Shown here: positions 1-64,000 of the stretch, one piece after another
Position numbering within the stretch: position 1 is the first letter of the stretch
Layout of the letters: each line of letters begins with the position of its first letter
Source: Paraburkholderia flagellata
GTDB taxonomy: Bacteria > Pseudomonadota > Gammaproteobacteria > Burkholderiales > Burkholderiaceae
Reading direction: 5' to 3'
Assembly (NCBI RefSeq): GCF_021390645.1
Contig: NZ_JAJEJT010000004.1
Location: 124,001 to 188,000 of the forward strand
Length of the DNA stretch: 64,000 nucleotides
Notes under the pieces: generated by a model
Databases searched by the model: none
What the model was told of the DNA's origin: nothing
What the model saw: the letters and a program-made list of their open reading frames with translations, nothing else
Position numbers and translations under genes: made by a program

Positions 1-434
1 TCACGGCCGCCGGTACCGCCACGGCTGATGCGACGCAGCGGCACGAACGCGAACTCGCCGCGGAGCGGGTGCGCTACGAGGGCCTGTCGAAGCAGCTGCT
101 GCGCGAGACCGCCCACCAGCGCGAGACGTTCCAGACCGAACGGCAGCGCCTCGAGGCGGAACTCGCGCGCGCCGCGGAGCGGCTACAGGCCCTCGAATCC
201 CTGCGCGAGCGCCTGCTCGCGGACCTGTCGCAGGAACGCGAGGCCCGGCAGCACGCCGCCGCGGAAGCCGCGGCGCTCGCCACGCTGGTGGACCAGCAGC
301 GCCAGACCCTGGCGCGCATCGGTGCCGGTTCAGTCAACGGACGGGGCAAGGCGGCAGGTACGCGACCAGCCGCCCATCGCACGGCCCGAACGACAAAGGC
401 GGCCGCCGGCCGGTCCACGGGGAAAGCGCGATGA
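1..434 (+). CDS. C-terminal part of a coiled-coil (KfrA/TnpT-like) accessory protein, 5' end outside window
   Basis: An open frame enters from the left edge (codons in phase from base 3) and stops at 432-434. About 143 residues are visible. The first 100 are a Glu/Arg/Ala/Leu heptad-rich coiled coil; the last 35 are a basic Ala/Lys/Arg/Thr tail that could contact DNA. No catalytic motif is visible. The stop overlaps the next start as ATGA, so it is translationally coupled to the recombinase downstream. KfrA-like and TnpT-like coiled-coil proteins are known partners of tyrosine recombinases in transposons and islands; that role here is inferred. The N-terminal DNA-binding domain, if present, lies outside the window. 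Confidence 0.6.
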   Translation, partial: TAAGTATADATQRHERELAAERVRYEGLSKQLLRETAHQRETFQTERQRLEAELARAAERLQALESLRERLLADLSQEREARQHAAAEAAALATLVDQQRQTLARIGAGSVNGRGKAAGTRPAAHRTARTTKAAAGRSTGKAR

Positions 435-1918
435 CTGCCGTGACGCCATCGCGCTGGCTCGATACCGGCTGCCGGCCACCGCAGCGGCTGCCGGACACGA
501 CCGACGCGGCGCTCGCCTACGTCGCGCACGCGCTCGGCCACCCGGTCTACCTGCGCTGGACACTCACGGCGCTCAAGCGCGGCTGCCCGTCGCTGGCCGA
601 TGCGAAGCGCGAGCACCCGGCCGTGTTCGCGCTGCTGCTCGAGCGTGACGCCGCCATCGAATACTGGGATCACGGGCGCCTGCGCGTGGTGCCGGAGGCC
701 TCGGCGCCGTCTGCCGCCACCGTGCTTGAACGCACCCTGCGGCAGCACCGTCGGCGCTTCCGTTGCATGACGGCAGGCCCTGTGCCGGACACCGCCGTCA
801 CGGTCCAGCAGGCCGCCACGGATGACGCGGCCCGGCTGCCCGCTGGTGTCGATCCGGTGTGGATGGCTCGCGCCGGGCGCTTCGCGAATGCGGCGGCGCT
901 CACCAACACCCTCGGCGTGGCCGATGACGCGCAGGCGGTGCGCCTCTTCTTGCGCGAGCGCGCCTCGCACTCGCCGCACACCCTGCGCGCCTACGTGACG
1001 GAACTGCGGCGGCTTGCGGCCTGGTGCCGGCGCGAGCACCTGGGGCCGTTCTCGGATCTCACCCGCCAGGACCTGATGGCGTACCGTGACGCCATCCAGG
1101 CGCCACAGCATCACGGGGACGGCAAGACCCGGCGCGCAGCGCCGGCCACCACCTCCCGCGCGCTCGCCGTGGTCTCGAGCCTCTTTGCCTGGTGGCACCG
1201 CACGGGCTATCTCATGGTCAATCCGGCGGAAGGACTGGCCGCCGGGCGGCGCGCCCGCATGACCTGGACGCCGGTGCGGTTCCTGCCCGCGGCGGCCCTG
1301 GGGCACTGCGATGCGGTCGCCGCCGGTGACGCGCCGGAAGACGTTCCGGCAACGGTCTGGGCCAGGCGCCGGGCCATCTGGGCGCTGTACCGCTTTGCCG
1401 GCATCCGGCTCGCTGAACTGGTGTGGCACGAGGCACTCGCGCTGCCGCGCATCGAGGTGGATGAGACCCGGCAGTGGACCCTGCACGTCACCGGCAAGGG
1501 GAACAAGCTGCGCGCGATCCCGCTGCCCTCAGGCTGCCTGCCGGTGCTGCGTGCCTACCGTCGGGCGCGGGGCCTGCCCGCGGATCCGCCGTCCGGCGAA
1601 CACCTGCCGCTCATCCACAGCGAACGCGGCCGCGCGCTGGGTGCGAGCGGCTTGTACGACGAGGTGCGGGCGGTGTTTGCGCTGGCGGCGGCACGCCTGC
1701 CGCCGGAAGAGCGCGCGATGCGCGCGGCGCTCGAAATGGCCTCCACGCACTGGCTGCGCCACGGCTACGCGCGCACGCTTGTGGTCGACCATCGCGTGCC
1801 GCTGCCGGTGGCGCAGGCGCTGCTCGGCCACGCCTCGGTGCAGACGACGGCGGCCTACGCGAGGACCGACACCACGCAGCTGCGTGCGTTTGTGGAGGAG
1901 AGTTTTGCTGCCCGCTGA
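431..1918 (+). CDS. Tyrosine recombinase/integrase, 495 aa
   Basis: Site-specific recombinase expected to cut and rejoin DNA through a phosphotyrosine. The core-binding SAM-like domain is around residues 160-265 (SPHTLRAYVTELRRL and following) and the catalytic domain around 285-490. The visible active site is R326 (AGIRLAEL), a Lys in GKGNKLRAIPL (356-359), H440 and R443 (HWLRHGYA), H467 (LLGHAS) and Y476 (AAYAR), so the catalytic set is complete. The roughly 150-residue N-terminal extension is longer than in a typical phage integrase. It starts in an ATGA overlap with the coiled-coil gene. GC is as high as the host core, unlike the recombinase trio downstream. Whether it mobilises the island or resolves a transposon cannot be told from this window. 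Confidence 0.9.
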   Translation: MTAVTPSRWLDTGCRPPQRLPDTTDAALAYVAHALGHPVYLRWTLTALKRGCPSLADAKREHPAVFALLLERDAAIEYWDHGRLRVVPEASAPSAATVLERTLRQHRRRFRCMTAGPVPDTAVTVQQAATDDAARLPAGVDPVWMARAGRFANAAALTNTLGVADDAQAVRLFLRERASHSPHTLRAYVTELRRLAAWCRREHLGPFSDLTRQDLMAYRDAIQAPQHHGDGKTRRAAPATTSRALAVVSSLFAWWHRTGYLMVNPAEGLAAGRRARMTWTPVRFLPAAALGHCDAVAAGDAPEDVPATVWARRRAIWALYRFAGIRLAELVWHEALALPRIEVDETRQWTLHVTGKGNKLRAIPLPSGCLPVLRAYRRARGLPADPPSGEHLPLIHSERGRALGASGLYDEVRAVFALAAARLPPEERAMRAALEMASTHWLRHGYARTLVVDHRVPLPVAQALLGHASVQTTAAYARTDTTQLRAFVEESFAAR

Positions 1919-2014
1919 AAGACGCGGCACCGATTGTGCCGTCCGGAAAAGAGCGGGCTGTCTATCTGGCGCCATGGATGGCTGATTGACTTCTTTATAA
2001 ACAGGGAGCCGGCA

Positions 2015-3049
2015 TTACTCGAGTAAACGCCTGAGCGGCGAATCGCGCATCGCGATAGAGGTGCCGTCGACGACAAGGTCCAGTTCACTTTGCCTCAAAC
2101 AAAATGCTGGCTGCTGAACGGGCGAGAATCTGAACCGGGCTGGTACCCAACCATATGCAATCAGGCCGATAACTACCTCACCGATATTTGCTGCCAGTCC
2201 CATCCCGATCGGTCCGAACGTATGTCTGTCACCGCCGCGGAGCCAGATTCTGGACTCCCATGCCTGCAAGAATGTGGCAAGCTGATTCCACAAAGCTTTG
2301 AGAAACAGCCAGTCAGCAGTCTCAAGGCACGGCAACGCTTCAGGAAACATCCGGCCCAGATTCTCGTAAATGGCCAACCAGGCCTCGTTCGATATTTCGC
2401 GTGATGCGACCCTTATTTTAAGATACGCTCGCGCGTACTCGTACGGATTGCCAATAACCTGCGCGCGCCGGAGCCGGAACCAGAGTATCTCGGCGGTAGA
2501 GATTGAAGGCATCCCGCACACCAACGTCGGACTCATGAGTTCCTTCCATATTTCACCTGACAAGACCGGCGACCAAAGGTCGCGCGAAGCGTCCTGCAGA
2601 TTTGCAATTTTGGGTACAAGCGAATCTAGCCTCTGCGCGGTCCAGTCGTCTTCCGAAAGCAAATGCCATAGCGGCGCCTCATCGTCATTCAGCATATCCA
2701 GAACAGCGCTTTGTGCGACCTGTCCCAGTTCGCGCCGGCATGTCGCTATGGCGCCGTTCCGGCGCCTGCTGGACGCGTCGAATTCAGGGAGTTGACCAAG
2801 CCGCAACCAGCGATTCCGACCTGCGCGGGAAGCGGCGCCGCTGAGCGCGAGTCTGTCTGCTGCGCGGGACAGACTCACTTCGCCTGTCGCGATCAAGGCC
2901 GCCTTCTGAAGGAGAGTCAGCCGCAAGGTCGCCACGTCTGACGCCCGCCCTCTTCCACTCGGGACCTCGGAGCTGTCGCACCGAAACTGATAGTGGTAGC
3001 CGTGACGCGGACTGTTCCGGCCCACTGATGAAAATGCGACGAAATCCAT
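2015..3049 (-). CDS. Uncharacterised protein, 344 aa
   Basis: I do not recognise this protein. The start is set at the ATG at 3049 because a very strong purine-rich ribosome site (GGAGGGGGGGCG) sits directly before it; an upstream start at 3073 would add 8 residues. It is soluble-looking, rich in Trp, Leu and Arg, with no signal peptide, convincing membrane segment or cofactor motif. The middle (about 85-200) looks helical, and the second half has an aromatic stretch (WLFLKALWNQLATFLQAW). It reads toward the integrase end and is divergent from the small HTH-like gene at 3210. It lies inside mobile DNA between two recombinase units, so it is accessory cargo; a regulatory or defence role would be a guess. 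Confidence 0.6.
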   Translation of the reverse strand: MDFVAFSSVGRNSPRHGYHYQFRCDSSEVPSGRGRASDVATLRLTLLQKAALIATGEVSLSRAADRLALSGAASRAGRNRWLRLGQLPEFDASSRRRNGAIATCRRELGQVAQSAVLDMLNDDEAPLWHLLSEDDWTAQRLDSLVPKIANLQDASRDLWSPVLSGEIWKELMSPTLVCGMPSISTAEILWFRLRRAQVIGNPYEYARAYLKIRVASREISNEAWLAIYENLGRMFPEALPCLETADWLFLKALWNQLATFLQAWESRIWLRGGDRHTFGPIGMGLAANIGEVVIGLIAYGWVPARFRFSPVQQPAFCLRQSELDLVVDGTSIAMRDSPLRRLLE

Positions 3050-3209
3050 CGCCCCCCCTCCGTCCGCACACACTTTTTACCCTGCAATTCTATGTTCGCG
3101 CATAAGACCCGACTGTCCTTTAATCCACTACAGAGGCCAACTCGAATTGACCGCCTGCTAGCGACAAGACGCGACATTCCGCGACACAGAGCACAGGGAC
3201 ACGACTGCT

Positions 3210-3464
3210 ATGAAAAACCCGGACGTTGACCCGGTCGTCGACTCGCTCGCCGAGCGACACGGGCCGCTCCTCGGTGGCACCGCCCTCTGGCATGTGCTGG
3301 GTTACGCCAGCGCCCGGGCATTCAGCAAAGCCGTCGAACGTAACACCGTTCCGGTCACCACCTTTCACATACCCCATCGACGGGGGCGCTTTGCAATGAC
3401 ACATGATGTCATCGCCTGGTTGCGAGCGACGTCGGCAATAACGTGCCGCAAGCAAAACGCGTAA
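3210..3464 (+). CDS. Small putative DNA-binding protein, PrtN/HTH-like, 84 aa
   Basis: A short basic protein with the pattern of small HTH proteins found beside integrases: a helical first half (LAERHGPLLGGTALWHVLGY), then SARAFSKAVERNTVPV, a short beta-like segment (TTFHIPHRRGRFAMT) and a final helix (HDVIAWLRAT). This resembles pyocin-activator PrtN-type or excisionase-like winged-helix folds, but assignment by eye is tentative. The ribosome site before the ATG is weak. It diverges from the 344-aa gene across about 160 bp and precedes the recombinase trio, so it could regulate either side. Recombination directionality factors often have this size and charge; that is inference. Confidence 0.5.
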   Translation: MKNPDVDPVVDSLAERHGPLLGGTALWHVLGYASARAFSKAVERNTVPVTTFHIPHRRGRFAMTHDVIAWLRATSAITCRKQNA

Positions 3465-4040
3465 CGAATTCCGACCGACATGGAGGCATACCGATGAAGT
3501 AACCCGACCCTTAAGAAGGGCCCAGAAACGAAAACGCCCGGGTTCCGACACCCAGGCGCGTCCGCACTGCTTCTTGCGTCAAGTTCTCGCTCGACAGAAT
3601 CAGTCTGGTTCGCTTTCCGCCGCTTGTCAACCGGCGGAAGCGGTGATCCTTTTGCCGCTGCTTCATTGTGTGCTGGACGTTACCCGAAACTTCAGCACCC
3701 AGAAGGCAAGTCGTCGTTTCTCCCTTCGCCGGATAGACCGTGGCTTCCGACATCAGTGCGCGCTCGTCGCGCCGGCATGTCCGGATGCCGATCAGACACG
3801 CCATAAGCCTGGCGGGGAGATTGCAATGAGTCCCATCACCTCCGACAGAGGAATGCGAAAGAGTCTGGATCGATCCCCTGCTGGACCCTCCACACGTGTC
3901 TGTCCATTGAAATTGTGTCTCACAAAACAACGAAAGCAGACAGCGGGCGCGACCTCGCAACCACCTTGTAGTCGCGTTCGGTCTGCAACGCATTTCCAGA
4001 TGCACTTGTCGGCATCACTTTATTCGAAATGAGGTCACGT
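3465..4040 (+). other. Non-coding stretch ahead of the recombinase trio
   Basis: No convincing gene is seen. Open frames on both strands have atypical residue composition for this genome and no ribosome sites. It contains one terminator-like hairpin facing the minus strand (3535-3558). The trio promoter and, by position, one end of the element should lie here, but no terminal repeat was found by eye. Confidence 0.4.
3535..3558 (-). terminator. Terminator-like hairpin on the minus strand
   Basis: Nine-base arms CGCCCGGGT and ACCCAGGCG (one G-T type mismatch) enclose a 6-base loop. Read on the minus strand it is followed by TTTTCGTTT, the form of an intrinsic terminator. No recognised minus-strand gene lies just upstream of it, so it may end an unannotated RNA or a decayed gene, or insulate the trio. 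Confidence 0.45.
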
Positions 4041-5348
4041 ATGGCACGCATAGAGTCTGTGCGCTTTGCGCCACGCCGAGCTGAGGTTGATGCGGAGAAC
4101 AACTTAGTCAATTGGCGGCTTACACGATCAGGGAAAGTCATCGAGAAACTTCCCAACATTTTCTGGAAGAGCGGCCTGCCGTGGCGTGAGGCAAATATCT
4201 GGCTGCTCCAAGGGGCAATCGATCACGACATCGACATCGACATCAAGACCGTGTTCTCACGCGCAGCAGGAGTTCTAGGGTACGCAACTTGGCTGGAGGA
4301 AACTGACACAGACTGGTGGGACTTTCCTCTCAAGGAGTCAAAACGCTGTCTGAAGCGCTACCGTGGATACTTGATCGGCTTACGCAAGACTGGTTCATTG
4401 GCGCCATCAACAGTCTCACAACGAATGAACGTAGCCATACGACTGACTCGCTGGTTACGCGACCAACTACTCCTTTCATCCGATTGGCCATTGTGGACGG
4501 AGCGGACGATTGGAATCCACATTCCAGATCCCACAGGTGTTGTGCGCATTCTCAGTGTTGCCACAACTGATTTGAGCATTTCAAATCGTCGCCCGCCCGG
4601 CACACAACTCGAGGACGGCCTACGGCCTGTCTCACTTGAGGATCGCGACAGAGCACTGATTCTTGAGAGCGAGTGCGCTTCAGAAGAGCTATTCTTGATG
4701 CTCTCGATTGGATTCTTTTGTGGAATGCGCATCGGAACAATTGCATCGCTGAAGGTCCAAACATTGGAACGTGCGGTTCCAGACCCCGACGCTCCCGGCT
4801 TCTACCGGATTGCTGTCGGACCGCGTGCCTCCCCATCCGTCGCAACAAAGTTCGGCGTAGACGGACAAATACCAGTATCAAGCGCGATGCTCAACGAACT
4901 GCAAGCGTACGCATCATGCCCAGAGCGTCTCAAGCGGGAGATGAGGGCTGCCAAACATAATAAGGATCTTCTTTTTCTAACCCGGTATGGCAACGCGTAC
5001 TGCCAGAATGGTTCCCAAAGTAGCAACGCGATAAATGTCGAAATGCACAATCTCCGTCAGCTCGCGGCCAGACGGAACTTCGACGGTCTTCGAAAGTTCC
5101 ACTTCCATCAAAGTCGCTGCACTTTTGCGACCGAGCTTGCAAGACTGGCTATTCGGGTTGGTGGATCGATGTTTGCGGTAGCAATTGTAAAGGAATTCCT
5201 CCTGCATCGGCACGAGTCTACATCGTGGACCTACATACGGTTTATCGAAAAGACTAAAACCAAGGAGAAAGTGGCAAACGCCTTCGCGGAGCAATTCCTA
5301 GGCCTGGTTGAGGGGGTACGGAGAACAAAAAGTGACCCAACTGCCTGA
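4041..5348 (+). CDS. Tyrosine recombinase A of the trio, 435 aa
   Basis: First gene of the block. The ATG at 4041 is preferred over 4029 because GAGG lies 6 bases before it. The catalytic domain occupies the second half: R230 in FFCGMRIGTI, HxxR as H356-Q-S-R359, and H389 with Y398 nine residues apart (LLHRHESTSWTYIRF), the usual spacing of the last His and the nucleophile. A Lys near 270 (VATKFG) may be the beta-hairpin Lys. The N-terminal half has an arm-like or core-binding region (WWDFPLKESKRCLKRYRGYL and following). All key residues are present, so it is probably active. It overlaps recombinase B by 17 bases. Confidence 0.85.
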   Translation: MARIESVRFAPRRAEVDAENNLVNWRLTRSGKVIEKLPNIFWKSGLPWREANIWLLQGAIDHDIDIDIKTVFSRAAGVLGYATWLEETDTDWWDFPLKESKRCLKRYRGYLIGLRKTGSLAPSTVSQRMNVAIRLTRWLRDQLLLSSDWPLWTERTIGIHIPDPTGVVRILSVATTDLSISNRRPPGTQLEDGLRPVSLEDRDRALILESECASEELFLMLSIGFFCGMRIGTIASLKVQTLERAVPDPDAPGFYRIAVGPRASPSVATKFGVDGQIPVSSAMLNELQAYASCPERLKREMRAAKHNKDLLFLTRYGNAYCQNGSQSSNAINVEMHNLRQLAARRNFDGLRKFHFHQSRCTFATELARLAIRVGGSMFAVAIVKEFLLHRHESTSWTYIRFIEKTKTKEKVANAFAEQFLGLVEGVRRTKSDPTA

Positions 5349-7020
5349 TCTAACGCTACCCTCCATGCAATTATCCGAAAAGATCGCTGGCTGGGATCTG
5401 GCCTACATCGTCTACGCAAAGGGCACAGAGCTCAAACCATCGGAATTTTGGCGTTGCGACAAAACAGGCCTAGGGAGAATCAAGAGAAACCGGATAGCGC
5501 TTGCTGTTGCCATTCATGAGGTCTTTGACGCGCAACTTGCTGGTGGAGGCAGCCCAATTTCAGCGAAATCTACGCTGCATGGACTCTGGAGGTTCATTAA
5601 ATGGGCAAACCTGGAAGGAAGGGATCTTGCGCTGGAAACCATACGAGATGACTATCTGGCGTGGAGCGATTATTTAATCCTCAAAATAAGACGTGGTGCG
5701 CTCAAACAGAGTTCTGTGATCATACTAGCGTCGACCGTTGGACGGGTACTGGCGAAGGCGCTCGGGCGACCTCGAAGTTTGCTTTACGACTCCCGCGTGC
5801 CAAAAGACTCACCAGCCACTGCAAAGTCAAGCAAGAAATACCTGCAGAACCTGGCAAAAACGATGGCCTTTGGGAGTATGTTGTGCGACCTCGTAACTGC
5901 AATAACCGTCGACGCCGTCCGCGGCCCCCTGCCGCTAACGATACCACTTCGGAACGGGCGCGTGCTCGTCGAATGGGCCGGGTTGTGGCCCGAAGACAGG
6001 TTGCGGTCGGCTCCCGAATCGCAATCCCGACGGAAGCACATTCAGAACAGACAACCGCTCACTGACGACGGCGATTGGCTGTCACGGTCGAGCATCAGCA
6101 ATCTTCGAATCGAAGCAGAGATGCTCATCTTCGTGGCCTGTACAGGTATGAATCTCTCCCAAATGATCGACCTAAAAGCTGGTGATTTCACATTCACTAG
6201 CTGCTTCAACGGATACGAAGTTAGAAGGTTATACAAAGACCGTCGGCATGGAGAAGTGGAGTTCGTAATTTACTCGACCTATCGGGTTTTTTTCGAGCGA
6301 TACCTCTCCTGGAGAAAGCGGCTGTACCCGGACGACGATCGGCTTTTCCCCAGAACAAGCACCGAGGGGAAACGTCTGAATCCCTTTTCAATGCAATTTT
6401 TCTTAGTAATGCGCCGCTGCAAACGTGCTGGTGTTGCGTTCGTCTCTCCGCAAATCCTAAGAAATACCCAGGTTAATTGGTTGCTCCGACTTTCCAAGGA
6501 TGCTGAAGTGACCGCCGAAATGTCCCAGCATACCCAAGAGACCCTGCTTCGCATCTACGAGCAACCGAATCACCAACTTGCGGCTGTAGAAATCTCGCAG
6601 TACCACGCAACGTCTGACCCTACCCTGTCTGCGGTGGGTCCAGGCGGATGCGATGGCGGCAACGCGGCGCCGATACGTTTCCTACCAGCCGAAGCGCCCA
6701 AACCTGACTGTGCGAGTCCAGCTGGTTGTCTATTTTGCCAACAACATCTTGATGTTGACACCTTGGACTACGTCTGGTCCCTGGAGACTTACAGGTATCT
6801 GAAATCACTAGAGTTAGCGAATTTTCGACCCATCGGCAACCGCCGAGATCCTCATCCAGCAAGACTCACAATAGAGCGGGCGAAGGCGATCCTTGATGAA
6901 TTCAGGGGTATCGATACGGTCCACGCGATGTGGGTCGACGAGGCCGTACTGCGGATTCGAGAGGAGCGGTACCACCCGGCATGGGAGGGTTTCATCAGAA
7001 TCGCGGAGATACTTAAATGA
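5332..7020 (+). CDS. Tyrosine-recombinase-like protein B of the trio, 562 aa, degenerate active site
   Basis: The GTG at 5332 is preferred because GGAG precedes it by about 8 bases; an upstream ATG at 5308 is possible. The recombinase fold is visible but altered: the first catalytic Arg position in TGMNLSQM is Asn274, and the HxxR box reads Q374-I-L-R377 so its His is replaced. H400 and Y409 keep the nine-residue spacing (SQHTQETLLRIYE). A Cys cluster follows (C460, C466, C469: PDCASPAGCLFC), possibly part of a metal site. Loss of two catalytic positions suggests a structural or regulatory partner for A and C. It sits between them with overlaps on both sides, implying equal production. Confidence 0.8.
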   Translation: MTQLPDLTLPSMQLSEKIAGWDLAYIVYAKGTELKPSEFWRCDKTGLGRIKRNRIALAVAIHEVFDAQLAGGGSPISAKSTLHGLWRFIKWANLEGRDLALETIRDDYLAWSDYLILKIRRGALKQSSVIILASTVGRVLAKALGRPRSLLYDSRVPKDSPATAKSSKKYLQNLAKTMAFGSMLCDLVTAITVDAVRGPLPLTIPLRNGRVLVEWAGLWPEDRLRSAPESQSRRKHIQNRQPLTDDGDWLSRSSISNLRIEAEMLIFVACTGMNLSQMIDLKAGDFTFTSCFNGYEVRRLYKDRRHGEVEFVIYSTYRVFFERYLSWRKRLYPDDDRLFPRTSTEGKRLNPFSMQFFLVMRRCKRAGVAFVSPQILRNTQVNWLLRLSKDAEVTAEMSQHTQETLLRIYEQPNHQLAAVEISQYHATSDPTLSAVGPGGCDGGNAAPIRFLPAEAPKPDCASPAGCLFCQQHLDVDTLDYVWSLETYRYLKSLELANFRPIGNRRDPHPARLTIERAKAILDEFRGIDTVHAMWVDEAVLRIREERYHPAWEGFIRIAEILK

Positions 7021-9065
7021 CACAAGATCTAGCCACAGCCCGCCTGTCAATCGATTCACAAATCGTCAACTCATTGGCGAGTAACTATCGCCTAACCTCG
7101 TGGCCCCCGAAAGATGATTTTCCTATCGTGATTGACCGCAAAGGCAATGTAATCAGTAGATTCGGCGACCCGTACTGGGACCTGACTGTGTGGAACGATG
7201 GCGTTAGTCTCCGGCTCTATTTTGGAGCACATTTAAATAAAGCCAACAAAAATTACATATCACCTGAAAATGCGAGACTTTTGAAATTAATCTCCGTCTG
7301 GATTCTCTATTTTGATCGTGAATTTAGAAAAGCAGTCACATTATATTCATTTATGAAAAGACTCAAGCCAATCTTTGTGATTTGCACAAAGAATAATGTT
7401 CTTGCGTCAGATTTGACAAGATTTCCCGCTTTGCTTGAAACGGCACTCGAGAAAATAAACGGAACCTTTGCTTCGACTGCTCTATGTGTGTTTCACCAAT
7501 TATTCGAACACCGAAACGAAATAGGGTTTATTATTTTTGATCGATGCGCGTTGAAGACAATTAGCGATTCCGCCAACTTTGGTGAGAAATTTGGTCAGAC
7601 TGCTTATATTCCGCCACGGATCTGGACATATCAATTGAATCGCTTGCGAGAATGTCTTGATGATTTTATTAGACATGCCGACGACGTTTCGAAATGCTTC
7701 AATTACTGTCTTGATGCCTATGTGCGCAGTTACGGTTCGTTAAAGAACGCAACCGCCAGTGGGCGTGACCTCGATCTCGCGCCGTTCAACGTAAATTGCC
7801 CTGAACATCTTGGCGGATATCGTGGACCATTTCGCGATGTTGCAAAGAAATTCGGCATTGCTGAGTTGCTGGAGCGTTGGACTCTTCGCGGGAGCGGCGA
7901 AGCCGGTCAACTCCCGGTATCGACGTTGACGAGCTATTTTCAGACGATAATGTATGTGAGCCTGATATATATACTGAATTTTTCTCTAATGCGAGTTTCA
8001 GAAGCCACCCGTCTTCGCTCAAACTGCCTCGAGATCGATGATGATCCAACGTTCGGCCCGATCTATCTTCTCCATGGTGTCACCACCAAGTCCTATGATG
8101 ATGATGATGCACGCTGGGTGGTATCCGTCTCGGCTCGCGTGGCAGTCGAAGCCGCAACCATCATCGCGCGGTTGCGCGCAAAGTCGGCTAATTTGAAACT
8201 GCCGCATGGGCGAACCACGAAAAAGGACAGCAGTGTCCTGTTATTCACTCCTGCATGTGAACCGTGGGCCCAAGGCGCACCAATGGCAGAGACTGCATTT
8301 CGATGGTCGCCTAAATCGTATGGAGAAATGATTACCCTGACACTAGCCAACGTTTTTGATCCGTGCGAGCTTCGGGTCACGAAAGAGGATCTAGAGATCG
8401 CCAGGTTAGTTACACCGAGTCTCGACGCTGAGAAGTTCAAGATTGGCGCGATCTGGCCACTCGCGTACCATCAATTGCGGCGAACGGGAATGGTGAATAT
8501 GCAGGCCTCCGGGATCGTGTCGGAAAGCTCAATGCAGTATCAGGCCAAGCACGCAAGGCGCGCGATGTCTCTCTATTATGGGCAGGGATATTCACAAGTA
8601 GCGGTCAATCGATCGGCACGTCGCGAATATATTCGAACCATGTACGAAATGCTTGGGAAGGAGATCGAGCGGCTTTTCCAGAGTCGGTTTGTTAGCCCCT
8701 ATGGTCGCCAACGTAAATCGGAAATCTTGCATTTGGTCAGCGATCGTGACTCAAAAAAAATCCTCGCTGCAGGAAAAGCTGGAAAAGTCACATGCCGACA
8801 AACGCTGCTCGGTATGTGCGCGCGGCGTGACGTATGTAAATTCGGCGGTATCGATAATATTGTACATTGCGCTGGGGACGATAAGCATCAGCCCTGCTAT
8901 GACGCCCTTTTTGATCGGGCAAAGGAAGCCGAAATTTTCGAGCTTAGAGACGTTCTTGACGAGCAATTGCTAAAGGCAGCGATCGGCTCTCCATTGTACG
9001 ATTCACTATTGGCACAGAGATGTGCGGCGGAGAAGGTACTTGGTTACTTTGCTAAAAGGAAGTGA
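7017..9065 (+). CDS. Tyrosine recombinase C of the trio, 682 aa
   Basis: The start overlaps the stop of B as ATGA, with GGAG 14 bases upstream. This is a very long member of the family. The N-terminal 300 residues are unlike common integrases and rich in Asn, Phe, Ile and Lys. The catalytic region has R326 (FSLMRVSEATRL), K358 (TTKSY), H485-Q-L-R488 and H512 with Y521 nine apart (KHARRAMSLYY). A C-terminal Cys/His-rich segment (C593, C601, C607, C618, C627) looks like a zinc-binding module. Codons are AT-rich compared with every other gene here, a clear sign of foreign origin. Catalytically complete. Confidence 0.85.
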   Translation: MTQDLATARLSIDSQIVNSLASNYRLTSWPPKDDFPIVIDRKGNVISRFGDPYWDLTVWNDGVSLRLYFGAHLNKANKNYISPENARLLKLISVWILYFDREFRKAVTLYSFMKRLKPIFVICTKNNVLASDLTRFPALLETALEKINGTFASTALCVFHQLFEHRNEIGFIIFDRCALKTISDSANFGEKFGQTAYIPPRIWTYQLNRLRECLDDFIRHADDVSKCFNYCLDAYVRSYGSLKNATASGRDLDLAPFNVNCPEHLGGYRGPFRDVAKKFGIAELLERWTLRGSGEAGQLPVSTLTSYFQTIMYVSLIYILNFSLMRVSEATRLRSNCLEIDDDPTFGPIYLLHGVTTKSYDDDDARWVVSVSARVAVEAATIIARLRAKSANLKLPHGRTTKKDSSVLLFTPACEPWAQGAPMAETAFRWSPKSYGEMITLTLANVFDPCELRVTKEDLEIARLVTPSLDAEKFKIGAIWPLAYHQLRRTGMVNMQASGIVSESSMQYQAKHARRAMSLYYGQGYSQVAVNRSARREYIRTMYEMLGKEIERLFQSRFVSPYGRQRKSEILHLVSDRDSKKILAAGKAGKVTCRQTLLGMCARRDVCKFGGIDNIVHCAGDDKHQPCYDALFDRAKEAEIFELRDVLDEQLLKAAIGSPLYDSLLAQRCAAEKVLGYFAKRK

Positions 9066-9066
9066 C

Positions 9067-9510
9067 GTGCTTCCAGAATCGGCGGAGAGCGCCTTTCGAT
9101 CTGCGTTCGAACGGTTGAAGGTAGGGAAACCCGTTCGATTATCGGTCGGCACAGCGATAACCCAAGCCAGTGTGGCACAAGAAGCGGGTTGCGATCCTTC
9201 AGCGCTACGCAAATCACGCTATCCCCTCTTGATCAGCGAGATACAACGTTGGCAACGAGACAACCCGCCGAAGCCGGCACCGTCGCAGCGCCAGCTGACT
9301 CGCGCCAAACGTGAACAGCGGCGCGACGACCGAGCGAGGCTATCAGAAGTTGTAAAACAGCGCGACAGCCTGGCATCGCTGTTGATGGAAGCCGATACAA
9401 AAATTGTGGAGCTCGTAAAGGAAATTGCGGAGCTCAAAGAGCGAACTCCGAAAGAGTCATCTAATGTAGCCAACTTCCCGGGAAATCGCTCCCGGAGAAA
9501 CGGACTGTGA
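9067..9510 (+). CDS. Small HTH plus coiled-coil accessory protein, TnpC/DUF6262-like, 147 aa
   Basis: Starts with GTG at 9067, one base after the stop of recombinase C, with AAGGA before it. Residues about 15-60 look like a helix-turn-helix (TAITQASVAQEAGCDPSALRK), then Pro/Arg-rich basic residues, then a heptad coiled coil (about 85-125) ending in a polar tail. The architecture matches the small TnpC/DUF6262 proteins that accompany Tn554-type recombinases and influence orientation and efficiency of transposition. The family is inferred from shape and position; no direct sequence match could be tested. Confidence 0.65.
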   Translation: MLPESAESAFRSAFERLKVGKPVRLSVGTAITQASVAQEAGCDPSALRKSRYPLLISEIQRWQRDNPPKPAPSQRQLTRAKREQRRDDRARLSEVVKQRDSLASLLMEADTKIVELVKEIAELKERTPKESSNVANFPGNRSRRNGL

Positions 9511-10571
9511 CGTACTCCGTATTTCAAGGGGCGCAAACGTGTCATCCGTCGCAGTGCGCGAACCTTGGACTGCGCTGTGGATACGCCAAAGGACGGATTA
9601 TATGCGTCGGTGTGGGCGCGACAGTCGAATAACTGTGTGCGGGAACGACGCGCTCCGCTCATCTCCGAATCTCGCAAGCGCGCGCTTAGCAGCCACCCAA
9701 CGGCGATCAACATAACTCTTCAACAATACCTGCCCCAGCTTCACGAAGCCCATAACAGATGCCATCCGCCAGCATGCCTGCTGAGCCCCGACCCGGTTCT
9801 TCTCGAGCGTCCCGCGGCTAACGTAATTCAACGTCGGATGCAGTCGCGCGACCTCCAGGAACGTAGAGGCTTTGGTCAGCGCTCTAAACCAACAATCGCC
9901 GCTTCAAATCATCGCTTAACGGATGCCGTACGCCTCAAGTGACTCCTGGGAGATCCTGCCGCAATATTGGCTGCCGGTTCTTTACACAGAATCACACCGG
10001 CCTCGGGGCAACGCCGAAGCCGTGCTACGCCCAGCGCATCTGGTTATCACCTCGGCATACGGAGGTCGCTGCATCGACTAGCCCTTCACCGGACAATTCC
10101 GACGACCAGATACAGCGAGCCTTCAGCCATCGCTCCAGGCGAAAAATCTCCCCAGACCCAATTCGGCGCATGCCGCCTCAAGACGGGCTCCGACACGTTA
10201 CAGTGTTCGCCCGGCAGCCCTTAGGAAGGTCGACTTCGCCGTTGTAATCCACCTGCGCGTTGCCGTGCGCTGATCCCCTGCTGCGCTATCAGCCTTCTTT
10301 CCTTATGCACGCCATCGCCGCATATTTGATCTCGACTCGTGCTCCCCGTGTGTACAACTGAGCTGCCCACACCACAAGGGCGTGGACAGCCGCCAATCGG
10401 CGGTCCCTCAGTTGCACACACTCGGAACTGACGCGCGCCTGCGGCGCTTGCCCAAATTAAGGAAAAGGGAAGAAAAACTCGACATGACTTGGCGCACCAA
10501 ATGTGCAGGTCCGTCGGTGCGATGTCCATCGGCTGATACTAATAGTGATGACTGTCAATGCACTCTGCTAA
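9511..10571 (+). other. Non-coding or decayed kilobase at the island's right side
   Basis: No gene can be supported. A minus-strand frame between about 9880 and 9598 reads as a plausible basic protein segment (about 95 residues, no start or ribosome site) and may be a remnant I cannot name. Other frames are broken and compositionally random. The stretch contains the large inverted repeat at 10348-10421. The junction with host DNA is probably just before 10572. Confidence 0.45.
10348..10421. repeat. 74-bp structured inverted repeat with two internal hairpins
   Basis: Outer arms GTGTGTACAACTGAG (10348-10362) and CTCAGTTGCACACAC (10407-10421) pair over 15 bases with one mismatch. Inside are a second imperfect hairpin (CCACACC with GGCGTGG around 10368-10386) and a perfect one (CCGCC-AATC-GGCGG, 10390-10403). 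Together they would fold as a three-way junction. It is too regular to be chance; possibilities are an element end, a structured RNA or a recombination site. Confidence 0.6.
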
Positions 10572-10730
10572 CGTGTAGGCTTCATTCCGAGCTATACGTT
10601 GCAAAGCGGACGCTTCAAGGACACGAAGATCACCTTCATCGCCATGTGGCATCACGCCTCGAAGTACTACTCCGACCCGAGTAACCAGGAATACCGGCTC
10701 GTCATCAACATGCCGTTGAAGCTGTTCTGA
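10572..10730 (+). pseudogene. 3' fragment of an outer-membrane beta-barrel (porin-type) gene
   Basis: A 52-codon frame without a start, preceded by an in-frame TAA at 10569, ends at 10728-10730. It reads as two or three amphipathic beta strands with alternating aromatic residues (KDTKITFIAMWHHASKYY, then QEYRLVINMPLKLF) and a terminal Phe, the signature of a Gram-negative outer-membrane barrel C-terminus. The exact porin family is not certain. The abrupt beginning beside the island suggests the mobile DNA replaced or interrupted the rest of the gene. A GC-rich hairpin near 10748-10770 separates it from the convergent gene. Confidence 0.6.
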
Positions 10731-10784
10731 AGCGCCGCAGTCGTGACGCGGCGGCGCGGGCCGCCGCCGCGTGCGCCGTGCGCG

Positions 10785-11192
10785 TCAAGCCTCGCGGGCA
10801 AACACCTCGCGCGCGGCGAAGAGACCGTTGAGCGCCGCGGGAAAGCCCGCGTACACTGCCATCTGCATGATCGTCTCGACGATCTCCTCACGCGTGAGCC
10901 CCACGTTGAGGCCCGCGGCAATATGGACCTTGAGTTGCGGCTGCGCGTGGCCAATGGCCGTGAGCGCCGCGATGGTGGCAATTTCGCGCGAGCGAAGGTC
11001 GAGACCGGGCCGCGCGTAGATGTCGCCAAATGGAAATTCCAGCAGATACTGCGCGAAATCCGGTGCGATATCGGCGAGCGAGTCGATCACGTGCTCGCCG
11101 CCGCTGCCATCAATCGCCGAGAGCATGCGCTTGCCTCTTGCGAGGCGGCTTTCCTGCTGGGCGGCGCTGACCTGATTCATCGTTTCGTACAT
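10785..11192 (-). CDS. Carboxymuconolactone decarboxylase/AhpD-like family protein, 135 aa
   Basis: All-helical CMD-family protein: PGLDLRSREIATIAALTAIG followed by KVHIAAGLNVGLTREEIVETI and YAGFPAALN are the classic family blocks. The AhpD CxxC pair is absent, so it is closer to the decarboxylase-like or uncharacterised branch than to the peroxidase partner. The ATG at 11192 is chosen because AAAGGAA lies just upstream; it lies inside the end of the MerR gene (83-base overlap), so the two are coupled. Members next to MerR regulators are often induced by aldehydes or electrophiles. The substrate is unknown. Confidence 0.85.
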   Translation of the reverse strand: MYETMNQVSAAQQESRLARGKRMLSAIDGSGGEHVIDSLADIAPDFAQYLLEFPFGDIYARPGLDLRSREIATIAALTAIGHAQPQLKVHIAAGLNVGLTREEIVETIMQMAVYAGFPAALNGLFAAREVFAREA

Positions 11193-11553
11193 TCTCGTTC
11201 CTTTGCATGGCGTGGGAATAACCTTCGATCTTTTTGTCGAGGACGAGAAGACACGCCTTGAGTTCAGCCACCTGCGCACGCACCGCTTCGCGATGCGCCG
11301 CCAGCAATTCGCCGCGCTCGCACTCGGTTGACTTACCCGCCGCGCGCAGTTGCGCGTAGCGCAACATGCCCTGGATCGGCATGCCCGTGGTCTTCAGACG
11401 GCCGAGGAACTCGATCCATTCGAACACCGAGCGGTCGTAAGCGCGCTGGCCGGTTTCGTCGCGCACCGCATAGGGAATCAGCCCGATGCGCTCGTAGTAG
11501 CGGATCGTGTGGGCCGAAAGGCCCGTGAGCGCGGCCAGTTCACCAATCTTCAT
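11110..11553 (-). CDS. MerR-family transcriptional regulator, 147 aa
   Basis: N-terminal winged HTH of the MerR type (MKIGELAALTGLSAHTIRYYERIGLIP, residues 1-27), a second wing (GQRAYDRS), then the dimerisation helix (about 75-118, CERGELLAAHREAVRAQVAEL). There is one Cys at about residue 78 in STECERGE and a further one in the helix, but not the metal-binding pattern of MerR/CueR. It resembles the AdhR/NmlR aldehyde-responsive group. The start at ATG 11553 matches the first HTH residue. It is the first gene of a two-gene operon with the CMD protein and has its own 19-bp-spacer promoter. Confidence 0.9.
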   Translation of the reverse strand: MKIGELAALTGLSAHTIRYYERIGLIPYAVRDETGQRAYDRSVFEWIEFLGRLKTTGMPIQGMLRYAQLRAAGKSTECERGELLAAHREAVRAQVAELKACLLVLDKKIEGYSHAMQRNENVRNDESGQRRPAGKPPRKRQAHALGD

Positions 11554-11578
11554 GCACTTCTCCTCATCGACGTTCTGA

Positions 11579-11609
11579 ATAGTGGGACTTCGAGTGCACT
11601 CCAGGTCAA
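11579..11609 (-). promoter_or_regulatory. MerR-type promoter/operator with 19-bp spacer
   Basis: On the minus strand, TTGACC (11609-11604) and CACTAT (11584-11579) are separated by 19 bases carrying the dyad-like ACTTCGAGTGCACTCCAGGT. An over-long spacer containing a dyad is the hallmark of MerR-family activation by DNA untwisting. It reads into the merR-CMD operon and ends about 25 bases before the MerR start. Confidence 0.75.
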
Positions 11610-11731
11610 GCACTTTTTTGGTTGAACTCGAAAATTGAAATGACAATGAAAACTTCCTACTCGTCCGTAGTTCCCACGCCGACCATCATGCGCTTCCAAT
11701 CGCTACACCAACAGTAGGCTTAGCCGTGACG

Positions 11732-11881
11732 TTGATGACCGGTTTGATTCGAGGTGGGCTGCTGCATCTGGGCCATTTTGACGTGACGACTTTCGCGCTC
11801 GACGATGCGAACGAGGCAGTCGCTCATGCAGCGGCGAATGGCGGCCCATTCCGGATGACGGTGATCAGCCCAGCGCGTTGA
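11732..11881 (+). pseudogene. C-terminal remnant of a zinc-type alcohol dehydrogenase
   Basis: A frame with no start gives about 49 residues that match the last strand-helix of medium-chain dehydrogenases (GLIRGGLLHLGHFDVTTFAL, then DDANEAVAHAAANGGPFRMT), stopping at 11879-11881. The rest of a normal roughly 340-residue enzyme is missing. MerR regulators of the AdhR kind usually sit beside an alcohol dehydrogenase, so this may be the lost divergent target. The 270 bases after it, up to the xylanase gene, hold only a decayed frame ending near 12100. Confidence 0.65.
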
Positions 11882-12151
11882 CGAGTGTGGTTCTTCGCAG
11901 ACGATCACACAATGGGCGACCGGTATCGCGTCGAATCCGTTCTTCCCGTAACTGCTGCAGCGGATCGATGAAGGCATCGGCAAGATGCCGCCGCCGGTCG
12001 TCAAGTCGCCACCGCGCACGCATGAAACCGCGGACGGTCGGCCCGACGATTTCGAGGCCGATCTGAACCCGCGCGAGCAGGTCGGCTCCGACGAGCCTTG
12101 ATGGCCCGCACAATACCGGAGGTCATCTGCTTCCCGGCTTGAACGTTGACG

Positions 12152-13336
12152 TTACGGCTGATAAGACGAATCGACGATCGTCCACAGCGCAGCTTTCGGC
12201 TTCAGGTTCGCATCGAAAGGCAACGGCAGGTTGCTGCGCGGCACCGGCGTCGACGTCAGCCACGTATGCTTGTCTGAATAGCCCCAGAACGTCACCGCCT
12301 TGATGCTCGGCTCCTGCTCGAACAGAGCGAACACCGCACGATATCGCTCGGCTTGCGCGCGCATGATGTCGTTCGGCACAGGATGGCCGAGGTCCGGCAG
12401 ACATGCATGCGGATTGCTCCAGCATTCGCCCGGATCGGTATAGAGACTCACGTCGAGCTCGGTCACCTGGTTTTCGAGGCCGAGCGCGGCGACGTCGTCG
12501 AACGCCTGCTTGATGTTCGGTAGCGGCGGCCAATTCACGCTGATATGCATCTGATGCCCGACCCCGTCGATCGGCACGCCCTGCGCGCGGAGATCGCGGA
12601 TCACCGCGAGCAGCTTCGCGCGCTTGCCCGGATCGTCCGTGTTGTACTCGTTGATATAGAGCTTCACGTTCGGGTCCGCCGCGCGCGCCGCGCGGAAAGC
12701 GATCGCGATGTAGTCCTTGCCGAGCGCGCGATACCACGGACTGTCTTCGCGATACACCTGATGCGGGTCGTCGCTGATCACTTCGTTGACCACGTCCCAT
12801 GCATAGACCTTGCCGCGGAAGTGTGTGACGACGTCGGTTACATATCGATCGAGCCGCTTCGCCACGATGTCGTGATAGTGAGGGTCTTTTGGATCGCCGG
12901 CGAAGAACCAGGCCGGCGCTTCGGTCCAGTCGCCCGCCTTGAAGTGCCAAACGAGCGTATGGCCGCGCACCGCGATGCCGTGCGCCTGAGCAAACGCGAC
13001 GATCTGGTCGGCAGGCTCGAAGTTGTACTGGCCTTCCGCGACGCCGATCGTGCCCGGCTTCATCTTGTTCTCGGCGGTGAGGCTCGAGAACTGTGCGGCG
13101 ATGAGCGCCGCGTCGGCGGGACTGTCGATCGAATCGGGTTCGATCGCCGCGCCGACCTTGAAGTGCGCGGCCATCACACTGCGCAGTGGCGGCAGCGCTT
13201 CAGCGGGCGCCGCGGCGAGCGGCAGCCCGTCGTGGGCAGTCACCGTCTGGTTGTTCGCGCAGCCCGCGGCCCATGCGAGCGTGCAAACGGCCACGGCTGC
13301 GCAGAGCATGCGCATCGAAGTCCTCAAAGGACGCAT
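12152..13336 (-). CDS. GH10 endo-1,4-beta-xylanase, lipoprotein, 394 aa
   Basis: Hydrolyses internal beta-1,4-xylosidic bonds of xylan. The ATG at 13336 follows AAGGAGA at ideal spacing; longer starts (13354, 13405) are less likely. The signal peptide ends in a lipobox (LAWAAGC) so Cys26 should carry lipid and anchor the enzyme to a membrane. GH10 barrel blocks: ENKMKP, HTLVWH (126-131), the acid/base WDVVNE with Glu185, YINEYN, QMHIS and the nucleophile TELDVS with Glu293, then FWGYSD. Two Cys in the late loop (ECWSNPHAC) may form a disulfide. The gene stands alone with LacI-type palindromes upstream. No xylose genes are adjacent. Confidence 0.92.
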   Translation of the reverse strand: MRPLRTSMRMLCAAVAVCTLAWAAGCANNQTVTAHDGLPLAAAPAEALPPLRSVMAAHFKVGAAIEPDSIDSPADAALIAAQFSSLTAENKMKPGTIGVAEGQYNFEPADQIVAFAQAHGIAVRGHTLVWHFKAGDWTEAPAWFFAGDPKDPHYHDIVAKRLDRYVTDVVTHFRGKVYAWDVVNEVISDDPHQVYREDSPWYRALGKDYIAIAFRAARAADPNVKLYINEYNTDDPGKRAKLLAVIRDLRAQGVPIDGVGHQMHISVNWPPLPNIKQAFDDVAALGLENQVTELDVSLYTDPGECWSNPHACLPDLGHPVPNDIMRAQAERYRAVFALFEQEPSIKAVTFWGYSDKHTWLTSTPVPRSNLPLPFDANLKPKAALWTIVDSSYQP

Positions 13337-13391
13337 TGCTGGTCTCCTTGTCATGTGACGCTCGTCCGGGTGTATTCTAACCACTCGTAAC

Positions 13392-13403
13392 GTTAGCGGT
13401 AAC
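13392..13403. promoter_or_regulatory. Second LacI-like half-symmetric site
   Basis: GTTAGCGGTAAC (flanked as CGTTAGCGGTAACAACG) is near-palindromic around a central CG, similar to TGTTAGCGCTAACA-type LacI-family operators of Burkholderiales. It is 55 bases upstream of the xylanase ATG, a repressing position. Confidence 0.45.
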
Positions 13404-13515
13404 AACGCGGATGTTAGGCAGCGCCCCCCGGACCGGCTATGAGGGATTTACCTGAGGTATGAACGAGGCGATGCAAGGTGACTGAGTGTCGAGTCAATCG
13501 ATTTGACTCAGCGCG

Positions 13516-13535
13516 ATTTGAAAGCGCTTTCAAAT
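13516..13535. promoter_or_regulatory. LacI/GalR-type operator palindrome
   Basis: ATTTGAAAGCGCTTTCAAAT is a perfect 20-base palindrome with the central CG and TGAAAGCGCTTTCA core typical of LacI/GalR-family binding sites. It lies 180 bases upstream of the xylanase start. No LacI gene is in the window. Confidence 0.6.
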
Positions 13536-13677
13536 GGAGTTGCACCGACCTGGCGCGCCACCGACTGCGCGAAACGGAGTACCTCTCACTCAATCCCAAC
13601 TAGCGGGACGGGAATACCGAAGCTCTTCAGCGCGCGGCGTGCTTCAAACGTCGTGCGTGCGGCGATTCAGTTTGATT

Positions 13678-13989
13678 TCAATGTGCGCCCAACGAGCCTC
13701 CATCTGGGGAGAGCCGATTGTCCACCGAGGTGACACCGGGCACCGACATCGCACTCTGTTCGGCACGCGCGACATGTTCCCGCTCTGGCACCCATCCCAC
13801 CAGCGTGATCTGTCCTGAGTGAGCAAAGACAAACACGTGTGACATCCCGACGCCGCTGCGCGCCTCCGCGACGCGCACGGCATGGGCAAGCTGCTGGTCA
13901 GTGGCTTGCGCATCACCCTGGGCATGGGCCACCGGCGCGATTGCGCCCGAGATTAGCAACGCGAGCGTAGAAACAAGGGCTGTTTTCAC
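13678..13989 (-). CDS. Secreted BON-domain protein, 103 aa
   Basis: Starts with GTG at 13989 behind a strong AAGGAGG site. Residues 1-23 are a Sec signal peptide ending AHA. The rest is a single BON domain: helix (QLAHAVRVAEARSG), strand with ITLVGWVP, helix (EHVARAEQSAMSVPGV) and strand SVDNRLSP. BON domains bind membrane surfaces or partner proteins in the periplasm (OsmY/Kbp type). A single BON copy of this length is common in Burkholderiaceae. Its job here is unknown; it is next to, but not clearly in an operon with, the xylanase. Confidence 0.85.
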   Translation of the reverse strand: MKTALVSTLALLISGAIAPVAHAQGDAQATDQQLAHAVRVAEARSGVGMSHVFVFAHSGQITLVGWVPEREHVARAEQSAMSVPGVTSVDNRLSPDGGSLGAH

Positions 13990-14460
13990 GATACCTCCTT
14001 ACAAGTACTATGGTGTGCCGGCAAACTCCGCCGGCAACTCTTCCGGTCCGACTCAATGCGAGGCCACGGAAGTGCATCGGACAAAATCCTCTTTCCATTG
14101 CTCGCGTCGCGGCGATCGCGATTGCGCGTCGAGGTTTTGTCGGCCGGGGCGATGGGCGGTTGTGCCCTCGCCCGCAGAAAAGCGTGCAGGTGCAGTGTGT
14201 TCGAGCGGGACGTCGCGTGCGCGGCGTGGCGGGGGAACAGCGGGAGCCGAGGGATGGGAGCTGGTTGGCGCGTTCGTGGCGGAGCGCGAGAGCCAGACGG
14301 ATGCACTGACAATCCCGCACTCAGCCTGCTACGCGGCCGAGCCCGGCTCGTTGCCCGGCATCGTATGCATTGATGATAGTCGCTAATGTCCGCCACTGCT
14401 GGCGATACGCGTCGTCTTTTTTTGGGTCTTTTGTGCACCGACATTCGCGAGGCGCGCGGC
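13990..14460. other. Intergenic stretch without a supportable gene
   Basis: Frames on both strands are Arg/Ala-rich shadows with no ribosome sites. No hairpin with a T-run or clear promoter was noticed between the BON gene and the SulP gene. Confidence 0.4.
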
Positions 14461-16002
14461 TTATGACACCTCCACCTCCACATCCGCGCGCGCCAGCAAT
14501 CCGCTGCAACGCGGCGAAAGATGCGCGAACACGACCCGCTTGCCCGCGCGCTCGTAGCGCCCCTGCACCGCTTCGAGCGCGGCGATGGCCGAATGGTCCG
14601 CCACATGCAGATGCGCGCAGTCGATCGTGACGTGCGCGGGATCGCTCTGCGGATCGAACAGCGTCTGGAAGTGCGCGGCTGATGCGAAGAATAGCGTGCC
14701 GCGCGGCACATACAAGCGCTCGCCCGAATCGATGTCACGAATATCGCAACGGAACTCGCGCGCATGCTGCCACGCGAAATTGAGCGAGGCGATCACGATG
14801 CCGCAGAGCACCGCCGTCGCGAGATCCGTGCACACGGTGATGATTGTCACCGCAACGATCACGACCGCGTCGTTGCGCGGCACCTTGTGCAGCACGCGCA
14901 ACGAGCCCCATGCGAAGGTCTGCGCCGCCACCACGAACATCACGCCCACGAGCGCCGCGAGCGGAATGCGCTCGATCAGCGGCGAAAGGAACAGGATGTA
15001 GAGCAGGATCATCACGCCGCTCGTCACGCCCGAGATGCGTGCGCGGCCGCCCGAGCCGAGATTGATGACGGTCTGGCCGATCATCGCGCAGCCGCCCATC
15101 GCGCCGAACAGGCCCGAAGCGACGTTCGCCGCGCCGAGCGCCACACACTCGCGGTTGGGGCGCCCGCGCGTGGCCGTCACGTCGTCGGTGAGGTTGAGCG
15201 TGAGCAGCGTCTCCAGCAGCCCCACCATCGCCATCAGCACGGCGTAGGGCAGCACGATCTTCAGCGTGGCGAGGTCGAACGGCACGGCGGGCAGCGCAAA
15301 CGCGGGCAGGCCGCCCGCAATGTGCGCCATGTCGCCGAGCGTGCGCACCGGCAGGTGCAGCAACTGCGCGGCAAGCCCCACGCCGACGATCGCCACGAGC
15401 GCGGGCGGAGCGGCCTTCGTCACGCGCGGCAGCACGAACACGATCGCCATGGTGAGCGCGACGAGCCCCGCCATCAGCGCGAGCGCCGGGCCGTGCATCC
15501 ACTGCGGCCCCTGTGGGCCGGGCACCTTGAAGTGCTCGAACTGCGCACGCGCAATGATGATCGCGAGGCCGTTGACGAACCCGAGCATCACCGGATGCGG
15601 CACCATGCGGATCAGTTTGCCGAGGCGCAACGCGCCGAACAGCAACATGACGATGCCGCTCAGCACAACCGTGGCGAACAGATACTGCGGCCCATGCTGA
15701 ACCACGAGCGCGACGATCACCACGGCCATCGATCCGGCCGCGCCCGATATCATCCCGGGCCGGCCGCCGAACAGCGCCGTGATCGTACAGATGAAGAACG
15801 CGCCGTACAGGCCCGCGAGCGGATTGACGCGCGCGACGAGCGCGAAGGCGATGCACTCAGGCACGAGCGCAAACGACGACGTGATGCCCGCGAGCAGTTC
15901 GTTACGCAGCAACGAAGAACGGGAAAAGCGGCGCGAGCCGGAACGGTCGGATTCCATGTAGCGGTAGGGATTTGCGGCAGATTGGCTGGATGACGTCACC
16001 AC
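14461..16002 (-). CDS. SulP-family inorganic anion transporter with STAS domain, 513 aa
   Basis: Membrane transporter for sulfate, bicarbonate or similar anions. The SulP signature region appears early (LVPECIAFALVARVNPLAGLYG, about 46-67) followed by GGRPGMISGAAGSMAVVI and 10 or more hydrophobic segments to about residue 410. The C-terminal part (about 425-513) is a STAS domain (HVTIDCAHLHVADHSAIAAL) that normally regulates transport. The annotated start is GTG at 16002; ATG at 15957 (MESDRSG) is an alternative, neither with a strong ribosome site. Single gene. Substrate cannot be fixed; no carbonic anhydrase is fused or adjacent. Confidence 0.9.
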   Translation of the reverse strand: MVTSSSQSAANPYRYMESDRSGSRRFSRSSLLRNELLAGITSSFALVPECIAFALVARVNPLAGLYGAFFICTITALFGGRPGMISGAAGSMAVVIVALVVQHGPQYLFATVVLSGIVMLLFGALRLGKLIRMVPHPVMLGFVNGLAIIIARAQFEHFKVPGPQGPQWMHGPALALMAGLVALTMAIVFVLPRVTKAAPPALVAIVGVGLAAQLLHLPVRTLGDMAHIAGGLPAFALPAVPFDLATLKIVLPYAVLMAMVGLLETLLTLNLTDDVTATRGRPNRECVALGAANVASGLFGAMGGCAMIGQTVINLGSGGRARISGVTSGVMILLYILFLSPLIERIPLAALVGVMFVVAAQTFAWGSLRVLHKVPRNDAVVIVAVTIITVCTDLATAVLCGIVIASLNFAWQHAREFRCDIRDIDSGERLYVPRGTLFFASAAHFQTLFDPQSDPAHVTIDCAHLHVADHSAIAALEAVQGRYERAGKRVVFAHLSPRCSGLLARADVEVEVS

Positions 16003-16175
16003 GCCCCACGCGTCGCGTTGGCTCGAAAGGCGAGCGGGGGAAAGGTCGGCGCGCGAAGCGGCGGCATGGCGCCGCTTCGAAGCGGCCTGCGCGGGCGCGC
16101 GCCATGATCCATACGGACGAAAGCGCGCATCCTAGCATGATTGCCATATGGTTGCCGGCGGGTGCGCGGGTTGTC

Positions 16176-17159
16176 TTACGCAGTCTCGCCAACTGAGCGT
16201 GCGCCGAATTTCGCCCGGTACGCGGTCGGGCTCGTAAGCGCGATACGCCTGAAGTGCCGCCGCATCGATTCTTCCGAACCGAAGCCCGCAAGCTCGGCAA
16301 TACGTGCGATGGCGAGGCGAGGCCGAGACTCGAGCAGGTCGCGCGCAACCGCCACGCGTTCACGCAAAACCCATTCGTACGGCCCCATGCCCGTTGCCTC
16401 GCGAAACTGCCGTTGCAGCGTCCGTGGACTCATGGAGGCCTTGGCGGCCAACGACTCGACACTGTACTCACGTCTCGGATTCGCTCGCACCCAGTCCATC
16501 AGTTGCGCGAGACGGCTGGCTTCGTCGGGCGGCATGGGGCGCGGGACAAACTGTGCCTGCCCGCCCTCGCGATGGGGCGCGACCACGAGCCGCTGCGCCA
16601 CGCGGTTGGCCACCGCAGGGCCATGATCTCGCCGCACGAGATGGAGCAGCATATCGAGCCCTGCAGCAGAACCCGCCGAGGTCAATATCTGTCCCTCGTC
16701 GACGTAGAGGGCCTGCGGCTCCACGATTACGCTCGAATAGCGCTGCTGCAGGCGCTCGGCATACCGCCAATGCGTCGTTACGCGCTTGCCGTCCAGCACC
16801 CCCGCGGCCGCAAGCACGAACACACCGGAGCAAATCGAGCAAAGGCGTGCGCCGCGCGCGTAGGCCGCACTCAGCTTGTTGAGCAACGGCTTGGGCGGCA
16901 GCTCGTCCGGATCGCGCCAGCCCGGTATGACGATGGTCTGCGCCCGATCGAGCATCGCGAGCGTATAAGGTGCCTGCACCGTGATGCCACCGGCAGCTCG
17001 CAACGGCCCCCGCTCCCCCGCGCACACAGCGAAGCGATACCAGTCGACGTCCAGCTCCGGCCGCTCGAGCGCGAAAAATTCCGTCACGCACCCGAATTCA
17101 AAGGTACACAGCCTGTCGTAGGCGAGCGCGACGACAAGATGGTTGGTCGATTCGTTCAT
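16176..17159 (-). CDS. ftrA: AraC-family regulator with DJ-1/PfpI amidase-like domain, FtrA type, 327 aa
   Basis: N-terminal class I glutamine amidotransferase-like sensor (residues 1-185) with the nucleophile-elbow region SICSGVFVLAAAGVLDG, then two AraC HTH motifs (SVESLAAKASMSPRTLQRQF and AIARIAELAGFGSEESMRRH, about 245-315). The architecture and length match FtrA, whose gene typically lies next to a rhodanese-like gene, as here. It is divergent from that gene across about 100 bases, so it probably controls it. The inducer is not known from the sequence. Confidence 0.88.
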   Translation of the reverse strand: MNESTNHLVVALAYDRLCTFEFGCVTEFFALERPELDVDWYRFAVCAGERGPLRAAGGITVQAPYTLAMLDRAQTIVIPGWRDPDELPPKPLLNKLSAAYARGARLCSICSGVFVLAAAGVLDGKRVTTHWRYAERLQQRYSSVIVEPQALYVDEGQILTSAGSAAGLDMLLHLVRRDHGPAVANRVAQRLVVAPHREGGQAQFVPRPMPPDEASRLAQLMDWVRANPRREYSVESLAAKASMSPRTLQRQFREATGMGPYEWVLRERVAVARDLLESRPRLAIARIAELAGFGSEESMRRHFRRIALTSPTAYRAKFGARSVGETA

Positions 17160-17261
17160 GGCGCGATATTACCGGAGATTGGCAATCGCGCCACTAGCTT
17201 GCCATGCAGCCTGCTGCACACAATGGATGCCACTTCAACCCGACATTCAGGAGACACATTC

Positions 17262-17666
17262 ATGTCGCTCGTATCCGCCATTCCTGCCGCCGGGAGCGCT
17301 GAAGCGCTCACGCATTTCAACGCGTCGCTGCGCTTCGAAACCGACTGCGCCGATGTGCATGCAGCGCTCGCGGGCAGCGAACCACCGGAATTCGTGCTGC
17401 TCGACGTTCGCGGTCCCGCGCTCTATGCGGCAGGCCATGTGCCGGGCGCAGTCAACCTGCCGCACGGGAAGATCGTCGCGTCGAAGCTCGCTGCATATCC
17501 TGCCGAAACGTTGTTCGTGACGTATTGCGCCGGTCCGCATTGCAATGGTGCAACGCGTGGTGCGATCCGGCTCGCGCAGTTGGGAAGACCTGTCAAGGTG
17601 ATGATCGGCGGTGTAACGGGTTGGCTCGACGAAGGCTTCCAACTGGCCGTCGAAGAGGCGCGATAA
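17262..17666 (+). CDS. Rhodanese-like sulfurtransferase, 134 aa
   Basis: Single rhodanese domain. The ATG at 17262 has CAGGAGACA just before it. Blocks: VLLDVRGPALYAAGHVPGAV (about 46-65), then the active-site loop VTYCAGPHCNGATRGA with the catalytic Cys and an additional Cys five residues later, and VMIGGVTGWLDEGF. The CxGxxC loop suggests persulfide transfer. It is divergent from ftrA, the usual arrangement, implying regulation by FtrA. The sulfur donor and acceptor are unknown. Confidence 0.88.
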   Translation: MSLVSAIPAAGSAEALTHFNASLRFETDCADVHAALAGSEPPEFVLLDVRGPALYAAGHVPGAVNLPHGKIVASKLAAYPAETLFVTYCAGPHCNGATRGAIRLAQLGRPVKVMIGGVTGWLDEGFQLAVEEAR

Positions 17667-17737
17667 GCGCCCCCGCGCGTGCGCAATGCGCTGTGGGTGG
17701 GGCGCAGAACTGCCTCGATATCGGCGCGGTGTGAAAG

Positions 17738-18431
17738 CTAGCGCGCGAAGTACATGTCGTGAAGCTCATCCACGTTCACGTCCTTCGCGCGCGCAGCGAA
17801 CGTGACCTTGCCGCCCTGCATGAGATACACCTGATCGGCGAGGCGCAACGCCATGTTGGTGTTCTGCTCCACCAGTACGATGGTCCGCCCCGCTGCCTTC
17901 AGACGTTCAAGAATCGCGAACACTTCCTGCACCATGACGGGCGCAAGCCCAAGGGAAGGCTCGTCGATCAGCATGAGCTGCGGCGAGGACATGAGCCCGC
18001 GCCCCAACGCCAGCATCTGCGCCTGACCGCCCGACAGCGTGCCTGCCGCCAGCGCCCGGCGCTCCCTGAGCAGTGGAAACAGCGCGTAGACCTCTTCGAG
18101 CTGCGATTTCGCCCCGGCGCGCCGCGTCTTTGCGAACGCGCCCAGCATCAGGTTCTCCTCGATCGACATGTCGCGGAAGATCATGCGTCCTTCGGGCACC
18201 ATCGCAATACCGCGCTGCGCCATGTCCCAGGTCGGCACGCCCGCGAGCGGCGCGCCGTCGAACGTGATCTGTCCGCGCTCCAGCGGCACGAGCCCCATGA
18301 TCGCGCGCAGCAGCGTCGTCTTGCCTGCACCGTTCGGGCCCACGATGGTCGTGACCTCGCCGCTCGCGATATTGAGCGATACGTCCCACAACACGTTGAT
18401 CGCGCCATAGCCGGCGCGGGCGCTGCTGACC

Positions 18432-18439
<8 letters not shown>
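17738..18439 (-). CDS. livF: LIV-type ABC transporter ATP-binding protein LivF, 233 aa
   Basis: Last gene of the importer operon. Walker A GPNGAGKTT (about 36-44), Q-loop, signature LSGGQAQMLALGRGL, Walker B LMLIDEPSLGLAP and the switch His region in VEQN. The ATG at 18439 overlaps the livG stop by 8 bases; longer upstream starts are disfavoured. With LivG it powers uptake through LivH/LivM in the inner membrane. The ligand is decided by the two binding proteins upstream; this family takes branched-chain amino acids but also amides, urea and aromatic acids. Confidence 0.92.
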
Positions 18440-19158
<719 letters not shown>

Positions 19159-19172
<14 letters not shown>

Positions 19173-20157
19173 AAACACCTCGCCGGGTACGTTTGAAGCG
19201 CAGCGCGGTCAGACCCGCGGGGCTCACGATGATCATCGCCACGAGCAACATGCCCAGCACAATCTGGTGGCCCGTTGGCAGCAGGCTCTTGAGCACGAGC
19301 TGATCCACCAGATAGACCGTCACCGCGCCCACCAGCGGTCCGAGTATGGTGCGATAGCCGCCGCAGATCGCCGCGATGATCGGCACGACGGCCCAGCTCG
19401 CATTGAACGCGTAATCGGGTTCGAGAAAATTGATGTAATGCGCGTTGAACGCACCGACGAGCCCCGTCATCAGCGCCGAGAGCATCAGCATGGCGAGTTT
19501 GAGCATCACACTGTTCACGCCCACCACGCGCGTGGCGTCCTCCGACTCGTGCATGGCGCGCAGCGCGAGTCCCACATGGCTGCCGCGCAGCCGCGCATAG
19601 ATCGCGGCGAACACGAGCACGAGCGTGAGCACGACGAGATAGCCGCCGCTCTTGCTGCCGAAGTCGAAGCCCGCCACCTTCGGCAGCCCCGGAATGCTGG
19701 ACAGACCGCTCGCGCCGCCGGTGAGATCGGACCATTCCGTCGCGATGATGCGGAAGATCTGCGCATAAGCGAGGATCGCGAGTGCGAAGTACGGCCCCTT
19801 CAGGCGCAGCGCAGGCGCCATGGCGAGGGAGGCGATCGCCGCTCCCACGCCGCCCGCGAGCATCGCGGGAAACACGGGCCAGCCGGCCTTCAGCGTGAGG
19901 AGTGCCGAGATATACGAACCGACGCCAAAAAACGCCGCATGCCCAAAGCTCACCATGCCGCCGAGGTTGCCCAGCAGCGCCCACGCCAGCGCCACGCCCG
20001 CGATCGTGAGCGAGGCCACCGCGAGACTCATGAGATACAGGTTCTGCCCGAACACGAGCGGCACGCCCGCGTAGAGTACGGCCAGCACCACGGCGAGCAC
20101 GGCCAGGCGCTGGCCCGACCAGGCCGTTGTGGTTTTCAATGTCGACATCGATCTCAT
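19159..20157 (-). CDS. livM: LIV-type ABC transporter permease LivM, 332 aa
   Basis: Inner-membrane permease with about 9-10 hydrophobic segments. The family block LGNLGGMVSFGHAAFFGVGS (about 64-83) and the cytoplasmic coupling region RAMHESEDATRVVGVN (about 190-205) are visible. The start (20157) overlaps the livH stop as ATGA. A second in-frame ATG lies 3 codons on. It pairs with LivH to form the translocation path. Confidence 0.92.
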
Positions 20158-21026
20158 CCCCTTCGTTTTGCCACGCCGAACAAGCCGTTCGGGAGCACGT
20201 AGAGCACGAGCAGAAACAGCAGCATGCCCGCGAGTTCCTGCAACGCCGAACTGGCGAGCGTGACGGTGAGCGCCTCGGTAATGCCGAGCAGCATCGCGCC
20301 CGCCAGCACGCCCGGAATCGAGCCCACGCCCGCGAGCACGGTGATGATGAACGCCTTGACGGTCAGCGCCTCGCCGATGGAAGGCTGGATCGCGCTCGAC
20401 GCGTAGATCGACACGCCCGCGCACGAGGCGAGCAACCCCGCAACGACGAACGAGATCAGTTCGGTCTTGCGCGGGTCGATGCCCATCAGGCGCGCCGCGT
20501 CGCGGTTGCTGGAGATCGCGCGCACGGCGCGGCCATACCAGGAGCGCGAGAGCCACCACCAGAGCGCAAGCATCAGCACGACGCTGATGCCGAACGAGAG
20601 CACTTCGCTGCGCATGGAAAGCAGGTTGCCGAGCATCACGCTGTCCTGCAACCAGGCGCTGCCGGTCGAACGCACATCGGCGCCCCAGCCCAGCAGCACA
20701 GCATTGGTCAACACGATGCCGATACCGTAGGTGAGGATCAGCGAGTTCAGCTCGCGGTCGCGCTTGATGCGGCTCACGAGATACCACGCAGCCGCCGCAG
20801 CCACGCATACCACGGGAATCGCCACTGGAATCGCAAACACGGGATTGAGGCCGAGCTTCGTCTCGAACGTGTAGGCGATATAGGCGGCAAGCAGCACCAG
20901 TTCGCCGTGCGCGAGATTGATGATGCGCATCGAGCCGAACACCAGCGCGAGCCCCAGCGCGACGAGCGCATAGGCGCCGCCCACGAGCACGCCGGAATAC
21001 AGCGATTGCAGCAATAGTTCCGTCAT
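20154..21026 (-). CDS. livH: LIV-type ABC transporter permease LivH, 290 aa
   Basis: Inner-membrane permease with about 8 hydrophobic segments. It carries the LivH blocks YALVALGLALVFGSMRIINL with AHGEL at the N-terminus and RAISSNRDAARLMGIDPRKT as the coupling loop. The start has AAGGAG 8 bases upstream. It is only 28 bases from the preceding binding-protein gene and overlaps livM by 4 bases. Confidence 0.92.
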   Translation of the reverse strand: MTELLLQSLYSGVLVGGAYALVALGLALVFGSMRIINLAHGELVLLAAYIAYTFETKLGLNPVFAIPVAIPVVCVAAAAAWYLVSRIKRDRELNSLILTYGIGIVLTNAVLLGWGADVRSTGSAWLQDSVMLGNLLSMRSEVLSFGISVVLMLALWWWLSRSWYGRAVRAISSNRDAARLMGIDPRKTELISFVVAGLLASCAGVSIYASSAIQPSIGEALTVKAFIITVLAGVGSIPGVLAGAMLLGITEALTVTLASSALQELAGMLLFLLVLYVLPNGLFGVAKRRG

Positions 21027-21054
21027 CGCGGCTCCTTCTTCGTTGCGCGCGCAA

Positions 21055-22266
21055 TTACCACGGCAGCGCAGGGTAGTTCAGCTTGCCGGTGGCGCGATCT
21101 TTCGGCCACACGAGCACGATGCGATTGCCCTGGATCTGCGCCATGTTGTTCAGGAACGCGGGGTTGTCGCCGTTCGGCGCAAAGCTCACCTTGCCGATCA
21201 GCGTGTCGTGCGGCTTCGCGCGCAGTTCGGCCGCAATGCCGTCCTGCTTGAGCGTACCCGCGTCGGCGGCGCGCGACATGGCGTCGAACAGCAGACGCGA
21301 CTGCACGTAGGCGAATTCAGCCAGGTAGTCTGGCTCCTTGTGATACGCAGCCTGATAGGCCTCCACGAAGGCGTTGCCGTCTGCCGTGCCGAAGTCCGCA
21401 GGGTACGGCAGCATCGCGCAGCCGATCACGTTGTTCACGAGGTCCGGATAATCGCTGGTCATCTTCGGCGTGACGATGGACCACGCGCCCATCACGGCTT
21501 TCAATTGCGGACGCAACACCTTGGCGGCGCGCAAAATGCCGATATAGTCGTTCTCGTAAGCGATCATCAGCAGAACTTCAGGTTTGTCCTGCAAGCGCAC
21601 CTTGTTCACGAGCGGCTTGAAGTCCGTCATCGCCGGGTCGAACGCATGCACGGTCACCGTCACGCCCTGCGCGCGCAGTTGCGTGGAAACTTCGTTGCTG
21701 AGGTCGGTGGTGGCCTGCTTCGTCGACGCGAGAATCGAAACCGACTTCGCGCCCATGGCGTTCAACTGCCCCACCACGGCCTTCGAGTAGCCCGATGCGG
21801 GCCCGATGCGGAAAAAGTGCTTGAGGCCGCGCGAGGTCATCGCACTGTCCACGGCGCCCGAGGTGATATAGACGATGCCTGCCTTGTCAGCCGCTTCCGA
21901 GGCCGGGCTCACCGAATTGGAGCCGTAGCCGCCGGTAATGGCGAGCACGCCTTGCGAGGCGAGCTTTTCCACCGCGGAAACGGCTTTGGCGGGCTGCGCT
22001 TCGTCGTCGACCACGGTCAGCGCGACTTTATGTTTCCCGCTGCCCTTGTTGAAGAGATCGGCGGCGAGGCGAATGCCTTCGAGTTGCGCGTTGCCTGCGC
22101 GCGCCATCGAGCCGGTGAGCGGCAACTCCACGCCCACGGGCAGCGTGTCAGCAAATGCGGCGGGCGTGTGGGCGAGCAGCGCGCAGGCGCCAGCCGCCCC
22201 CGCGCCGATGCGAAAGAGCGCGCGCACGAGGGCGCGCGGCTTGCTGCGAGTAGCGAAGCGGACCAT
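21055..22266 (-). CDS. ABC transporter substrate-binding protein 1 (LIV family), 403 aa
   Basis: Periplasmic ligand receptor. The ATG at 22266 follows GGAGG. Residues 1-40 form a signal peptide (hydrophobic ALFRIGAGAAGACALLAH, ending AFA-D). The mature start VGVELPLTGSMARAGNAQLEG and AVSAVEKLASQGVLAITGGYGS are typical of type I periplasmic-binding folds. It has about 40-45 percent visible identity to the next binding protein, and both end in a Pro-Trp motif. Second gene of the operon. The ligand is not determined by the sequence. Confidence 0.9.
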   Translation of the reverse strand: MVRFATRSKPRALVRALFRIGAGAAGACALLAHTPAAFADTLPVGVELPLTGSMARAGNAQLEGIRLAADLFNKGSGKHKVALTVVDDEAQPAKAVSAVEKLASQGVLAITGGYGSNSVSPASEAADKAGIVYITSGAVDSAMTSRGLKHFFRIGPASGYSKAVVGQLNAMGAKSVSILASTKQATTDLSNEVSTQLRAQGVTVTVHAFDPAMTDFKPLVNKVRLQDKPEVLLMIAYENDYIGILRAAKVLRPQLKAVMGAWSIVTPKMTSDYPDLVNNVIGCAMLPYPADFGTADGNAFVEAYQAAYHKEPDYLAEFAYVQSRLLFDAMSRAADAGTLKQDGIAAELRAKPHDTLIGKVSFAPNGDNPAFLNNMAQIQGNRIVLVWPKDRATGKLNYPALPW

Positions 22267-22351
22267 CGAACCTCCAAACCTTAGTCTCGGTGACAGGTAG
22301 CGGCACCGTTCAAACGCAGCGCTCGCCTTGTTTCGTTGTTCTATGTTTTTC

Positions 22352-23581
22352 TTACCACGGTACGCCCGGATACGCTGGCTTCGCCGTCGCGTAGTTTGCG
22401 GGCCACACGAGCGCGAGCTTGCCGTCGTGCGCGAACTGGCCCATGTGCGCCACGTAGTTCGTGTTGTCGCCGCGTGCGTCGAACGCCACCTTGCCGAGGA
22501 ACGTGTCGTCGCGCTGGGTGGCGCGCAGCGTGTCGGCAAGACCGCCCTTGTCGAGCGTGCCGGCTTTCTGAGCGGATGCAATCGCGTCGAAGAGCAGTTG
22601 CGCGTAGACGAACGACGTCTGCGACTGATAGTTCGAGCTGGTCTTGAAGAGCCGCTGGTAGGTATCGGAGAAGTCGCGCTGGTCCGCCGAGCGGTAGTCA
22701 GCCGGCGAGGACAGCACGGTCGCCCCATACACGTTCGGCACGAGGTCGGGGAACGACTGCGCCATCTTCGGGCTCGCAAACGCCCACGGCGCCGCTATCG
22801 CTTTCAGGTCGGGCTTGAGCACGCGCGAGGCGCGCAGAATGCCCACGTAGTCGTTTTCATAGCCGAGCATCGCCATGGCGTCCGGCTTGTCCTGCAGCTT
22901 GATCTTGTTGATGAGCGGCTTGAAGTCGCTGATCGAGGGATCGTAGGCATGCAGGAATGTCTTCACGCCCTGCGCCTTGAGCGCCGCGTCAAGCTGCCTC
23001 GCGAGGTCGCTCGTCGCGTCCTTCGTCGAGTAGACGATCGCCACCGACTTCACGCCCAGCGTGTTGAAGAGGCCCGCCATGCCCTTCGTGTAGCCCGGCG
23101 TATTGCTCACGCGAAAGAAGTTCTTCAGGCCGCGCGTGACCATGTCGTCGCTGGTGCCGCCCGATGTCACGTAGACGAGTCCTGCCTTGCTCGCGGCCTC
23201 CGACGCCGGGCCGGCGCAGTTCGAATTGGCCGCGCCCGCAATCGCGACGACGTGCTGCGAGGCGAGCTGTTCGACGGCGGCAACGGCTTTGGCCGGGTTC
23301 GATTCGTCGTCCACGGCGACGAGGGTGATCTTGTCCTGCGGATGGCGCCGGTTATAGATGTCGGCCGCCACCTGGATGCCGCGGTACATCTCGGTGCCCG
23401 CCTGCGCGAGCGCGCCGGTGAGCGGCAGTTCCACGCCCACGCGCCATTCCGTGGCGTGCGCGAGCGACGGCGCGAGTGCGATGGCCAGCGCCGCCGCCAG
23501 CGCGCCGCGCAGGTGCGTCTGTGCGGGCCGCTCGTATTTGCCGATCTTCGCGTGCTGCGCGCGCCTCTTGAGTCGCGTCAT
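22352..23581 (-). CDS. ABC transporter substrate-binding protein 2 (LIV family), 409 aa
   Basis: First gene of the importer operon. The ATG at 23581 has an AAAGGAGGAG site. Signal peptide residues about 1-43 (LAAALAIALAPSLAHA). Body: VGVELPLTGALAQAGTEMYRG, AVAAVEQLASQHVVAIAG, YENDYVGILRASRVLKPDLK. It is clearly a paralogue of the neighbouring binding protein, with the same domain order and the same Pro-Trp C-terminus, but with different residues in the cleft (AANSNC versus GYGSNS). Two receptors serving one permease widen the substrate range or give different affinities. Confidence 0.9.
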   Translation of the reverse strand: MTRLKRRAQHAKIGKYERPAQTHLRGALAAALAIALAPSLAHATEWRVGVELPLTGALAQAGTEMYRGIQVAADIYNRRHPQDKITLVAVDDESNPAKAVAAVEQLASQHVVAIAGAANSNCAGPASEAASKAGLVYVTSGGTSDDMVTRGLKNFFRVSNTPGYTKGMAGLFNTLGVKSVAIVYSTKDATSDLARQLDAALKAQGVKTFLHAYDPSISDFKPLINKIKLQDKPDAMAMLGYENDYVGILRASRVLKPDLKAIAAPWAFASPKMAQSFPDLVPNVYGATVLSSPADYRSADQRDFSDTYQRLFKTSSNYQSQTSFVYAQLLFDAIASAQKAGTLDKGGLADTLRATQRDDTFLGKVAFDARGDNTNYVAHMGQFAHDGKLALVWPANYATAKPAYPGVPW

Positions 23582-23894
23582 GTCTCCTCCTTTGCCTTCG
23601 GGGGCTTTTGTATACTTTGGAGTGTTGCTGCGCGGCGGCCGCTTGAATCGTTTGTGCGCGCCACTGGACAGGTGCCAGTGTGGTTCAGGCGCGCAAGGCC
23701 AACAATTCGTTTTCGGGAAAGCAGGCGTTCGGCTGGCTGGAAGTCGGCATTTGTCCCAATGCCTGGGCATATCCAGCCTGCGGATCCATCGAGGAGGGGC
23801 GAAAAAAAACCGCTGCACTCAGGCAGCGGTCATTGGGAACGGCTCGGCGCACCGCACTGGCGATGCACCATCAAGGGTACGGTCTATGACGCGC
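23582..23894. other. Promoter region of the LIV operon and terminator of the KfrA-like gene
   Basis: No gene. The left half must contain the promoter for the leftward binding-protein operon; the right half holds the terminator of the leftward upstream gene at 23802-23830. No specific operator was recognised. Confidence 0.5.
23802..23830 (-). terminator. Intrinsic terminator of the KfrA-like gene
   Basis: On the minus strand the stem ACCGCTGC/GCAGCGGT encloses CTGAGT and is followed by eight Ts. It lies about 65 bases after the stop of the KfrA-like gene, separating it from the importer operon. Confidence 0.85.
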
Positions 23895-25325
23895 TCACGC
23901 AGGCACGTTTTCGGTGCTCAGCTTCGAGACCATGCCAGTCTTGGCGTCGTAGGCGTAGCCCTGTTGCTCGAGATGAGCGCTGACCGCTTCGACGACCACT
24001 TGCTGCTGGGCCTCCTTGCGCAGCAGTTCATGCTCCGGCACGACCTGGCCCAGCTCGGCAGCGAGGCGGCGGCTCAGCGAGGCTTCGCCGGCGCTGCGGG
24101 CGAGGCCCACGATCGCCTTTTCGTTGGCCTGGGCCAGTTGCTGCTTCAGACCGTTCGCGTATTCGGACCAGCGCTTGATGTTCTCACGCGCATCGGTAAT
24201 CGCGGCGGCGTGCGTTGCCGTCTCGCGGGCGAGTTGCGCCTTCAGCGCTTCGACTTCTTCCGGGTCGGCGGCGGCGGGTTGTGCCTCGGCTGCGCCCTCG
24301 GCCGCTTCGCTCGACACCGCGGCACTGGCGAATTCGCCCATTTCGGCCAGTTCGGCCGCGCGTTGCTGCGCGGCTTCGGCGCGCTCCTGCGCCTCGGACA
24401 AGCTGGCCGACAGACGTGCGATTTCGGAAGCGTCGGCCGTGCGCTCGTCGTTCAGGCTGGCGAGCTGCTGCTGGGCGTTTTGCAGTTCGGTTGCGGCGGC
24501 GTCGCGTTCGGCCTGCGCACCGGCGACTTGCTCGCGCTGGGCCGCGTGGGCTTCCTGTTCGGCCTGCAGCGCCGCGCGAATGGCTTCCAGTTCGCCTTCG
24601 AGCTTCGCAACGGCTTCGGCATGAGCCGCTGCCAGCGCGGCGCCCTCCGCTTCGTCATGTTCGATCGAGGCGACAGGCTCGGCCTGCTCGGACTGCCCGG
24701 CCGCCTCTGCGGCTTCGGCTTCAGCCGCCTGCCTCGCATGCGTCTCGCGCTCGGCTGCCAGTTCGGCGACCGCGCGCTCCAGTTCCGCCTCAAGGGTCGA
24801 GACGCGCTCCGCCAGCTCCTCGGCGCGCTGTTCCGCTGCCTCGGCGCGCTGCATCGCGCTCGCGATGTCTTCCTCCAGACCCGCCCCGGCATCGTCCTTC
24901 GTCTCGTAGGCGCGCGACATCTTGTCCAGTTGGACTTGCAGGGCGTCGAGTTCCTGGACGGTGGTTTGCAGCTCTTCGAGCGCATTGTCGCGCTCGTTGC
25001 AGGCGTCTTCGACGCGCTCGCGCATCGACTGCAGGCGGCGCGCCACGGCGCGCTCGGCCTCGTCCTGCGCGGAGGTCCACAGACGGTCGAGCGCGTCGCG
25101 CATCGTGTCCGTCACGGTTTCCGGCAAGGCCGGGCGCTCCACGACCTGCGGCACGCGCGGCGCGCGCTCTTCGCGCCACTTGCGCAGCGACGCAGCGACT
25201 GCGACCACCGAGCCGGTATGAACTTCGGACCAAATGGCCATGGGAGAAACCTTCTGGCCCTCGTCGGCCATCCGGTCCGCGATTTCAGCAACCAGTTCGT
25301 CGGTGATCGTAATGCTGCTTGACAT
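23895..25325 (-). CDS. KfrA-like DNA-binding coiled-coil protein, 476 aa
   Basis: Residues about 1-115 match the plasmid replication region DNA-binding N-terminal (KfrA_N) domain: ITDELVAEIADRMADEGQKV, SPMAIWSEVHTGSVVAVAAS, then WREERAPR. Residues about 120-410 are an almost uninterrupted Ala/Glu/Gln/Arg coiled coil, and the last 60 form a compact tail. The ATG at 25325 is preferred. In plasmids KfrA binds its own promoter and helps partition; many Burkholderiaceae chromosomes carry solitary homologues of unknown role, as here. Monocistronic with its own terminator. Confidence 0.85.
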   Translation of the reverse strand: MSSSITITDELVAEIADRMADEGQKVSPMAIWSEVHTGSVVAVAASLRKWREERAPRVPQVVERPALPETVTDTMRDALDRLWTSAQDEAERAVARRLQSMRERVEDACNERDNALEELQTTVQELDALQVQLDKMSRAYETKDDAGAGLEEDIASAMQRAEAAEQRAEELAERVSTLEAELERAVAELAAERETHARQAAEAEAAEAAGQSEQAEPVASIEHDEAEGAALAAAHAEAVAKLEGELEAIRAALQAEQEAHAAQREQVAGAQAERDAAATELQNAQQQLASLNDERTADASEIARLSASLSEAQERAEAAQQRAAELAEMGEFASAAVSSEAAEGAAEAQPAAADPEEVEALKAQLARETATHAAAITDARENIKRWSEYANGLKQQLAQANEKAIVGLARSAGEASLSRRLAAELGQVVPEHELLRKEAQQQVVVEAVSAHLEQQGYAYDAKTGMVSKLSTENVPA

Positions 25326-25581
25326 ATCTGCCTCGAGAAAGTGCGAGCCCACCCCGCGTTTCTGGAGATTGTCGGCGAACCACCCCCCGGTTAATCGATG
25401 GAAAAGCCGGGTTTAAGGGGGGGTGTTCATGGAATTGCGCTTATCGGCGCGCTTCGCATGCAACCGGTGCCGCAGCCCAGAGCGGCGGCGCGATGGACGG
25501 GATCCACCGGAGCAGCCCAATATGCTGCGCGCTCAAATGCGATAGGAGACTAGAATTGCGGCTTTAGCCTGGAATACGCCG

Positions 25582-27030
25582 ATGTCTTTTGCCTCGCTTG
25601 GCCTGATCGATCCCTTGCTGCGTAATGTGCAGGACCTCAATTACCAGACACCTACGCCGGTGCAGGTCAAGGCGATTCCTGCTGTGCTCAGTGGCAAGGA
25701 CGTCATGGCTGCGGCACAGACCGGCACTGGCAAAACGGCGGGTTTTGCGCTGCCGCTGTTGCAACGGCTCGTGCAACACGGCCCGGCGGTGTCCAGCAAC
25801 CGCGCGCGTGTTCTGGTGCTGGTGCCCACGCGTGAACTCGCCGAACAACTGCTGCAAAGCTTTGTCGCCTATGGCCAAGGCCTCGACTTGCGATTTCTGG
25901 CCGCCTATGGCGGTGTGAGTATCAACCCGCAGATGATGAAGTTGCGCAAAGGCGTGGATGTGCTCGTTGCCACGCCGGGCCGTTTGCTGGATCTGAATCG
26001 GCAGAACGCAGTGCAGTTCGATCAAGTACAAGCGCTGGTGCTGGATGAAGCCGACCGCATGCTGGATCTGGGCTTCGCGCGCGAACTCAACGCCGTCTTT
26101 GCCGCCTTGCCCGCTCAGCGCCAGACCCTGCTGTTCTCTGCCACGTTTACCGACGATATCCGCGCCATGGCGGCGGGCATTCTGCGCGGCCCGGTCAATA
26201 TCAGCGTCAGCCCGCCCAATGCCACGGCCAGCAAGATCAAGCAGTGGGTGGTGCCGGTGGATAAAAGGAACAAGCCTGACCTCTTCATGCACCTTGTGGC
26301 GGAAAACAAGTGGGAACACGCGCTGGTGTTCGTCAAAACCCGCAATGGCGTGGACTACCTGGCGGCCATGCTGAATGAAGCAGGCTACGCGGTCGACACC
26401 ATCCACGGCGACAAACCACAACCCGCGCGCTTGCGTGCGCTGGAGCGCTTCAAGACGGGCGAAGTCAACATGCTGGTCGCCACCGATGTGGCTGCGCGCG
26501 GGCTGGATATCGACGACCTGCCGCTGGTGATCAACGTTGATCTGCCGATTGTCGCGCAAGACTATGTGCACCGTATTGGCCGTACCGGCCGCGCGGGCGC
26601 AAGCGGCGTGGCGGTGTCCCTCGTGTGTGCCGATGAAGCGCCGCAACTGGCCGCGATCGAGGCGCTGATCCGGCAAACGCTGCCCCGTGAAGAAGAGCCG
26701 GGTTTTGAAGCCGAACACCGCGTGCCGCAAACCAGCACGACGGGCGAGCTCATCAAGAAACCCAAAAAGCCCAAGAAGCCCAAAGTGCCGCAAGCTGCGC
26801 CGGGCGCCATGCAGCTGCCCGGCAAAAAGCCCCGACCGCAAAGTGGCGAAAAAAACAAAGGCAAGCCTGCGGCGCAGCGCGCTGTGGCTGCGGGTAAAGG
26901 CAAAAGCTTGTCCAGCGCTAACCCATTCAGCGCACAAAAGCCACGCAGCAAACCGGCCGGCAAGCCGGCTGCGGGTTCACGTAAGCCGGCTGGCAAACCC
27001 GTTGGTGGCCGCGGCAAACGCCAACCCTGA
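25582..27030 (+). CDS. rhlE: DEAD-box ATP-dependent RNA helicase, RhlE type, 482 aa
   Basis: Unwinds or remodels RNA. Motifs: Q motif around 20-28, AQTGTGKT (45-52), PTRELA (82-87), ATPGR (130-134), DEAD (155-158), SAT (186-188), HGDK in the second domain and HRIGRTGR (330-337). Residues about 385-482 form a Lys/Pro/Ala/Gly-rich basic tail with KPKKPKKPK repeats that should bind RNA non-specifically. Codon use is slightly less GC3-biased than in its neighbours, so it may have been acquired from a related beta-proteobacterium. Single gene. Confidence 0.92.
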   Translation: MSFASLGLIDPLLRNVQDLNYQTPTPVQVKAIPAVLSGKDVMAAAQTGTGKTAGFALPLLQRLVQHGPAVSSNRARVLVLVPTRELAEQLLQSFVAYGQGLDLRFLAAYGGVSINPQMMKLRKGVDVLVATPGRLLDLNRQNAVQFDQVQALVLDEADRMLDLGFARELNAVFAALPAQRQTLLFSATFTDDIRAMAAGILRGPVNISVSPPNATASKIKQWVVPVDKRNKPDLFMHLVAENKWEHALVFVKTRNGVDYLAAMLNEAGYAVDTIHGDKPQPARLRALERFKTGEVNMLVATDVAARGLDIDDLPLVINVDLPIVAQDYVHRIGRTGRAGASGVAVSLVCADEAPQLAAIEALIRQTLPREEEPGFEAEHRVPQTSTTGELIKKPKKPKKPKVPQAAPGAMQLPGKKPRPQSGEKNKGKPAAQRAVAAGKGKSLSSANPFSAQKPRSKPAGKPAAGSRKPAGKPVGGRGKRQP

Positions 27031-27446
27031 TCCGTGGAGATGGGGAACGCCAGCCCTGGAACAGGCTGGCGGTTTGCGGCGCACGGGCAGGCAGCGGCGC
27101 GACTTCTGCGTACATCAGGTCGGCGGACAACGGCGCACTGTGGCCGTGACGCCGGTCCCCGGCAGCGAAGAGTCTATGATCGTCTTCGGCCTGCAAGTTG
27201 TTGGTAAGATCTTTCCTGGTGGCGCACGGTACACCAGCACAGCGTTGCATTTCAAATTTGGTCGCAGCTTTTTTCTGCAAACGATTCCGTTCTCCTACAC
27301 GATCTGCGGGGTGCGTATGACTGCACGGAAAGCCGGATTACATGGTCGAATTGAAAGGACTCTGCATTCGTTGCGCCCAACGAATGCATGGCGTCCCCTG
27401 CCGCGCAGCGGTATGCCTGCCGCTACGCAATGACCGAGGCGATGCG
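27031..27446 (+). other. Leader of the purine permease gene
   Basis: No gene. The frame running into the permease from 27342 is unlikely to be translated. The notable object is the perfect 11-bp inverted repeat at 27363-27388, about 60 bases before the permease start. Confidence 0.4.
27363..27388. promoter_or_regulatory. Perfect 11-bp inverted repeat upstream of the NCS2 gene
   Basis: TGCATTCGTTG (27363-27373) and CAACGAATGCA (27378-27388) pair perfectly around CGCC. It could be an operator or a 5'-leader hairpin. It has no T-run, so it is not a normal terminator. Confidence 0.55.
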
Positions 27447-28823
27447 ATGAATCGTATCAGCGATACCGGAGGGCCTTCCTCCCTCTCCGCGCTCGACCGC
27501 TACTTCGGCATCCGGGCGGCAGGTTCGAGCGTGAAGGTCGAAATCGTCGGCGGCATCACGACGTTTTTGACGTCGATGTACATCATCGTCGTCAATCCCG
27601 GCATTCTTTCGCAGGGCGGCGTGCCATTTCCAGCCGCGCTCACCGCCACCGTGATCGTGAGCTTCCTTGGCAGCTGCGCGATGGGGCTCTACGCGCGCAA
27701 TCCCGTGCTCGTGGCACCCGGCATGGGCATGAACGCATTGTTTGCTTTCGTGTTGGTGCATGGCGCAGGCATGTCGTGGCAAACGGCGCTTGGCTGCGTG
27801 TTCTGGTCGGGCGTGATCTTCGCACTGCTCGCGTCGTTCAATGTGCGCAAACTCGTCGTCGATGCGATTCCCGCCAACCTGCGCCATGCGGTGTCTTGCG
27901 GCATCGGTCTCTTCATCAGTCTGATTGGGCTTGTGAACGCGAAGTTCATCGTCAGCGATCCCGTCACGATCGTGCACGGGACGCATCTGAACGCCGTCAT
28001 CGTCACGTTCCTCGTCGGGCTCGCGGTCGCGAGCGTGCTCGTTGCGCGGCGCGTCACGGGCGCGCTGATGATCGGTATCGTTGTGACCACGCTGCTAGCA
28101 ATACCGATCGGGCGCTGGTGGGGCGACGGCACGGCCTACTGGCCCGCCGCGATTGCGACGAAGACGCTCGTCAACTGGAAGGGGCTTTTCGCCGTCCCGG
28201 ACTTCTCGGCCATTGGTCAGCTCGATTTGCTCGGTGCGCTGAAGTTCGCCTACTGGCCCTTCATCTTCGTGATGCTGTTCACGTCGTTCTTCGACGCGCT
28301 TTCGACATTCATGGCCGTGTCGGAGGCGGGCAATCTGCTCGACGAAAACGGCAATCCGCGCAACATCCGGGAATCGATGATCGTCGACTCGCTGTCCGCG
28401 CTCGTTTCGGGGCCGCTCGGCACGAGTCCTGCGAACGCCTATATTGAATCGGCGGCCGGCATTTCCGCGGGCGGGCGCACGGGCCTGGTCGCCGTAGTCG
28501 CGGGACTGTGCTTTCTCCCGTTCCTGTTCCTCTCGCCGCTGCTCTCGCTCGTGCCGGCGATCGCGACTGCGCCTGCGCTGATTCTCGTCGGCGTTTTCAT
28601 GATGGAATCGATCACGAAGATCGAATGGCATCAATTCGACGAAGCGATCCCGGCGTTCATTGCGATGATTCTGATTCCGCTAACTTATTCGATCAGTGAC
28701 GGCATCGCATGGGGCTTTCTGAGCTTCGTCGTGCTGAAACTGTTCATGGGACGAGTCAAGGAAGTCAAACCGGCGATGTGGGTGGTCGCCGCGCTTTCGG
28801 TACTCTTGCTCGCCCAACTTTGA
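27447..28823 (+). CDS. NCS2/AzgA-type purine (guanine/hypoxanthine/adenine) permease, 458 aa
   Basis: Inner-membrane proton symporter with about 12-14 hydrophobic segments. Family blocks: EIVGGITTFLTSMYIIVVNP near the start, VLVAPGMGMNALFAFVLVHG, FVMLFTSFFDALSTFMAVSE and GTSPANAYIESAAGISAGGRT. These place it with AzgA/GhxP-like hypoxanthine-guanine-adenine permeases rather than the xanthine/uracil branch. The ATG at 27447 has GAGG 8 bases before it. Single gene with an inverted repeat in its leader. Confidence 0.92.
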   Translation: MNRISDTGGPSSLSALDRYFGIRAAGSSVKVEIVGGITTFLTSMYIIVVNPGILSQGGVPFPAALTATVIVSFLGSCAMGLYARNPVLVAPGMGMNALFAFVLVHGAGMSWQTALGCVFWSGVIFALLASFNVRKLVVDAIPANLRHAVSCGIGLFISLIGLVNAKFIVSDPVTIVHGTHLNAVIVTFLVGLAVASVLVARRVTGALMIGIVVTTLLAIPIGRWWGDGTAYWPAAIATKTLVNWKGLFAVPDFSAIGQLDLLGALKFAYWPFIFVMLFTSFFDALSTFMAVSEAGNLLDENGNPRNIRESMIVDSLSALVSGPLGTSPANAYIESAAGISAGGRTGLVAVVAGLCFLPFLFLSPLLSLVPAIATAPALILVGVFMMESITKIEWHQFDEAIPAFIAMILIPLTYSISDGIAWGFLSFVVLKLFMGRVKEVKPAMWVVAALSVLLLAQL

Positions 28824-28839
28824 TTCCCTCGGTGAGTGC

Positions 28840-29043
28840 TCACACTTCCATGGGCTCAGGGCGGACGAACACGGTGTTGCGCTCTAGATTCGAGGTCGCC
28901 GTGGAACCGCCGATCACGAGTGTTTTCTGTTTGATAGAAACGGCGCAAGGGCTGTCCTCGCGCATTTGCGCCTTCGCGGTTTGATATGCGCCCAGCGAGG
29001 CGGCAGTAACGAGGAGCGACAGCGCGATCAGTTCTCTTTTCAT
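28840..29043 (-). CDS. Small secreted protein, 67 aa
   Basis: Signal peptide at residues 1-25 (LIALSLLVTAASLGAYQTAKA) followed by a 42-residue mature part with one Cys and several charged residues; no domain is recognised. It is convergent with the purine permease gene. Small proteins of this type are common in Burkholderia; the function is unknown. Confidence 0.5.
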   Translation of the reverse strand: MKRELIALSLLVTAASLGAYQTAKAQMREDSPCAVSIKQKTLVIGGSTATSNLERNTVFVRPEPMEV

Positions 29044-29094
29044 GACGTAGCAGGTGGGAAAGGCAGCGGCAGGTATGGTTGAGCGCTGCACCGG

Positions 29095-29226
29095 TCAGGA
29101 TTTGCTTTGTTCGGCGCTCACGGCCCGTGTGACGCTCGCACCGTATTCGCAGATATGGCCCAGTGCGAGCGTACCGAGACCCGCAACCAGGAATGCGAGA
29201 AAAATCCGCTTGAGAGTGAAGTCCAT
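29095..29226 (-). CDS. Small single-span membrane protein, 43 aa
   Basis: ATG at 29226 with GGGGAAA just upstream. One hydrophobic segment (IFLAFLVAGLGTLALG) between a basic start and a polar tail with one Cys. The function is unknown; it is next to another small secreted protein on the same strand. Confidence 0.4.
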   Translation of the reverse strand: MDFTLKRIFLAFLVAGLGTLALGHICEYGASVTRAVSAEQSKS

Positions 29227-29523
29227 GATTTCCCCAAGGTCAGCCGGGAAGCCCGTCGGCATCGTGGGCGAGACGGCTGAAGCATCAAATTGAAAAGTCA
29301 ACTATACCGGCACTGTAATGTATTTGTATGCGTCATCCGGTCGCCAATGAGCGCTTAAGCCCCTCCTCCTGCGCGCAGGTTGACGGTCTTCGCGCGCGGC
29401 TAGCCTTGATTCAGGGTATGTGAGCCGGGCTTTAGCGACTCTTGAGAGACAAAGCCGTGTTGCCGTCCTCTCCCATTCGAACGACGCCGCGTACGCGGGG
29501 CTTGCCTGACTGAGAAGTGGCTT

Positions 29524-29765
29524 ATGGAAAGCGCCAAACTCGAACGGTTCCCCGACGCACTCGCTTTACGTGCGCTCGAGCCGCTCGGCGACGAGCAGCG
29601 ACGCAGGCTGGTCGCAGCCATGTCTGAGGTTGAGCGTTTGCTACAGGCATCTCCGGTGCAATTTTCGCTTGAGACGCCGGAAAGCGATGAAGCGAAGTCT
29701 GCTTTAAGCAATACTTCGGCAAACTCAACGAGCGCTTTGGGGCAGGATTCGACCCATCTATTAGC
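29524..29765 (+). pseudogene. Frameshifted remnant of a MarR-GNAT type regulator/acetyltransferase
   Basis: The first part reads RALEPLGDEQRRRLVAAMSE and VERLLQASPVQFSLETPESD, matching the end of the MarR half of fused MarR/GNAT proteins. Near 29692-29697 the frame shifts: the continuing family sequence (CFKQYFGKLNERFGAGFDPS) is found in another frame. Both the DNA-binding start and most of the GNAT domain are missing, so it is a relic rather than a working gene. Confidence 0.6.
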
Positions 29766-30048
29766 CTGTTATTTTTCGGCCTCCTGAATACTCTCACCTC
29801 AACTGTCTGTTTGCCGTGTCCGCGACTGTCCCGAACTACCGGACGCGCCCGAACAGGCAATCAGCCTCACGACCTACGCGCGGAGTAGACCGGTCGCAAG
29901 CTCGAGCGCGGGCTGGCGGGTCACTGAATCCTGGTGTATCACAGCATGCAAGTTGCATAATACCGAGGACCGAATGCGCGGCGAGGTTCACTCAAGCCTG
30001 TTCATTCGACGCCGGTTTACTAACGTTGTTTGCGGCGGAGGCCTCCAG

Positions 30049-31302
30049 ATGACACAGTCCAGCTTCGACGTCGTGATCGCGGGCGGTGGCCTTGGGGGCG
30101 CCGCGCTTGGCCGCGCACTGGCAGGTGCCGGGGCGCACACGCTCATTGTCGAGCGCGAAACGACGTTCAGGGACCGCGTGCGTGGCGAGGGCATTTTCCC
30201 GTGGGGCGTGGTCGAAGCCAGCGCGCTCGGGATTGATCGCCTGCTTCTCGAGGATGGGGCGCACGTGGTGCCCTTCTGGAAGAAATACTCGGGACCGGGT
30301 GGTAGCGATTGCCGGGACCTTGCCGCCACGACTCCCGCACACACTGTGTGTCTGAATTTTTTTCACCCGGCGATGCAGCGCACCCTGCTCGACGCGGCAG
30401 CAGCATCCGGGGCGATTGTGCTGCGCGGCGCCGAGGTGGTGGGCATCGAACCCGGTGACGCACCGGGTAAGGCGCCGGTTGCCGAGATACGTACGGACGA
30501 AGGCAAACATCGGGTGAAGGCGCGCCTCGTGGTCGGCGCCGACGGTAGCAGGTCGGTAGTGCGCCGGACCGCGGGCTTTTCTCTTAATCAGGATTCCGGA
30601 CGACTGGTTGTTTCCGGGGTCCTGTACGAAGGGCTGGATGCCCCGGAAGACGCGATCCACCACTTTCAGCGCCCGGCATTGGGCCAGACCGCACTGATCT
30701 ATCCGATCGGCAGCCAGCGATTTCGCACGTATTTTGTCTCATGCGTCGCGCACCTTGCGCGGCCCATCAGCGGGAATGGGCACACAGGCGAATTCCTGGA
30801 CGCGTGTGTCGACACGGGCGTGCCGCGCGACTGGTTCGAACACGCACGCGTCATTGGTCCACTGGCGGCATATCCGGGTGCAGATACGTGGGTCGACCAT
30901 CCCTGCAACGGCGGCGTGGTGCTGGTTGGCGACGCCGCGGCGGCCAGTGACCCGTCCTGGGGAGGCGGCCTGTCGTTGACACTGCGTGACGTCAGGGTAC
31001 TTCTTCACCGTTTGCTTGCGGGCGATGACTGGGACGCCGCTGCGCACGCGTACGCTTTTGAGCACGACCGATACTACGCCGCCCTGCACCGTCTGCACGA
31101 TTGGCTCGCCCAACTGCTATACGAACGAGGAAAGATGGCTGACGAGCGCCGCGCCCGCGTTCTGCCGTGCCTGGCGATGGAGCCCGATCGCGTGCCCGAT
31201 ATCAGAGGGCTGGGGCCTGAGGCGCCATCGGACGAAACCGCGCGCCGCCGATTTTTCGTCGAGGATGGGATTTTGCCGCCCAGCAAATGCGGCGCATCCT
31301 GA
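30049..31302 (+). CDS. FAD-dependent monooxygenase (PHBH-fold), 417 aa
   Basis: N-terminal FAD site VVIAGGGLGGAALGRALAGAG (residues 8-28) with the distal Glu in IVERE, the RxxGEGI motif near 45-50, ARLVVGADGSRSVVRR (about 160-175, the DG motif) and the second FAD motif VVLVGDAAAASDP with GGGLSLTLRD (about 295-320). This is the flavoprotein hydroxylase/geranylgeranyl-reductase-like superfamily. The ATG at 30049 follows GGAGG. It stands alone, so the substrate is not indicated. Confidence 0.88.
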   Translation: MTQSSFDVVIAGGGLGGAALGRALAGAGAHTLIVERETTFRDRVRGEGIFPWGVVEASALGIDRLLLEDGAHVVPFWKKYSGPGGSDCRDLAATTPAHTVCLNFFHPAMQRTLLDAAAASGAIVLRGAEVVGIEPGDAPGKAPVAEIRTDEGKHRVKARLVVGADGSRSVVRRTAGFSLNQDSGRLVVSGVLYEGLDAPEDAIHHFQRPALGQTALIYPIGSQRFRTYFVSCVAHLARPISGNGHTGEFLDACVDTGVPRDWFEHARVIGPLAAYPGADTWVDHPCNGGVVLVGDAAAASDPSWGGGLSLTLRDVRVLLHRLLAGDDWDAAAHAYAFEHDRYYAALHRLHDWLAQLLYERGKMADERRARVLPCLAMEPDRVPDIRGLGPEAPSDETARRRFFVEDGILPPSKCGAS

Positions 31303-31503
31303 GCGGTACGGAAGTTTGCCAACGCCCGCTTGATCGAATGCATGTTGGGCTGTAAATGGCCCTTCGTGCAAAGGCCGCGCACTCTTCATCAACGTGAGCG
31401 GCTTTGGGGAGCACAGGTTCTAATCGATGACGGTATTTCGGGGTACAGGGCCATGAGCGGACTTTCGCCCCTCAACTGACTGGACCGCGTACCGTCGGAC
31501 ACC

Positions 31504-32433
31504 TCACTCACTATCGCGATCGGGCACCTTGCTCCAGCCGGGCCCTGGGTCGAACCACTTCGTGGCACGCGCTTTCGCTGCACTCTCCGGCCCGAGGTCG
31601 CGCTCATAGACTTGACCGGAATGGCTCACCATGAACGTTTTGATGCCCGTCTCGCCGTACTGCGCCGGCCAGGCAATGACCGCGAAGCCGCCAAACAGCT
31701 TGCCCTTAACAACGTAGTCATAGGCGCCACCAGGCGCGTTTGGCCCCTGTGACTCCAGAAGCTTGAAGTGATACCCGTAGTAGCCGGCGTTCTGCGCATT
31801 GCGCGAACTCGCATCAACGAACGCCGCGCCGAGCGGACTGGGCGTGTCATCCGGGCCGGTTGGCCAATACAGGCCGTCATGTTTACCGGGCGAACTGACC
31901 ATCTTCGAAGCGTAGGCGAGGACCCCTGCGCCATCGTGATTGCTCTGCGCGTATTCGCGCTGCGCGTCAAAGATCGCCATCATCGCCTGAATGACCGCCA
32001 GCTCGTTGCGGCCGATGCGCCGCAAGCGCATGTCTTCAGCGCCAGCCCGTGTATCGAAATGCCATCCCTGATCGCTCTTGACGATCGGAACCGGGAAGGT
32101 CCAGCCATCGTCGCCCACGACGATACGCGCGTGTCCGGCTTCCCCTGGCTCGATGGTATGGGACTTGGCCCACTCGGCCAGGAAGGTATCCCGCACTGGC
32201 GCGCCCAAGGGTGGAATCAGCTCACGAAAGTCGTTGCCGAAGATCTTGCGTAAGGTATCCTCACGATCCTTGATGACGGCGTCGCCAAACGCATTCATCG
32301 CTGCCTCTGGCGAACTGAAGTTTTGCTGTGCGTGCGCCTGGGGCACGGTCGCGACCGACAGCGCAACGGCTGCTGCGAGGTTCGCGAACGTCAGCGTCAG
32401 CAAACTGCGCATACCGCGTGGATGACTGTTCAT
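31504..32433 (-). CDS. Secreted DUF2950 protein, 309 aa
   Basis: Signal peptide residues about 1-35 ending AHAQ. The mature protein shows the DUF2950 pattern: SPEAAMNAFGDAVIKDREDT near the start, then VIVAQMM-like VIQAMMAIFDAQREYA, DGLYWPT and GYYGYHFKLLESQGP, AYDYVVKGKLFGGFAVIAWP. It follows the DUF3300 gene by 10 bases with its ribosome site (GAGGAGCG) inside the end of that gene. The two families are regularly paired in proteobacteria; their biochemical role is not established. Confidence 0.88.
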   Translation of the reverse strand: MNSHPRGMRSLLTLTFANLAAAVALSVATVPQAHAQQNFSSPEAAMNAFGDAVIKDREDTLRKIFGNDFRELIPPLGAPVRDTFLAEWAKSHTIEPGEAGHARIVVGDDGWTFPVPIVKSDQGWHFDTRAGAEDMRLRRIGRNELAVIQAMMAIFDAQREYAQSNHDGAGVLAYASKMVSSPGKHDGLYWPTGPDDTPSPLGAAFVDASSRNAQNAGYYGYHFKLLESQGPNAPGGAYDYVVKGKLFGGFAVIAWPAQYGETGIKTFMVSHSGQVYERDLGPESAAKARATKWFDPGPGWSKVPDRDSE

Positions 32434-32443
32434 GCTTCGCTCC

Positions 32444-33748
32444 TCAGCGTCTGCCGCCGCGACCACCGCCGCCGCGCATACCACCGCCGCCCGCTGGCCG
32501 GTTAAAGCCCGAACCCTGCATGCTTCGGCTTCCCCTGTCGAAGTTGCGCTGCGAAACATTCCCGCTCGCCCCGACGCCAGAAAACGCGCCGTCGCGCCCG
32601 CTGCCATATCCACCGCCATAGCTCCCCCGATTGCCGTTGCTGACGCGGTTCGTATTGCCGGGGGAACTGCGATCGGCCACACCACCCCGGTTCGCGCCAG
32701 CGGAACGGTCTGCCGCCGACCCAATATTGCCTGCGCCGCCTCTGTCGGCGGTCGTGGGCCGGTTGCCCGCGCCCGGACGATCGGCCGTGGACACGCGGTT
32801 ACCTGCCTCGGCACCGCGTCCCCGATACTGTGACCGCCTGTCGGCCCCGGGCGCACCCGCGAACTTGTCGCGCGTGGCGTTGTCCCGGTAGGCGACGCCC
32901 TGACGATGGGCTGCATCGTGTTGCCAGCGGCCGCCCCTCTCTGCGTTCTTGCGCTTCGAACTGTCGAAGTTACGGTCGACGTTCCTCGCCCTGTCCGAAT
33001 CGATGTTGATGTCGCCTCCGCCCCAACACGAATTGCAGTCCGAGAAGATCGCACCGGCCGCAATAAGGCCGACGCCAAACGCGAGCCCCGCACCTGGATA
33101 GTAACCGGGGTAGTAGGCGGGATACGGTGGCCAGTAGTACGGCGGATAGGCCGGGTAACTCCATGCGCCGTACACGACGGCCGGGTCGTAAGCGGGCACA
33201 TAGATCACTTGTGGATTGGCGGGCTCGATCCGCACGATGGACGTCTCTCCAGTGGCCGCCGGCTCAACGAGGACCTGTTGCTGCTCGTTCGACTTCAGGT
33301 TCCCTGCTTCGTTTGCGCGCGAGCGCAACCGCTGCACCGCAGCGAACACGTCCTTTTGCTGTGCAAGGAACGCGTCGCCGAGCTTCTGCGTCCAGTCCAG
33401 CTTGTCATACATCGGCTCCAGGACCTGGGGGAATGCAACCAGAGACTTCACGCTGGTGTCCCAGGTCTGGTTCTGGACCGCCTGCACGGCGTCATCGCCC
33501 TTTAGATCAGGGTTCGCTTTCACCCAGCGCGCCGCATAGACGATTTCGAGCGGGTACGTGGACGCCATCAAGACCTGAGCCAGAACCGGGTCCGGATAGA
33601 GGGCGATCGGCGCAACCAGCGCTTCAATCTCCTCCGGCTTGTAGGGTGCGGGGCCGTCCGGACCGCGATCCGCAAAGGCAGGAGCCGCCACCAGCAGAAT
33701 CAGCCAGAAGAGTGCGGCCCTTATCCATCGTACGTTCCAGTTGGTCAT
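32444..33748 (-). CDS. Secreted DUF3300 protein with Gly/Arg/Asn-rich tail, 434 aa
   Basis: Signal peptide residues 1-26. The DUF3300 domain (about 35-240) contains EEIEALVAPIALYPDPVLAQ, LMASTYPLEIVYAARWVKAN and the Tyr/Pro-rich YPAYPPYYWPPYPAYYPGYY. Residues about 250-434 are low-complexity, with repeated ADR, GGAGN and RGSYGGGYG-type units, and are likely disordered. ATG at 33748 behind GGAAGGAGGGG. First gene of a two-gene operon with DUF2950. Probably periplasmic or surface located; function unknown. Confidence 0.88.
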   Translation of the reverse strand: MTNWNVRWIRAALFWLILLVAAPAFADRGPDGPAPYKPEEIEALVAPIALYPDPVLAQVLMASTYPLEIVYAARWVKANPDLKGDDAVQAVQNQTWDTSVKSLVAFPQVLEPMYDKLDWTQKLGDAFLAQQKDVFAAVQRLRSRANEAGNLKSNEQQQVLVEPAATGETSIVRIEPANPQVIYVPAYDPAVVYGAWSYPAYPPYYWPPYPAYYPGYYPGAGLAFGVGLIAAGAIFSDCNSCWGGGDINIDSDRARNVDRNFDSSKRKNAERGGRWQHDAAHRQGVAYRDNATRDKFAGAPGADRRSQYRGRGAEAGNRVSTADRPGAGNRPTTADRGGAGNIGSAADRSAGANRGGVADRSSPGNTNRVSNGNRGSYGGGYGSGRDGAFSGVGASGNVSQRNFDRGSRSMQGSGFNRPAGGGGMRGGGGRGGRR

Positions 33749-34448
33749 CTCCCCTCCTTCCGGCGGATGGTGGCGCGGAAAGCGATGCGTTCAATGCAGT
33801 GCAGCGACCCGTTGAAAGCAGCATGGCTGAATGATCGGCTGCTCGTGGTGTCAGCTCCGCGCTGAATCTCCGTTGGCGTCCGCGTGACAGTTTCCCGGCG
33901 GGAGGCTTTAGCCTATGCGCCGTTCCGCCTATTTGGTATCGGACCTTGGTCTGATCCTTAGACTACCAATTCCGCGATGTCTCCCGTCGATGGCAAGAGC
34001 CGGCCGCAAGGTCGGCTTAGGGTCGAAGAATCGCAGGTGGGGTTGTACCCGTGCGATGGGCAGTTCGGGGGCGGTTTCCGTCGAATGGAACAGGCGGCTG
34101 ATGATCGTCCCGGGGATCAACTATTTCGGCTGATACAGCTTGCGATTCTCTATTTCGTAATCCTTTTGATATTCTTGAAAAATCAAGAAGGCGGGACAGG
34201 AGCCGGCCTTCTTGCCGGCACCTAGGACCTAAGTCCGATTGACTGGGTCTCAGCACGTGGCACCCTTCGTCAAAGCTGTCCTTCCGCCGGGGCGGACCGT
34301 GCGCTGGCACGTCGGCGCTGGGATGCATGCGCGCTGCACGTTTGCGTCGCCTCGATGATCCCACCCGTCTGGTCGCCAGTGGCGCGAACACGGCAACAGA
34401 AGATCGTCGGCGTGGAATGCCTACACTCAACCTGCTTCGGAGATCGCC
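33749..34448. other. 700-bp intergenic stretch without a supportable gene
   Basis: Frames here lack ribosome sites and typical composition. A perfect TTCTTGA/TCAAGAA repeat near 34173-34190 and a GCCGGC-CTTCTT-GCCGGC repeat near 34201-34218 lie close together without a T-run. Promoters for the leftward DUF3300 operon and the rightward small gene must be here. Confidence 0.4.
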
Positions 34449-34706
34449 ATGTTTTCATGGACCCGGAAGTTCGCGGTCACGTTCATTGCGCTGCTTGTGA
34501 CAGCTTCCACGGGAACCTCATGGGCTACTGAACAGGCTCAACAACGTCGCGCCGGGCGTGATGTTCGCCAGGAAACGCGCCAGGGTTCGCGCCATACAAA
34601 GCAGGAATGCAGGGCGACGGACCAGAAGAGCAATTCGCAATGTCGGCAGGACAAGCGACAAACGAAGCAGAACGGCCGTCAAGCGGCCAGGGAGATCAAG
34701 TATTGA
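34449..34706 (+). CDS. Small secreted basic protein, 85 aa
   Basis: ATG with GGAGA five bases upstream. Signal peptide residues about 1-26 (FAVTFIALLVTASTGTSWA), then a 58-residue mature part made almost only of Arg, Lys, Gln, Glu, Asp and Asn with two Cys. It is very hydrophilic and probably unstructured or helical. No family assigned; it could bind polyanions in the periplasm, which is inference. Confidence 0.55.
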   Translation: MFSWTRKFAVTFIALLVTASTGTSWATEQAQQRRAGRDVRQETRQGSRHTKQECRATDQKSNSQCRQDKRQTKQNGRQAAREIKY

Positions 34707-34840
34707 GTGTTCGCGCTCACGTGCCCAGCCTGGCACTGATCCGGCACCATGCGGCAGAGCCACATGTTGAATGGTTGCAAGTGACAGATCGAGAGAAAAC
34801 GCGGAAATCACTTCGTCCTGCGAATCAATTATCCAGTTAG

Positions 34841-34868
34841 AAAAATAGCTGCCCGATCATAGGGCAGC
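34841..34868 (-). terminator. Intrinsic terminator of the IclR gene
   Basis: On the minus strand GCTGCCC-TATGATC-GGGCAGC is followed by TATTTTT. It lies about 25 bases beyond the IclR stop at 34893 and ends cluster A. Confidence 0.8.
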
Positions 34869-34892
34869 CATCGTGGGGTTCGGCGAGCCAGG

Positions 34893-35729
34893 TTATGCCA
34901 CCGGCCTTGAAAGCGCCAGCGTACTGGGCCCCGCATACCCGAGCAGCGCCGACACTTCCGCCGCGCCGCGCGCGATCAGCGCCTTGAAGCGCTCCATGCC
35001 CGGCACGCCTCGGCTTACCGGCGTGCCCATCACGAGCACCGCGATCACCGCGCCCGACTCGTCGCGGATCGGCGCGGCAAAGCCCACCACATCGGCGGAA
35101 CTCTGCTCGACCGTGACGGCCACGCCGGTCTCGGCCACTTCCTTGAGGAGCGCCTTCAACTCGCGCTTTTGCGTGCGCGTGGCAGGCGTGTGGGCACGCA
35201 ACTCGGCTGTGCGGAAATACTCGGTCTGCTGCGCCTCGCTCATTGCGGCCAGCAACACGCGCCCGCCCGAGGAGGAAAACAGTTCGCGCCGCTCGCCTAT
35301 GCCCGCAATGAAGCGGATCGCACTGCGGCTCTGAGCCGACATCACATAGACCATGGAAGGCCGGTCGCTCGCGAGCTGGCCGATCAGGATCGTTTCGCCC
35401 GCTTCGAGCGCCAGGCGCTCCATCACCGGGCGTGCGATTTCGGGAAAGCGTCGTTGCGCGACGATGGCCGCACCGAGCTTGAATGCTTCTACGCCGAGCG
35501 CGTATTTGCCGCCGTCATGCGTGAGATAGTGCGCGTGCGTGAGCGCGCGCAGCAGCGCAAGGAGGCTCGTTTTCGGCGTGGCGCTCAAGTCCGCGAGTTC
35601 GGTGAGCGTGGCGCCCTGCGGATGGTCGGCGAGAATGCGCAGCACCTGCACGATGCGCGTAGTGGCCCGCGGCCCGGGCGACACGGTGGATTCGGTGCCC
35701 GGTTCACGGTCTTCGGAGTGGTGCGCCAT
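34893..35729 (-). CDS. IclR-family regulator of cluster A, 278 aa
   Basis: Winged HTH at about 20-85 (IVQVLRILADHPQGATLTEL, ADLSATPKTSLLALLRAL) and the IclR effector domain (about 95-270: MERLALEAGETILIGQLASD, FFSSSGGR-like LFSSSGGRVLLAAM, VAVTVEQSSADVVGFAAPI). The ATG at 35729 is preferred over 35768 because a perfect TATAAT overlaps the upstream candidate codon, suggesting that position is promoter. It lies downstream of the CoA-transferase on the same strand and probably controls the divergent promoter at 38.5-38.8 kb. Confidence 0.88.
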   Translation of the reverse strand: MAHHSEDREPGTESTVSPGPRATTRIVQVLRILADHPQGATLTELADLSATPKTSLLALLRALTHAHYLTHDGGKYALGVEAFKLGAAIVAQRRFPEIARPVMERLALEAGETILIGQLASDRPSMVYVMSAQSRSAIRFIAGIGERRELFSSSGGRVLLAAMSEAQQTEYFRTAELRAHTPATRTQKRELKALLKEVAETGVAVTVEQSSADVVGFAAPIRDESGAVIAVLVMGTPVSRGVPGMERFKALIARGAAEVSALLGYAGPSTLALSRPVA

Positions 35730-35861
35730 GGATCGATTGACGGTTGAACGGTGCGAAAAATTATACATGCCGCTCTGCTCTCGAAAGGAATGCGAACCAG
35801 CCGTGACGATATGGCCTGTGCCTGCTCAAACGGATTGCTCCTGCTCGCCGCGCGTATGTAG

Positions 35862-37151
35862 TCACGCGCTTGTGCCGATCGCGCCGCTCGCGCACAGCGC
35901 CTCGATGCGCGCGGCGTCGAGCCCGAGCAGATCGTCGAGCAGCGTGCGCGTGTGCTCGCCGAGCAAGGGGGGCGGCACGTCGTATTGAACAGGCGTGGCC
36001 GATAAGCGCAGCGGACTTGCCACGCTCGGCGACGTGCCCGCCAGCGGATGCGCAATGCGGCGCACGCTTTCACGCGCACGCGCGTGCTCGGAGCCGAACG
36101 CCTGCGCCACGTCGTTGATCGGCCCGCACGGCACGCCGCACGCTTCGAGCGCGTCGATCCACGCGTCGCGCGTGCGCGTGCGGAACGCCTTTTCGAGCAC
36201 CGGCAACAGCAGCGCGCGATTCACGCTGCGCGCGCTGTTGGTGGCAAAACGCGGGTCCGCCGCGAGTTCGTTCAGTTCCATCGCGCCGCACAGCGACCGG
36301 AACTGGCTGTCGTTGCCGCACGCGAGAATCAGATGGCCGTCGCTGGCCGCGAAGGTCTGGTACGGCACGACGTTGGGATGCGCGTTGCCCAGGCGCCGCG
36401 GCACGTCGCCCGAGCAGAGGTAGTTCATCGACTGGTTCGCGAGCATCGCCAGCTGGCAGTCGAGCAGCGCGATGTCGATGTGCTGGCCAAGGCCGCTGCG
36501 CTGCCGCTCGATCACGGCGGCGAGCACGCCCGTTGTCGCGTACATGCCGGCCATCAGATCCGTGACCGCCACGCCGACTTTTTGCGGACCGCCGCCGGAC
36601 GTCTCGTCGGGCTCGCCCGTCACGCTCATGAGGCCGCCCATGCCCTGAATGAGGAAGTCATATCCGGCGCGGTGCGCGAGCGGCCCGTTCTGACCGAACC
36701 CCGTGACCGAGCAGTAGATCAGCGCGGGATTGAGCGCTGCGAGACTTTCATAGTCGAGCCCGTACTTCTTCAGGCCGCCCACCTTGAAGTTCTCCACCAG
36801 CACGTCGCACTGACGCGCAAGTTCGCGGATCAGCGCGGCGCCTTCGGGCGCGCCGATGTCCACCGCCATCGAAAGCTTGCCGCGGTTCGCACACTGGTAA
36901 TACGCGCTCTCCACCGTGTCACGGCCAGCTTCGTCGCGCAGATAGGGAGGCCCCCACGAACGCGTTTCGTCACCTGGGCCAGGCCGTTCGATCTTGATCA
37001 CCTGCGCGCCGAGATCGGCGAGATTCTGCGTGCACCACGGACCTGCGAGCACGCGGGAAAGATCGAGCACCCGTATGCCTTCCAGCGGGCGGCTGCGCTG
37101 TTGCGTTTTCGTTGACTGCGATACCGATGCTGCTCTCGTCTGCTGCTGCAT
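35862..37151 (-). CDS. CaiB/BaiF family (type III) CoA-transferase, 429 aa
   Basis: Moves CoA between acids. Family blocks: RPLEGIRVLDLSRVLAGPWC (about 21-40), TQNLADLGAQVIKIERPGPG, DVLVENFKVGGLKKYGLDYE with the region of the catalytic Asp in VAVTDLMAGMYATTGVLAAV, and LLGEHTRTLLDDLLGL at the end. AGYDFLIQGMGGLMSVTGEP marks the transferase branch rather than the racemase branch. The ATG at 37151 has AGAGG upstream. It follows the permease gene by 61 bases, so import and CoA activation of the substrate are linked. Confidence 0.9.
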   Translation of the reverse strand: MQQQTRAASVSQSTKTQQRSRPLEGIRVLDLSRVLAGPWCTQNLADLGAQVIKIERPGPGDETRSWGPPYLRDEAGRDTVESAYYQCANRGKLSMAVDIGAPEGAALIRELARQCDVLVENFKVGGLKKYGLDYESLAALNPALIYCSVTGFGQNGPLAHRAGYDFLIQGMGGLMSVTGEPDETSGGGPQKVGVAVTDLMAGMYATTGVLAAVIERQRSGLGQHIDIALLDCQLAMLANQSMNYLCSGDVPRRLGNAHPNVVPYQTFAASDGHLILACGNDSQFRSLCGAMELNELAADPRFATNSARSVNRALLLPVLEKAFRTRTRDAWIDALEACGVPCGPINDVAQAFGSEHARARESVRRIAHPLAGTSPSVASPLRLSATPVQYDVPPPLLGEHTRTLLDDLLGLDAARIEALCASGAIGTSA

Positions 37152-37212
37152 GTGAATTGACCTCTGCCTGGATTGCGGAACTACATGATCATGCGCGGTG
37201 TGAGCGCAACGC

Positions 37213-38520
37213 TCATTCGAGCGGCTTGCCCGCCGTTTCGGGCATGCGCCAGTAAGCAACAAGACTCACGGCCGCGCCAGCGCACACGTAGACGAGAAAC
37301 CAGCCCTCACGCTGCTGCGATTGCAGCCAGGTCATGAGATACGGCGTTGTGCCGCCGAGCAACGCGACCACGAGGTTGTACGCGGCGCCAATGCCAATGC
37401 CGCGCACCGCGGTCGAAAACAGCTCGGCCATGATCGCGGGCGCGATGGCCGAATAGAGTCCATAAGTCAGCAAACCGAAGCATTCTACGAGCAGCATCGA
37501 CGTCACGCTCGGCCCGATCGAGCGCACCACGGGATACAGGAACACGAGATAGGCCGCCGCGAACACCATCAATTGCGGACGCCGCCCGAACCGATCCGAC
37601 AACGCGCCGAAAAACGGCTGCGCGACCATGAAGATGGCAATGCTCAGCGTGCTCGCCAAAAACGCGTCGCCCGGTGTCGCGCCCGCGTGGCGGATCGCGT
37701 AGATCGGCATGAAACTGATGAAGAGGTAGAAGCTGAACGCACCCAGCACGCTAATGCCCACGAGACGCAGGACGGCTGTGCGATGTTGCGTCCACGTCCA
37801 CCACAGCGAGCGGCGCTCGATGCGGCCCGAACGGCGCAGTTGCTCGAACGCGTGCGTTTCGCCCACGTTGCGGCGCATCCAGAAGCCCGCGAGCGAACCG
37901 CACCCGCCAATGAAAAACGGCACGCGCCAGCCCCACGCCACGAGCGCTTCCTTCGACATCACACCCGTCATCACGCTGGCCAGGCCGGAAGCGAGCAGCA
38001 GGCCCGCCGCGATGCTGAAGAACAGGAAGCTGCCATACAGCCCGCGACGTTTCGCGGGCGCGGATTCCGCGAGGAACGTGGTGGCCGCGCCGTACTCGCC
38101 GCCGACCGAGAGGCCCTGCACCATGCGCAGCACCGTCATGAGCACTGGCGCGAGCACGCCGATCGTCGTGTAGGTGGGCAGCACGGAGATCAGCAGCGAC
38201 GAGCCCGCCATCATCATGATGGTGAGCGTGAGCGCGGCGCGCCGCCCGAAGCGGTCTGAAAAGCCACCGATCACCCAGCCGCCCAGCGGCCGCATGAAGA
38301 AGCCCACGGCGAACACCGCGAAAGTCGCGAGCAGCGACGCGGTGTCGTTCTCCGCGGGAAAAAACTGTTTGCTGAAGTAGATCGCGAAGGTCGTGTACAC
38401 CGACCAGTCGAACCACTCCACCACGTTGCCGACGCTGCCGGCAAATATGACGCTGGCCGTGCGTCGCGGCACCGCTTCGGCCGCCGCGCCTGCCTGCGCG
38501 ATCTCGGGGTTGGCGTTCAT
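37213..38520 (-). CDS. MHS-family MFS transporter for a carboxylic acid, 435 aa
   Basis: Twelve membrane segments with MFS loop motifs GGFSDRFGRRAAL (about 78-90) and GALSDRFGRRPQL in the second half; VVEWFDWSVYTTFAIYFSKQ near the start and LRMVQGLSVGGEYGAATTFL are typical of metabolite:H+ symporters such as KgtP, ProP and ShiA. The ATG at 38520 is the first gene of the leftward unit of cluster A. The likely cargo is the acid used by the CoA-transferase; its identity is unknown. Confidence 0.9.
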   Translation of the reverse strand: MNANPEIAQAGAAAEAVPRRTASVIFAGSVGNVVEWFDWSVYTTFAIYFSKQFFPAENDTASLLATFAVFAVGFFMRPLGGWVIGGFSDRFGRRAALTLTIMMMAGSSLLISVLPTYTTIGVLAPVLMTVLRMVQGLSVGGEYGAATTFLAESAPAKRRGLYGSFLFFSIAAGLLLASGLASVMTGVMSKEALVAWGWRVPFFIGGCGSLAGFWMRRNVGETHAFEQLRRSGRIERRSLWWTWTQHRTAVLRLVGISVLGAFSFYLFISFMPIYAIRHAGATPGDAFLASTLSIAIFMVAQPFFGALSDRFGRRPQLMVFAAAYLVFLYPVVRSIGPSVTSMLLVECFGLLTYGLYSAIAPAIMAELFSTAVRGIGIGAAYNLVVALLGGTTPYLMTWLQSQQREGWFLVYVCAGAAVSLVAYWRMPETAGKPLE

Positions 38521-38730
38521 CCAGCTTGTCTCCTTGATTCCTGTTTTCAGGTTTATTCGAATCGCTCTGGCTGCTGGGCCGGCTAAGCCGGTCTCCGGTT
38601 CCGAATGTAGCACTGGATTCTGAATGTAGAACGTCGTTTAAGCCTGGCGTATACCCTCTAAGCACCGATTTTTCCGCCGTTTTCTTTTTATAAACAATAT
38701 GTTATGGCCGAAGCTCGGCTAGATCACTCC

Positions 38731-38785
38731 GTTCCGATATTCGAACCATGTTGCCGATATCGAAACACGATTCTAGAATCGGAAC
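38731..38785. promoter_or_regulatory. Three related palindromes in the divergent promoter of cluster A (IclR-type boxes)
   Basis: GTTCCGATATTCGAAC (38731-38746), GTTGCCGATATCGAAAC (38750-38766) and CACGATTCTAGAATCGGAAC (38766-38785) share the GTTC-GAT-n-GAAC dyad pattern and are spaced about 18 bases apart. This resembles the repeated GTTCGATAATCGCAC-like boxes of the PcaU/PobR branch of IclR regulators. They lie between the permease and MaoC genes. Confidence 0.6.
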
Positions 38786-38830
38786 ACGATACCGGCGCGG
38801 ATGCGCCATCCAAAACGGAGGAAGACAGGC

Positions 38831-39301
38831 ATGACGACACATGAAGACGCCCAACTGCTCGGACGCGGTTTCTACTGGCAGGAGCTGCAAGCGGGTCAGC
38901 GCTTTCGCACGTTCCGGCGCACGGTCACGGAAACCGACCTGGTCAATTTCATTTCGGCTACCGGCATGCTGGAGGCGATCTTCATCGACGCACATTTCGA
39001 GCACGGCGCCATGAGCGGCCGCCCCGTGCCGGGCGCGCTCACGAGCGGCCTGATAGAAGGCTTGCTATTTCAGACCATGGTGCAAGGCACCGGGCTCGCC
39101 ATGCTCGAGTTCTCGATGAAGGCTCACGCTCCAGTGCTCGTCAACGACACGATCTACGGCGTGGTGGAAGTCGAGGAAGTGAAGCCCACCTCCAAGCACA
39201 ATCGCGCCGTGGTGACGAGCCGCGTCGAAGTGCTCAACCAGCGCGACGAACTCGTGCTCTCGTACACGGTCAAGCGCATGCTCGCCGGCCGCCCCGAATG
39301 A
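38831..39301 (+). CDS. MaoC-like hydratase/dehydratase, 156 aa
   Basis: Hot-dog fold enoyl-CoA hydratase of cluster A. The start region LGRGFYWQELQAGQRFRTFR with RTVTETDLVNFISATGM matches the MaoC dehydratase pattern, and HFEHGAMSGRPVPGALTSGL contains the usual catalytic His-containing loop (here HGAMSGR). ATG at 38831 with GGAGGA upstream. First gene of the rightward unit; followed after 60 bases by two acyl-CoA dehydrogenase genes, so it should hydrate the enoyl-CoA they produce. Confidence 0.88.
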   Translation: MTTHEDAQLLGRGFYWQELQAGQRFRTFRRTVTETDLVNFISATGMLEAIFIDAHFEHGAMSGRPVPGALTSGLIEGLLFQTMVQGTGLAMLEFSMKAHAPVLVNDTIYGVVEVEEVKPTSKHNRAVVTSRVEVLNQRDELVLSYTVKRMLAGRPE

Positions 39302-39361
39302 GCGCGCAAGCGCCCAATGACTTCGCACTGCCAGGAACTGCGCTGTAAAGCGCAGCACGTT

Positions 39362-40528
39362 ATGAACGACCCTTTCGCACTCAGAACGATTCCCCCCGAA
39401 GACGAAGCCTTACGTGCACCGGTGCGCGTATTTCTCACTGAAGCGCTCAAAGGCGTGCCGCCCGCCGTGCGCGCACGTTCGTGGCTCGGTTTCGACGCCG
39501 ACTTCAGCCGCCAGCTCGCAGCGCATGGCTGGCTGGGCCTCACGCTGCCGCGCGAATATGGCGGGGGCGGCCGCAGTCCGTTCGCCCGCTTCGTGCTCGT
39601 GGAAGAACTGCTTGCGGCCGGCGCGCCGGTTTCGGCTCACTGGATCGCCGACCGCCAGAGCGGCCCGCTCATCGCCCGCTACGGCACCGAGGAGCAGAAA
39701 GCGTTCTATTTGCCGCGCATCTGCACGGCCGAGGCGTTTTTCTGCATCGGCATGAGCGAGCCGAACGCGGGCTCCGACCTCGCGAGCGTACGCACGCGCG
39801 CCGAGCGCACGGCCACCGGCTGGCGTCTCTCGGGCCGCAAGATCTGGACGACCAACGCGCCGCACTCGCACTTCATGATCGCGCTCGTGCGTACCTCGGG
39901 CACGCCCGAGGACCGGCATCGCGGGCTCTCGCAACTGATCGTCGATTTGTCGCTGCCGGGCGTGCATATCGCGCCGATCCGCGATCTCACCGGCGACGCG
40001 CATTTCTCCGAAGTCACCTTCGACGATGTCGAACTGCCCGAGAGCGCGCTGATCGGCACCGAAGGCGCGGGCTGGGAGCAGGTCACCGCCGAACTCGCGT
40101 TCGAGCGCAGCGGCCCCGAGCGCATTTATTCGAGCATCGTACTGCTCGAAGAATGGGCGCATGCGCTGCGCGAAGCCACCCGCGCAACACGCGCGCCGGT
40201 TGGCGAGAGCGAGCGCCGCACACTCGGCGCGCTCGTGACCGAATTGGCCACGTTGCGGGCGATGTCCGTGGCCGTCACGGGGGCGCTTGCCGACGGTGCG
40301 AGCCCCGCCACGCAGGCCGCCCTGGTGAAGGACCTCGGTACCAGCTTCGAGCAGAGCGTGCCCACGCTGATCGGCGACGCGCTCGGCGCACATCCGCAGC
40401 AAGCCGTGACCCGCGAGCTTGCCGATACGCTCGACTATGTGACGAAGATCGCGCCGTCGTATTCGCTGCGCGGCGGCACGCGCGAGATCCTGCGCGGCAT
40501 GATCGCGCGCGGCCTCGGGCTGCGCTAA
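39362..40528 (+). CDS. Acyl-CoA dehydrogenase, catalytic (large) subunit type, 388 aa
   Basis: FAD enzyme forming an alpha-beta double bond. Blocks: LPREYGGGGRSPFARFVLVE (about 62-81), FCIGMSEPNAGSDLASVRTR (about 127-146), GRKIWTTNAPHSH, and LAFERSGPERIYSSIV where Glu248 sits at the helix-G base position of the PimC/FadE26 branch. The usual C-terminal YEGT Glu is replaced (LRGGTREIL), which fits that branch. The ATG at 39362 opens a gene with a 13-base gap to the second dehydrogenase, suggesting a heteromer. Confidence 0.9.
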   Translation: MNDPFALRTIPPEDEALRAPVRVFLTEALKGVPPAVRARSWLGFDADFSRQLAAHGWLGLTLPREYGGGGRSPFARFVLVEELLAAGAPVSAHWIADRQSGPLIARYGTEEQKAFYLPRICTAEAFFCIGMSEPNAGSDLASVRTRAERTATGWRLSGRKIWTTNAPHSHFMIALVRTSGTPEDRHRGLSQLIVDLSLPGVHIAPIRDLTGDAHFSEVTFDDVELPESALIGTEGAGWEQVTAELAFERSGPERIYSSIVLLEEWAHALREATRATRAPVGESERRTLGALVTELATLRAMSVAVTGALADGASPATQAALVKDLGTSFEQSVPTLIGDALGAHPQQAVTRELADTLDYVTKIAPSYSLRGGTREILRGMIARGLGLR

Positions 40529-40541
40529 ACGAACGACGAAC

Positions 40542-41570
40542 ATGGAGAAGAACACCGTGGATGACATGCTGACCGAATCGGCACACAACGTGCTCGAGCG
40601 TCACTGCACGCCGCAATTCGTGCGCACCGTGGAAGCGGCGCGCGAGCGCAACGCGGGACGCGCCCTATGGGACCAGCTCGATGCGCTTGGCTTTCTCGAC
40701 GCGCTCGTGCCTGAGGAGAAAGGCGGTTCGGGCATGCGCCTCGCCGCCGCGGCGGGCGCGCTGTTCGAATTCGGCGCACACGCGCTGCCGCTGCCCGCCG
40801 CGCACACCATGATCGCGCGCGAGCTGCTGGCACGCGCGGGCGTCGAAGCGCCACGCGGTCCCATCGCCATTGCGCTTGGCAATGCCTCGCAGCACGGCGC
40901 GGCGTTCGTGCCATATGGGCTCGTGGCCGACACGCTCATCGTCGAAACCGCCGATGGCGCGAGCCTCGTCCCGCTCGCCAGTGCCGAATTGCGCGCTCAT
41001 GGAGACAGCCTCGACGCCACGCTCACCTATCCCGCGCACGCGGCGCGCGCGCTGCCCGCAACCGTGCGTGGCGTGGGCGAACTGGGCGCGCTCGCCACAG
41101 CCGCGACAATGGCGGGCGGCATGCAGCGCGTATTCGACATGACGCTCGGCTACGTGAACGACCGCCAGCAGTTCGGCCGGTCGCTGGGCAAGTTCCAGGC
41201 CGTGCAGCAACAACTGAGCGTCATGGCCGAGCATGTGGCCGCCACGCGTGTCGCGGCCCAGCTGGGCTGCGCGGGGCACCACACTTCGGAGCAGCGCATC
41301 GCGGCGGCCATCGCGAAGGCGCGCGCGAGCCGCGCTGCGCCGCTGGTGGCGAACGGCGCGCACGCACTAGTGGGCGCGATGGGCATCACCGAAGAGTACG
41401 ACCTGCAACTCTATACGCGGCGGTTGCACGCGCAACGTCTGCAATATGGATCGGAGTCGTTCTGGGACGATGTCGTCGGCACGCATGCCATCGATCATTG
41501 GAGCAGCGTTGCTGCCGGGGTCATCGGCATTTACGATGCGCTCGACGAAGCGGCGGCGGTGGCGACTTAA
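40542..41570 (+). CDS. Acyl-CoA dehydrogenase-like partner (small) subunit, 342 aa
   Basis: Same fold as its neighbour but shorter: the middle beta domain is reduced and the normal SEPxAGSD FAD/substrate loop is missing. DALVPEEKGGSGMRLAAAAG, NDRQQFGRSLGKFQAVQQQL and ALVGAMGITEEYDLQLYTRR mark the PimD/FadE27 type. The helix-G segment (AATMAGGMQRVFDMTL) lacks the base Glu, so it probably contributes structure and part of the FAD site in an alpha-beta complex. Starts at ATG 40542 or GTG 40557. Confidence 0.85.
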   Translation: MEKNTVDDMLTESAHNVLERHCTPQFVRTVEAARERNAGRALWDQLDALGFLDALVPEEKGGSGMRLAAAAGALFEFGAHALPLPAAHTMIARELLARAGVEAPRGPIAIALGNASQHGAAFVPYGLVADTLIVETADGASLVPLASAELRAHGDSLDATLTYPAHAARALPATVRGVGELGALATAATMAGGMQRVFDMTLGYVNDRQQFGRSLGKFQAVQQQLSVMAEHVAATRVAAQLGCAGHHTSEQRIAAAIAKARASRAAPLVANGAHALVGAMGITEEYDLQLYTRRLHAQRLQYGSESFWDDVVGTHAIDHWSSVAAGVIGIYDALDEAAAVAT

Positions 41571-41606
41571 TCGCGCCACTGCGGACATCACGCTATGCCA
41601 TTGCGT

Positions 41607-42782
41607 TCATGATTTGTTAGTTCCGACCGGTAACGCCAGGCGCGCGATTTCCGCGAAATAGCGCGCGCCGGTCATCAGGATATCGTCGTTGAAATCGTAG
41701 CTGGCGTTGTGCAGCGGAATCCCCCCGCGCTCCGGCACGTCGCCGTTGCCGATGAAGATGAAATTGCCCGGCACGACCTGCAGGAATGCGCCGAAATCTT
41801 CGGAAATCATCATCGGTTGCACGTTCGCATCCACGGCGGCGTGTCCTGCCACGTTGCGCGCGGCGTTCACTGCCAGCTCGACGAACTGCTCCGAATTGAC
41901 CGTTGGCGCGAATTCGTGCGTGTACTCGAAGCTGCACTCGGCGCCGTGCGTCTGGCAGATGCCAACGCTGATCTCACGCATGCGGGTTTCGACCAGCGAT
42001 TGCACGGCCTTCGAATAGCTGCGCGTATCGCCCCTGATGATCACGTTCGATGGAATGACATTGCGAATGCCGTCGGTGATGAATTCCGTGCAGGAGATCA
42101 CGGCTTGCAGGCTCGGGTCGAGATTGCGCGACACGATGGTTTGCAGCGCGAGGACGATTTGCGACGCGATGACGATTGGGTCGACGCCCATGTGCGGGCG
42201 CGCCGCGTGCGTGCCACGACCATTGATATGGATAACGAAGTTATCCTCGCTCGCCATGATACCGCCCGCGCGCGTGGCGAACGTGCCGGCGGGCATGCCC
42301 GGCATGTTGTGTGCGCCGAAGATCGCATCGACGGGAAATCGCTCGAACAGGCCGTCCGCCATCATCGCCTTGGCGCCGCGGCCGTGCTCCTCGGCCGGCT
42401 GAAAGATGAAACGCACCGTGCCGTTGAAATCGCGCCGCTCGGCGAGCAGCCGCGCCGCGCCAAGGACCATCGACATATGGCCGTCGTGCCCGCATGCGTG
42501 CATTTTTCCCGCGTTCAGCGAGGCATGCGCGCGGCCCGGCGCCTGCTCGGCGATATTGAGCGCGTCCATGTCGGCGCGCACGGCAATCACCCGTTTGCCG
42601 TCGCCCGCCGTGAGGTTCGCCACAAGCCCCGTGCCGCCAATGCCGCGATGCACGTTCAGACCCAACGTCTCGAGGATTTTCGCCACGTAGTCGGCGGTAT
42701 GGATCTCCTCGAAGCCCGTTTCGGGGCGCTGGTGCAGATACTGTCGCCAGCTTTTGAGTTGGCCTTGCAGTGTGCTTTCCAT
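41607..42782 (-). CDS. M20-family amidohydrolase (hippurate hydrolase/aminoacylase type), 391 aa
   Basis: Hydrolyses N-acyl amino acids or related amides with two metals. Motifs: LHQRPETGFEEIHTADYVA near the start, VRADMDALNI, MHACGHDGHMSMVLG (about 93-107, metal His and Cys/Asp), IFQPAEEHGRGAKAM with the catalytic Glu pair, the dimerisation insert HAARPHMGVDP, and ISEDFGAFLQVVPG. The ATG at 42782 has GAGG upstream. It follows the ammonia-lyase gene by 20 bases on the same strand, so it may release an amino acid that the next enzyme deaminates. Confidence 0.9.
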   Translation of the reverse strand: MESTLQGQLKSWRQYLHQRPETGFEEIHTADYVAKILETLGLNVHRGIGGTGLVANLTAGDGKRVIAVRADMDALNIAEQAPGRAHASLNAGKMHACGHDGHMSMVLGAARLLAERRDFNGTVRFIFQPAEEHGRGAKAMMADGLFERFPVDAIFGAHNMPGMPAGTFATRAGGIMASEDNFVIHINGRGTHAARPHMGVDPIVIASQIVLALQTIVSRNLDPSLQAVISCTEFITDGIRNVIPSNVIIRGDTRSYSKAVQSLVETRMREISVGICQTHGAECSFEYTHEFAPTVNSEQFVELAVNAARNVAGHAAVDANVQPMMISEDFGAFLQVVPGNFIFIGNGDVPERGGIPLHNASYDFNDDILMTGARYFAEIARLALPVGTNKS

Positions 42783-42802
42783 GTGGATGTCCTCTTTTTC
42801 GG

Positions 42803-44017
42803 TTACTGCGTGACCTGGCTCAGCCAGGCGTCGCGACGCGTCGCCACGGTTTGCGCAGACGCACCGACAAGCTCGGCGTACAGGCCTGGCGCCGTGGCGC
42901 CCTCGGTGCTGATCAGCAGCACGCGCGAATCAGCGTCGAGCCCCGCTGCGCGCGCGAGATCGGGATCGCGCATCAGTTTCGCGAGGCCCGCGAGACTCGC
43001 CGCGCCCGATTCGCCCGACACGATCGGTACGTCGCCTGCCGCGCCGGCGGCGAGATTGCGCATTGCTTCTACGGCGTCCTCGTCGTCAATCAGCATGAAG
43101 TTGTCGACACACTGCTCGAGTATCTTCCACGCGAGCGGCGACGTCTCCCCGCATGCAAGGCCCGCCATCACCGAATCGACCGAACCGGTGGCTTTCGCCG
43201 CGCGGCCCGCAACGGCGCTTTGATACAGGCAGTCGGCCTGTCGCGGTTCGACCACGATGAAGCGCGGACGCGCGGCGCCATCGCGCTCCCACAGATAGCT
43301 CGCCACACCGGCCGCCAGTCCGCCCACGCCGCCTTGTAGAAATACATGCGTCCATGCGCCGCCAGACTGCTCGATCACTTCCGCCGCGATGGTGCCGTAG
43401 CCTTGCATGACGTCGCGCGGGATTGCCTCGTATCCCTCATAAGAGGTGTCGGAAACGACGTGCCAGCCGTTCGTCTTCGCGAGCCGCGCCGCATGCTCGA
43501 CGGATTCGTCATAGTTACCCGCGATCCGATCGATGCGCGCGCCATACGCGGCAATCGCCGCTTCGCGCTCCGCGCTGACGTTCGCATGAAGAACGATCAC
43601 GCAGTGGCAGCCAATCGAGCGTGCGGCTGCCGCAAGCGCTTTGCCGTGGTTGCCATCGGTCGCGCTAACGACCGTGAGGTTCGCGACCGTCTCGCGGTAG
43701 CGGCCGTCGATCAGCTTGCGAGGATCGATGTTCTGCTGGGGCCACAAGCGCATGATGAGGCGCATCAGCGCAATGGGAGCGCCCAGCGCCTTGAAGCTTC
43801 CAAGAGGAGAACGAAACGATTCGTCCTTCAGGCCAATGCGCGCAACGCCCAGAAGCGCCGCCGCACCGCTCAGATCCCATAGCGGCGTCGGCGCCGGGCT
43901 GATCAGGTCCCAACTGGCGAGCCAGGCCCGACTCTGGTCGCCCGACTTCACGTTCAGGATGTGCCCAAGCGTTTCCGGGTAGGCATCGCGCGTGGCGCGG
44001 GGGTTTGCGATCAGCAT
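42803..44017 (-). CDS. dpaL: PLP-dependent diaminopropionate ammonia-lyase-like enzyme, 404 aa
   Basis: Fold-type II PLP enzyme. The PLP Lys is K76 in SPLGSFKALGA; the phosphate loop is LQGGVGGLAAGVASY; VSATDGNHGKALAAAARSIG is the adjacent conserved helix. Length and the N-terminal PAPTPLWDLSGAAALLGVAR match YgeX/DpaL (2,3-diaminopropionate to pyruvate and two ammonia). The ATG at 44017 has CGGAG upstream. It is divergent from an Lrp regulator. A related threonine or serine dehydratase role is possible, so the symbol is tentative. Confidence 0.8.
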   Translation of the reverse strand: MLIANPRATRDAYPETLGHILNVKSGDQSRAWLASWDLISPAPTPLWDLSGAAALLGVARIGLKDESFRSPLGSFKALGAPIALMRLIMRLWPQQNIDPRKLIDGRYRETVANLTVVSATDGNHGKALAAAARSIGCHCVIVLHANVSAEREAAIAAYGARIDRIAGNYDESVEHAARLAKTNGWHVVSDTSYEGYEAIPRDVMQGYGTIAAEVIEQSGGAWTHVFLQGGVGGLAAGVASYLWERDGAARPRFIVVEPRQADCLYQSAVAGRAAKATGSVDSVMAGLACGETSPLAWKILEQCVDNFMLIDDEDAVEAMRNLAAGAAGDVPIVSGESGAASLAGLAKLMRDPDLARAAGLDADSRVLLISTEGATAPGLYAELVGASAQTVATRRDAWLSQVTQ

Positions 44018-44132
44018 GGGTTGGCTCCGGTGAACTTGCAATGTCGAAATGATATTGCGCAGCCCTCGCGAAAAAGTCTCATAATTCGGCCACGTCACGC
44101 AAAAAAATATCGACTTTCAGGTTCCCACGCAA

Positions 44133-44612
44133 ATGGCGACACATCTCGACTCCTTCGACCGCAAGCTTCTGATGGAGGTCCAGCGCGACGCCCAGATTCC
44201 CCAGAACGAACTCGGCGCGCGCGTGAACCTTTCCACGGCGGCGGTGAACCGGCGTTTGCGCCGTCTCGCCGACGAAGGCGTGATCGACCATTACGCCGCG
44301 ATCGTTTCGCCCGAGAAGGTCGATCATCCCATCACGATCGTCGCGACCGTCGAAGTGGAAAGTGAGCAGATCGATCTGCTCGATGCCATGAAGCGCACGT
44401 TCGCGCAATGTCCGCAGATTCAGCAGTGCTACTACGTCGCGGGCGAGTGGGATTTCGTGCTCATTCTCGCGGTGCGCAGCATGGACCAGTACACGGAACT
44501 CACGCGCGAGCTATTCTTCTCGAACAACAACGTGAAGCGGTTCAAGACGCTGGTGAGCATGAGCCGCGTGAAGGCGGGGCTCGAAGTGCCGCTCGCGCTG
44601 GACGGCGAATGA
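44133..44612 (+). CDS. Lrp/AsnC-family regulator, 159 aa
   Basis: HTH at about 5-55 (FDRKLLMEVQRDAQIPQNEL, then GARVNLSTAAVNRRLRRLAD) and the RAM ligand/oligomer domain (about 70-150: VDHPITIVATVEVESEQIDL, QCYYVAGEWDFVLILAVRSM). Typical length. It faces the ammonia-lyase gene across 115 bases, the classic position for a local Lrp regulator responding to the amino acid being degraded, and may also drive the aldolase gene 53 bases downstream. Confidence 0.9.
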   Translation: MATHLDSFDRKLLMEVQRDAQIPQNELGARVNLSTAAVNRRLRRLADEGVIDHYAAIVSPEKVDHPITIVATVEVESEQIDLLDAMKRTFAQCPQIQQCYYVAGEWDFVLILAVRSMDQYTELTRELFFSNNNVKRFKTLVSMSRVKAGLEVPLALDGE

Positions 44613-44665
44613 GGAACGCGCATTGCGACGCAACGCGGTCATTTCGAAAACAGGAGCTACGACAC

Positions 44666-45427
44666 ATGAGCAACACGGCGCATCATGCTGGAGCCATTGA
44701 AGGTGACGAGTTGTTCCATTACCCGGCTGTCGCGACACTGCGTGCAGACCTCGCGCTCGCGCTGCGCGCCGCCGCGCATTACGGGCTGGGTGAAGGCGTC
44801 TGCAATCACTTCAGCGTCGCGCTTCCCGGCGAAGACGGCCTCTTCCTGCTGAACCCGCGCGGGCTGATGTGGAGCGAGGTGATGGCCGACGACATCGTCA
44901 TTGTCGACGCACAGGGGCGCGTGGTGGCAGGCCGCCATACCGTGGAACCGACGGCGATGTTCATTCACGCCGCCATCCACGCAATCGCAAAGAAGGCCTG
45001 CGTGCTGCATACCCACATGCCCTACGCCACCGCGCTCACCCTCACTGAGGTCTGCGGGCTCGATACGACGTTGTCGCAGAACGCCATGCGCTACCACGGC
45101 CGCGTCGCGCTGGACCGCGAATACAACGGCCTCGCGCTCGGTCCCGAGGAAGGCGAGCGCATTGCGCATGCGCTCGACGGCAAGGACATCGGCTTCCTCG
45201 GCAACCACGGCGTGGTGGTGTGCGGCGAACGTATCGACTACGCGTTCGACGACCTCTATTACCTGGAGCGCGCATGCGCCGCGCAGGTGCTCGCGGGCTC
45301 TACCGGGCGCGCGTTGCGGCCCGTGGCGGCCGATCTCGCGCAGCGCGTGGCGGACCAGATCCAGGGTGAGCGATTGCAGTCGGAACTGTTCTTCGCGGCG
45401 CTGCGAAGAACGCTCACCCACGCTTGA
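44666..45427 (+). CDS. Class II aldolase/adducin-family protein, 253 aa
   Basis: Zinc aldolase fold. GLGEGVCNHFSVALPGEDGL and LNPRGLMWSEVMADDIVIVD correspond to the substrate and phosphate loops; the metal His pair is in HTHMPYATAL, with a further His in GFLGNHGVVVCG (about 170-182). The ATG at 44666 has AGGAG upstream. This branch includes many decarboxylases or aldolases on non-phosphorylated acids. It is probably co-transcribed with the Lrp gene; the substrate is unknown. Confidence 0.88.
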   Translation: MSNTAHHAGAIEGDELFHYPAVATLRADLALALRAAAHYGLGEGVCNHFSVALPGEDGLFLLNPRGLMWSEVMADDIVIVDAQGRVVAGRHTVEPTAMFIHAAIHAIAKKACVLHTHMPYATALTLTEVCGLDTTLSQNAMRYHGRVALDREYNGLALGPEEGERIAHALDGKDIGFLGNHGVVVCGERIDYAFDDLYYLERACAAQVLAGSTGRALRPVAADLAQRVADQIQGERLQSELFFAALRRTLTHA

Positions 45428-45451
45428 CTAAGGCTTGACGAAGGGGCCGTC

Positions 45452-46216
45452 CTACTTCCCCTGCCAAACCGCCTTGCGCTTTTCCGCAAAGGCCGCTGCG
45501 CCCTCCCGAGCGTCGGCGGACGCGAACACCGGATCGGTGATCTCGCGCTGACGCGTGAACATCTCCGCAGTGGACCAGTCCCGCGACTCGCGCATCACGC
45601 GCTTGCTCGCGGCCACTGCAAGCGGCCCGTTCGCCACGATCTTCTGCGCGAGTTCGATCGCGCCCGCCAGCGCTGCGCCCGGCGCGGTGAGGCGGTTGAC
45701 GAGGCCGAACTCGAACGCCCGTTGCGCGCCGAACATGTCGCCCGTCAGCACGAGTTCCATGGCGATGCGCTCCGGCAACTGCTGTTGCAGACGCAACAAT
45801 CCACCCGCCGCCGCGCACAGCCCGCGCTTGACTTCGGGCAACCCGAACTGCGCGTTGTTCGCAGCCACCACGAGGTCGCTCGCCAGCACGACTTCGAAAC
45901 CGCCCGCGAGGGCGTACCCTTCCGCCGCCGCAATGAGCGGCTTGCGCGGCGGCGCTTGCGTGAGCCCCGCAAAGCCGCGGCCCGGCAGGCTCGGCCGTTC
46001 GCCCTTCAGAAAGCCTTTCAGGTCCATGCCCGCGCAAAACGTGCCGCCCGCGCCCGTGATGATGGCGAGCCGCAGGTCGTCGCGCCGTTCCAGTTCGTCC
46101 AGCGCGGCGGCCATCGCTTCGGCCACCGCCTTCGTGCAGGCGTTGCGCGCCTCGGGACGGTTGATCGTGAGGATCTGGATACCGTCGCGATACTCGATCA
46201 GCAATTCGTCGTTCAT
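45452..46216 (-). CDS. Enoyl-CoA hydratase/isomerase (crotonase), 254 aa
   Basis: Hydrates enoyl-CoA in cluster C. Oxyanion-hole segments are ITGAGGTFCAGMDLKGFL (about 54-71) and YALAGGFEVVLASDLVVAAN (about 103-122); the catalytic Glu region is FGLPEVKRGLCAAAGGLLRL. The ATG at 46216 is preferred over a GTG four codons upstream because GAGG then has good spacing. Third gene of the leftward unit after thiolase and SDR, 12 bases from the latter. Confidence 0.9.
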   Translation of the reverse strand: MNDELLIEYRDGIQILTINRPEARNACTKAVAEAMAAALDELERRDDLRLAIITGAGGTFCAGMDLKGFLKGERPSLPGRGFAGLTQAPPRKPLIAAAEGYALAGGFEVVLASDLVVAANNAQFGLPEVKRGLCAAAGGLLRLQQQLPERIAMELVLTGDMFGAQRAFEFGLVNRLTAPGAALAGAIELAQKIVANGPLAVAASKRVMRESRDWSTAEMFTRQREITDPVFASADAREGAAAFAEKRKAVWQGK

Positions 46217-46228
46217 GGTCGGCCTCAC

Positions 46229-47008
46229 TCAGCGCGGCTGCATGCGAATCGCGCCGTCAAGGCGAATGGTCTCGCCGTTGAGCATCGGATTCTCGAGGAT
46301 ATGCAGCGCGAGCGCGGCGAATTCGTCAGCAACGCCTAAGCGCGGCGGAAACGGCACCATGCGGCCGAGCGATTCGCGAATCTCCTCGGGCAGGCGCGCG
46401 AGCAGCGGCGTATCGAACAAGCCCGGCGCGATCGTGCATACGCGTATGCCCTTGCTCGCCAGATCGCGCGCGGCCACGAGCGTCATGCCCACCACGCCCG
46501 CCTTCGACGACGCATACGGCACCTGCCCGATCTGCCCTTCGTACGCCGCCACCGATGCTGTGAGCACGCAGGCGCCGCGCTCGCCGCCCGCGTCGGGCTC
46601 GTTTCGCGCCATTGCCGCCGCCGCGAGACGCAGCGCGTTGAAGGTGCCGAAGAGATTCACGCGCACCACGTTCTCGTAGGCTTCGAGCGAGCCCGGCGAG
46701 CCGTCCTTTTCGATCAGACGCACCGCGCCGCCGCGGCCCGCGCAATGCACGAGCGAGCGCAGCGTGCCGCGCTGCGTCGCCGCCTCGAATACGGCGGTCA
46801 TGTCGTCGGCGCTCGTCACATCGGCGGCCACGAAGTGCGCGTTCACGCCGAGTTCGTCGGCCACGGCTGCGCCGCGCGAGTTGGCGAGGTCGGCGATCAC
46901 GACCTGCGCGCCCTTTGCCAGCAAACGCTTCGCGCTCGCGAGGCCCAGACCCGAAGCGCCGCCCGTTACCACTGCCACCGTGCCGGCGAATTTGTTCTGC
47001 TCGTCCAT
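46229..47008 (-). CDS. SDR 3-hydroxyacyl-CoA dehydrogenase (HSD17B10-like), 259 aa
   Basis: NAD-dependent oxidation of the 3-hydroxyacyl-CoA. The cofactor motif is VVTGGASGLGLASAKRLLAK (about 13-32), VADVT-like FVAADVTSADDM, the catalytic Ser-Tyr-Lys in LTASVAAYEGQIGQVPYASS with the following Lys, and APGLFDTPLLARLP. This is the short-chain type that often handles 2-methyl-3-hydroxyacyl-CoAs. The ATG at 47008 has AAGGAG upstream. Middle gene between thiolase and crotonase. Confidence 0.9.
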   Translation of the reverse strand: MDEQNKFAGTVAVVTGGASGLGLASAKRLLAKGAQVVIADLANSRGAAVADELGVNAHFVAADVTSADDMTAVFEAATQRGTLRSLVHCAGRGGAVRLIEKDGSPGSLEAYENVVRVNLFGTFNALRLAAAAMARNEPDAGGERGACVLTASVAAYEGQIGQVPYASSKAGVVGMTLVAARDLASKGIRVCTIAPGLFDTPLLARLPEEIRESLGRMVPFPPRLGVADEFAALALHILENPMLNGETIRLDGAIRMQPR

Positions 47009-47042
47009 GTGTCGTTTCTCCTTCGTTGTTCGTGGTTGCGCT

Positions 47043-48236
47043 TTAGAGGCGTTCAATGAGCGTCGCGTTGGCCATCCCGCCCGCCTCGCACATCGTTTGC
47101 AGGCCGTAGCGGCCGCCGCTCACTTCGAGCGCGTTGAGCATCGTCGTCATCAAGCGCGCACCCGAGGCGCCGAGCGGATGCCCCAGCGCGATCGCGCCAC
47201 CCGCCGGGTTCAGGCGCGCCGCGTCCGCGCCCAGCGACTTCTGCCAGGCGAGCGGCACGGCGGCGAACGCCTCGTTCACTTCGAAGTGCGAAATATCGTC
47301 GACGGTGAGACCGCGTTTCTTCAGCAGACGTTGCGTGGCGGGAATCGGCGCGGTCAGCATCATGAGCGGATCGTCGCCACAGACGTCGAACGCCACGATG
47401 CGTGCGCGCGGCTTCAACCCCAATTGCGCCGCCTTCTGCTCGCTCATGATGAGCAGCGCCGAGGCGCCGTCCGAGATTTGCGAGGCGTTGCCCGCCGTCA
47501 CGTTCCAGCGGATGCCCGGAAACCGCTCTTGCAGTTCCGCGCTCTCGAACGAGGGTGCGAGGCCAGCGAGCCGCTCGACCGTGGTGCCGGCGCGGATCGT
47601 TTCGTCGAGGTTCACGCGGCGCACGCCCTCCGGTCCCGGAACCTCGATCGGCACGATCTCACGCGCGAACTGGCCGGCGGCGCGCGCGGCGTCGGCGCGA
47701 CGGTGCGACTGCGCCGAGTAGGCGTCGAGTTCCTCGCGCGTGAGCGCCCACTTCTGCGCCACGAGATCAGCGCTCACGCCCTGGCCGACCATGCCTTCGG
47801 GATAGCGCGCGTGGTACAGCGCGCCATACGGATCGCGGCCGATGCGCGACGACCCCATCGGCACGCGGCTCATCGACTCCACGCCGCCGGCCACGACGAT
47901 CTCGTTCACGCCCGCCATGATCGCCTGCGCCGCGAAATGGATGGCTTGCTGGCTCGAGCCGCACTTGCGCTCGATGGTGGTGGAAGGCACGTGCTGCGGA
48001 AAGCCCGCCGCGAGCCACGCGAGGCGGCCAGGCGTCGACGCCTGCTCGCCCACCTGACTCACGCAGCCGATCATCACGTCGTCCACGCTGCCGGGGTCGA
48101 GGTCATTGCGCTCGATCAACTGCTTGATGACCTGCGAAAGCAGATCCACAGGATGCAGGTCGACGAAAGCGCCGCCCACCTTGGTCCGGCCCATCGGGCT
48201 GCGCACTGCGTCGACGATTACCGCGGTGTTGGTCAT
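47043..48236 (-). CDS. Acetyl-CoA acyltransferase (thiolase), 397 aa
   Basis: Cleaves 3-ketoacyl-CoA. The nucleophile Cys is in TIERKCGSSQQAIHFAAQAI (about 85-104), NEAFAAVPLAWQ, the His motif GGAIALGHPLGASGARLMTT and the second Cys in TMCEAGGMANATLI. It is the first gene of the leftward unit of cluster C and directly faces the IclR gene. The ATG at 48236 begins MTNTAVIVDAVRSPMG, the family's usual start. Confidence 0.92.
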   Translation of the reverse strand: MTNTAVIVDAVRSPMGRTKVGGAFVDLHPVDLLSQVIKQLIERNDLDPGSVDDVMIGCVSQVGEQASTPGRLAWLAAGFPQHVPSTTIERKCGSSQQAIHFAAQAIMAGVNEIVVAGGVESMSRVPMGSSRIGRDPYGALYHARYPEGMVGQGVSADLVAQKWALTREELDAYSAQSHRRADAARAAGQFAREIVPIEVPGPEGVRRVNLDETIRAGTTVERLAGLAPSFESAELQERFPGIRWNVTAGNASQISDGASALLIMSEQKAAQLGLKPRARIVAFDVCGDDPLMMLTAPIPATQRLLKKRGLTVDDISHFEVNEAFAAVPLAWQKSLGADAARLNPAGGAIALGHPLGASGARLMTTMLNALEVSGGRYGLQTMCEAGGMANATLIERL

Positions 48237-48294
48237 GGTTCTCTCAACGGTTGGAAGTGTCATGAAAATGAATCAACTGACTCAAAATACATCT

Positions 48295-48335
48295 TACCGA
48301 ATCACTATTTAAATAGTGGTAAACACATTTCGGTA
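48295..48335. promoter_or_regulatory. Nested palindromes in the divergent promoter of cluster C
   Basis: A perfect 16-base palindrome CACTATTTAAATAGTG (48303-48318) is enclosed by TACCGAA (48295-48301) and TTCGGTA (48329-48335). It lies 60 bases before the thiolase start and about 240 before the IclR gene. AT-rich in a GC-rich setting, it is a good candidate operator for the divergent IclR regulator. The remaining 340-bp intergenic holds no gene. Confidence 0.6.
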
Positions 48336-48577
48336 CAACTGGATCGTTTTTATTGATTTCTCGCTCGCGATCCGCAACACTGATTGCACAGCTTGACACC
48401 ACGAGATCGAAAAAGGAGACATCGGCACGCGGCGGTCCGCGGCGCGGCAAAGCGACGGCGAAAAAATGAGCCAGGCGTCTTAAAAAATTGTTCCGGCGAG
48501 CATCAGAAAGCTAGAATCCGGGGTTTGCCGCGAGCCGCATCGGCGCGCCGCGCCCTTACCCCGACGAAGGACCCGAA

Positions 48578-49426
48578 ATGAACGACCAGGCCAACTCCCG
48601 CACCGACGACGCCGCCGACTCGCAGCTCGTGAGTGCGCTTGCGCGCGGCATCCGGATCCTGCAGTGCTTTTCAATGGGAGACGCGGAGCTTTCGGCGCGC
48701 GATCTCGTCGAGCGCACGGGGTTGCCCAAGCCCACGGCGCTGCGGCTCATCAACACGCTCGCGGAGTTCGGCCTGCTGCGCTATTCGGAGCGCATTTCTA
48801 AGTATGTGCTCGGCACGGAGATGCTGAGCCTGACCGCTCCGGCGCTCGGCCGCATGACGATCCGGCAGATCGCGCGGCCGATGATGCAGGAGCTGGCCGA
48901 CTACTGCCACGGTCAGGTCACGCTCGCGGTTGGGTACCGCCTGAACATGGCGTACGCCGAGGTGATTCAGGGCGAAGGCAGCGCGGTGTACCGCTCGGAA
49001 ACGGGCACGCGGCTCTCGCTTTCGCGCACGGCGTCGGGCCGCGCGTATCTGTGGACCGTGCCCGGCGAGCAGCGCGAGCAGTACCTGCAGGAAACGCTCG
49101 CGCGCGACCCCGCAAAGGGCGAGTTGCTCGCGCAGCGCCTCGCGCAAGCACAGCAGGAGTTGCGCGCGCACGGTTGCACGATCTCGCACGGCGACATGCA
49201 GCGCGAGATCCATTCGGTGGCGATTCCGCTGTCCGCCCCGATCGACGACGAGTATTGGGTTTTTGGCTGTTCGATTGCAGTTTTCAATATCAGCGGCAAC
49301 CAGCTGACCGACGACATCGCCCCGCGGCTGATGTCGCTCGTCAGGCGCGTGGAGGCAGCGCTCGGCAGCATGACTGGGGCCGCGCATGACATGGAGACGA
49401 GACCGTGGAGCGTGTCCGCGAACTAG
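48578..49426 (+). CDS. IclR-family regulator of cluster C, 282 aa
   Basis: HTH about 15-80 ([40 protein letters not shown]) and an effector domain about 95-260 ([40 protein letters not shown]). AAGGA lies 8 bases before the ATG. Its end overlaps the acyl-CoA ligase start by 22 bases, so regulator and pathway are coupled; it also faces the thiolase unit and can control both directions. Confidence 0.92.
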
Positions 49427-50952
49427 CTGTAGCAGCACCCACGCGGGAAGCCCTGTGCTTCCCCGCACTCAACCAGACCATCACCTACAGGGAACTGGAC
49501 GAACGCGCGGATCGCGTCGCGCATTGGCTCCTCGGCCTCGGCCTGCAACCCGGCGACGGCATCGCGCTGCTGTTCGAGAATCATCCGGCGCTCGCCGTCA
49601 TCGCTATCGGCGCCGAACGCGCCGGCCTCTACTACACCCCTATCAGCATCCAGTTGAAAACACGCGAGGCCGCGCACGTCCTCAAGGACTGCGGCGCGCG
49701 CGTGCTGATCGTTTCGCAGGCCATGCATGAACTCGCGGCGGCGCTCGTGGCCGACGGTGCGGCGCAGGGCGTCGCCTGCTTCGTCGCGGGCGCTTCGCAG
49801 ACGCCGCCCGGCTTCGCCTCGCTCGAAGCCGCGCTGGACAATGTCGATGCGAGCACGCCGCTGCCGCCCTTGCCGCGCGGTCGCGACTTCCTCTATTCGT
49901 CGGGCACGACCGGCCTGCCCAAGGGCATCCGCAAGCCGCTCGTGCCGTTCGAGTTGCGCGATGCCGACGACACCGAAACCGCGGCATGGCGAACGACCTT
50001 CGGCTTTAGCGCCGACTCTGTCTACCTGAGCACCGCGCCGCTCTACCATGCCGCGCCGCTGCGTTACCTCATCCGCTTGCTCCACACGGGCGGCCGAGCC
50101 ATCGTGCTGCAGAAGTTCGACGCCGCGGCCGCGCTCGAAGCCATCACGCACTACCGAGTCACGCACAGCCAGTGGGTGCCGACGATGTTCATCCGCCTGC
50201 TGAACCTGCCAGAAGCCACGCGCGCGCGATACGACGTGAGCAGCCTGAGCGTGGCGATTCACGCCGCCGCGCCGTGCCCGCCGCACGTCAAGGAGCAGAT
50301 GATCGCGTGGTTCGGCCCGGTGATCTACGAGTACTACACTGGCTCCGAAAGCGTGGGCCTCACGGCGATCAACTCGCACGAATGGCTCACGCATCGCGGG
50401 TCGGTGGGACGCTCGAAATATGGACAGATTCACATCATCGATGATGAGGATCACGAACTGCCTGTGGGTGAGATTGGCCGCGTGTTTTTCGAAGGCGGCC
50501 CCGCTTTCGAGTACCACAACGATCCGGTGAAGACGCGCAGCGTCTACAACCACCACGGATGGGCTACTTACGGCGACATCGGCCATGTCGATGCAGAAGG
50601 CTATTTGTACCTGAGCGACCGGCGCGCGGACCTCATCATTAGCGGCGGCGTGAACGTGTATCCGCAAGAGATCGAGAACGTGCTCGCCGAGCATCCAGCC
50701 GTGGCCGATGCCGCCGTGATCGGCGTGCCACACCCCGAGTTCGGCGAAGCCGTGAAGGCGGTCGTGCAACCGCGCGAGCGCGACGCCGCGAGCCCGCAGC
50801 TCGCCGATGAGTTGATTGCGTTCTGCCGCGAGCGCCTTTCGCATATCAAGGTGCCGCGCTCGATCGAATTCGAGGAGGCATTGCCGCGCCACGACAACGG
50901 CAAGCTGCTACGGCGCATTCTCAAGGAGCGTTACCGCCAGCCGGCAGCTTGA
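49405..50952 (+). CDS. AMP-dependent acyl-CoA synthetase, 515 aa
   Basis: Activates a carboxylic acid to its CoA ester. Phosphate loop [20 protein letters not shown] (about 167-186), [15 protein letters not shown], the adenylation hinge [20 protein letters not shown] (about 396-415) and the catalytic Lys in [19 protein letters not shown] start at 49405 behind GGAGACGAG. Gives the entry step of cluster C. The acid is unknown; the gene context favours a branched acid. Confidence 0.92.
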
Positions 50953-50993
50953 TAAGGATAACGAAGTCACTAAAGGTACTGGAGACACAAAGT

Positions 50994-52124
50994 ATGCGCA
51001 CCGTATTCCGCGACGATCACGAAATCTTCCGCGAACAGGCCCGGCGCTTTATCGAGCGTGAAATCGTGCCGTTTCATCATCGATGGGAACAAGAAGGCAT
51101 CGTGCCGAAGTCGGTATGGCGGCGAGCGGGCGAGGAAGGCCTGCTTTGCTGCACGATTCCCGAAGCGTACGGCGGCGGAGGCGGCGACTTCGGCCACGCG
51201 GCCATCATGATCGAGGAGCTGGCGCGCGTGAACGCGAGCGGCATCGGCTTTCCGCTGCATTCGGACATCGTCGCGCCTTATATCTTCGCGTACGGCACCG
51301 AAGTGCAAAAACGCGAGTGGCTGCCGAAGCTCGCACGCGGCGAGCATATTAGCGCCATCGCAATGACCGAACCGGGCACGGGCAGCGATCTCAAGTCAGT
51401 GCGCACCACGGCGCGCAAAGACGGGGACCACTACGTCATCAATGGCCAGAAGACCTTCATCACGAATGGCCAGAACGCAAGCCTCGTGATCGTGGTCTGC
51501 AAGACCGCGCCAGAACTGGGCGGCAAGGGCGTTTCCCTGCTCGTGGTCGAGGAAGGCACGCCTGGCTTCAGCAAGGGCCGCAAGCTCGACAAGATCGGCC
51601 TGCGGGCGCAAGACACGTCCGAGCTTTTCTTCGAGGACGTGCGCGTTCCCATCACGCAGCGGCTCGGCGAGGAGAACCAGGGCTTCTCGTACCTCATGCG
51701 CGAACTGGCGCAGGAGCGGCTCGTGATTGCGGTGCGCGCTGCTGCGTCGATCGAGGGCATGCTCGAGCGCACGATTCGCTATACGCGCGATCGCAAGGTG
51801 TTCGGCCAGGCGATCTTCGACTTCCAGAACGCACGCTTCAAGCTCGCGCATGCGCGCGCAAAGGCGGAAATGGTCCGCACTTATGTCGATGACTGCATTG
51901 CGCGGCATCTGCGGCGCGAGCTTTCGCCGGTAGACGCCGCCATGGCGAAGCTTAACGCCACCGAACTGCAGAACCAGTTGCTCGACGAATTCCTGCAGTT
52001 GCACGGCGGTTATGGCTACATGTCCGAGTATGTGGTGGGCACCGCGTGGGTGGATGCACGCGTCATGCGCATCTACGGAGGCACCGACGAGATCATGAAG
52101 GAAATCATCGCACGCACGCTGTGA
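50994..52124 (+). CDS. Acyl-CoA dehydrogenase, 376 aa
   Basis: FAD enzyme of cluster C. Blocks: [40 protein letters not shown] (about 115-134), [40 protein letters not shown] and the C-terminal [17 protein letters not shown]. The usual Glu before GT is Gly, but [16 protein letters not shown] carries Glu at the helix-G site used by isovaleryl- and long-chain acyl-CoA dehydrogenases. The ATG at 50994 follows GGAGACAC. 41 bases after the ligase, 44 before the racemase. Confidence 0.92.
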
Positions 52125-52168
52125 AGGCGGATTGCTCCACATTCCGGGAAGCAGGCAGGAAGGCACAC

Positions 52169-53191
52169 ATGATCAAGCCTTTGGAAGGCGTTACCGTCGT
52201 GGAATTCGCGGGGCTCGGCCCCGCGCCGTTCTGCGGCATGCTGCTCGCGCAAATGGGCGCGCGCGTGATCTGCATCGGCCGCGAGGGCGCGCCCGCGCCA
52301 GCAGGACCGCTCGCGCGCGCTCGCGAATACGTTGCGCTCGACCTCAAGCGCGCCGATGACATGGCCCGCGCACTCGATCTGATCGCGAGCGCCGATGCGT
52401 TGATCGAAGGCTTTCGTCCCGGCGTGATGGAGCGGCTAGGACTCGGCCCGCAAGTGTGCCACGCCCGTCGCGCGTCGCTCGTCTACGGCCGCATGACCGG
52501 TTGGGGGCAATCCGGGCCGCTCGCGCACACGGCGGGCCACGACATCAACTACATCGCGATCTCGGGGGCGCTGCATGCGGTGGGTCTCGCGGGTGGCGAT
52601 CCCGTGGTGCCGCTCAATCTGATCGGCGACTTCGGCGGCGGCGGCATGCTGCTCGCGTTCGGCGTGGTGGCCGCGATGCTGCGCGCGCGATCGACAGGCG
52701 TTGGCTGCGTGGTCGATGCCGCGATGACCGACGGCGCAGCCATGCTCATGAGCATGATGTACGGCTTCTACGCGGCGGGGCAATGGCAAGACGAGCGCGG
52801 GACGAATCTGCTCGATGGCGGCGCGCCCTTTTATCGCACGTATCGTTGCGCGGACAACCGTTATGTCGCCGTGGGCTGCATCGAGCCGCAGTTCTATGCG
52901 GCGTTCATGAAAGGGATCGGCGCGGAAGATCTGCTGGATCTGCCGCAACGCGACCGGGCGAACTGGCCGCGCGTGCAAGCACGCATTGCGCAGGCGCTCG
53001 GCACGCGCACGCGCGACGAATGGACCGCTGTGTTCGAAGGCAGCGATGCGTGTGTCACGCCCGTGCTGAGTCTTGCGGAAGCGCCGCTCGATGCGCACAA
53101 CACCGCGCGCGGCGCGTTCGCGCGGAGCGGTGGCGCGTGGCAGCCGCAATCCGCGCCGCGCTTTGTGGACTATGGTGGCGAGGGCGCTTAG
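52169..53191 (+). CDS. Alpha-methylacyl-CoA racemase-like enzyme, 340 aa
   Basis: CaiB/BaiF superfamily, racemase branch: [21 protein letters not shown] ([20 protein letters not shown]) holds the catalytic His, and [20 protein letters not shown] the catalytic Asp. These two positions match alpha-methylacyl-CoA racemases and not CoA-transferases. It would epimerise (R)-2-methylacyl-CoA to the (S)-form needed by the dehydrogenase. Slightly shorter than typical (about 360-380). The stop overlaps the convergent c-di-GMP gene by 4 bases. Confidence 0.88.
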
Positions 53192-55296
53192 CCTCGTACT
53201 TTGCCCAGCTTTTCTTCCTCGTCGGCGAGCAAGGAAAGCTGGCCGCTCGCCACGATATGGCTGAGCGGCGCCGGGCGGCCAAGCAGGTAGCCCTGCACTT
53301 CGTCGCAGCCTTCATCGGCGAGCAGCGTGAGTTGCGCCTCGGTTTCAATGCCTTCGGCCAGCACCGGAATGCCAAGGCTCTTGCCGAGCGCGAGCACCGC
53401 GCGAATGATCGCGGTGGCCTGCCGGCTCGACCCGGCCTCGCCCACAAAGGACTGATCGAGCTTGATCTTGTCGAATGGGAACGAGCGCAGCGTGTCGAGC
53501 GACGAATAACCTGTGCCGAAGTCGTCGAGCGCGATATTCACGCCGATCGCCTTGATCCGCTGCAGCACGTCGAGCGAGCGCTCGCGGTCCGCGAAAATGG
53601 CCGTCTCGGTCAGTTCGAGTTCGAGGCGTTCGGGCGCGAGGCCGGTCTCGACCAGCACGGTCTCGACGAGCTTCGGCAGGTCTGCATGGGAGAGCTGCAC
53701 AGGCGAAAGATTTACGGCCACCTTGTAAGGCGGCAACCACGAAACGGCATGCGCGCACGCCTCGCGCAGCACCCATGCGCCAATGCCGAGAATGAGGCCG
53801 TTCTCTTCGGCGAGCGGAATGAATTCGGCGGGCGAGATGAAGCCAAGGCGCGGGTGCTCCCAGCGCAGCAGCGCTTCATAGCCGCAAATGTCGCCGCTTG
53901 CGATCGAGGTTTGCACCTGGTAGTGCACGCTCAACTGCCCGCGCGCGAGCGCCTCGCGCAAGTCGTGCGTGAGTGAGCGGCGCGCCCGCGCGATCTCGTC
54001 CATCGCCGGCTCGTAGAAGCACACCGACTGTGCGAGGTCCGCCTTTGCGCGGTACATGGCAAGGTCGGCGTTGTTGATGAGCACCGTCTTGGTGGTGGCG
54101 TCGTCGGGATAGATGGCCACGCCAAGGCTCGCGCCCGAAAGCACTTCGGCGTCGTCGTAGCGCACCGGCCGGTACAGCGCGGTTTCGAGGCGCGAGAGCA
54201 GATCGCCGAGATCCTCGCGCGAGGCGAAGCGCGTCAGCGCCACGAACTCGTCGCCGCCCACGCGCGCAATGAACTCGCCTTCGCGCATCAGGCTCGAAAG
54301 ACGCCGCGCGAGAATGCGCAGCACTTCGTCGCCGGCGTGATGACCGTGCAGGTCGTTGATTTCCTTGAAGCGGTTCAGGTCGATGCCAATGAGCGCAAGC
54401 TTGCGCGTGTCCTGCGTGCGCGCGAGTTCGGCGTCGATGCGTGCATTGAAGCTCGCGCGATTGGGCAGGCCTGTGAGCATGTCGCTCATCGCCATCGTGC
54501 GCAGATGCTCGACGGATTCGGCGCGCACGCTGTCGTCGAGCAGAAAGCTCACGCAGCCCGCGCCCGCGATCACGAGCGCCATGCACGCCACAGCGAGCGC
54601 AAGCGCTTGCAGCGCGGCGGGATTCGAGAAGTGCCCGTCAATTGGCATCGGCATGACCTGGAACGCGGACATGCCGGTGAAGTGCAGCGCGGCAATGGCG
54701 AGTGCGAGCACGCCCGCGACGACGCGAGCGCTGGCGTCGGCGTTTGCCCGCGCGCTGGCCGCGTCCTCCTGCGGGCGCCTGGCCGCCAGGCCGGCGAGAT
54801 GCAGCGCAAACGCGCTGATCGCGACCGCGAACACGATCGACAGGGCGACGCCAACGCGATTCCAGATCACGATGCCTTGCACGCGATACGCGAGCATGCC
54901 CGCGTAATGCATGAGCGCGACCGCCAGCCCGACGATCGCGCCGCCGAGCGCGGGCGCCGCGCGCGTAAGGCGGTTCGCGGCCCGGCTCGTGGCGAGCAGA
55001 AACCCAGCGAAGCTGCCCACGAGCGCGATGAGCAGCGAGGCGATGGTCAGGACGGGATCGAAGGCGATCGGCACACCCGGCTCGAAGCCCAGCATTGCGA
55101 TGAAGTGTGTGCACCAGATATCGGCGGCGGCGACCACGGCTGCGATGAACGACCAGCCGAGGCGCTGCAGCGAACGCGTGGCGAACGCGCGCAGAATGAG
55201 CCGTGCGGTGACCCACGAGCCCGCGACGCAAATCAGCAGCGCGACGGCGACGAGCCAGAGATTGTGCTTGTAGACGATGCAGCCCACTACGCTCAT
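53188..55296 (-). CDS. MHYT-GGDEF-EAL cyclic-di-GMP protein, 702 aa
   Basis: Membrane sensor controlling c-di-GMP. The N-terminal MHYT domain (about 1-255, seven hydrophobic segments) has the repeated motif at WCTHFIAM (61-68), LMHYAGM (128-134) and LHFTGMS (204-210), proposed to bind copper and sense O2, CO or NO. GGDEF 347-351 is intact in RVGGDEF, and EAL 474-476 in [10 protein letters not shown] with [13 protein letters not shown] further on, so both synthesis and breakdown are possible. ATG 55296 with GGAGA upstream. Followed on the same strand, upstream, by a chemoreceptor gene. Confidence 0.93.
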
Positions 55297-55350
55297 CACG
55301 GGAAAGTCTCCTTGTTCACCACACGTTCACCCGGGCCTCGCGCCACATTA

Positions 55351-56817
55351 TCACGACAATGCGACGAGGCCGAGCACCTCACGCAGCTTCCCGCTCGTCG
55401 CGTGCAGCGACGACGACGCGGCGGCCGCTTCGTTCACCAGCGCGGCGTTGCGGCGCGTGGTGTCGTCCATCTGCGCGACCATGGCGTTGACCTGCTCGAT
55501 GCCCTGTGCCTGCTCGTGGCTCGACGCTGTGATCTCACCCATGATGGCGGCCGCGCGGCCAATGCTGCGCACCACGCTTTCCATCGCGGCGCGCGCCTCG
55601 CCGGCGAGCTGTGTGCCCGCGCCGACCTCGTTCGCCGAGTTCTCCACGAGTTGCTGGATCTCGCGCGCCGCAGCCGAGGCGCGCTGCGCGAGGCTGCGCA
55701 CTTCGCCGGCGACCACGGCGAAGCCGCGTCCCTGCTCGCCGGCGCGCGCGGCTTCCACGGCCGCGTTGAGCGCGAGAATATTGGTCTGAAACGCAATGCC
55801 CTCGATCACGTCGACGATCTCGAAGATACGCCTGGCCGAGGCTTCGATGGCGCCCATCGTCGTCGTCATGCGCGCGACGACGTCGTCGCCTGCCTGCGCG
55901 ACCGTCGACGCCTCGCGGGCGAACGCGCTCGCCTCGCGCGCGTGCTCCGCGCTCGCCTTGACCGTGCGCGTAAAGACGTCCATCGACGCGACCGTTTCTT
56001 CCAGGCTACCCGCCTGGTGCTCGGTCCGCGCGCTCAGGTTCGCGTTGCCTTGCGCGATTTCGAGCGCAGCCTGCTCCACATGTGCCGTGCTCGTGCTCAC
56101 CTCGTGCATGGCGCGCGCCATCTGGGCGATCGCCCCTTTGAGCGCGACCGCCGTGGGGGCGCTCGCCGGAATGCCTTCGACCGCGAGGCACACCTCGCGC
56201 TCGCGCACCACGCTGCGCACGATGTCCGACAGTTCCGCCGCCTCGATGGCCGCCACGCGCAGACGATGCGCAAGCACGATTTCGACGGCGGTTTGCGCGA
56301 CCACGTAGGCGGCATGCAGCAGCACGCGCGGCAGGTTCGCCTCGCGCGTGCAGTACACGGCGAAGTTGAGCGCCTGCAGCCGGTCGAACGCGAGGTGATG
56401 CACGGCGAAGAATCCCGCGGCGAGCACAATCGGGCGCCAGTCGCGATAGACGAGCAAGAGGCCGAGCAGCACGAACACGCCGAAATGGAATTCGGTCACG
56501 CCATGCGCCGCCTGGATATGCAGCGCGACGAGCGCGGCGTTGGCGAGTGTGAGCACGACGCGGGAAAGCGCCGTGCCGCGCGCGCAGAAAAACACGAAGC
56601 TGCCGGCGCCGAGGAATATCGCAGCGCCCACAAGCGCAAGCTGCGGTTCGTAATAGACGAAGCCGATCAGCACCGCCGCGATAGCGGAGAGAACGAGCGT
56701 GCAATACATCACCGCGTCGGCGGCGCGCGCGACGTCATCGAGTGCGCGAATGGCTACGCGCTGTTGCGAGCCGGACGGTCGAAGCGGCTGCGTGCGACCC
56801 GGCGAATCTGCCAGCAT
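55351..56817 (-). CDS. Methyl-accepting chemotaxis protein, 488 aa
   Basis: N-terminal membrane domain of about six hydrophobic segments (about 35-185) without a large periplasmic loop, a short linker, then a signalling domain of two long helices with the hairpin tip [20 protein letters not shown] with [20 protein letters not shown] (about 328-367). Glu/Gln pairs for methylation occur on the flanks. The integral-membrane sensor suggests detection of a membrane or small diffusible signal. It is 54 bases upstream of the c-di-GMP gene and likely co-transcribed. A GTG 3 codons upstream is an alternative start. Confidence 0.9.
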
Positions 56818-57228
56818 GAACGACACTTGGATGAGGAAATAAAAGTTGCAGGTGGGCGTTAATGCGGCGGCGGCTGGTGGACCTTGATGCACCTGATCGA
56901 ATTCGGCTGCAAAAAGAGCCGCCGTAATAGCGTCGGCGCGACTCGTTCGCGGGATCAGCAAGAAAATCGGGACCCGCGCACGAGTTTACGGCAGCGAATA
57001 AGGAAACTTCAGGAAACCCTTTATGGCACAAGTATTTGCAAACGTTTGCAGCGTTTTGGTCCCATTTTAATTTTTTGCAAGGAATGAAAAGGCATTGATT
57101 TACGCTTGTCGAAAGCCGTCAGTCGACGACATCCACCCGTTGCGGCAGGAGAAATTACCAATAGCACGATCGTTCTATTTTGGGTAGGTTTCTCAACTTC
57201 TCCTCCCATGATGCGAGACCGTTCCGCC
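56818..57228. other. Intergenic region with a LacI/PurR-like palindrome
   Basis: No gene. The AT-rich part (57030-57200) is the likely promoter region for the rightward long acyl-CoA dehydrogenase and carries the palindrome at 57037-57050. Confidence 0.5.
57037..57050. promoter_or_regulatory. LacI/PurR-type palindrome
   Basis: TGCAAACGTTTGCA is a perfect 14-base palindrome with central CG, close to the PurR-type core GCAAACGTTTGC. It lies about 180 bases upstream of the acyl-CoA dehydrogenase start and 220 upstream of the chemoreceptor start. Confidence 0.5.
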
Positions 57229-59085
<1,857 letters not shown>

Positions 59086-59204
59086 GCCCGGCGAATGAGG
59101 CGATGTCGTGTCGGGACTAACGCCCCGGCACGACAGACGACCGCGAGTCCTTTCCCCCCGCGAATTTCGTAGCCTCCGAGCACCTGAACCGGCGCTCCAC
59201 TGTT

Positions 59205-59480
59205 GAGTGAACTACCGCGGCCTGAAGGCCGGCGCTTCGAAACCCTCGCGGGTTCCGGTTTCTGCTTCGAAGCGGGCTGCCGGTTGTCGGCCTAAGCCGC
59301 AAGCCGGACTTGCGCCCGCTCCACAGACATTTCCACGCACTGCTGCGCGGCCTCCGGCGTCCCACCGGTCCCTGAAACCTTGCGTCGAAACGCGGTACGC
59401 TTCTTCGTTTTCGGGGCGTCGTACGCGCCACGGCCGTCCACTGTGAACGGCAACGCGAAGCCATCGTAGTCCTGGCAGCG
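59205..59480 (-). pseudogene. Probable 3' relic of an IS200/IS605-type tnpB with right-end hairpins
   Basis: On the minus strand a frame ends with YDAPKTKKRTAFRRKVSGTG and EMSVERAQVRLAA (stop at 59292), resembling C-terminal tails of TnpB-type accessory proteins in Burkholderia. It is followed by nested hairpins (TTCGAAGCAGAAACCGGAAC region, then CCGGCCTTCAGGCCGCGG and GTAGTTCA), similar to the structured right end from which TnpB guide RNAs are made. The nuclease core is absent. Assignment by eye is tentative. Confidence 0.4.
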
Positions 59481-59500
59481 CAGCGATCTAACGCCGCGCT

Positions 59501-59552
59501 GAAAAGCAAAGCGCCCCAAAAGGCGAGACAGACGTCCGCCGTTTGGGGCGCT
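59501..59552 (-). terminator. Intrinsic terminator of ugpB
   Basis: Arms AGCGCCCCAAA (59510-59520) and TTTGGGGCGCT (59542-59552) pair over 11 bases; on the minus strand the stem is followed by TTGCTTTTC. It lies about 65 bases past the ugpB stop. Confidence 0.75.
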
Positions 59553-59617
59553 GCGCGGCGCCTCGCGCGAAGGCACCGCATCACATCGTTTCACTTCACC
59601 TCACGGGCGCACGAGCG

Positions 59618-60964
59618 TCAGTTCGCCGCCTGTTGCTCGAAACGCCTGAGCAGTTCGTTGCCGCGCGAGTTGGCCGAGTCGAGCGCCTGCTGCGGCGTCT
59701 TGGCGCCCGTCCACACCTGCTCAAGTTCTTCATCGACGATCGTGCGGATCTGCGGCATGTTGCCAAGGCGCAGGCCCTTGGTCCACGGCAGCGGCGGCTT
59801 GTTGAGCATCTGCTTCGTGGCCGTGTCGGCGCCCGGGTGCGATGCGTAGAAGCCCTGTTGCTGCGTGAGTTCGTACGCAGCCTTCGTGACCGGCAGATAG
59901 CCAGTGTCCTGATGCCATTTCGCGGCCACGGCCGGCGAGCTCAGATACGCGAGGAATTTCGCCACGCCCTTGTAGACCTCGGGATTCTTGCCGCCCAGCA
60001 CCCACAGGCTCGCCCCGCCGATGATGGCGTTCTGCGGCGCGCCCTTCACGCTCGGGTCATACGGCATCATGCCGGTGCCGAACTTGAACTTCGCATATTG
60101 CTGGACATTCGCGAGCGCGCCCGACGATCCCATCATGATCCCGCAGTCGCCGCTATAGAACTTGGCGGTGGCCTCGTCCTTGCGCCCCACGTACGTGAAC
60201 GTACCCTGCTTCGCCATGTCCTGCAGGAAGGCGATATGCGCGACCTGCAGCGGCTTGTTGATTTCAAGCTGCGCGTCGAGGCCGTCGAACCCGTTGTTGC
60301 GCGTCGCGATCGGCGCGCCGTGCCAGGCGCTGTAGTTCTCGATCTGGATCCAGCCTTGCCAGCCCGTGGTGAAGCCGCAGCTCATGCCCGAAGCCTTGAG
60401 CTTCGCGGCGGCCGCAGCGACTTCGGGCCAGGTCTTCGGCGGCGCGTCGGGAAGGCCGGCCTTCTTGAAGGCGTCGCGGTTGTAGTAGAGCACCGGAGTC
60501 GAACTGTTGAACGGCATCGACACGAGATGGCCCGTCTTTGCGTCGCTGTAGTAACTCGCGATCGTCGGCACAAAGGCCTTTTCGTCGAGCGGCGCGCCGG
60601 CGGTCTTCATCACGTCGTACACGGGCAGCACGGCCTTCTTCGCGTTCATCATCGTGGCGGTGCCGACTTCGTACACCTGCAGGATGGCGGGCGCGTCGCC
60701 GCTGCGATAGGCCGCGATGCCGGCGGCGAGCGTCTGGTCGTAGGTGCCCTTGAAGACGGGCACGATCTTGTATTCGCTCTGCGAAGCGTTGAACTGCTGC
60801 GCGATGTCATTCACGCGCTGGCCGAGTTCGGACTCCATGGCGTGCCAGAACTGGATTTCGGTGGCGGCATGCGCGGCTTGCGCGCCGCCGGCCAGCACCA
60901 CGGCGGCCATCAGCGTGCGCAAGCGGCCGCGCGTTCCCGCGCGTTGTATCTCGTGCTTTTTCAT
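59618..60964 (-). CDS. ugpB: sn-Glycerol-3-phosphate-type ABC transporter substrate-binding protein, 448 aa
   Basis: Periplasmic receptor. ATG 60964 with GGAAGAAG upstream. Signal peptide residues about 1-33 ([17 protein letters not shown]). The mature part begins [20 protein letters not shown] and contains [40 protein letters not shown] and [20 protein letters not shown], the UgpB pattern for glycerol-3-phosphate and glycerophosphodiesters. The permease and ATPase genes (ugpA, ugpE, ugpC) that normally follow are not here; a terminator follows directly. Confidence 0.88.
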
Positions 60965-61164
60965 CTGCGTCTTCTTCCAGTTATTGATTTGTCCCGGGAG
61001 ATGCGCGCGATGAGGCGCGGTTCGGGACTTTGGTTCAGGACTTCGATTTTCGACTTCGATACACCGGGCCGCCCACCGGCGGTCGTTCATAGGCGCGCAC
61101 GGCACCCTCGGCCCAAGGCAGGGCAAGGGTAGCACAGCGATTGGGACACCCGTGTGATGGCTCG

Positions 61165-61569
61165 TCAGTTGTCCACGGGGTCGTGGCAGCAGACGCAGAG
61201 CTTGTTGCCTTCAGGATCGCGAAAGTACGCGCCGTAGTAGTTCGGGTGATAGTGAGCACGCCCGCCCGGCGCGCCGTCGTCGGAGCCGCCGTGTGCGAGC
61301 GCGGCGGCGTAAGCGGCGTCGACTGCCGCGCGCGACGGCGCGAGCAGCGCGATCATCTGGCCGTTGCCGGGCTGCGCGGGGTTGCCGTCCCACGGACGGC
61401 CCACCAGGAAGAGTGGGCGCGGCACGCCCGGCTCCACCCAGCCCGCCCAAGGATAGTCGGGCTCACGGAACTTCAGCGCGAAGCCCAGCGCCTCCATGAC
61501 CGGGGAATAGAAAACAAATGCCTGCTCAAAATCGTTTACGCCGATATAGACGTGAGAAATCATCGCCAT
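61165..61569 (-). CDS. VOC/glyoxalase-family protein, 134 aa
   Basis: Single VOC domain: [20 protein letters not shown] at the start, [20 protein letters not shown] and [17 protein letters not shown] at the end, with a likely metal Glu in DPEGNK. The ATG at 61569 has AGGAGG nine bases before it. Such proteins include glyoxalases, dioxygenases and resistance proteins; the active-site set does not tell which. Convergent gap to ugpB is about 200 bases; 41 bases after the methyltransferase gene, so likely the same operon. Confidence 0.85.
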
Positions 61570-61610
61570 CGTCTCTGCCTCCTGATTTGCGGATGCGAGT
61601 GGGTGCGGTG

Positions 61611-62294
61611 TCACCCGCGTCGTTGCGCCACGAACAGCACCGAAGCCGGCTTGCCGCTGCGCGGGTCGAGCGGTTCGCGCAGCGCGCGCAGGGCGAGGCC
61701 GCTCGTCCCGAGCAGCGCGATCCAACATTCGAGCGTTCGAAAGTACCACGGCGGCGCGTCGCGAAACGCACTGCTGAATCCGGCCCACGATCCGGGGCGC
61801 CAGCCGTCGACATAAGGTTCATCGCCGCATGCCATGAGCGGATGCAGCGTCTGCACGATGAGCGTACCTTGCGGCTCCAGCAACGCGGGCACCACGCGCA
61901 GCAGATCGTCGACGCAGGTCGAGCCGATGAGCGAAAAATTGCACACCACCGCATCGGCGCGGCAGTCCAGTGCGCCCCGCGCGATCTGCTCGTAGGTTAG
62001 CAGACGGCAGTCTGCGAGCCCGGCCTCACGCGCGGCCTCCACGAGTTCGGGCACCGCGTCCACGCCTGTGACCGCGATGCCGCGGCGCGCGAGCGCCAGC
62101 GCGAGCCAGCCTTCGCCGCAGCCGAGATCGATCACGCTGCGCGGCGAGCACGCGAGCACGGCGTCGAGCACCGCCGCGTCCGTCGCGAGGCGACGGCTCG
62201 CGATCTCGCCGCCGCGCACGGCAGCGATCCAGGGCGTCGCGTTGCGCTGCCATGATGCGAGGACTTCGGCGTCGGTGCGGATATCGCGATTCAT
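61611..62294 (-). CDS. Class I SAM-dependent methyltransferase, 227 aa
   Basis: SAM-binding motif I VIDLGCGEGWLALALARRGI (about 54-73), the acidic end of strand 2 in VTGVDAVPELVEAA, ADAVVCNFSLIG (motif II region) and LLEPQGTLIVQTLHP (post II). The ATG at 62294 has GAGGAGA upstream. Resembles small-molecule methyltransferases of the UbiG/Tam shape; the substrate is unknown. First gene of a likely pair with the VOC protein. Confidence 0.87.
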   Translation of the reverse strand: MNRDIRTDAEVLASWQRNATPWIAAVRGGEIASRRLATDAAVLDAVLACSPRSVIDLGCGEGWLALALARRGIAVTGVDAVPELVEAAREAGLADCRLLTYEQIARGALDCRADAVVCNFSLIGSTCVDDLLRVVPALLEPQGTLIVQTLHPLMACGDEPYVDGWRPGSWAGFSSAFRDAPPWYFRTLECWIALLGTSGLALRALREPLDPRSGKPASVLFVAQRRG

Positions 62295-62407
62295 AGGTCT
62301 CCTCGTCAACGCGGATCGTGGATGTTCCACGCGAACGCGTATTATGCGCGCCGCCGGACACCCTCAGCGACGCGCGAACACGGCTGCAAGAAGACGGGCT
62401 TCGCGAG

Positions 62408-62563
62408 CTACGAACCGAAGAACGGCACACAAAAGCCGGCCGGCCCGACGCAATCGCCGGGGCCATTGGGCTGCGGATGCAGGTTCGCGCATCCGGAGAA
62501 GGCCGCGGCGACCGTTACGCACAGCGTGGCGCGCAACACATAAGAAAGAATGCGTGATTTCAT
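62408..62563 (-). CDS. Small lipoprotein, 51 aa
   Basis: A short frame starting MKSRILSYVLRATLCVTVAA with the lipobox FSGC (Cys at residue 25), then CANLHPQPNGPGDCVGPAGF and a final Phe-Gly-Ser. Signal sequence, lipobox and two more Cys in a 26-residue mature part support a real exported lipoprotein of the type common in Burkholderiaceae. The ribosome site is weak. Function unknown. Confidence 0.55.
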   Translation of the reverse strand: MKSRILSYVLRATLCVTVAAAFSGCANLHPQPNGPGDCVGPAGFCVPFFGS

Positions 62564-62659
62564 GAATGAGATGGGATGAGCCGACATTGACTGGCCGCGG
62601 CGCGAGGTTCCGTCGCGACGCGCGGCCGGCTTCGCCGCGACGCAAACACGCGACCGGCG

Positions 62660-62890
62660 TCAGTGATGCGCGTACAGCGTTCGATCGAGCGTCTGGATCT
62701 GCCCGTCGCGCTCGGCGTGCACCAGTTCGTGGCGCACCTGTGCGCGTGTGACCGGCGCGTCGCCTTGCGGAACTTGTGGACTCGCCAACTGCTGCACGGA
62801 CGCTGGTGGTGCGCTCGCCGCCTGTGCATGCGCAAGCGCCGATATCGACAGCATGATTGCGACGCACGCGCCGCTCTTGAATATCTTCAC
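62660..62890 (-). CDS. DUF4148-type secreted protein, 76 aa
   Basis: GTG start at 62890 with GGAG 8 bases upstream. Signal peptide residues about 1-23 (AIMLSISALAHA), then the short DUF4148-like helix VTRAQVRHELVHAERDGQI. Tens of paralogues occur in Burkholderia and Paraburkholderia genomes; they are small periplasmic proteins of unknown role. About 100 bases upstream of the small lipoprotein on the same strand. Confidence 0.75.
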   Translation of the reverse strand: MKIFKSGACVAIMLSISALAHAQAASAPPASVQQLASPQVPQGDAPVTRAQVRHELVHAERDGQIQTLDRTLYAHH

Positions 62891-63340
62891 CTCGTTTCTC
62901 CTTTGCGGCCTCGCGGGCCGGGGTCATCGGTCGTGGCCGCAAGCGTTGGCCGCTGCGGCAGCGAATCGGATTGCGACTCGTGAGGCAAGGATAGAGGCGC
63001 GACTTTCGCCAAACATCCGCACGAAAATGAAGAAATGTTTAATCGGCGACGTGTCAGTATCGGCATCGATATTTATTTAGTTATTCTTATCAACTGTAAA
63101 AATGCGCCGCAAAAAAACAACGCCAGCTCATGTCACATGCCTTGTGAAGCCGAACTGGCGGCGCATTGGCGCTCATGCGCTTTCTGAAACTCAGTCTTTC
63201 CGTTTTTCAAATTCGTCCACGCAGCGCGATACGCATAATCGCCGCTGAATTTCGGGCCGCCCGCCGCTTCGTGCCTTCGCGTGCGTTCGCGCGCCGCGAT
63301 TTCACTCTCACACATGCCACTCATCAACGAAGACCATTCA
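62891..63340. other. Upstream region of the porin gene
   Basis: AT-rich in the middle (63040-63120). A long inverted repeat pairs AATGCGCCGC (63101-63110) with GCGGCGCATT (63158-63167), with an inner CGCCAG/CTGGCG pair. A 64-codon minus-strand frame (63133-63327, GDYAYRAAWTNLKNGKTEFQ) is open but has no ribosome site; I regard it as possible but unproven. Confidence 0.4.
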
Positions 63341-64000
63341 ATGAAAAAAACCGCTCTCGCCGCCGCCTTTGCGCTGGCATCGTTCGCCTCCCTCGCCCAC
63401 GCGCAAAGCAGCGTGACGCTCTACGGCTCGCTCGACACCTCCGTTGCCTGGTTCGGCAACCAGCAAGGCAAGAACGGCTCGGGCGGCACGTTTCAGATGA
63501 TGTCCGGCAACCTGTCGCCGAACCTCTGGGGCCTGCGCGGCAGCGAAGATCTCGGCAATGGTCTCTCGGCGATCTTCAAGCTCGAAAGCGGCTTCAACAT
63601 CGACAACGGCAAGCAGAACCAGGGCGGTCGCCTCTTCGGCCGCACGGCGATGGTCGGCCTGAATTCGAGTACCGCCGGCGCCGTCACGCTCGGCCGCCAG
63701 TACGATCCGCTCATCGACCTGCTGCAGCCGCTCACCAACGACGGCGCATTCGGCTCCGCATTCGCCACGCCGGGCGACATGGACAACTACGACAACAGTT
63801 ACCGCACCAGCAACTCGATCAAGTACGCGAGCCCTAACTTCGGCGGCCTGCAAATGAGCGCGATGTACGCGTTCGGCGGCCAGCCGGGCAGCACCGGCGC
63901 GGGCCAGACGTGGGCCGTGGCGGCCGCGTACAACCATGGTCCGTTCGGCTTCGGCGCGGGCTACTTCAAGGCCAACAGCAACGGCGGCACGGTCGCGACG
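63341..64000 (+). CDS. Gram-negative trimeric porin (OmpC/Burkholderia type), 3' end outside window
   Basis: Outer-membrane diffusion channel. Signal peptide residues 1-21 (KKTALAAAFALASFASLAHA), then SSVTLYGSLDTSVAWFGNQQ, NLWGLRGSEDLGNGLSAIFK, AMVGLNSSTAGAVTLGRQYD and NSIKYASPNFGGLQMSAMYA, all standard for Burkholderiales porins of about 360-390 residues. About 220 residues are visible. It uses optimal codons, suggesting high expression. The long upstream region may carry small-RNA or regulator sites. Confidence 0.92.
   Translation, partial: MKKTALAAAFALASFASLAHAQSSVTLYGSLDTSVAWFGNQQGKNGSGGTFQMMSGNLSPNLWGLRGSEDLGNGLSAIFKLESGFNIDNGKQNQGGRLFGRTAMVGLNSSTAGAVTLGRQYDPLIDLLQPLTNDGAFGSAFATPGDMDNYDNSYRTSNSIKYASPNFGGLQMSAMYAFGGQPGSTGAGQTWAVAAAYNHGPFGFGAGYFKANSNGGTVAT

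Follow-up and report, generated by a model that had tools for sequence, protein, structure and literature searches.

Four adjacent genes of Paraburkholderia flagellata are very probably the core of an SE, whose full extent is a 126.6-kb insertion splitting a porin gene. SEs are recently described copy-out mobile elements (PMC9345347, PMC10214605). The genes lie in the 64,000-nucleotide stretch that was analysed (the window), and the insertion extends to its left on the same contig (C4). The kind of element is known, but this new member of it has an unusual architecture and broadens the host range.

All four genes are on the plus strand. intA (gene A; 4041-5348) encodes a tyrosine recombinase of 435 aa, or 439 aa from an alternative start 12 bases upstream, with the residues R230-K270-H356xxR359-H389-Y398. 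It overlaps by 17 bases with tfp (gene B; 5332-7020, GTG start), which encodes a 562-aa protein of tyrosine-recombinase fold. After a 4-base overlap comes intB (gene C; 7017-9065), encoding a large tyrosine recombinase of 682 aa (R326-K358-H485xxR488-H512-Y521), and srap (gene D; 9067-9510, GTG start, 147 aa) follows after a 1-base gap. When recomputed, these sizes, overlaps and the gap agreed exactly with a preliminary description of the sequence. The intA-tfp-intB-srap order and strand are as in SEs, and the proteins have homology to those of named SEs.

IntA matched PF00589 (E value, 5e-6) with 26.8 bits, just under the cut-off of 27.1. Its catalytic residues were invariant across 28 aligned sequences including its own (H389 in at least 95%), and those of IntB were invariant in alignments of 20 and of 28 sequences, again with the window counted. 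A PDB sequence search with an IntB profile gave no matches. In Tfp, Asn274 replaces the first catalytic Arg and R377 stands at the His of HxxR, but K302, H400, and Y409 are retained. The AlphaFold model (pLDDT 82.9) had XerA, XerH, and Cre as its top PDB matches. Together, model and alignment indicate that Tfp has a tyrosine-recombinase fold but, without the first catalytic Arg, is not a full recombinase. Therefore, the preliminary description of three large tyrosine recombinases holds for A and C, in which it had seen catalytic residues and in which aligned relatives confirm the R-K-HxxR-H-Y set, but not for B. IntA and IntB carrying the RHRY set, with a Tfp fold without the full set, is what the SE definition expects.

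The closest named comparison was SE-PaeBT2436, a tmexCD-toprJ carrier (PMC10214605) with the same four-gene order. Identities of IntA, Tfp, IntB, and Srap to its proteins (locus L003) were 46, 40, 43, and 50%, respectively; the Tfp value is 39.7% (WP_034039553.1), and the Srap value extends over 130 aa (WP_023443007.1; alignment of 49 sequences). IntB was 43% identical over 99% to an IntB adjoining tmexCD-toprJ, and IntA was 60-61% identical to IntA of Paraburkholderia fungorum. The junctions of SE-PaeBT2436 have a related attL/attR layout, with a degenerate first attL arm, GCGGAC. In its group, the insertion was in umuC in three of four copies read (L005, L007, and L008; not L003), and L003 and L008 carry the resistance pump. 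Unlike the window element, this group has gammaproteobacterial hosts and a core beside attL.

Among 398 Burkholderiaceae genomes, 20 had an IntB relative, and 16 of these 20 (window genome counted) keep the A-B-C-D order. Of the remaining four, L039 and L044 retain intB and srap close to the edge of a contig, L045 has srap with a truncated intB, and L046 matches weakly and has no gene D. When a matrix of pairwise identities was made for each gene, the four matrices agreed with rho values of 0.75-0.93 across 24 modules with four full-length genes, and the highest value in the permutation null was 0.45 (500 permutations per pair). These modules were drawn from 34 loci; eight were without a full-length gene, and L003 and L004 had been left out beforehand as near copies of L008. 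Such sequence comparisons indicate that the four genes are a linked unit. The gene order and the rho values contradict adjacency by chance, which the preliminary description had considered.

Comparison with uninterrupted loci of congeners revealed a 126,625-bp insertion in the porin gene at C4:7953-134577, with its right end at window position 10577. The porin locus was uninterrupted in all four congeners fetched and was split with sharp edges in the window genome. This comparison of empty and occupied sites, which the preliminary description had called for, gave both ends to the base. The 3' part of the porin gene is at 10578-10730 (plus strand), and the last base of the 5' part is G000:C4:7952, some 116 kb to the left of the window start. 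A 6-bp footprint, TTCACT (C4:7953-7958), is beside the 5' part, and motif C' begins directly after it at C4:7959. At the other end, near which the four-gene core stands, is motif C (attL-type end; 10506-10577, minus strand), with arms ATTGAC and ATGGAC 30 bp apart and its outermost base at 10577. Between motif C and the core is an imperfect palindrome with a three-way-junction fold (10343-10436, no strand), and the palindrome in L045 is placed likewise.

The ends were solved by arm spacing and empty sites. On the minus strand, the sites are attB GGAAT-GAAGCC-AAACTCGTG, attL GGAAT-GAAGCC-TACACG, and attR CGGTA-AGTGAA-AAACTCGTG, and the end positions follow the SE rule with single-base precision. 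The foreign 6 bp (AGTGAA) are only at the left end, and the 6 bp of attB (GAAGCC) are kept at the right end. The inverted terminal motifs at the borders defined by the empty site are imperfect (TACACGTTAG..ATTGAC and TACCGATTAG..ATGGAC). Their pattern occurred twice in the 126.6 kb, both times at the ends, and not at all in 61 kb outside; simulation gave a mean of 0.1 and a maximum of 1 over 40 runs. The right end aligned with the attL of P. fungorum, the closest relative, over 64 columns with a score of 41 (null maximum, 29), and L036 has the same attL start. The left end matched attR of the cargo-free L028. We assigned the right end as C and the left end as C' because of the foreign 6 bp on the left, the double arm on the right, and the match of the right end to the P. 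fungorum attL.

That P. fungorum SE (G417, locus L105), found in the present analysis, has the same TACACGTTAG...ATTGACA end as the window element, and its attL border was confirmed through an uninterrupted site. Its insertion site reads as an oxidoreductase gene. A search of 154 kb did not reveal its other end. Unlike in the window, its attL precedes intA by 179 bp, which is canonical. In the window, motif C is on the srap side, 1067 bp beyond srap, and searches upstream of intA, over 1.5 kb with one mismatch allowed and over 2 kb with two, detected none. This placement indicates that the core is inverted relative to the element ends. Because motif C is not beside intA, we term the element SE-type with a rearranged core rather than a canonical SE. 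Published knock-outs suggest that attL must adjoin intA, so the window copy is probably impaired or reliant on another promoter. With its inverted core, this copy departs from the proposed coupling of attL and intA in a way that can be tested.

We looked for the inversion breakpoints but did not find them, and no convincing inverted repeats that might have mediated the inversion were seen. An inverted-repeat comparison of the intA upstream region with the right flank (15/19 matches) gave only noise. DNA comparisons of 3000-4040 and 9511-10577 with relatives yielded only the palindrome (in L045) beyond short chance-level matches. When the sequence upstream of intA was reverse-complemented and aligned with the spacer between attL and intA of P. 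fungorum, it scored 32, a weak match given a null maximum of 31.

In the proposed mechanism, IntA and IntB, partnered by Tfp and Srap, would carry out a one-strand exchange between attL (motif C) and attR (motif C'). A nicked double-stranded circle with a strand-biased attL x attR junction would be copied out, leaving no empty site, and insertion of the circle would leave the donor's 6 bp beside C'. One-strand exchange, copy-out, and the 6-bp rule all come from Vibrio SEs (PMC10214605, PMC9345347). A local inversion would have turned the core. From the sequence, we infer movement by the SE route and entry of the 126 kb as one SE without later nesting.

The largest of 37 published SEs is 58.5 kb (PMC10214605), and the window element is more than twice that size. 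Absence of conjugation genes also belongs to the SE definition; the analysis covered gene calling over the 126 kb and a family scan of nine selected proteins. The cargo includes aromatic-catabolism-type genes. The island also includes another, multicopy recombinase element, which together with the size suggests that it may be composite. When one substitution was allowed, the terminus pattern had eight matches in the island and none outside, and one of these lies at the right end's second arm. There may therefore be further old ends within the island. An alternative that we regard as unlikely is that C4:7959 and C4:134577 are the ends of one SE that lost its core, and that the window core is what is left of a second, oppositely inserted SE with decayed ends. 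This would account for a core orientation that disagrees with the ends, and it is in keeping with the large size, the other mobile elements inside, and the one-substitution matches. However, the ends match those of the core's own relatives (P. fungorum attL, the L036 attL start, and L028 attR), and searches allowing up to one substitution showed no further pair of ends close to the core.

A much less likely reading takes the element for a GInt (ginABCD island) instead of an SE. GInts also have a four-gene recombination operon, with three recombinase-type proteins, a small auxiliary fourth protein, and large cargo (PMC5385486); they are known in Betaproteobacteria (PMC10214605), and GinC is also without the first Arg (PMC5385486). 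However, the GInt order is catalytic-catalytic-noncatalytic-small, which the window does not have: the protein with an incomplete catalytic set comes second here and in SEs but third in GInts (PMC5385486). Moreover, Tfp and Srap have clear identity to those of a named SE. In the published survey, GInt proteins cluster separately and most GinC proteins had no BLASTP match to Tfp (PMC10214605).

The preliminary description had proposed a multi-recombinase mobile unit, perhaps a bridge between RIT and Tn554. The mobile unit is borne out, and the genes do belong together. Their match to SEs largely places them inside a described element type, an outcome that the preliminary description had named as refuting its reading, and the bridge finds no support. 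The RIT archetype has three recombinases of 315-410 aa, all catalytic (PMC10214605, Table 1); the window shares the catalytic Tyr in all three proteins but differs in their lengths (435, 562, and 682 aa) and in having a fourth gene. Tn554, with published hosts Staphylococcus and Enterococcus, shares the 6-bp footprint rule, and its TnpC is like Srap in predicted structure (PMC10214605), but it has TnpA-TnpB-TnpC without a tfp gene. Despite the three tandem recombinase-type genes, it is extremely improbable that the element is of RIT or Tn554 type or links the two. Neither type accounts for the protein lengths, for a second protein that is noncatalytic, or for Tfp; NCBIfam had no family match at an E value of ≤1 for proteins A to D, and the SE match disfavours this reading. 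There may be a shared ancestor at a deeper level. Rfam gave no matches over window positions 1-12000.

Of 23 loci given an arm-pair search, 10 had motif C on the side of intA, and L045, L105, and L106 are three more. The motif was not detected there in L004, L033-L035, L037, L038, L040-L042, L046, or L107-L111. For L003, L005, and L008, the junctions were inspected by eye. Chance arm pairs exist, with six others in the island (126.8 kb) and one within intA of L106, and the L043 pair, 820 bp away, may be due to chance. L039 has an arm pair on the srap side, and in sequence it matches the end that L033 has on that side; we read this as a putative C' with a chance second arm. The C' of L033 also begins with TACACGTT, so this start alone cannot separate C from C'. 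To look for the empty site of L028, its left flank was compared with 60 genomes; 20 matched (G123 itself in full, the others partially), and no clear empty site emerged. In part of the family, the end motif TAC..[GA]TTAG..ATGGAC, with its double arm at attL, may allow ends to be called without genome comparison.

A published survey, in which all SEs were from Gammaproteobacteria, concluded that their movement is host-dependent (PMC10214605). The host here is a betaproteobacterium, which exceeds that range. Tfp was found in 12 of 144 Paraburkholderia genomes and in 3 of 399 genomes of the wider order (window genome counted in each), and the module is also on a Burkholderia dolosa plasmid. In the tree, the window grouped with P. 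fungorum (support, 1.0) and next with Cupriavidus numazuensis and a Stenotrophomonas plasmid SE (support, 0.948), and the Paraburkholderia and B. dolosa modules were mixed with Pseudomonas and Klebsiella SEs carrying tmexCD-toprJ. These data weaken the host-dependence conclusion and widen where tmexCD-toprJ-type carriers should be sought. We put forward only tentatively, as a somewhat doubtful extension, that SEs beyond Gammaproteobacteria include a Burkholderiaceae branch that moves very large cargo (>126 kb) and whose core may stand inverted relative to attL. If true, this would break the rule that attL abuts intA and provide a natural test of the four proteins acting at a distance. The distant ends, the inverted core, and the host range were all invisible from the letters used for the preliminary description. 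A scan of IMG/VR with the Tfp alignment returned two loci.

A to D, the four genes that the preliminary description had placed at window 4041-9510 (+), were reproduced with the same coordinates and overlaps. Protein A had a weak Pfam integrase domain (E = 5e-6, just below the curated cut-off) and matched integrase families in PHROGs (E = 1.4e-11). B had a weak Pfam integrase domain (E = 0.0017) and a very weak PHROGs integrase match (E = 0.16). C matched nothing in Pfam or PHROGs, the matches of D in both were at chance level (best Pfam E = 0.046), and none of the four matched an NCBIfam family at E ≤ 1.

Comparison with plasmid-borne relatives makes it nearly certain that A to D are the intA, tfp, intB, and srap core of an SE, a class defined, together with its copy-out-like movement, in PMC10214605 and PMC9345347. 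Among 8000 scored candidates, at least 512 proteins were IntB relatives at E ≤ 0.001. Such relatives were on 113 plasmid records, of which 78 came from Klebsiella or Pseudomonas. The intA-tfp-intB-srap order was the same in all six plasmid records that we inspected by tblastn (in one, from P. aeruginosa, the intA match began only at residue 39), and tmexCD-toprJ adjoined the module in two. At a tmexCD-toprJ-adjoining locus (L003), Tfp and Srap are WP_034039553.1 and WP_023443007.1, the accessions that PMC10214605 lists for these proteins in SE-PaeBT2436. The window proteins are 46, 40, 43, and 50% identical to IntA, Tfp, IntB, and Srap of that module.

The catalytic residues R230, K270, H356, R359, H389, and Y398 of IntA (H389 in at least 95%) and R326, K358, H485, R488, H512, and Y521 of IntB were invariant in 28 aligned sequences of each protein. 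Tfp was aligned in 29 sequences (L004 and short rows left out) and in another set of 64. Asn274 replaces its first Arg and Arg377 the His of HxxR, and K302, H400, and Y409 are conserved. The retained Tyr is noteworthy because Tfp is described in PMC10214605 as being without the RHRY motif. In a structural model of Tfp (pLDDT, 82.9; pTM, 0.59), the best PDB matches included XerA (E = 9.9e-4), XerH, Cre, an integron integrase, and the Tn1549 integrase. Only one match was below 0.001 and TM-scores were low (0.2 to 0.45), so the model supports a tyrosine-recombinase fold and not a domain arrangement.

IntB was found at E ≤ 1e-20 in 20 of 398 Burkholderiaceae genomes, counting the source genome. 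All four genes were present in order in 16 of these, intB and srap alone were kept in three, and one (L046) had a weak match without srap. Gene-by-gene identity matrices correlated at 0.75 to 0.93 across 24 modules (largest permuted value, 0.45). Two cores, L033 and L034, are 94.9% identical over 6346 bp in different genera and with different flanks. This indicates that SE-type four-gene units do move. L046 (G246:C137), where IntA, Tfp, and IntB have weakly similar relatives (25 to 28%) in the same order and Srap has no match, could be a GInt or a distant SE. The P. putida plasmid locus L007 has a second four-gene recombinase-type block (positions 1338-6360; ORFs of 385, 536, 614, and 137 aa) upstream of the SE.

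The comparison of empty and occupied sites, proposed in the preliminary description, located the ends to the base. A gene that we take from its sequence to be a porin gene resumes rightward from window 10578. Window 10560-11650, used as a query, had matches in 135 of the 144 genomes searched within the genus, counting the source genome. Among the matches listed, every one from another genome that reached the porin part began at query position 19 (window 10578). The 5' part of the gene stops at C4:7952 in the source genome, and the two flanks are contiguous in all four congeners fetched (G300, G120, G479, and G477). The insert spans C4:7953-134577 (126,625 bp). Read on the minus strand, attB is GGAAT-GAAGCC-AAACTCGTG (from G300), attL is GGAAT-GAAGCC-TACACGTTAG, and attR is CTAATCGGTA-AGTGAA-AAACTCGTG. 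The SE rule fits, with the 6 bp of attB at motif C (the attL-type end) and a foreign 6 bp at C' (the attR-type end). The pattern TAC..[GA]T[TA]AG..[AT]T[GT]GAC has two matches in the insert, one per end, and none in 61 kb around it (0.1 on average in 40 simulations). With one substitution allowed, there were eight matches inside and none outside. This pattern was composed after the ends were known, so independent support comes from other loci: the same C' is present in the cargo-free relative L028, about 158 bp past srap, and L031 and L036 have motif C upstream of intA. Because the empty site matches to the base, the sequence case for these ends is strong. The 126 kb is probably a single mobile SE.

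In published SEs, motif C is next to intA. Here it lies past the other end of the core, 1067 bp beyond srap and on the minus strand. Three separate signs place it there: the opposite end carries the foreign 6 bp, the srap-side end has a double arm, and that end aligns with the P. fungorum attL over 64 columns (score, 41; null maximum, 29). P. fungorum is the closest relative by tree; its attL lies 179 bp upstream of intA, with a border backed by an uninterrupted site. The stretch preceding intA in the window did not align with this attL (score, 22; null, 29), and its reverse complement scored 32 (null, 31), outside the motif. The core was probably inverted inside the element; no inversion breakpoints were detected. 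Between motif C and the core is a 94-bp palindrome (window 10343-10436), placed likewise in L045. It is imperfect, has no Rfam match, and folds as a three-way junction (DNA z-score, -3.4). Its copies here, at C2:608214-608308, and at L045:4661-4756 are 82 to 85% conserved.

Tfp and Srap homologues are reported in PMC10214605 to be absent from Alpha- and Betaproteobacteria. Counting the source genome in both, Tfp was present in 12 of the 144 genomes searched for the genus and in 3 of the 399 for the order. Among named betaproteobacteria, a conjugative plasmid of Burkholderia dolosa has the same gene order by annotation (Tfp and IntB were aligned), and in Chromobacterium aquaticum all four matched, with intB split in two pieces. 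Further betaproteobacterial Tfp proteins carry the names of P. fungorum, P. hiiakae, Cupriavidus numazuensis, and a Herbaspirillum. By record name only, there are also candidate Tfp hits in a Geomonas and an Anaerolineales record. Apart from PMC10214605, the literature covered (preprints excluded) yielded nothing on SEs in Burkholderia, Paraburkholderia, or Betaproteobacteria. In L032 (~2550) and L045 (4290), motif C falls in the 3' end of a gene. From its C-terminus we take this gene to be YchF, which one Burkholderiaceae SE branch may prefer as a target.

Our own gene call found catabolic-type genes in the island, including a putative hydroxyquinol dioxygenase and maleylacetate reductase (names presumed from N-terminal sequences). 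The island also contains a separate 6551-bp recombinase element at C4:18558-25108, outside the window, with further copies at C6:104434-110984 and C5:291774-298325 (99.94 to 99.97% identical). It has tandem ORFs of 407, 514, 774, and 165 aa, the first two matching tyrosine recombinase families under their cut-offs. The six bases past the shared right end differ (CATTTT, CATTTT, and ACTTTT), and the element resembles a multi-recombinase transposon that was active recently. Because this element, a serine-recombinase-like gene, and ParB-like genes all lie inside it, the island may be composite. At window 1-1918 (C4:123475-125918), a GC-rich pair encodes a 319-aa protein, coiled-coil in appearance and with no NCBIfam match, and, overlapping it, a XerC-like tyrosine recombinase of 495 aa; the pair resembles an integration module of its own. 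Another pair in the island (C4:57241-58949), presumably electron-transfer-flavoprotein-like from its sequence, is 90 to 95% identical in protein to a P. fungorum pair (G417, C3) about 1.2 kb beyond srap in that SE, and is either cargo that the two elements share or a core gene common to them.

Follow-up and report, generated by a model that had tools for sequence, protein, structure and literature searches.

A probable SE core of four genes, inverted relative to the ends of a 126.6-kb oprD island in Paraburkholderia

SEs are recently described mobile elements (PMC9345347, 2022; PMC10214605, 2023) whose cargo includes resistance genes, tmexCD-toprJ among them, and the literature on them is small. 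The published survey places them in Gammaproteobacteria only, with a maximum size of 58.5 kb and a dependence on the host, and reports one exception in orientation, of srap alone (PMC10214605). Their core consists of intA, tfp, intB and srap, usually with intA beside the terminal motif C and the core reading inward, and they are further characterized by a strand-biased circular intermediate and the lack of an empty donor site. Several other systems are organized along similar lines. GInts (ginABCD) carry a four-gene operon, all of whose genes are needed for recombination, in islands bounded by short imperfect repeats (PMC5385486, 2017), and SE and GInt genes are reported to share no blast similarity (PMC10214605). 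Tn554 (tnpABC) shares with SEs one large recombinase, a 6-bp footprint and a small TnpC-like protein (PMC10214605), but has no Tfp. RIT elements (ritABC) encode three recombinases. In this work we analyze a 64,000-nucleotide stretch of the Paraburkholderia flagellata genome (hereafter, the window) that contains a compact block of four genes:

4041..5348, plus strand: A, IntA, tyrosine recombinase (435 aa from the ATG at 4041; alternative in-frame start at 4029)
5332..7020, plus strand: B, Tfp, tyrosine-recombinase-fold protein (562 aa; Asn274 replaces the first catalytic Arg)
7017..9065, plus strand: C, IntB, large tyrosine recombinase (682 aa; Cys cluster at the C-terminal end)
9067..9510, plus strand: D, Srap, small HTH-like and coiled-coil protein (147 aa; GTG start)

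The open-reading frame coordinates reproduce exactly the protein lengths, the overlaps of 17 (A/B) and 4 bases (B/C) and the 1-base gap (C/D) given in the initial annotation, which had also proposed three tyrosine recombinases with visible catalytic residues in A and C. The alignment rows reveal the full catalytic set in both of these proteins, whereas B has a recombinase fold with its first catalytic Arg replaced, so that the block encodes two recombinases and one recombinase-fold protein. The IntA of the window matches PF00589 with a score just below the cut-off (26.8 bits against 27.1; E 5e-6) and the PHROG 1 integrase (E 1.4e-11), and its residues R230, K270, H356, R359, H389 and Y398 are identical in all 83 rows of an alignment that includes the window. 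In Tfp, Asn takes the place of the first catalytic Arg in 84 of 84 rows and the Tyr is kept; the catalytic set of IntB is intact in every aligned row, with a single exception at Y520. Reading a 27-member alignment of Srap, we assigned an HTH-like segment, within which Q33, A37, E39, A46, R51 and P53 are invariant, and a coiled coil; the C terminus is rich in Lys and Glu. A Pfam search of these 27 members returned no consistent family. A Srap-like protein encoded in L001 by another four-gene operon touches DUF6262 with a score below the cut-off, and we take DUF6262 to be the TnpC family of Tn554.

The order A-B-C-D is kept in 79 of 84 loci (the window, 3 plasmid loci and 80 genome-contig loci). 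In three of the exceptions (L100, L134, L143) the end of the locus or contig truncates the block, and in the other two (L098, L102) the C frame is short and D has no match. The adjacency of the four genes is thus not due to chance: they behave as one functional unit rather than as genes that occur separately elsewhere, and the suggestion of a multi-recombinase mobile unit, less described than RIT or Tn554, is borne out. Upstream of the block, a scan of positions 3400-4100 found no promoter and three terminator-like sites; the Rfam scan (window 1-16000) and the tRNA scan yielded no matches.

Comparison with described elements indicates that the block is very probably the intA-tfp-intB-srap core of an SE, set in a 126.6-kb oprD island of Paraburkholderia and inverted relative to its ends. 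One member of the family, L002, carries WP_034039553.1 and WP_023443007.1, the identifier pair of SE-PaeBT2436, an element of tmexCD-toprJ plasmids and chromosomes (PMC10214605) that has the same four core genes, order and catalytic pattern as the window. Identity to SE-PaeBT2436 is 39.7% over 99% for Tfp and 43.0% over 99% for IntB (row H61), and WP_023443007.1, its fourth protein, occupies the same position as the Srap of the window. The window family also has the catalytic IntA, large IntB and Tfp without its first Arg that characterize SEs, with the four core genes as one block. SE-PaeBT2436 differs from the window in its reported gammaproteobacterial origin and in the usual direction of its core, and by our reading it sits in umuC. 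Paraburkholderia, a betaproteobacterium, lies outside the published host range of SEs, which is an observation and not a criterion.

These data bear directly on the possibility of a GInt, which likewise combines three recombinase-like proteins with a small fourth one and has a site-specific island and imperfect-repeat ends. The four overlapping genes and the island biology agree with PMC5385486, and GInts are known from Betaproteobacteria, but their first two proteins are catalytic and the third is not, while in the window the motif is missing from the second protein and present in the third; furthermore, the close sequence match of the window family is a named SE. We dropped the GInt identity, which we regard as very unlikely, on the catalytic order described in PMC10214605 and the accession pair in L002. 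An element of RIT or Tn554 type is less plausible still, to the point of being negligible. RIT elements do have three tandem recombinase-like proteins, but these are their only coding regions, measure 315-410 aa and all carry the catalytic Tyr, and RIT was rejected on protein size (435, 562 and 682 aa), the fourth gene and a B protein that lacks the first Arg though its Tyr is kept. Tn554 resembles the block in its large recombinase and TnpC-like small protein (PMC10214605), but, with two recombinases plus TnpC, it was rejected on the presence of Tfp. The block accordingly does not represent an undescribed type, as had been suggested, but falls within SEs (PMC9345347, PMC10214605), next to GInts (PMC5385486); the proposed bridge between RIT and Tn554 was not borne out, although PMC10214605 does note features common to SEs and Tn554.

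Positions 4041-9510 contain the core genes only, and the ends of the element lie elsewhere, at 10577 and about 116 kb to the left of the window start. They delimit an island of 126.6 kb (C4:7959-134577) on a 1.3-Mb replicon, inserted in a porin gene of the OprD family, with window positions 1-10577 as its right edge. Host class, island size and inversion are not visible from the window alone. The features flanking the core are:

3465..4040, unstranded: region upstream of intA, with no SE terminus in the expected direction
9511..10520, unstranded: about 1 kb without a recognized gene, from srap to the intA-type end; short ORFs only
10523..10529, minus strand: inner of two inward-reading terminal boxes, ATGGACA, 30 bases from the outer one (ATTGACA)
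10553..10577, minus strand: motif C, intA-type island terminus, TACACGTTAGCAGAGTGCATTGACA read inward from 10577
10578..10583, unstranded: central 6 bp of attB, GGCTTC, adjoining motif C
10578..10730, plus strand: 3′ remnant of the OprD-family porin gene, whose 5′ part lies left of the window at C4:6450-7951

The 5′ part of the porin gene matches PF03573 (OprD, E 1.7e-97), and the gene is whole in four of five same-genus loci (L046, L047, L048, L050), the fifth (L049) matching only from 10762 onward. The empty site in L046 reads CACCACGAGTTT-GGCTTC-ATTCCG, the left junction of the island CACCACGAGTTT-TTCACT-TACCGATTAGG and the right junction GCTAACGTGTA-GGCTTC-ATTCCG. GGCTTC is found in the uninterrupted homologues L046, L047 and L050, with GGCCTC in L048. 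For the 6-bp reading the ancestral site must have had a T preceding its centre; L046 has this base, and L047, L048 and L050 carry C there. As in SEs, imperfect inverted motifs C and C′ (TACACGTTAG and TACCGATTAG) read inward at the two oprD junctions, and attB is split with a 6-bp spacer, its centre beside C and another 6 bp beside C′. The left end is the sole 16/16 match in 188 kb, with none in 5 shuffles, to a 16-position motif that was composed after viewing the ends of relatives and this same left junction. By that motif the right end scores only 13/16 and does not stand out from about 30 other places (31-44 in each shuffle). No third box was found at the distal end of the island.

The right end can be assessed against the closest relative of the core, an element of P. 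fungorum (locus L172, genome G324) for which we found no description as an SE in the literature. Its IntB is 49-50% identical to that of the window, and the two form a clade with support 100. The terminus of L172, about 180 bases before intA, was defined independently, by comparison only: the host gene breaks exactly at TACACGTTAG, where the intact homologues of G020 and G362 stop matching, and its other half lies 167 kb away. Positions 10553..10577 match this terminus at 19 of 25 bases, the sole match of at least 17/25 on either strand of 188 kb, and over 60 bases 38 are identical, against a mean of 27.7 and a maximum of 32 in 300 random draws, every offset within 700 bases being allowed. The P. 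fungorum element thus resembles the window in its intA-type terminus (TACACGTTAG...ATTGACA) and in the 6-bp rule (attB CTTT-CTCCGA-ATAGACC; distal side CTAACGGGTG-TTTTGA-ATAGACC), but differs in the normal direction of its core, its 167-kb island and its target gene. A third case of the 6-bp rule is the relative L175. Its predicted empty site is found without gaps in G385, at 96% over 498 bases and with the same centre; here the footprint, CTGACG, and the target centre, CTCACG, differ at one base only.

Among the 77 loci with 400 upstream bases (the window, L001, L002 and L003 being left out), the box ATGGAC[AG] precedes intA in 47 on the coding strand and in 3 on the opposite strand, as compared to 35 of 991 operon pieces; 30 of the 77 lack it. 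The commonest spacing of inward boxes upstream of intA in relatives is 29-30 bases. Betaproteobacterial loci make up 36 of the 80 kept, with host classes assigned from names, and the tree uses 'Gamma' for all rows other than Beta, among them L110, which goes by the name Proteobacteria alone, and L124, a MAG bearing the name Cytophagaceae. Locus L099 carries a Streptomyces label and probably comes from a mislabelled contig.

The core lies at the C side of the island but reads outward, with srap about 1 kb and intA about 6.5 kb from motif C, departing from the usual layout (which is not a stated criterion), from L172 and from the relatives with a recognizable intA-side end. With an intA-type end at 10577 and a core reading outward, the core runs opposite to the direction that its own ends imply. 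This direction can be read in the sequence; an inversion event would explain it, in which case 9511..10520 may be former cargo. Region 3465..4040 contains no motif match of at least 13/16, no match to the L172 terminus and an isolated box at 3901 on the opposite strand; a normal GInt beginning just before intA was rejected, no terminus having been found there. A pattern search for flipped cores in the 77 relatives identified a tandem pair after srap in L137 and L138, where the distal-end pattern fits too, and the search is weak because the window itself, with ATTGACA as one of its boxes, escapes the pattern.

Alternatively, another SE may have brought the island and later lost its core, the block being a separate, end-less SE core near the right end. 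The direction of the core is wrong for the nearby end, no clear inverted repeats flank the block to account for a flip, and the island is composite, since it carries a further recombinase trio and two serine recombinases. Nevertheless, the right end is of the same type as that of L172, the closest relative of the core by the IntB clade, no remnant of a second core was detected in the island (tblastn of family members, E 1e-3) and no further end was found beside the block, and we consider such a two-step origin improbable. Against plasmids, positions 2015-4028 gave no DNA match and positions 9400-10600 short Burkholderiales matches only.

For a single SE with an inverted core, IntA and IntB would cut and join DNA at the imperfect inverted motifs C and C′. 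Srap would be a partner, as would Tfp, which resembles a recombinase but lacks the first catalytic Arg. Following the published SE model, a one-strand exchange between the ends would precede replication, which would release a circular copy. On integration of the circle the 6 bp at the centre of the target would stay beside C, while 6 bp from the previous site would end up beside C′. The core block would have been inverted relative to the island ends. This scheme builds on the gene order, catalytic patterns, ends, 6-bp rule and core direction as they appear in the sequence; element activity, strand bias and copy-out movement are presumed. A broader proposal, which we put forward as speculative and rather doubtful, is that SEs constitute a general tyrosine-recombinase copy-out class of Beta- and Gammaproteobacteria, able to carry well over 100 kb, in which the core may also face away from its end; the recombinases would have flipped their own core between terminus-like sites, the island remaining one unit, and the Arg-to-Asn replacement that is invariant in Tfp would block second-strand exchange and cause the strand bias.

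Relative to the published survey, the novelties are betaproteobacterial SEs, the island size, the core inversion and the directional terminal box. If SEs are common in Betaproteobacteria and can reach 126 to 167 kb, the published picture (PMC10214605) of narrow, host-dependent elements not exceeding 58.5 kb will have to be revised, with Burkholderiales from the environment joining the SE reservoir. The terminal boxes provide a route to SE ends when genome comparison fails, a limit that PMC10214605 names in Pseudomonas and Acinetobacter, and the invariant Arg-to-Asn change in Tfp opens the strand bias of SEs to a test by one substitution.

Four genes, labelled A to D here and corresponding to intA, tfp, intB and srap, make up the block, and their coordinates and junctions bear out the overlapping layout described in the initial annotation.

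Genes of the four-gene block
window 4041-5348, gene A, overlapping B by 17 bases
window 5332-7020, gene B, overlapping C by 4 bases
window 7017-9065, gene C, separated from D by a 1-base gap
window 9067-9510, gene D

The G+C content of the block (44-53% in 1-kb steps) is below that of most of the window, which lies mostly at 58-70%. PF00589 matches A slightly below the cut-off and B more weakly; C gave no match, and D gave matches at chance level only. Relatives were obtained by an alignment-based search with B in GTDB species genomes, and the best 80 of 99 confirmed relatives, three loci on plasmids and the window's own locus made up the set (n = 84). The order A-B-C-D is kept in 79/84 loci, the exceptions being L100, L134 and L143, truncated by a locus or contig end, and L098 and L102, in which the C frame is short and D gave no hit. 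The genes therefore form one functional unit, as had been proposed, rather than chance neighbours.

The catalytic residues initially noted in A and C are borne out by alignment: A keeps R-K-H-R-H-Y in 83/83 rows, and C keeps its set in every aligned row except for one Y520. In B the first catalytic Arg is replaced by Asn in 84/84 rows and the first His position is variable, while R377 (84/84), H400 (83/84) and Y409 (84/84) are retained. The structure model of the B product, Tfp (mean pLDDT 83), has a recombinase fold at approximately residues 50-430, matching XerA, Cre and XerH; that of the C product, IntB (mean pLDDT 77.5, with low confidence near the tyrosines), matches IntI and Cre more weakly. 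Invariant cysteines close to the C termini of B (C440, C460, C466, C469) and C (C601, C607, C618, C627) are possibly metal-binding.

Two published four-gene recombinase elements were considered. GInts, the first candidate, comprise three recombinase-like proteins and one small protein, all essential, according to passages of PMC5385486, and passages of PMC10214605 place the protein without catalytic residues third. SEs carry intA, tfp, intB and srap (passages of PMC10214605 and PMC9345347), with catalytic residues in proteins 1 and 3 and not in protein 2 (PMC10214605). The SE fits better, since here B, not C, lacks the full catalytic set: A and C carry the catalytic residues as in SEs, and the protein lacking them is second rather than third as in GInts. 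The most direct support comes from a Klebsiella tmexCD plasmid in the set (L002), which encodes WP_034039553.1 and WP_023443007.1, the ID pair given for SE-PaeBT2436 in PMC10214605. Window B is 39.7% identical to WP_034039553.1 over 99%, and window C 43.0% identical to the third protein of SE-PaeBT2436. In an IntB tree built by a quick method and arbitrarily rooted, the window is sister to L172, a Paraburkholderia fungorum locus (support 100), and nests among loci of the set, in an enclosing group of 20 rows, 16 labelled Gamma (support 95). The initial reading as a less-described multi-recombinase mobile unit is partly supported: the kind is already published, as the SE. Separately, a distant four-gene operon (L001 59-5081; 385, 536, 614 and 137 aa) shares its P. 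putida plasmid with an SE core; its proteins 1 and 3 match PF00589 and protein 4 weakly DUF6262, and it is probably another SE clade.

On the right flank of the block, similarity to relatives begins at window 10578, although for some it begins only further inside that stretch. The junction falls among the final 50 codons of a porin gene of the OprD family (PF03573) that is intact in 4/5 same-genus loci fetched, and the first part of the split gene, on the same replicon, ends at C4:7951; the window itself corresponds to C4:124001-188000. The comparison of empty and occupied sites suggested initially, run against the nearest locus (L046, 96%), yields both ends and the 6-bp centre.

Target site and junctions of the window island
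Empty site (L046): CACCACGAGTTT-GGCTTC-ATTCCG
Left junction: CACCACGAGTTT-TTCACT-TACCGATTAGG
Right junction: GCTAACGTGTA-GGCTTC-ATTCCG

The central GGCTTC adjoins one end and six different bases (TTCACT) the other, which fits the SE 6-bp rule; this reading requires a T at one position, present in L046, where L047, L048 and L050 have C. From the two junctions, the element is therefore C4:7959-134577 (126,619 bp).

Inward-pointing ATGGACA/G boxes are common to the relatives, lying upstream of intA on the coding strand in 47/77 loci and on the opposite strand in 3/77, against 35/991 operon pieces; successive boxes are spaced 29-30 in 12/17 cases. The motif ACSGRTTAG-gap-ATGGACR, written after the ends were known, has its sole 16/16 match in 188 kb at the left junction (C4:7960), with none in five shuffles; the right junction scores 13/16, at chance level. 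The first 25 terminal bases of L172 match best at the right junction (C4:134577, 19/25, reversed), the sole site above 16/25. Because the L172 terminus was first picked for its resemblance to the window's, the test was repeated with every offset allowed across the 700 bases preceding L172 intA, giving 38/60 for the right end (mean 27.7, maximum 32 in 300 random draws) and 28/60 for the left. For the GInt 3′ end, passages of PMC5385486 report no common self-recognition feature, and in the SE literature text, as distinct from terminal-sequence figures and supplements, we found no earlier description of inward boxes.

The L172 element, whose core is the closest relative of the window's, also obeys the 6-bp rule. 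Its host gene matches intact homologues in two genomes (G020, G362) up to query bases 1000 and 1005, TACACGTTAG starts at base 1001, and the other half of the gene lies 167 kb off (C3:1019733-1021225).

Target site and junctions of the L172 element
Empty site (G020): CTTT-CTCCGA-ATAGACC
intA side: CTCCGA adjoining TACACGTTAG
Far side: CTAACGGGTG-TTTTGA-ATAGACC

Its intA reads inward approximately 180 bases from the TACACGTTAG end. This P. fungorum island (C3:1021230-1188295, roughly 167 kb) is known here from its ends and core. In another betaproteobacterial locus, L175, both ends are recognisable and the rule predicts TACTTT-CTCACG-GTGTACG as the empty site. When its flanks are joined, they find an ungapped match in G385 (96% over 498 bases) with the predicted centre, which differs by one base from the footprint CTGACG. 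In 10/77 loci tested, a sequence within 2 kb of srap and 5.4-6.0 kb from intA fits a distal-type end, which would leave nearly no cargo. Pseudomonas and Cupriavidus elements (L065, L176) seem inserted at the same position of one gene (translation NLAPADLPK...), presumably comM-like.

In the window, srap is closest to the TACACGTTAG-type end at 10577 and intA most distant, so the block reads toward that end, opposite to L172. Scans with the motif and the L172 terminus found no other terminus beside window intA, and no second core or core remnant was found in the island. The simplest reading would be inversion of a 6-7 kb segment, for which no clear flanking inverted repeat was found. Alternatively, the island lost its own core and another arrived later; the lineage-specific terminus at 10577 speaks against such replacement and leaves inversion preferred. 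Passages of PMC10214605 give one orientation exception, concerning srap alone.

Among 29/114 island ORFs, picked by a simple rule and scanned, are genes of metabolism (for biotin carboxylase, aldehyde dehydrogenases, an ETF-QO and transporters), a RepB/ParB-like gene and a pair of large serine recombinases. The island also holds another recombinase trio. It is composite and probably grew through nested insertions.

Further features of the island, its neighbourhood and other replicons
C4:93517-98431 (L052), two large serine recombinases, back to back, with the RepB/ParB-like gene after the second
C4:18559-25111 (window genome, G000), recombinase-trio copy inside the SE island
C5 (L196), approximately 291.8-298.3 kb, recombinase-trio copy
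C6 (L197), approximately 104.4-111.0 kb, recombinase-trio copy
window 12152-13405, minus strand, xylanase-like gene of glycosyl hydrolase family 10, a short way outside the island

This different trio spans 6.55 kb (407, 514 and 774 aa, then a 204-aa frame), and its copies on three replicons are 99.94-99.97% identical; SE core profiles give no more than marginal hits to this trio (A, E 0.0008; D, E 0.004; <9 bits). From sequence comparison, we take it to be a recently active transposing element. Beside the SE core, at window 1-1918 (G+C 71-74%), a coiled-coil-like protein beginning left of the window overlaps a 495-aa XerC-like tyrosine recombinase.

The window's own genome is a Paraburkholderia, a betaproteobacterium. 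Counting it in both totals, B has strong matches (E < 1e-60) in 13/299 family genomes and C (E < 1e-50) in 11/144 genus genomes, one of these a fragment. More distant IntB-like proteins (approximately 28% identity, 635-651 aa) occur in G330, G344 and other genus genomes, with several identically scoring copies in the two named; these are another multiplying element. Among the best 80 of 99 relatives, 36/80 loci are betaproteobacterial by title, and the IntB tree contains nine class-label changes, at least five forced by starred branches. Passages of PMC10214605 state that the search for Tfp and Srap homologues identified none in Alpha- or Betaproteobacteria, and give sizes of up to 58.5 kb for 37 SEs with known ends; judging from listings beyond the three cited papers, we found no later literature contradicting the betaproteobacterial absence. 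On sequence grounds, we regard the window element as an SE whose host lies outside the class reported so far, whose length is over double the published maximum, and whose core is reversed.
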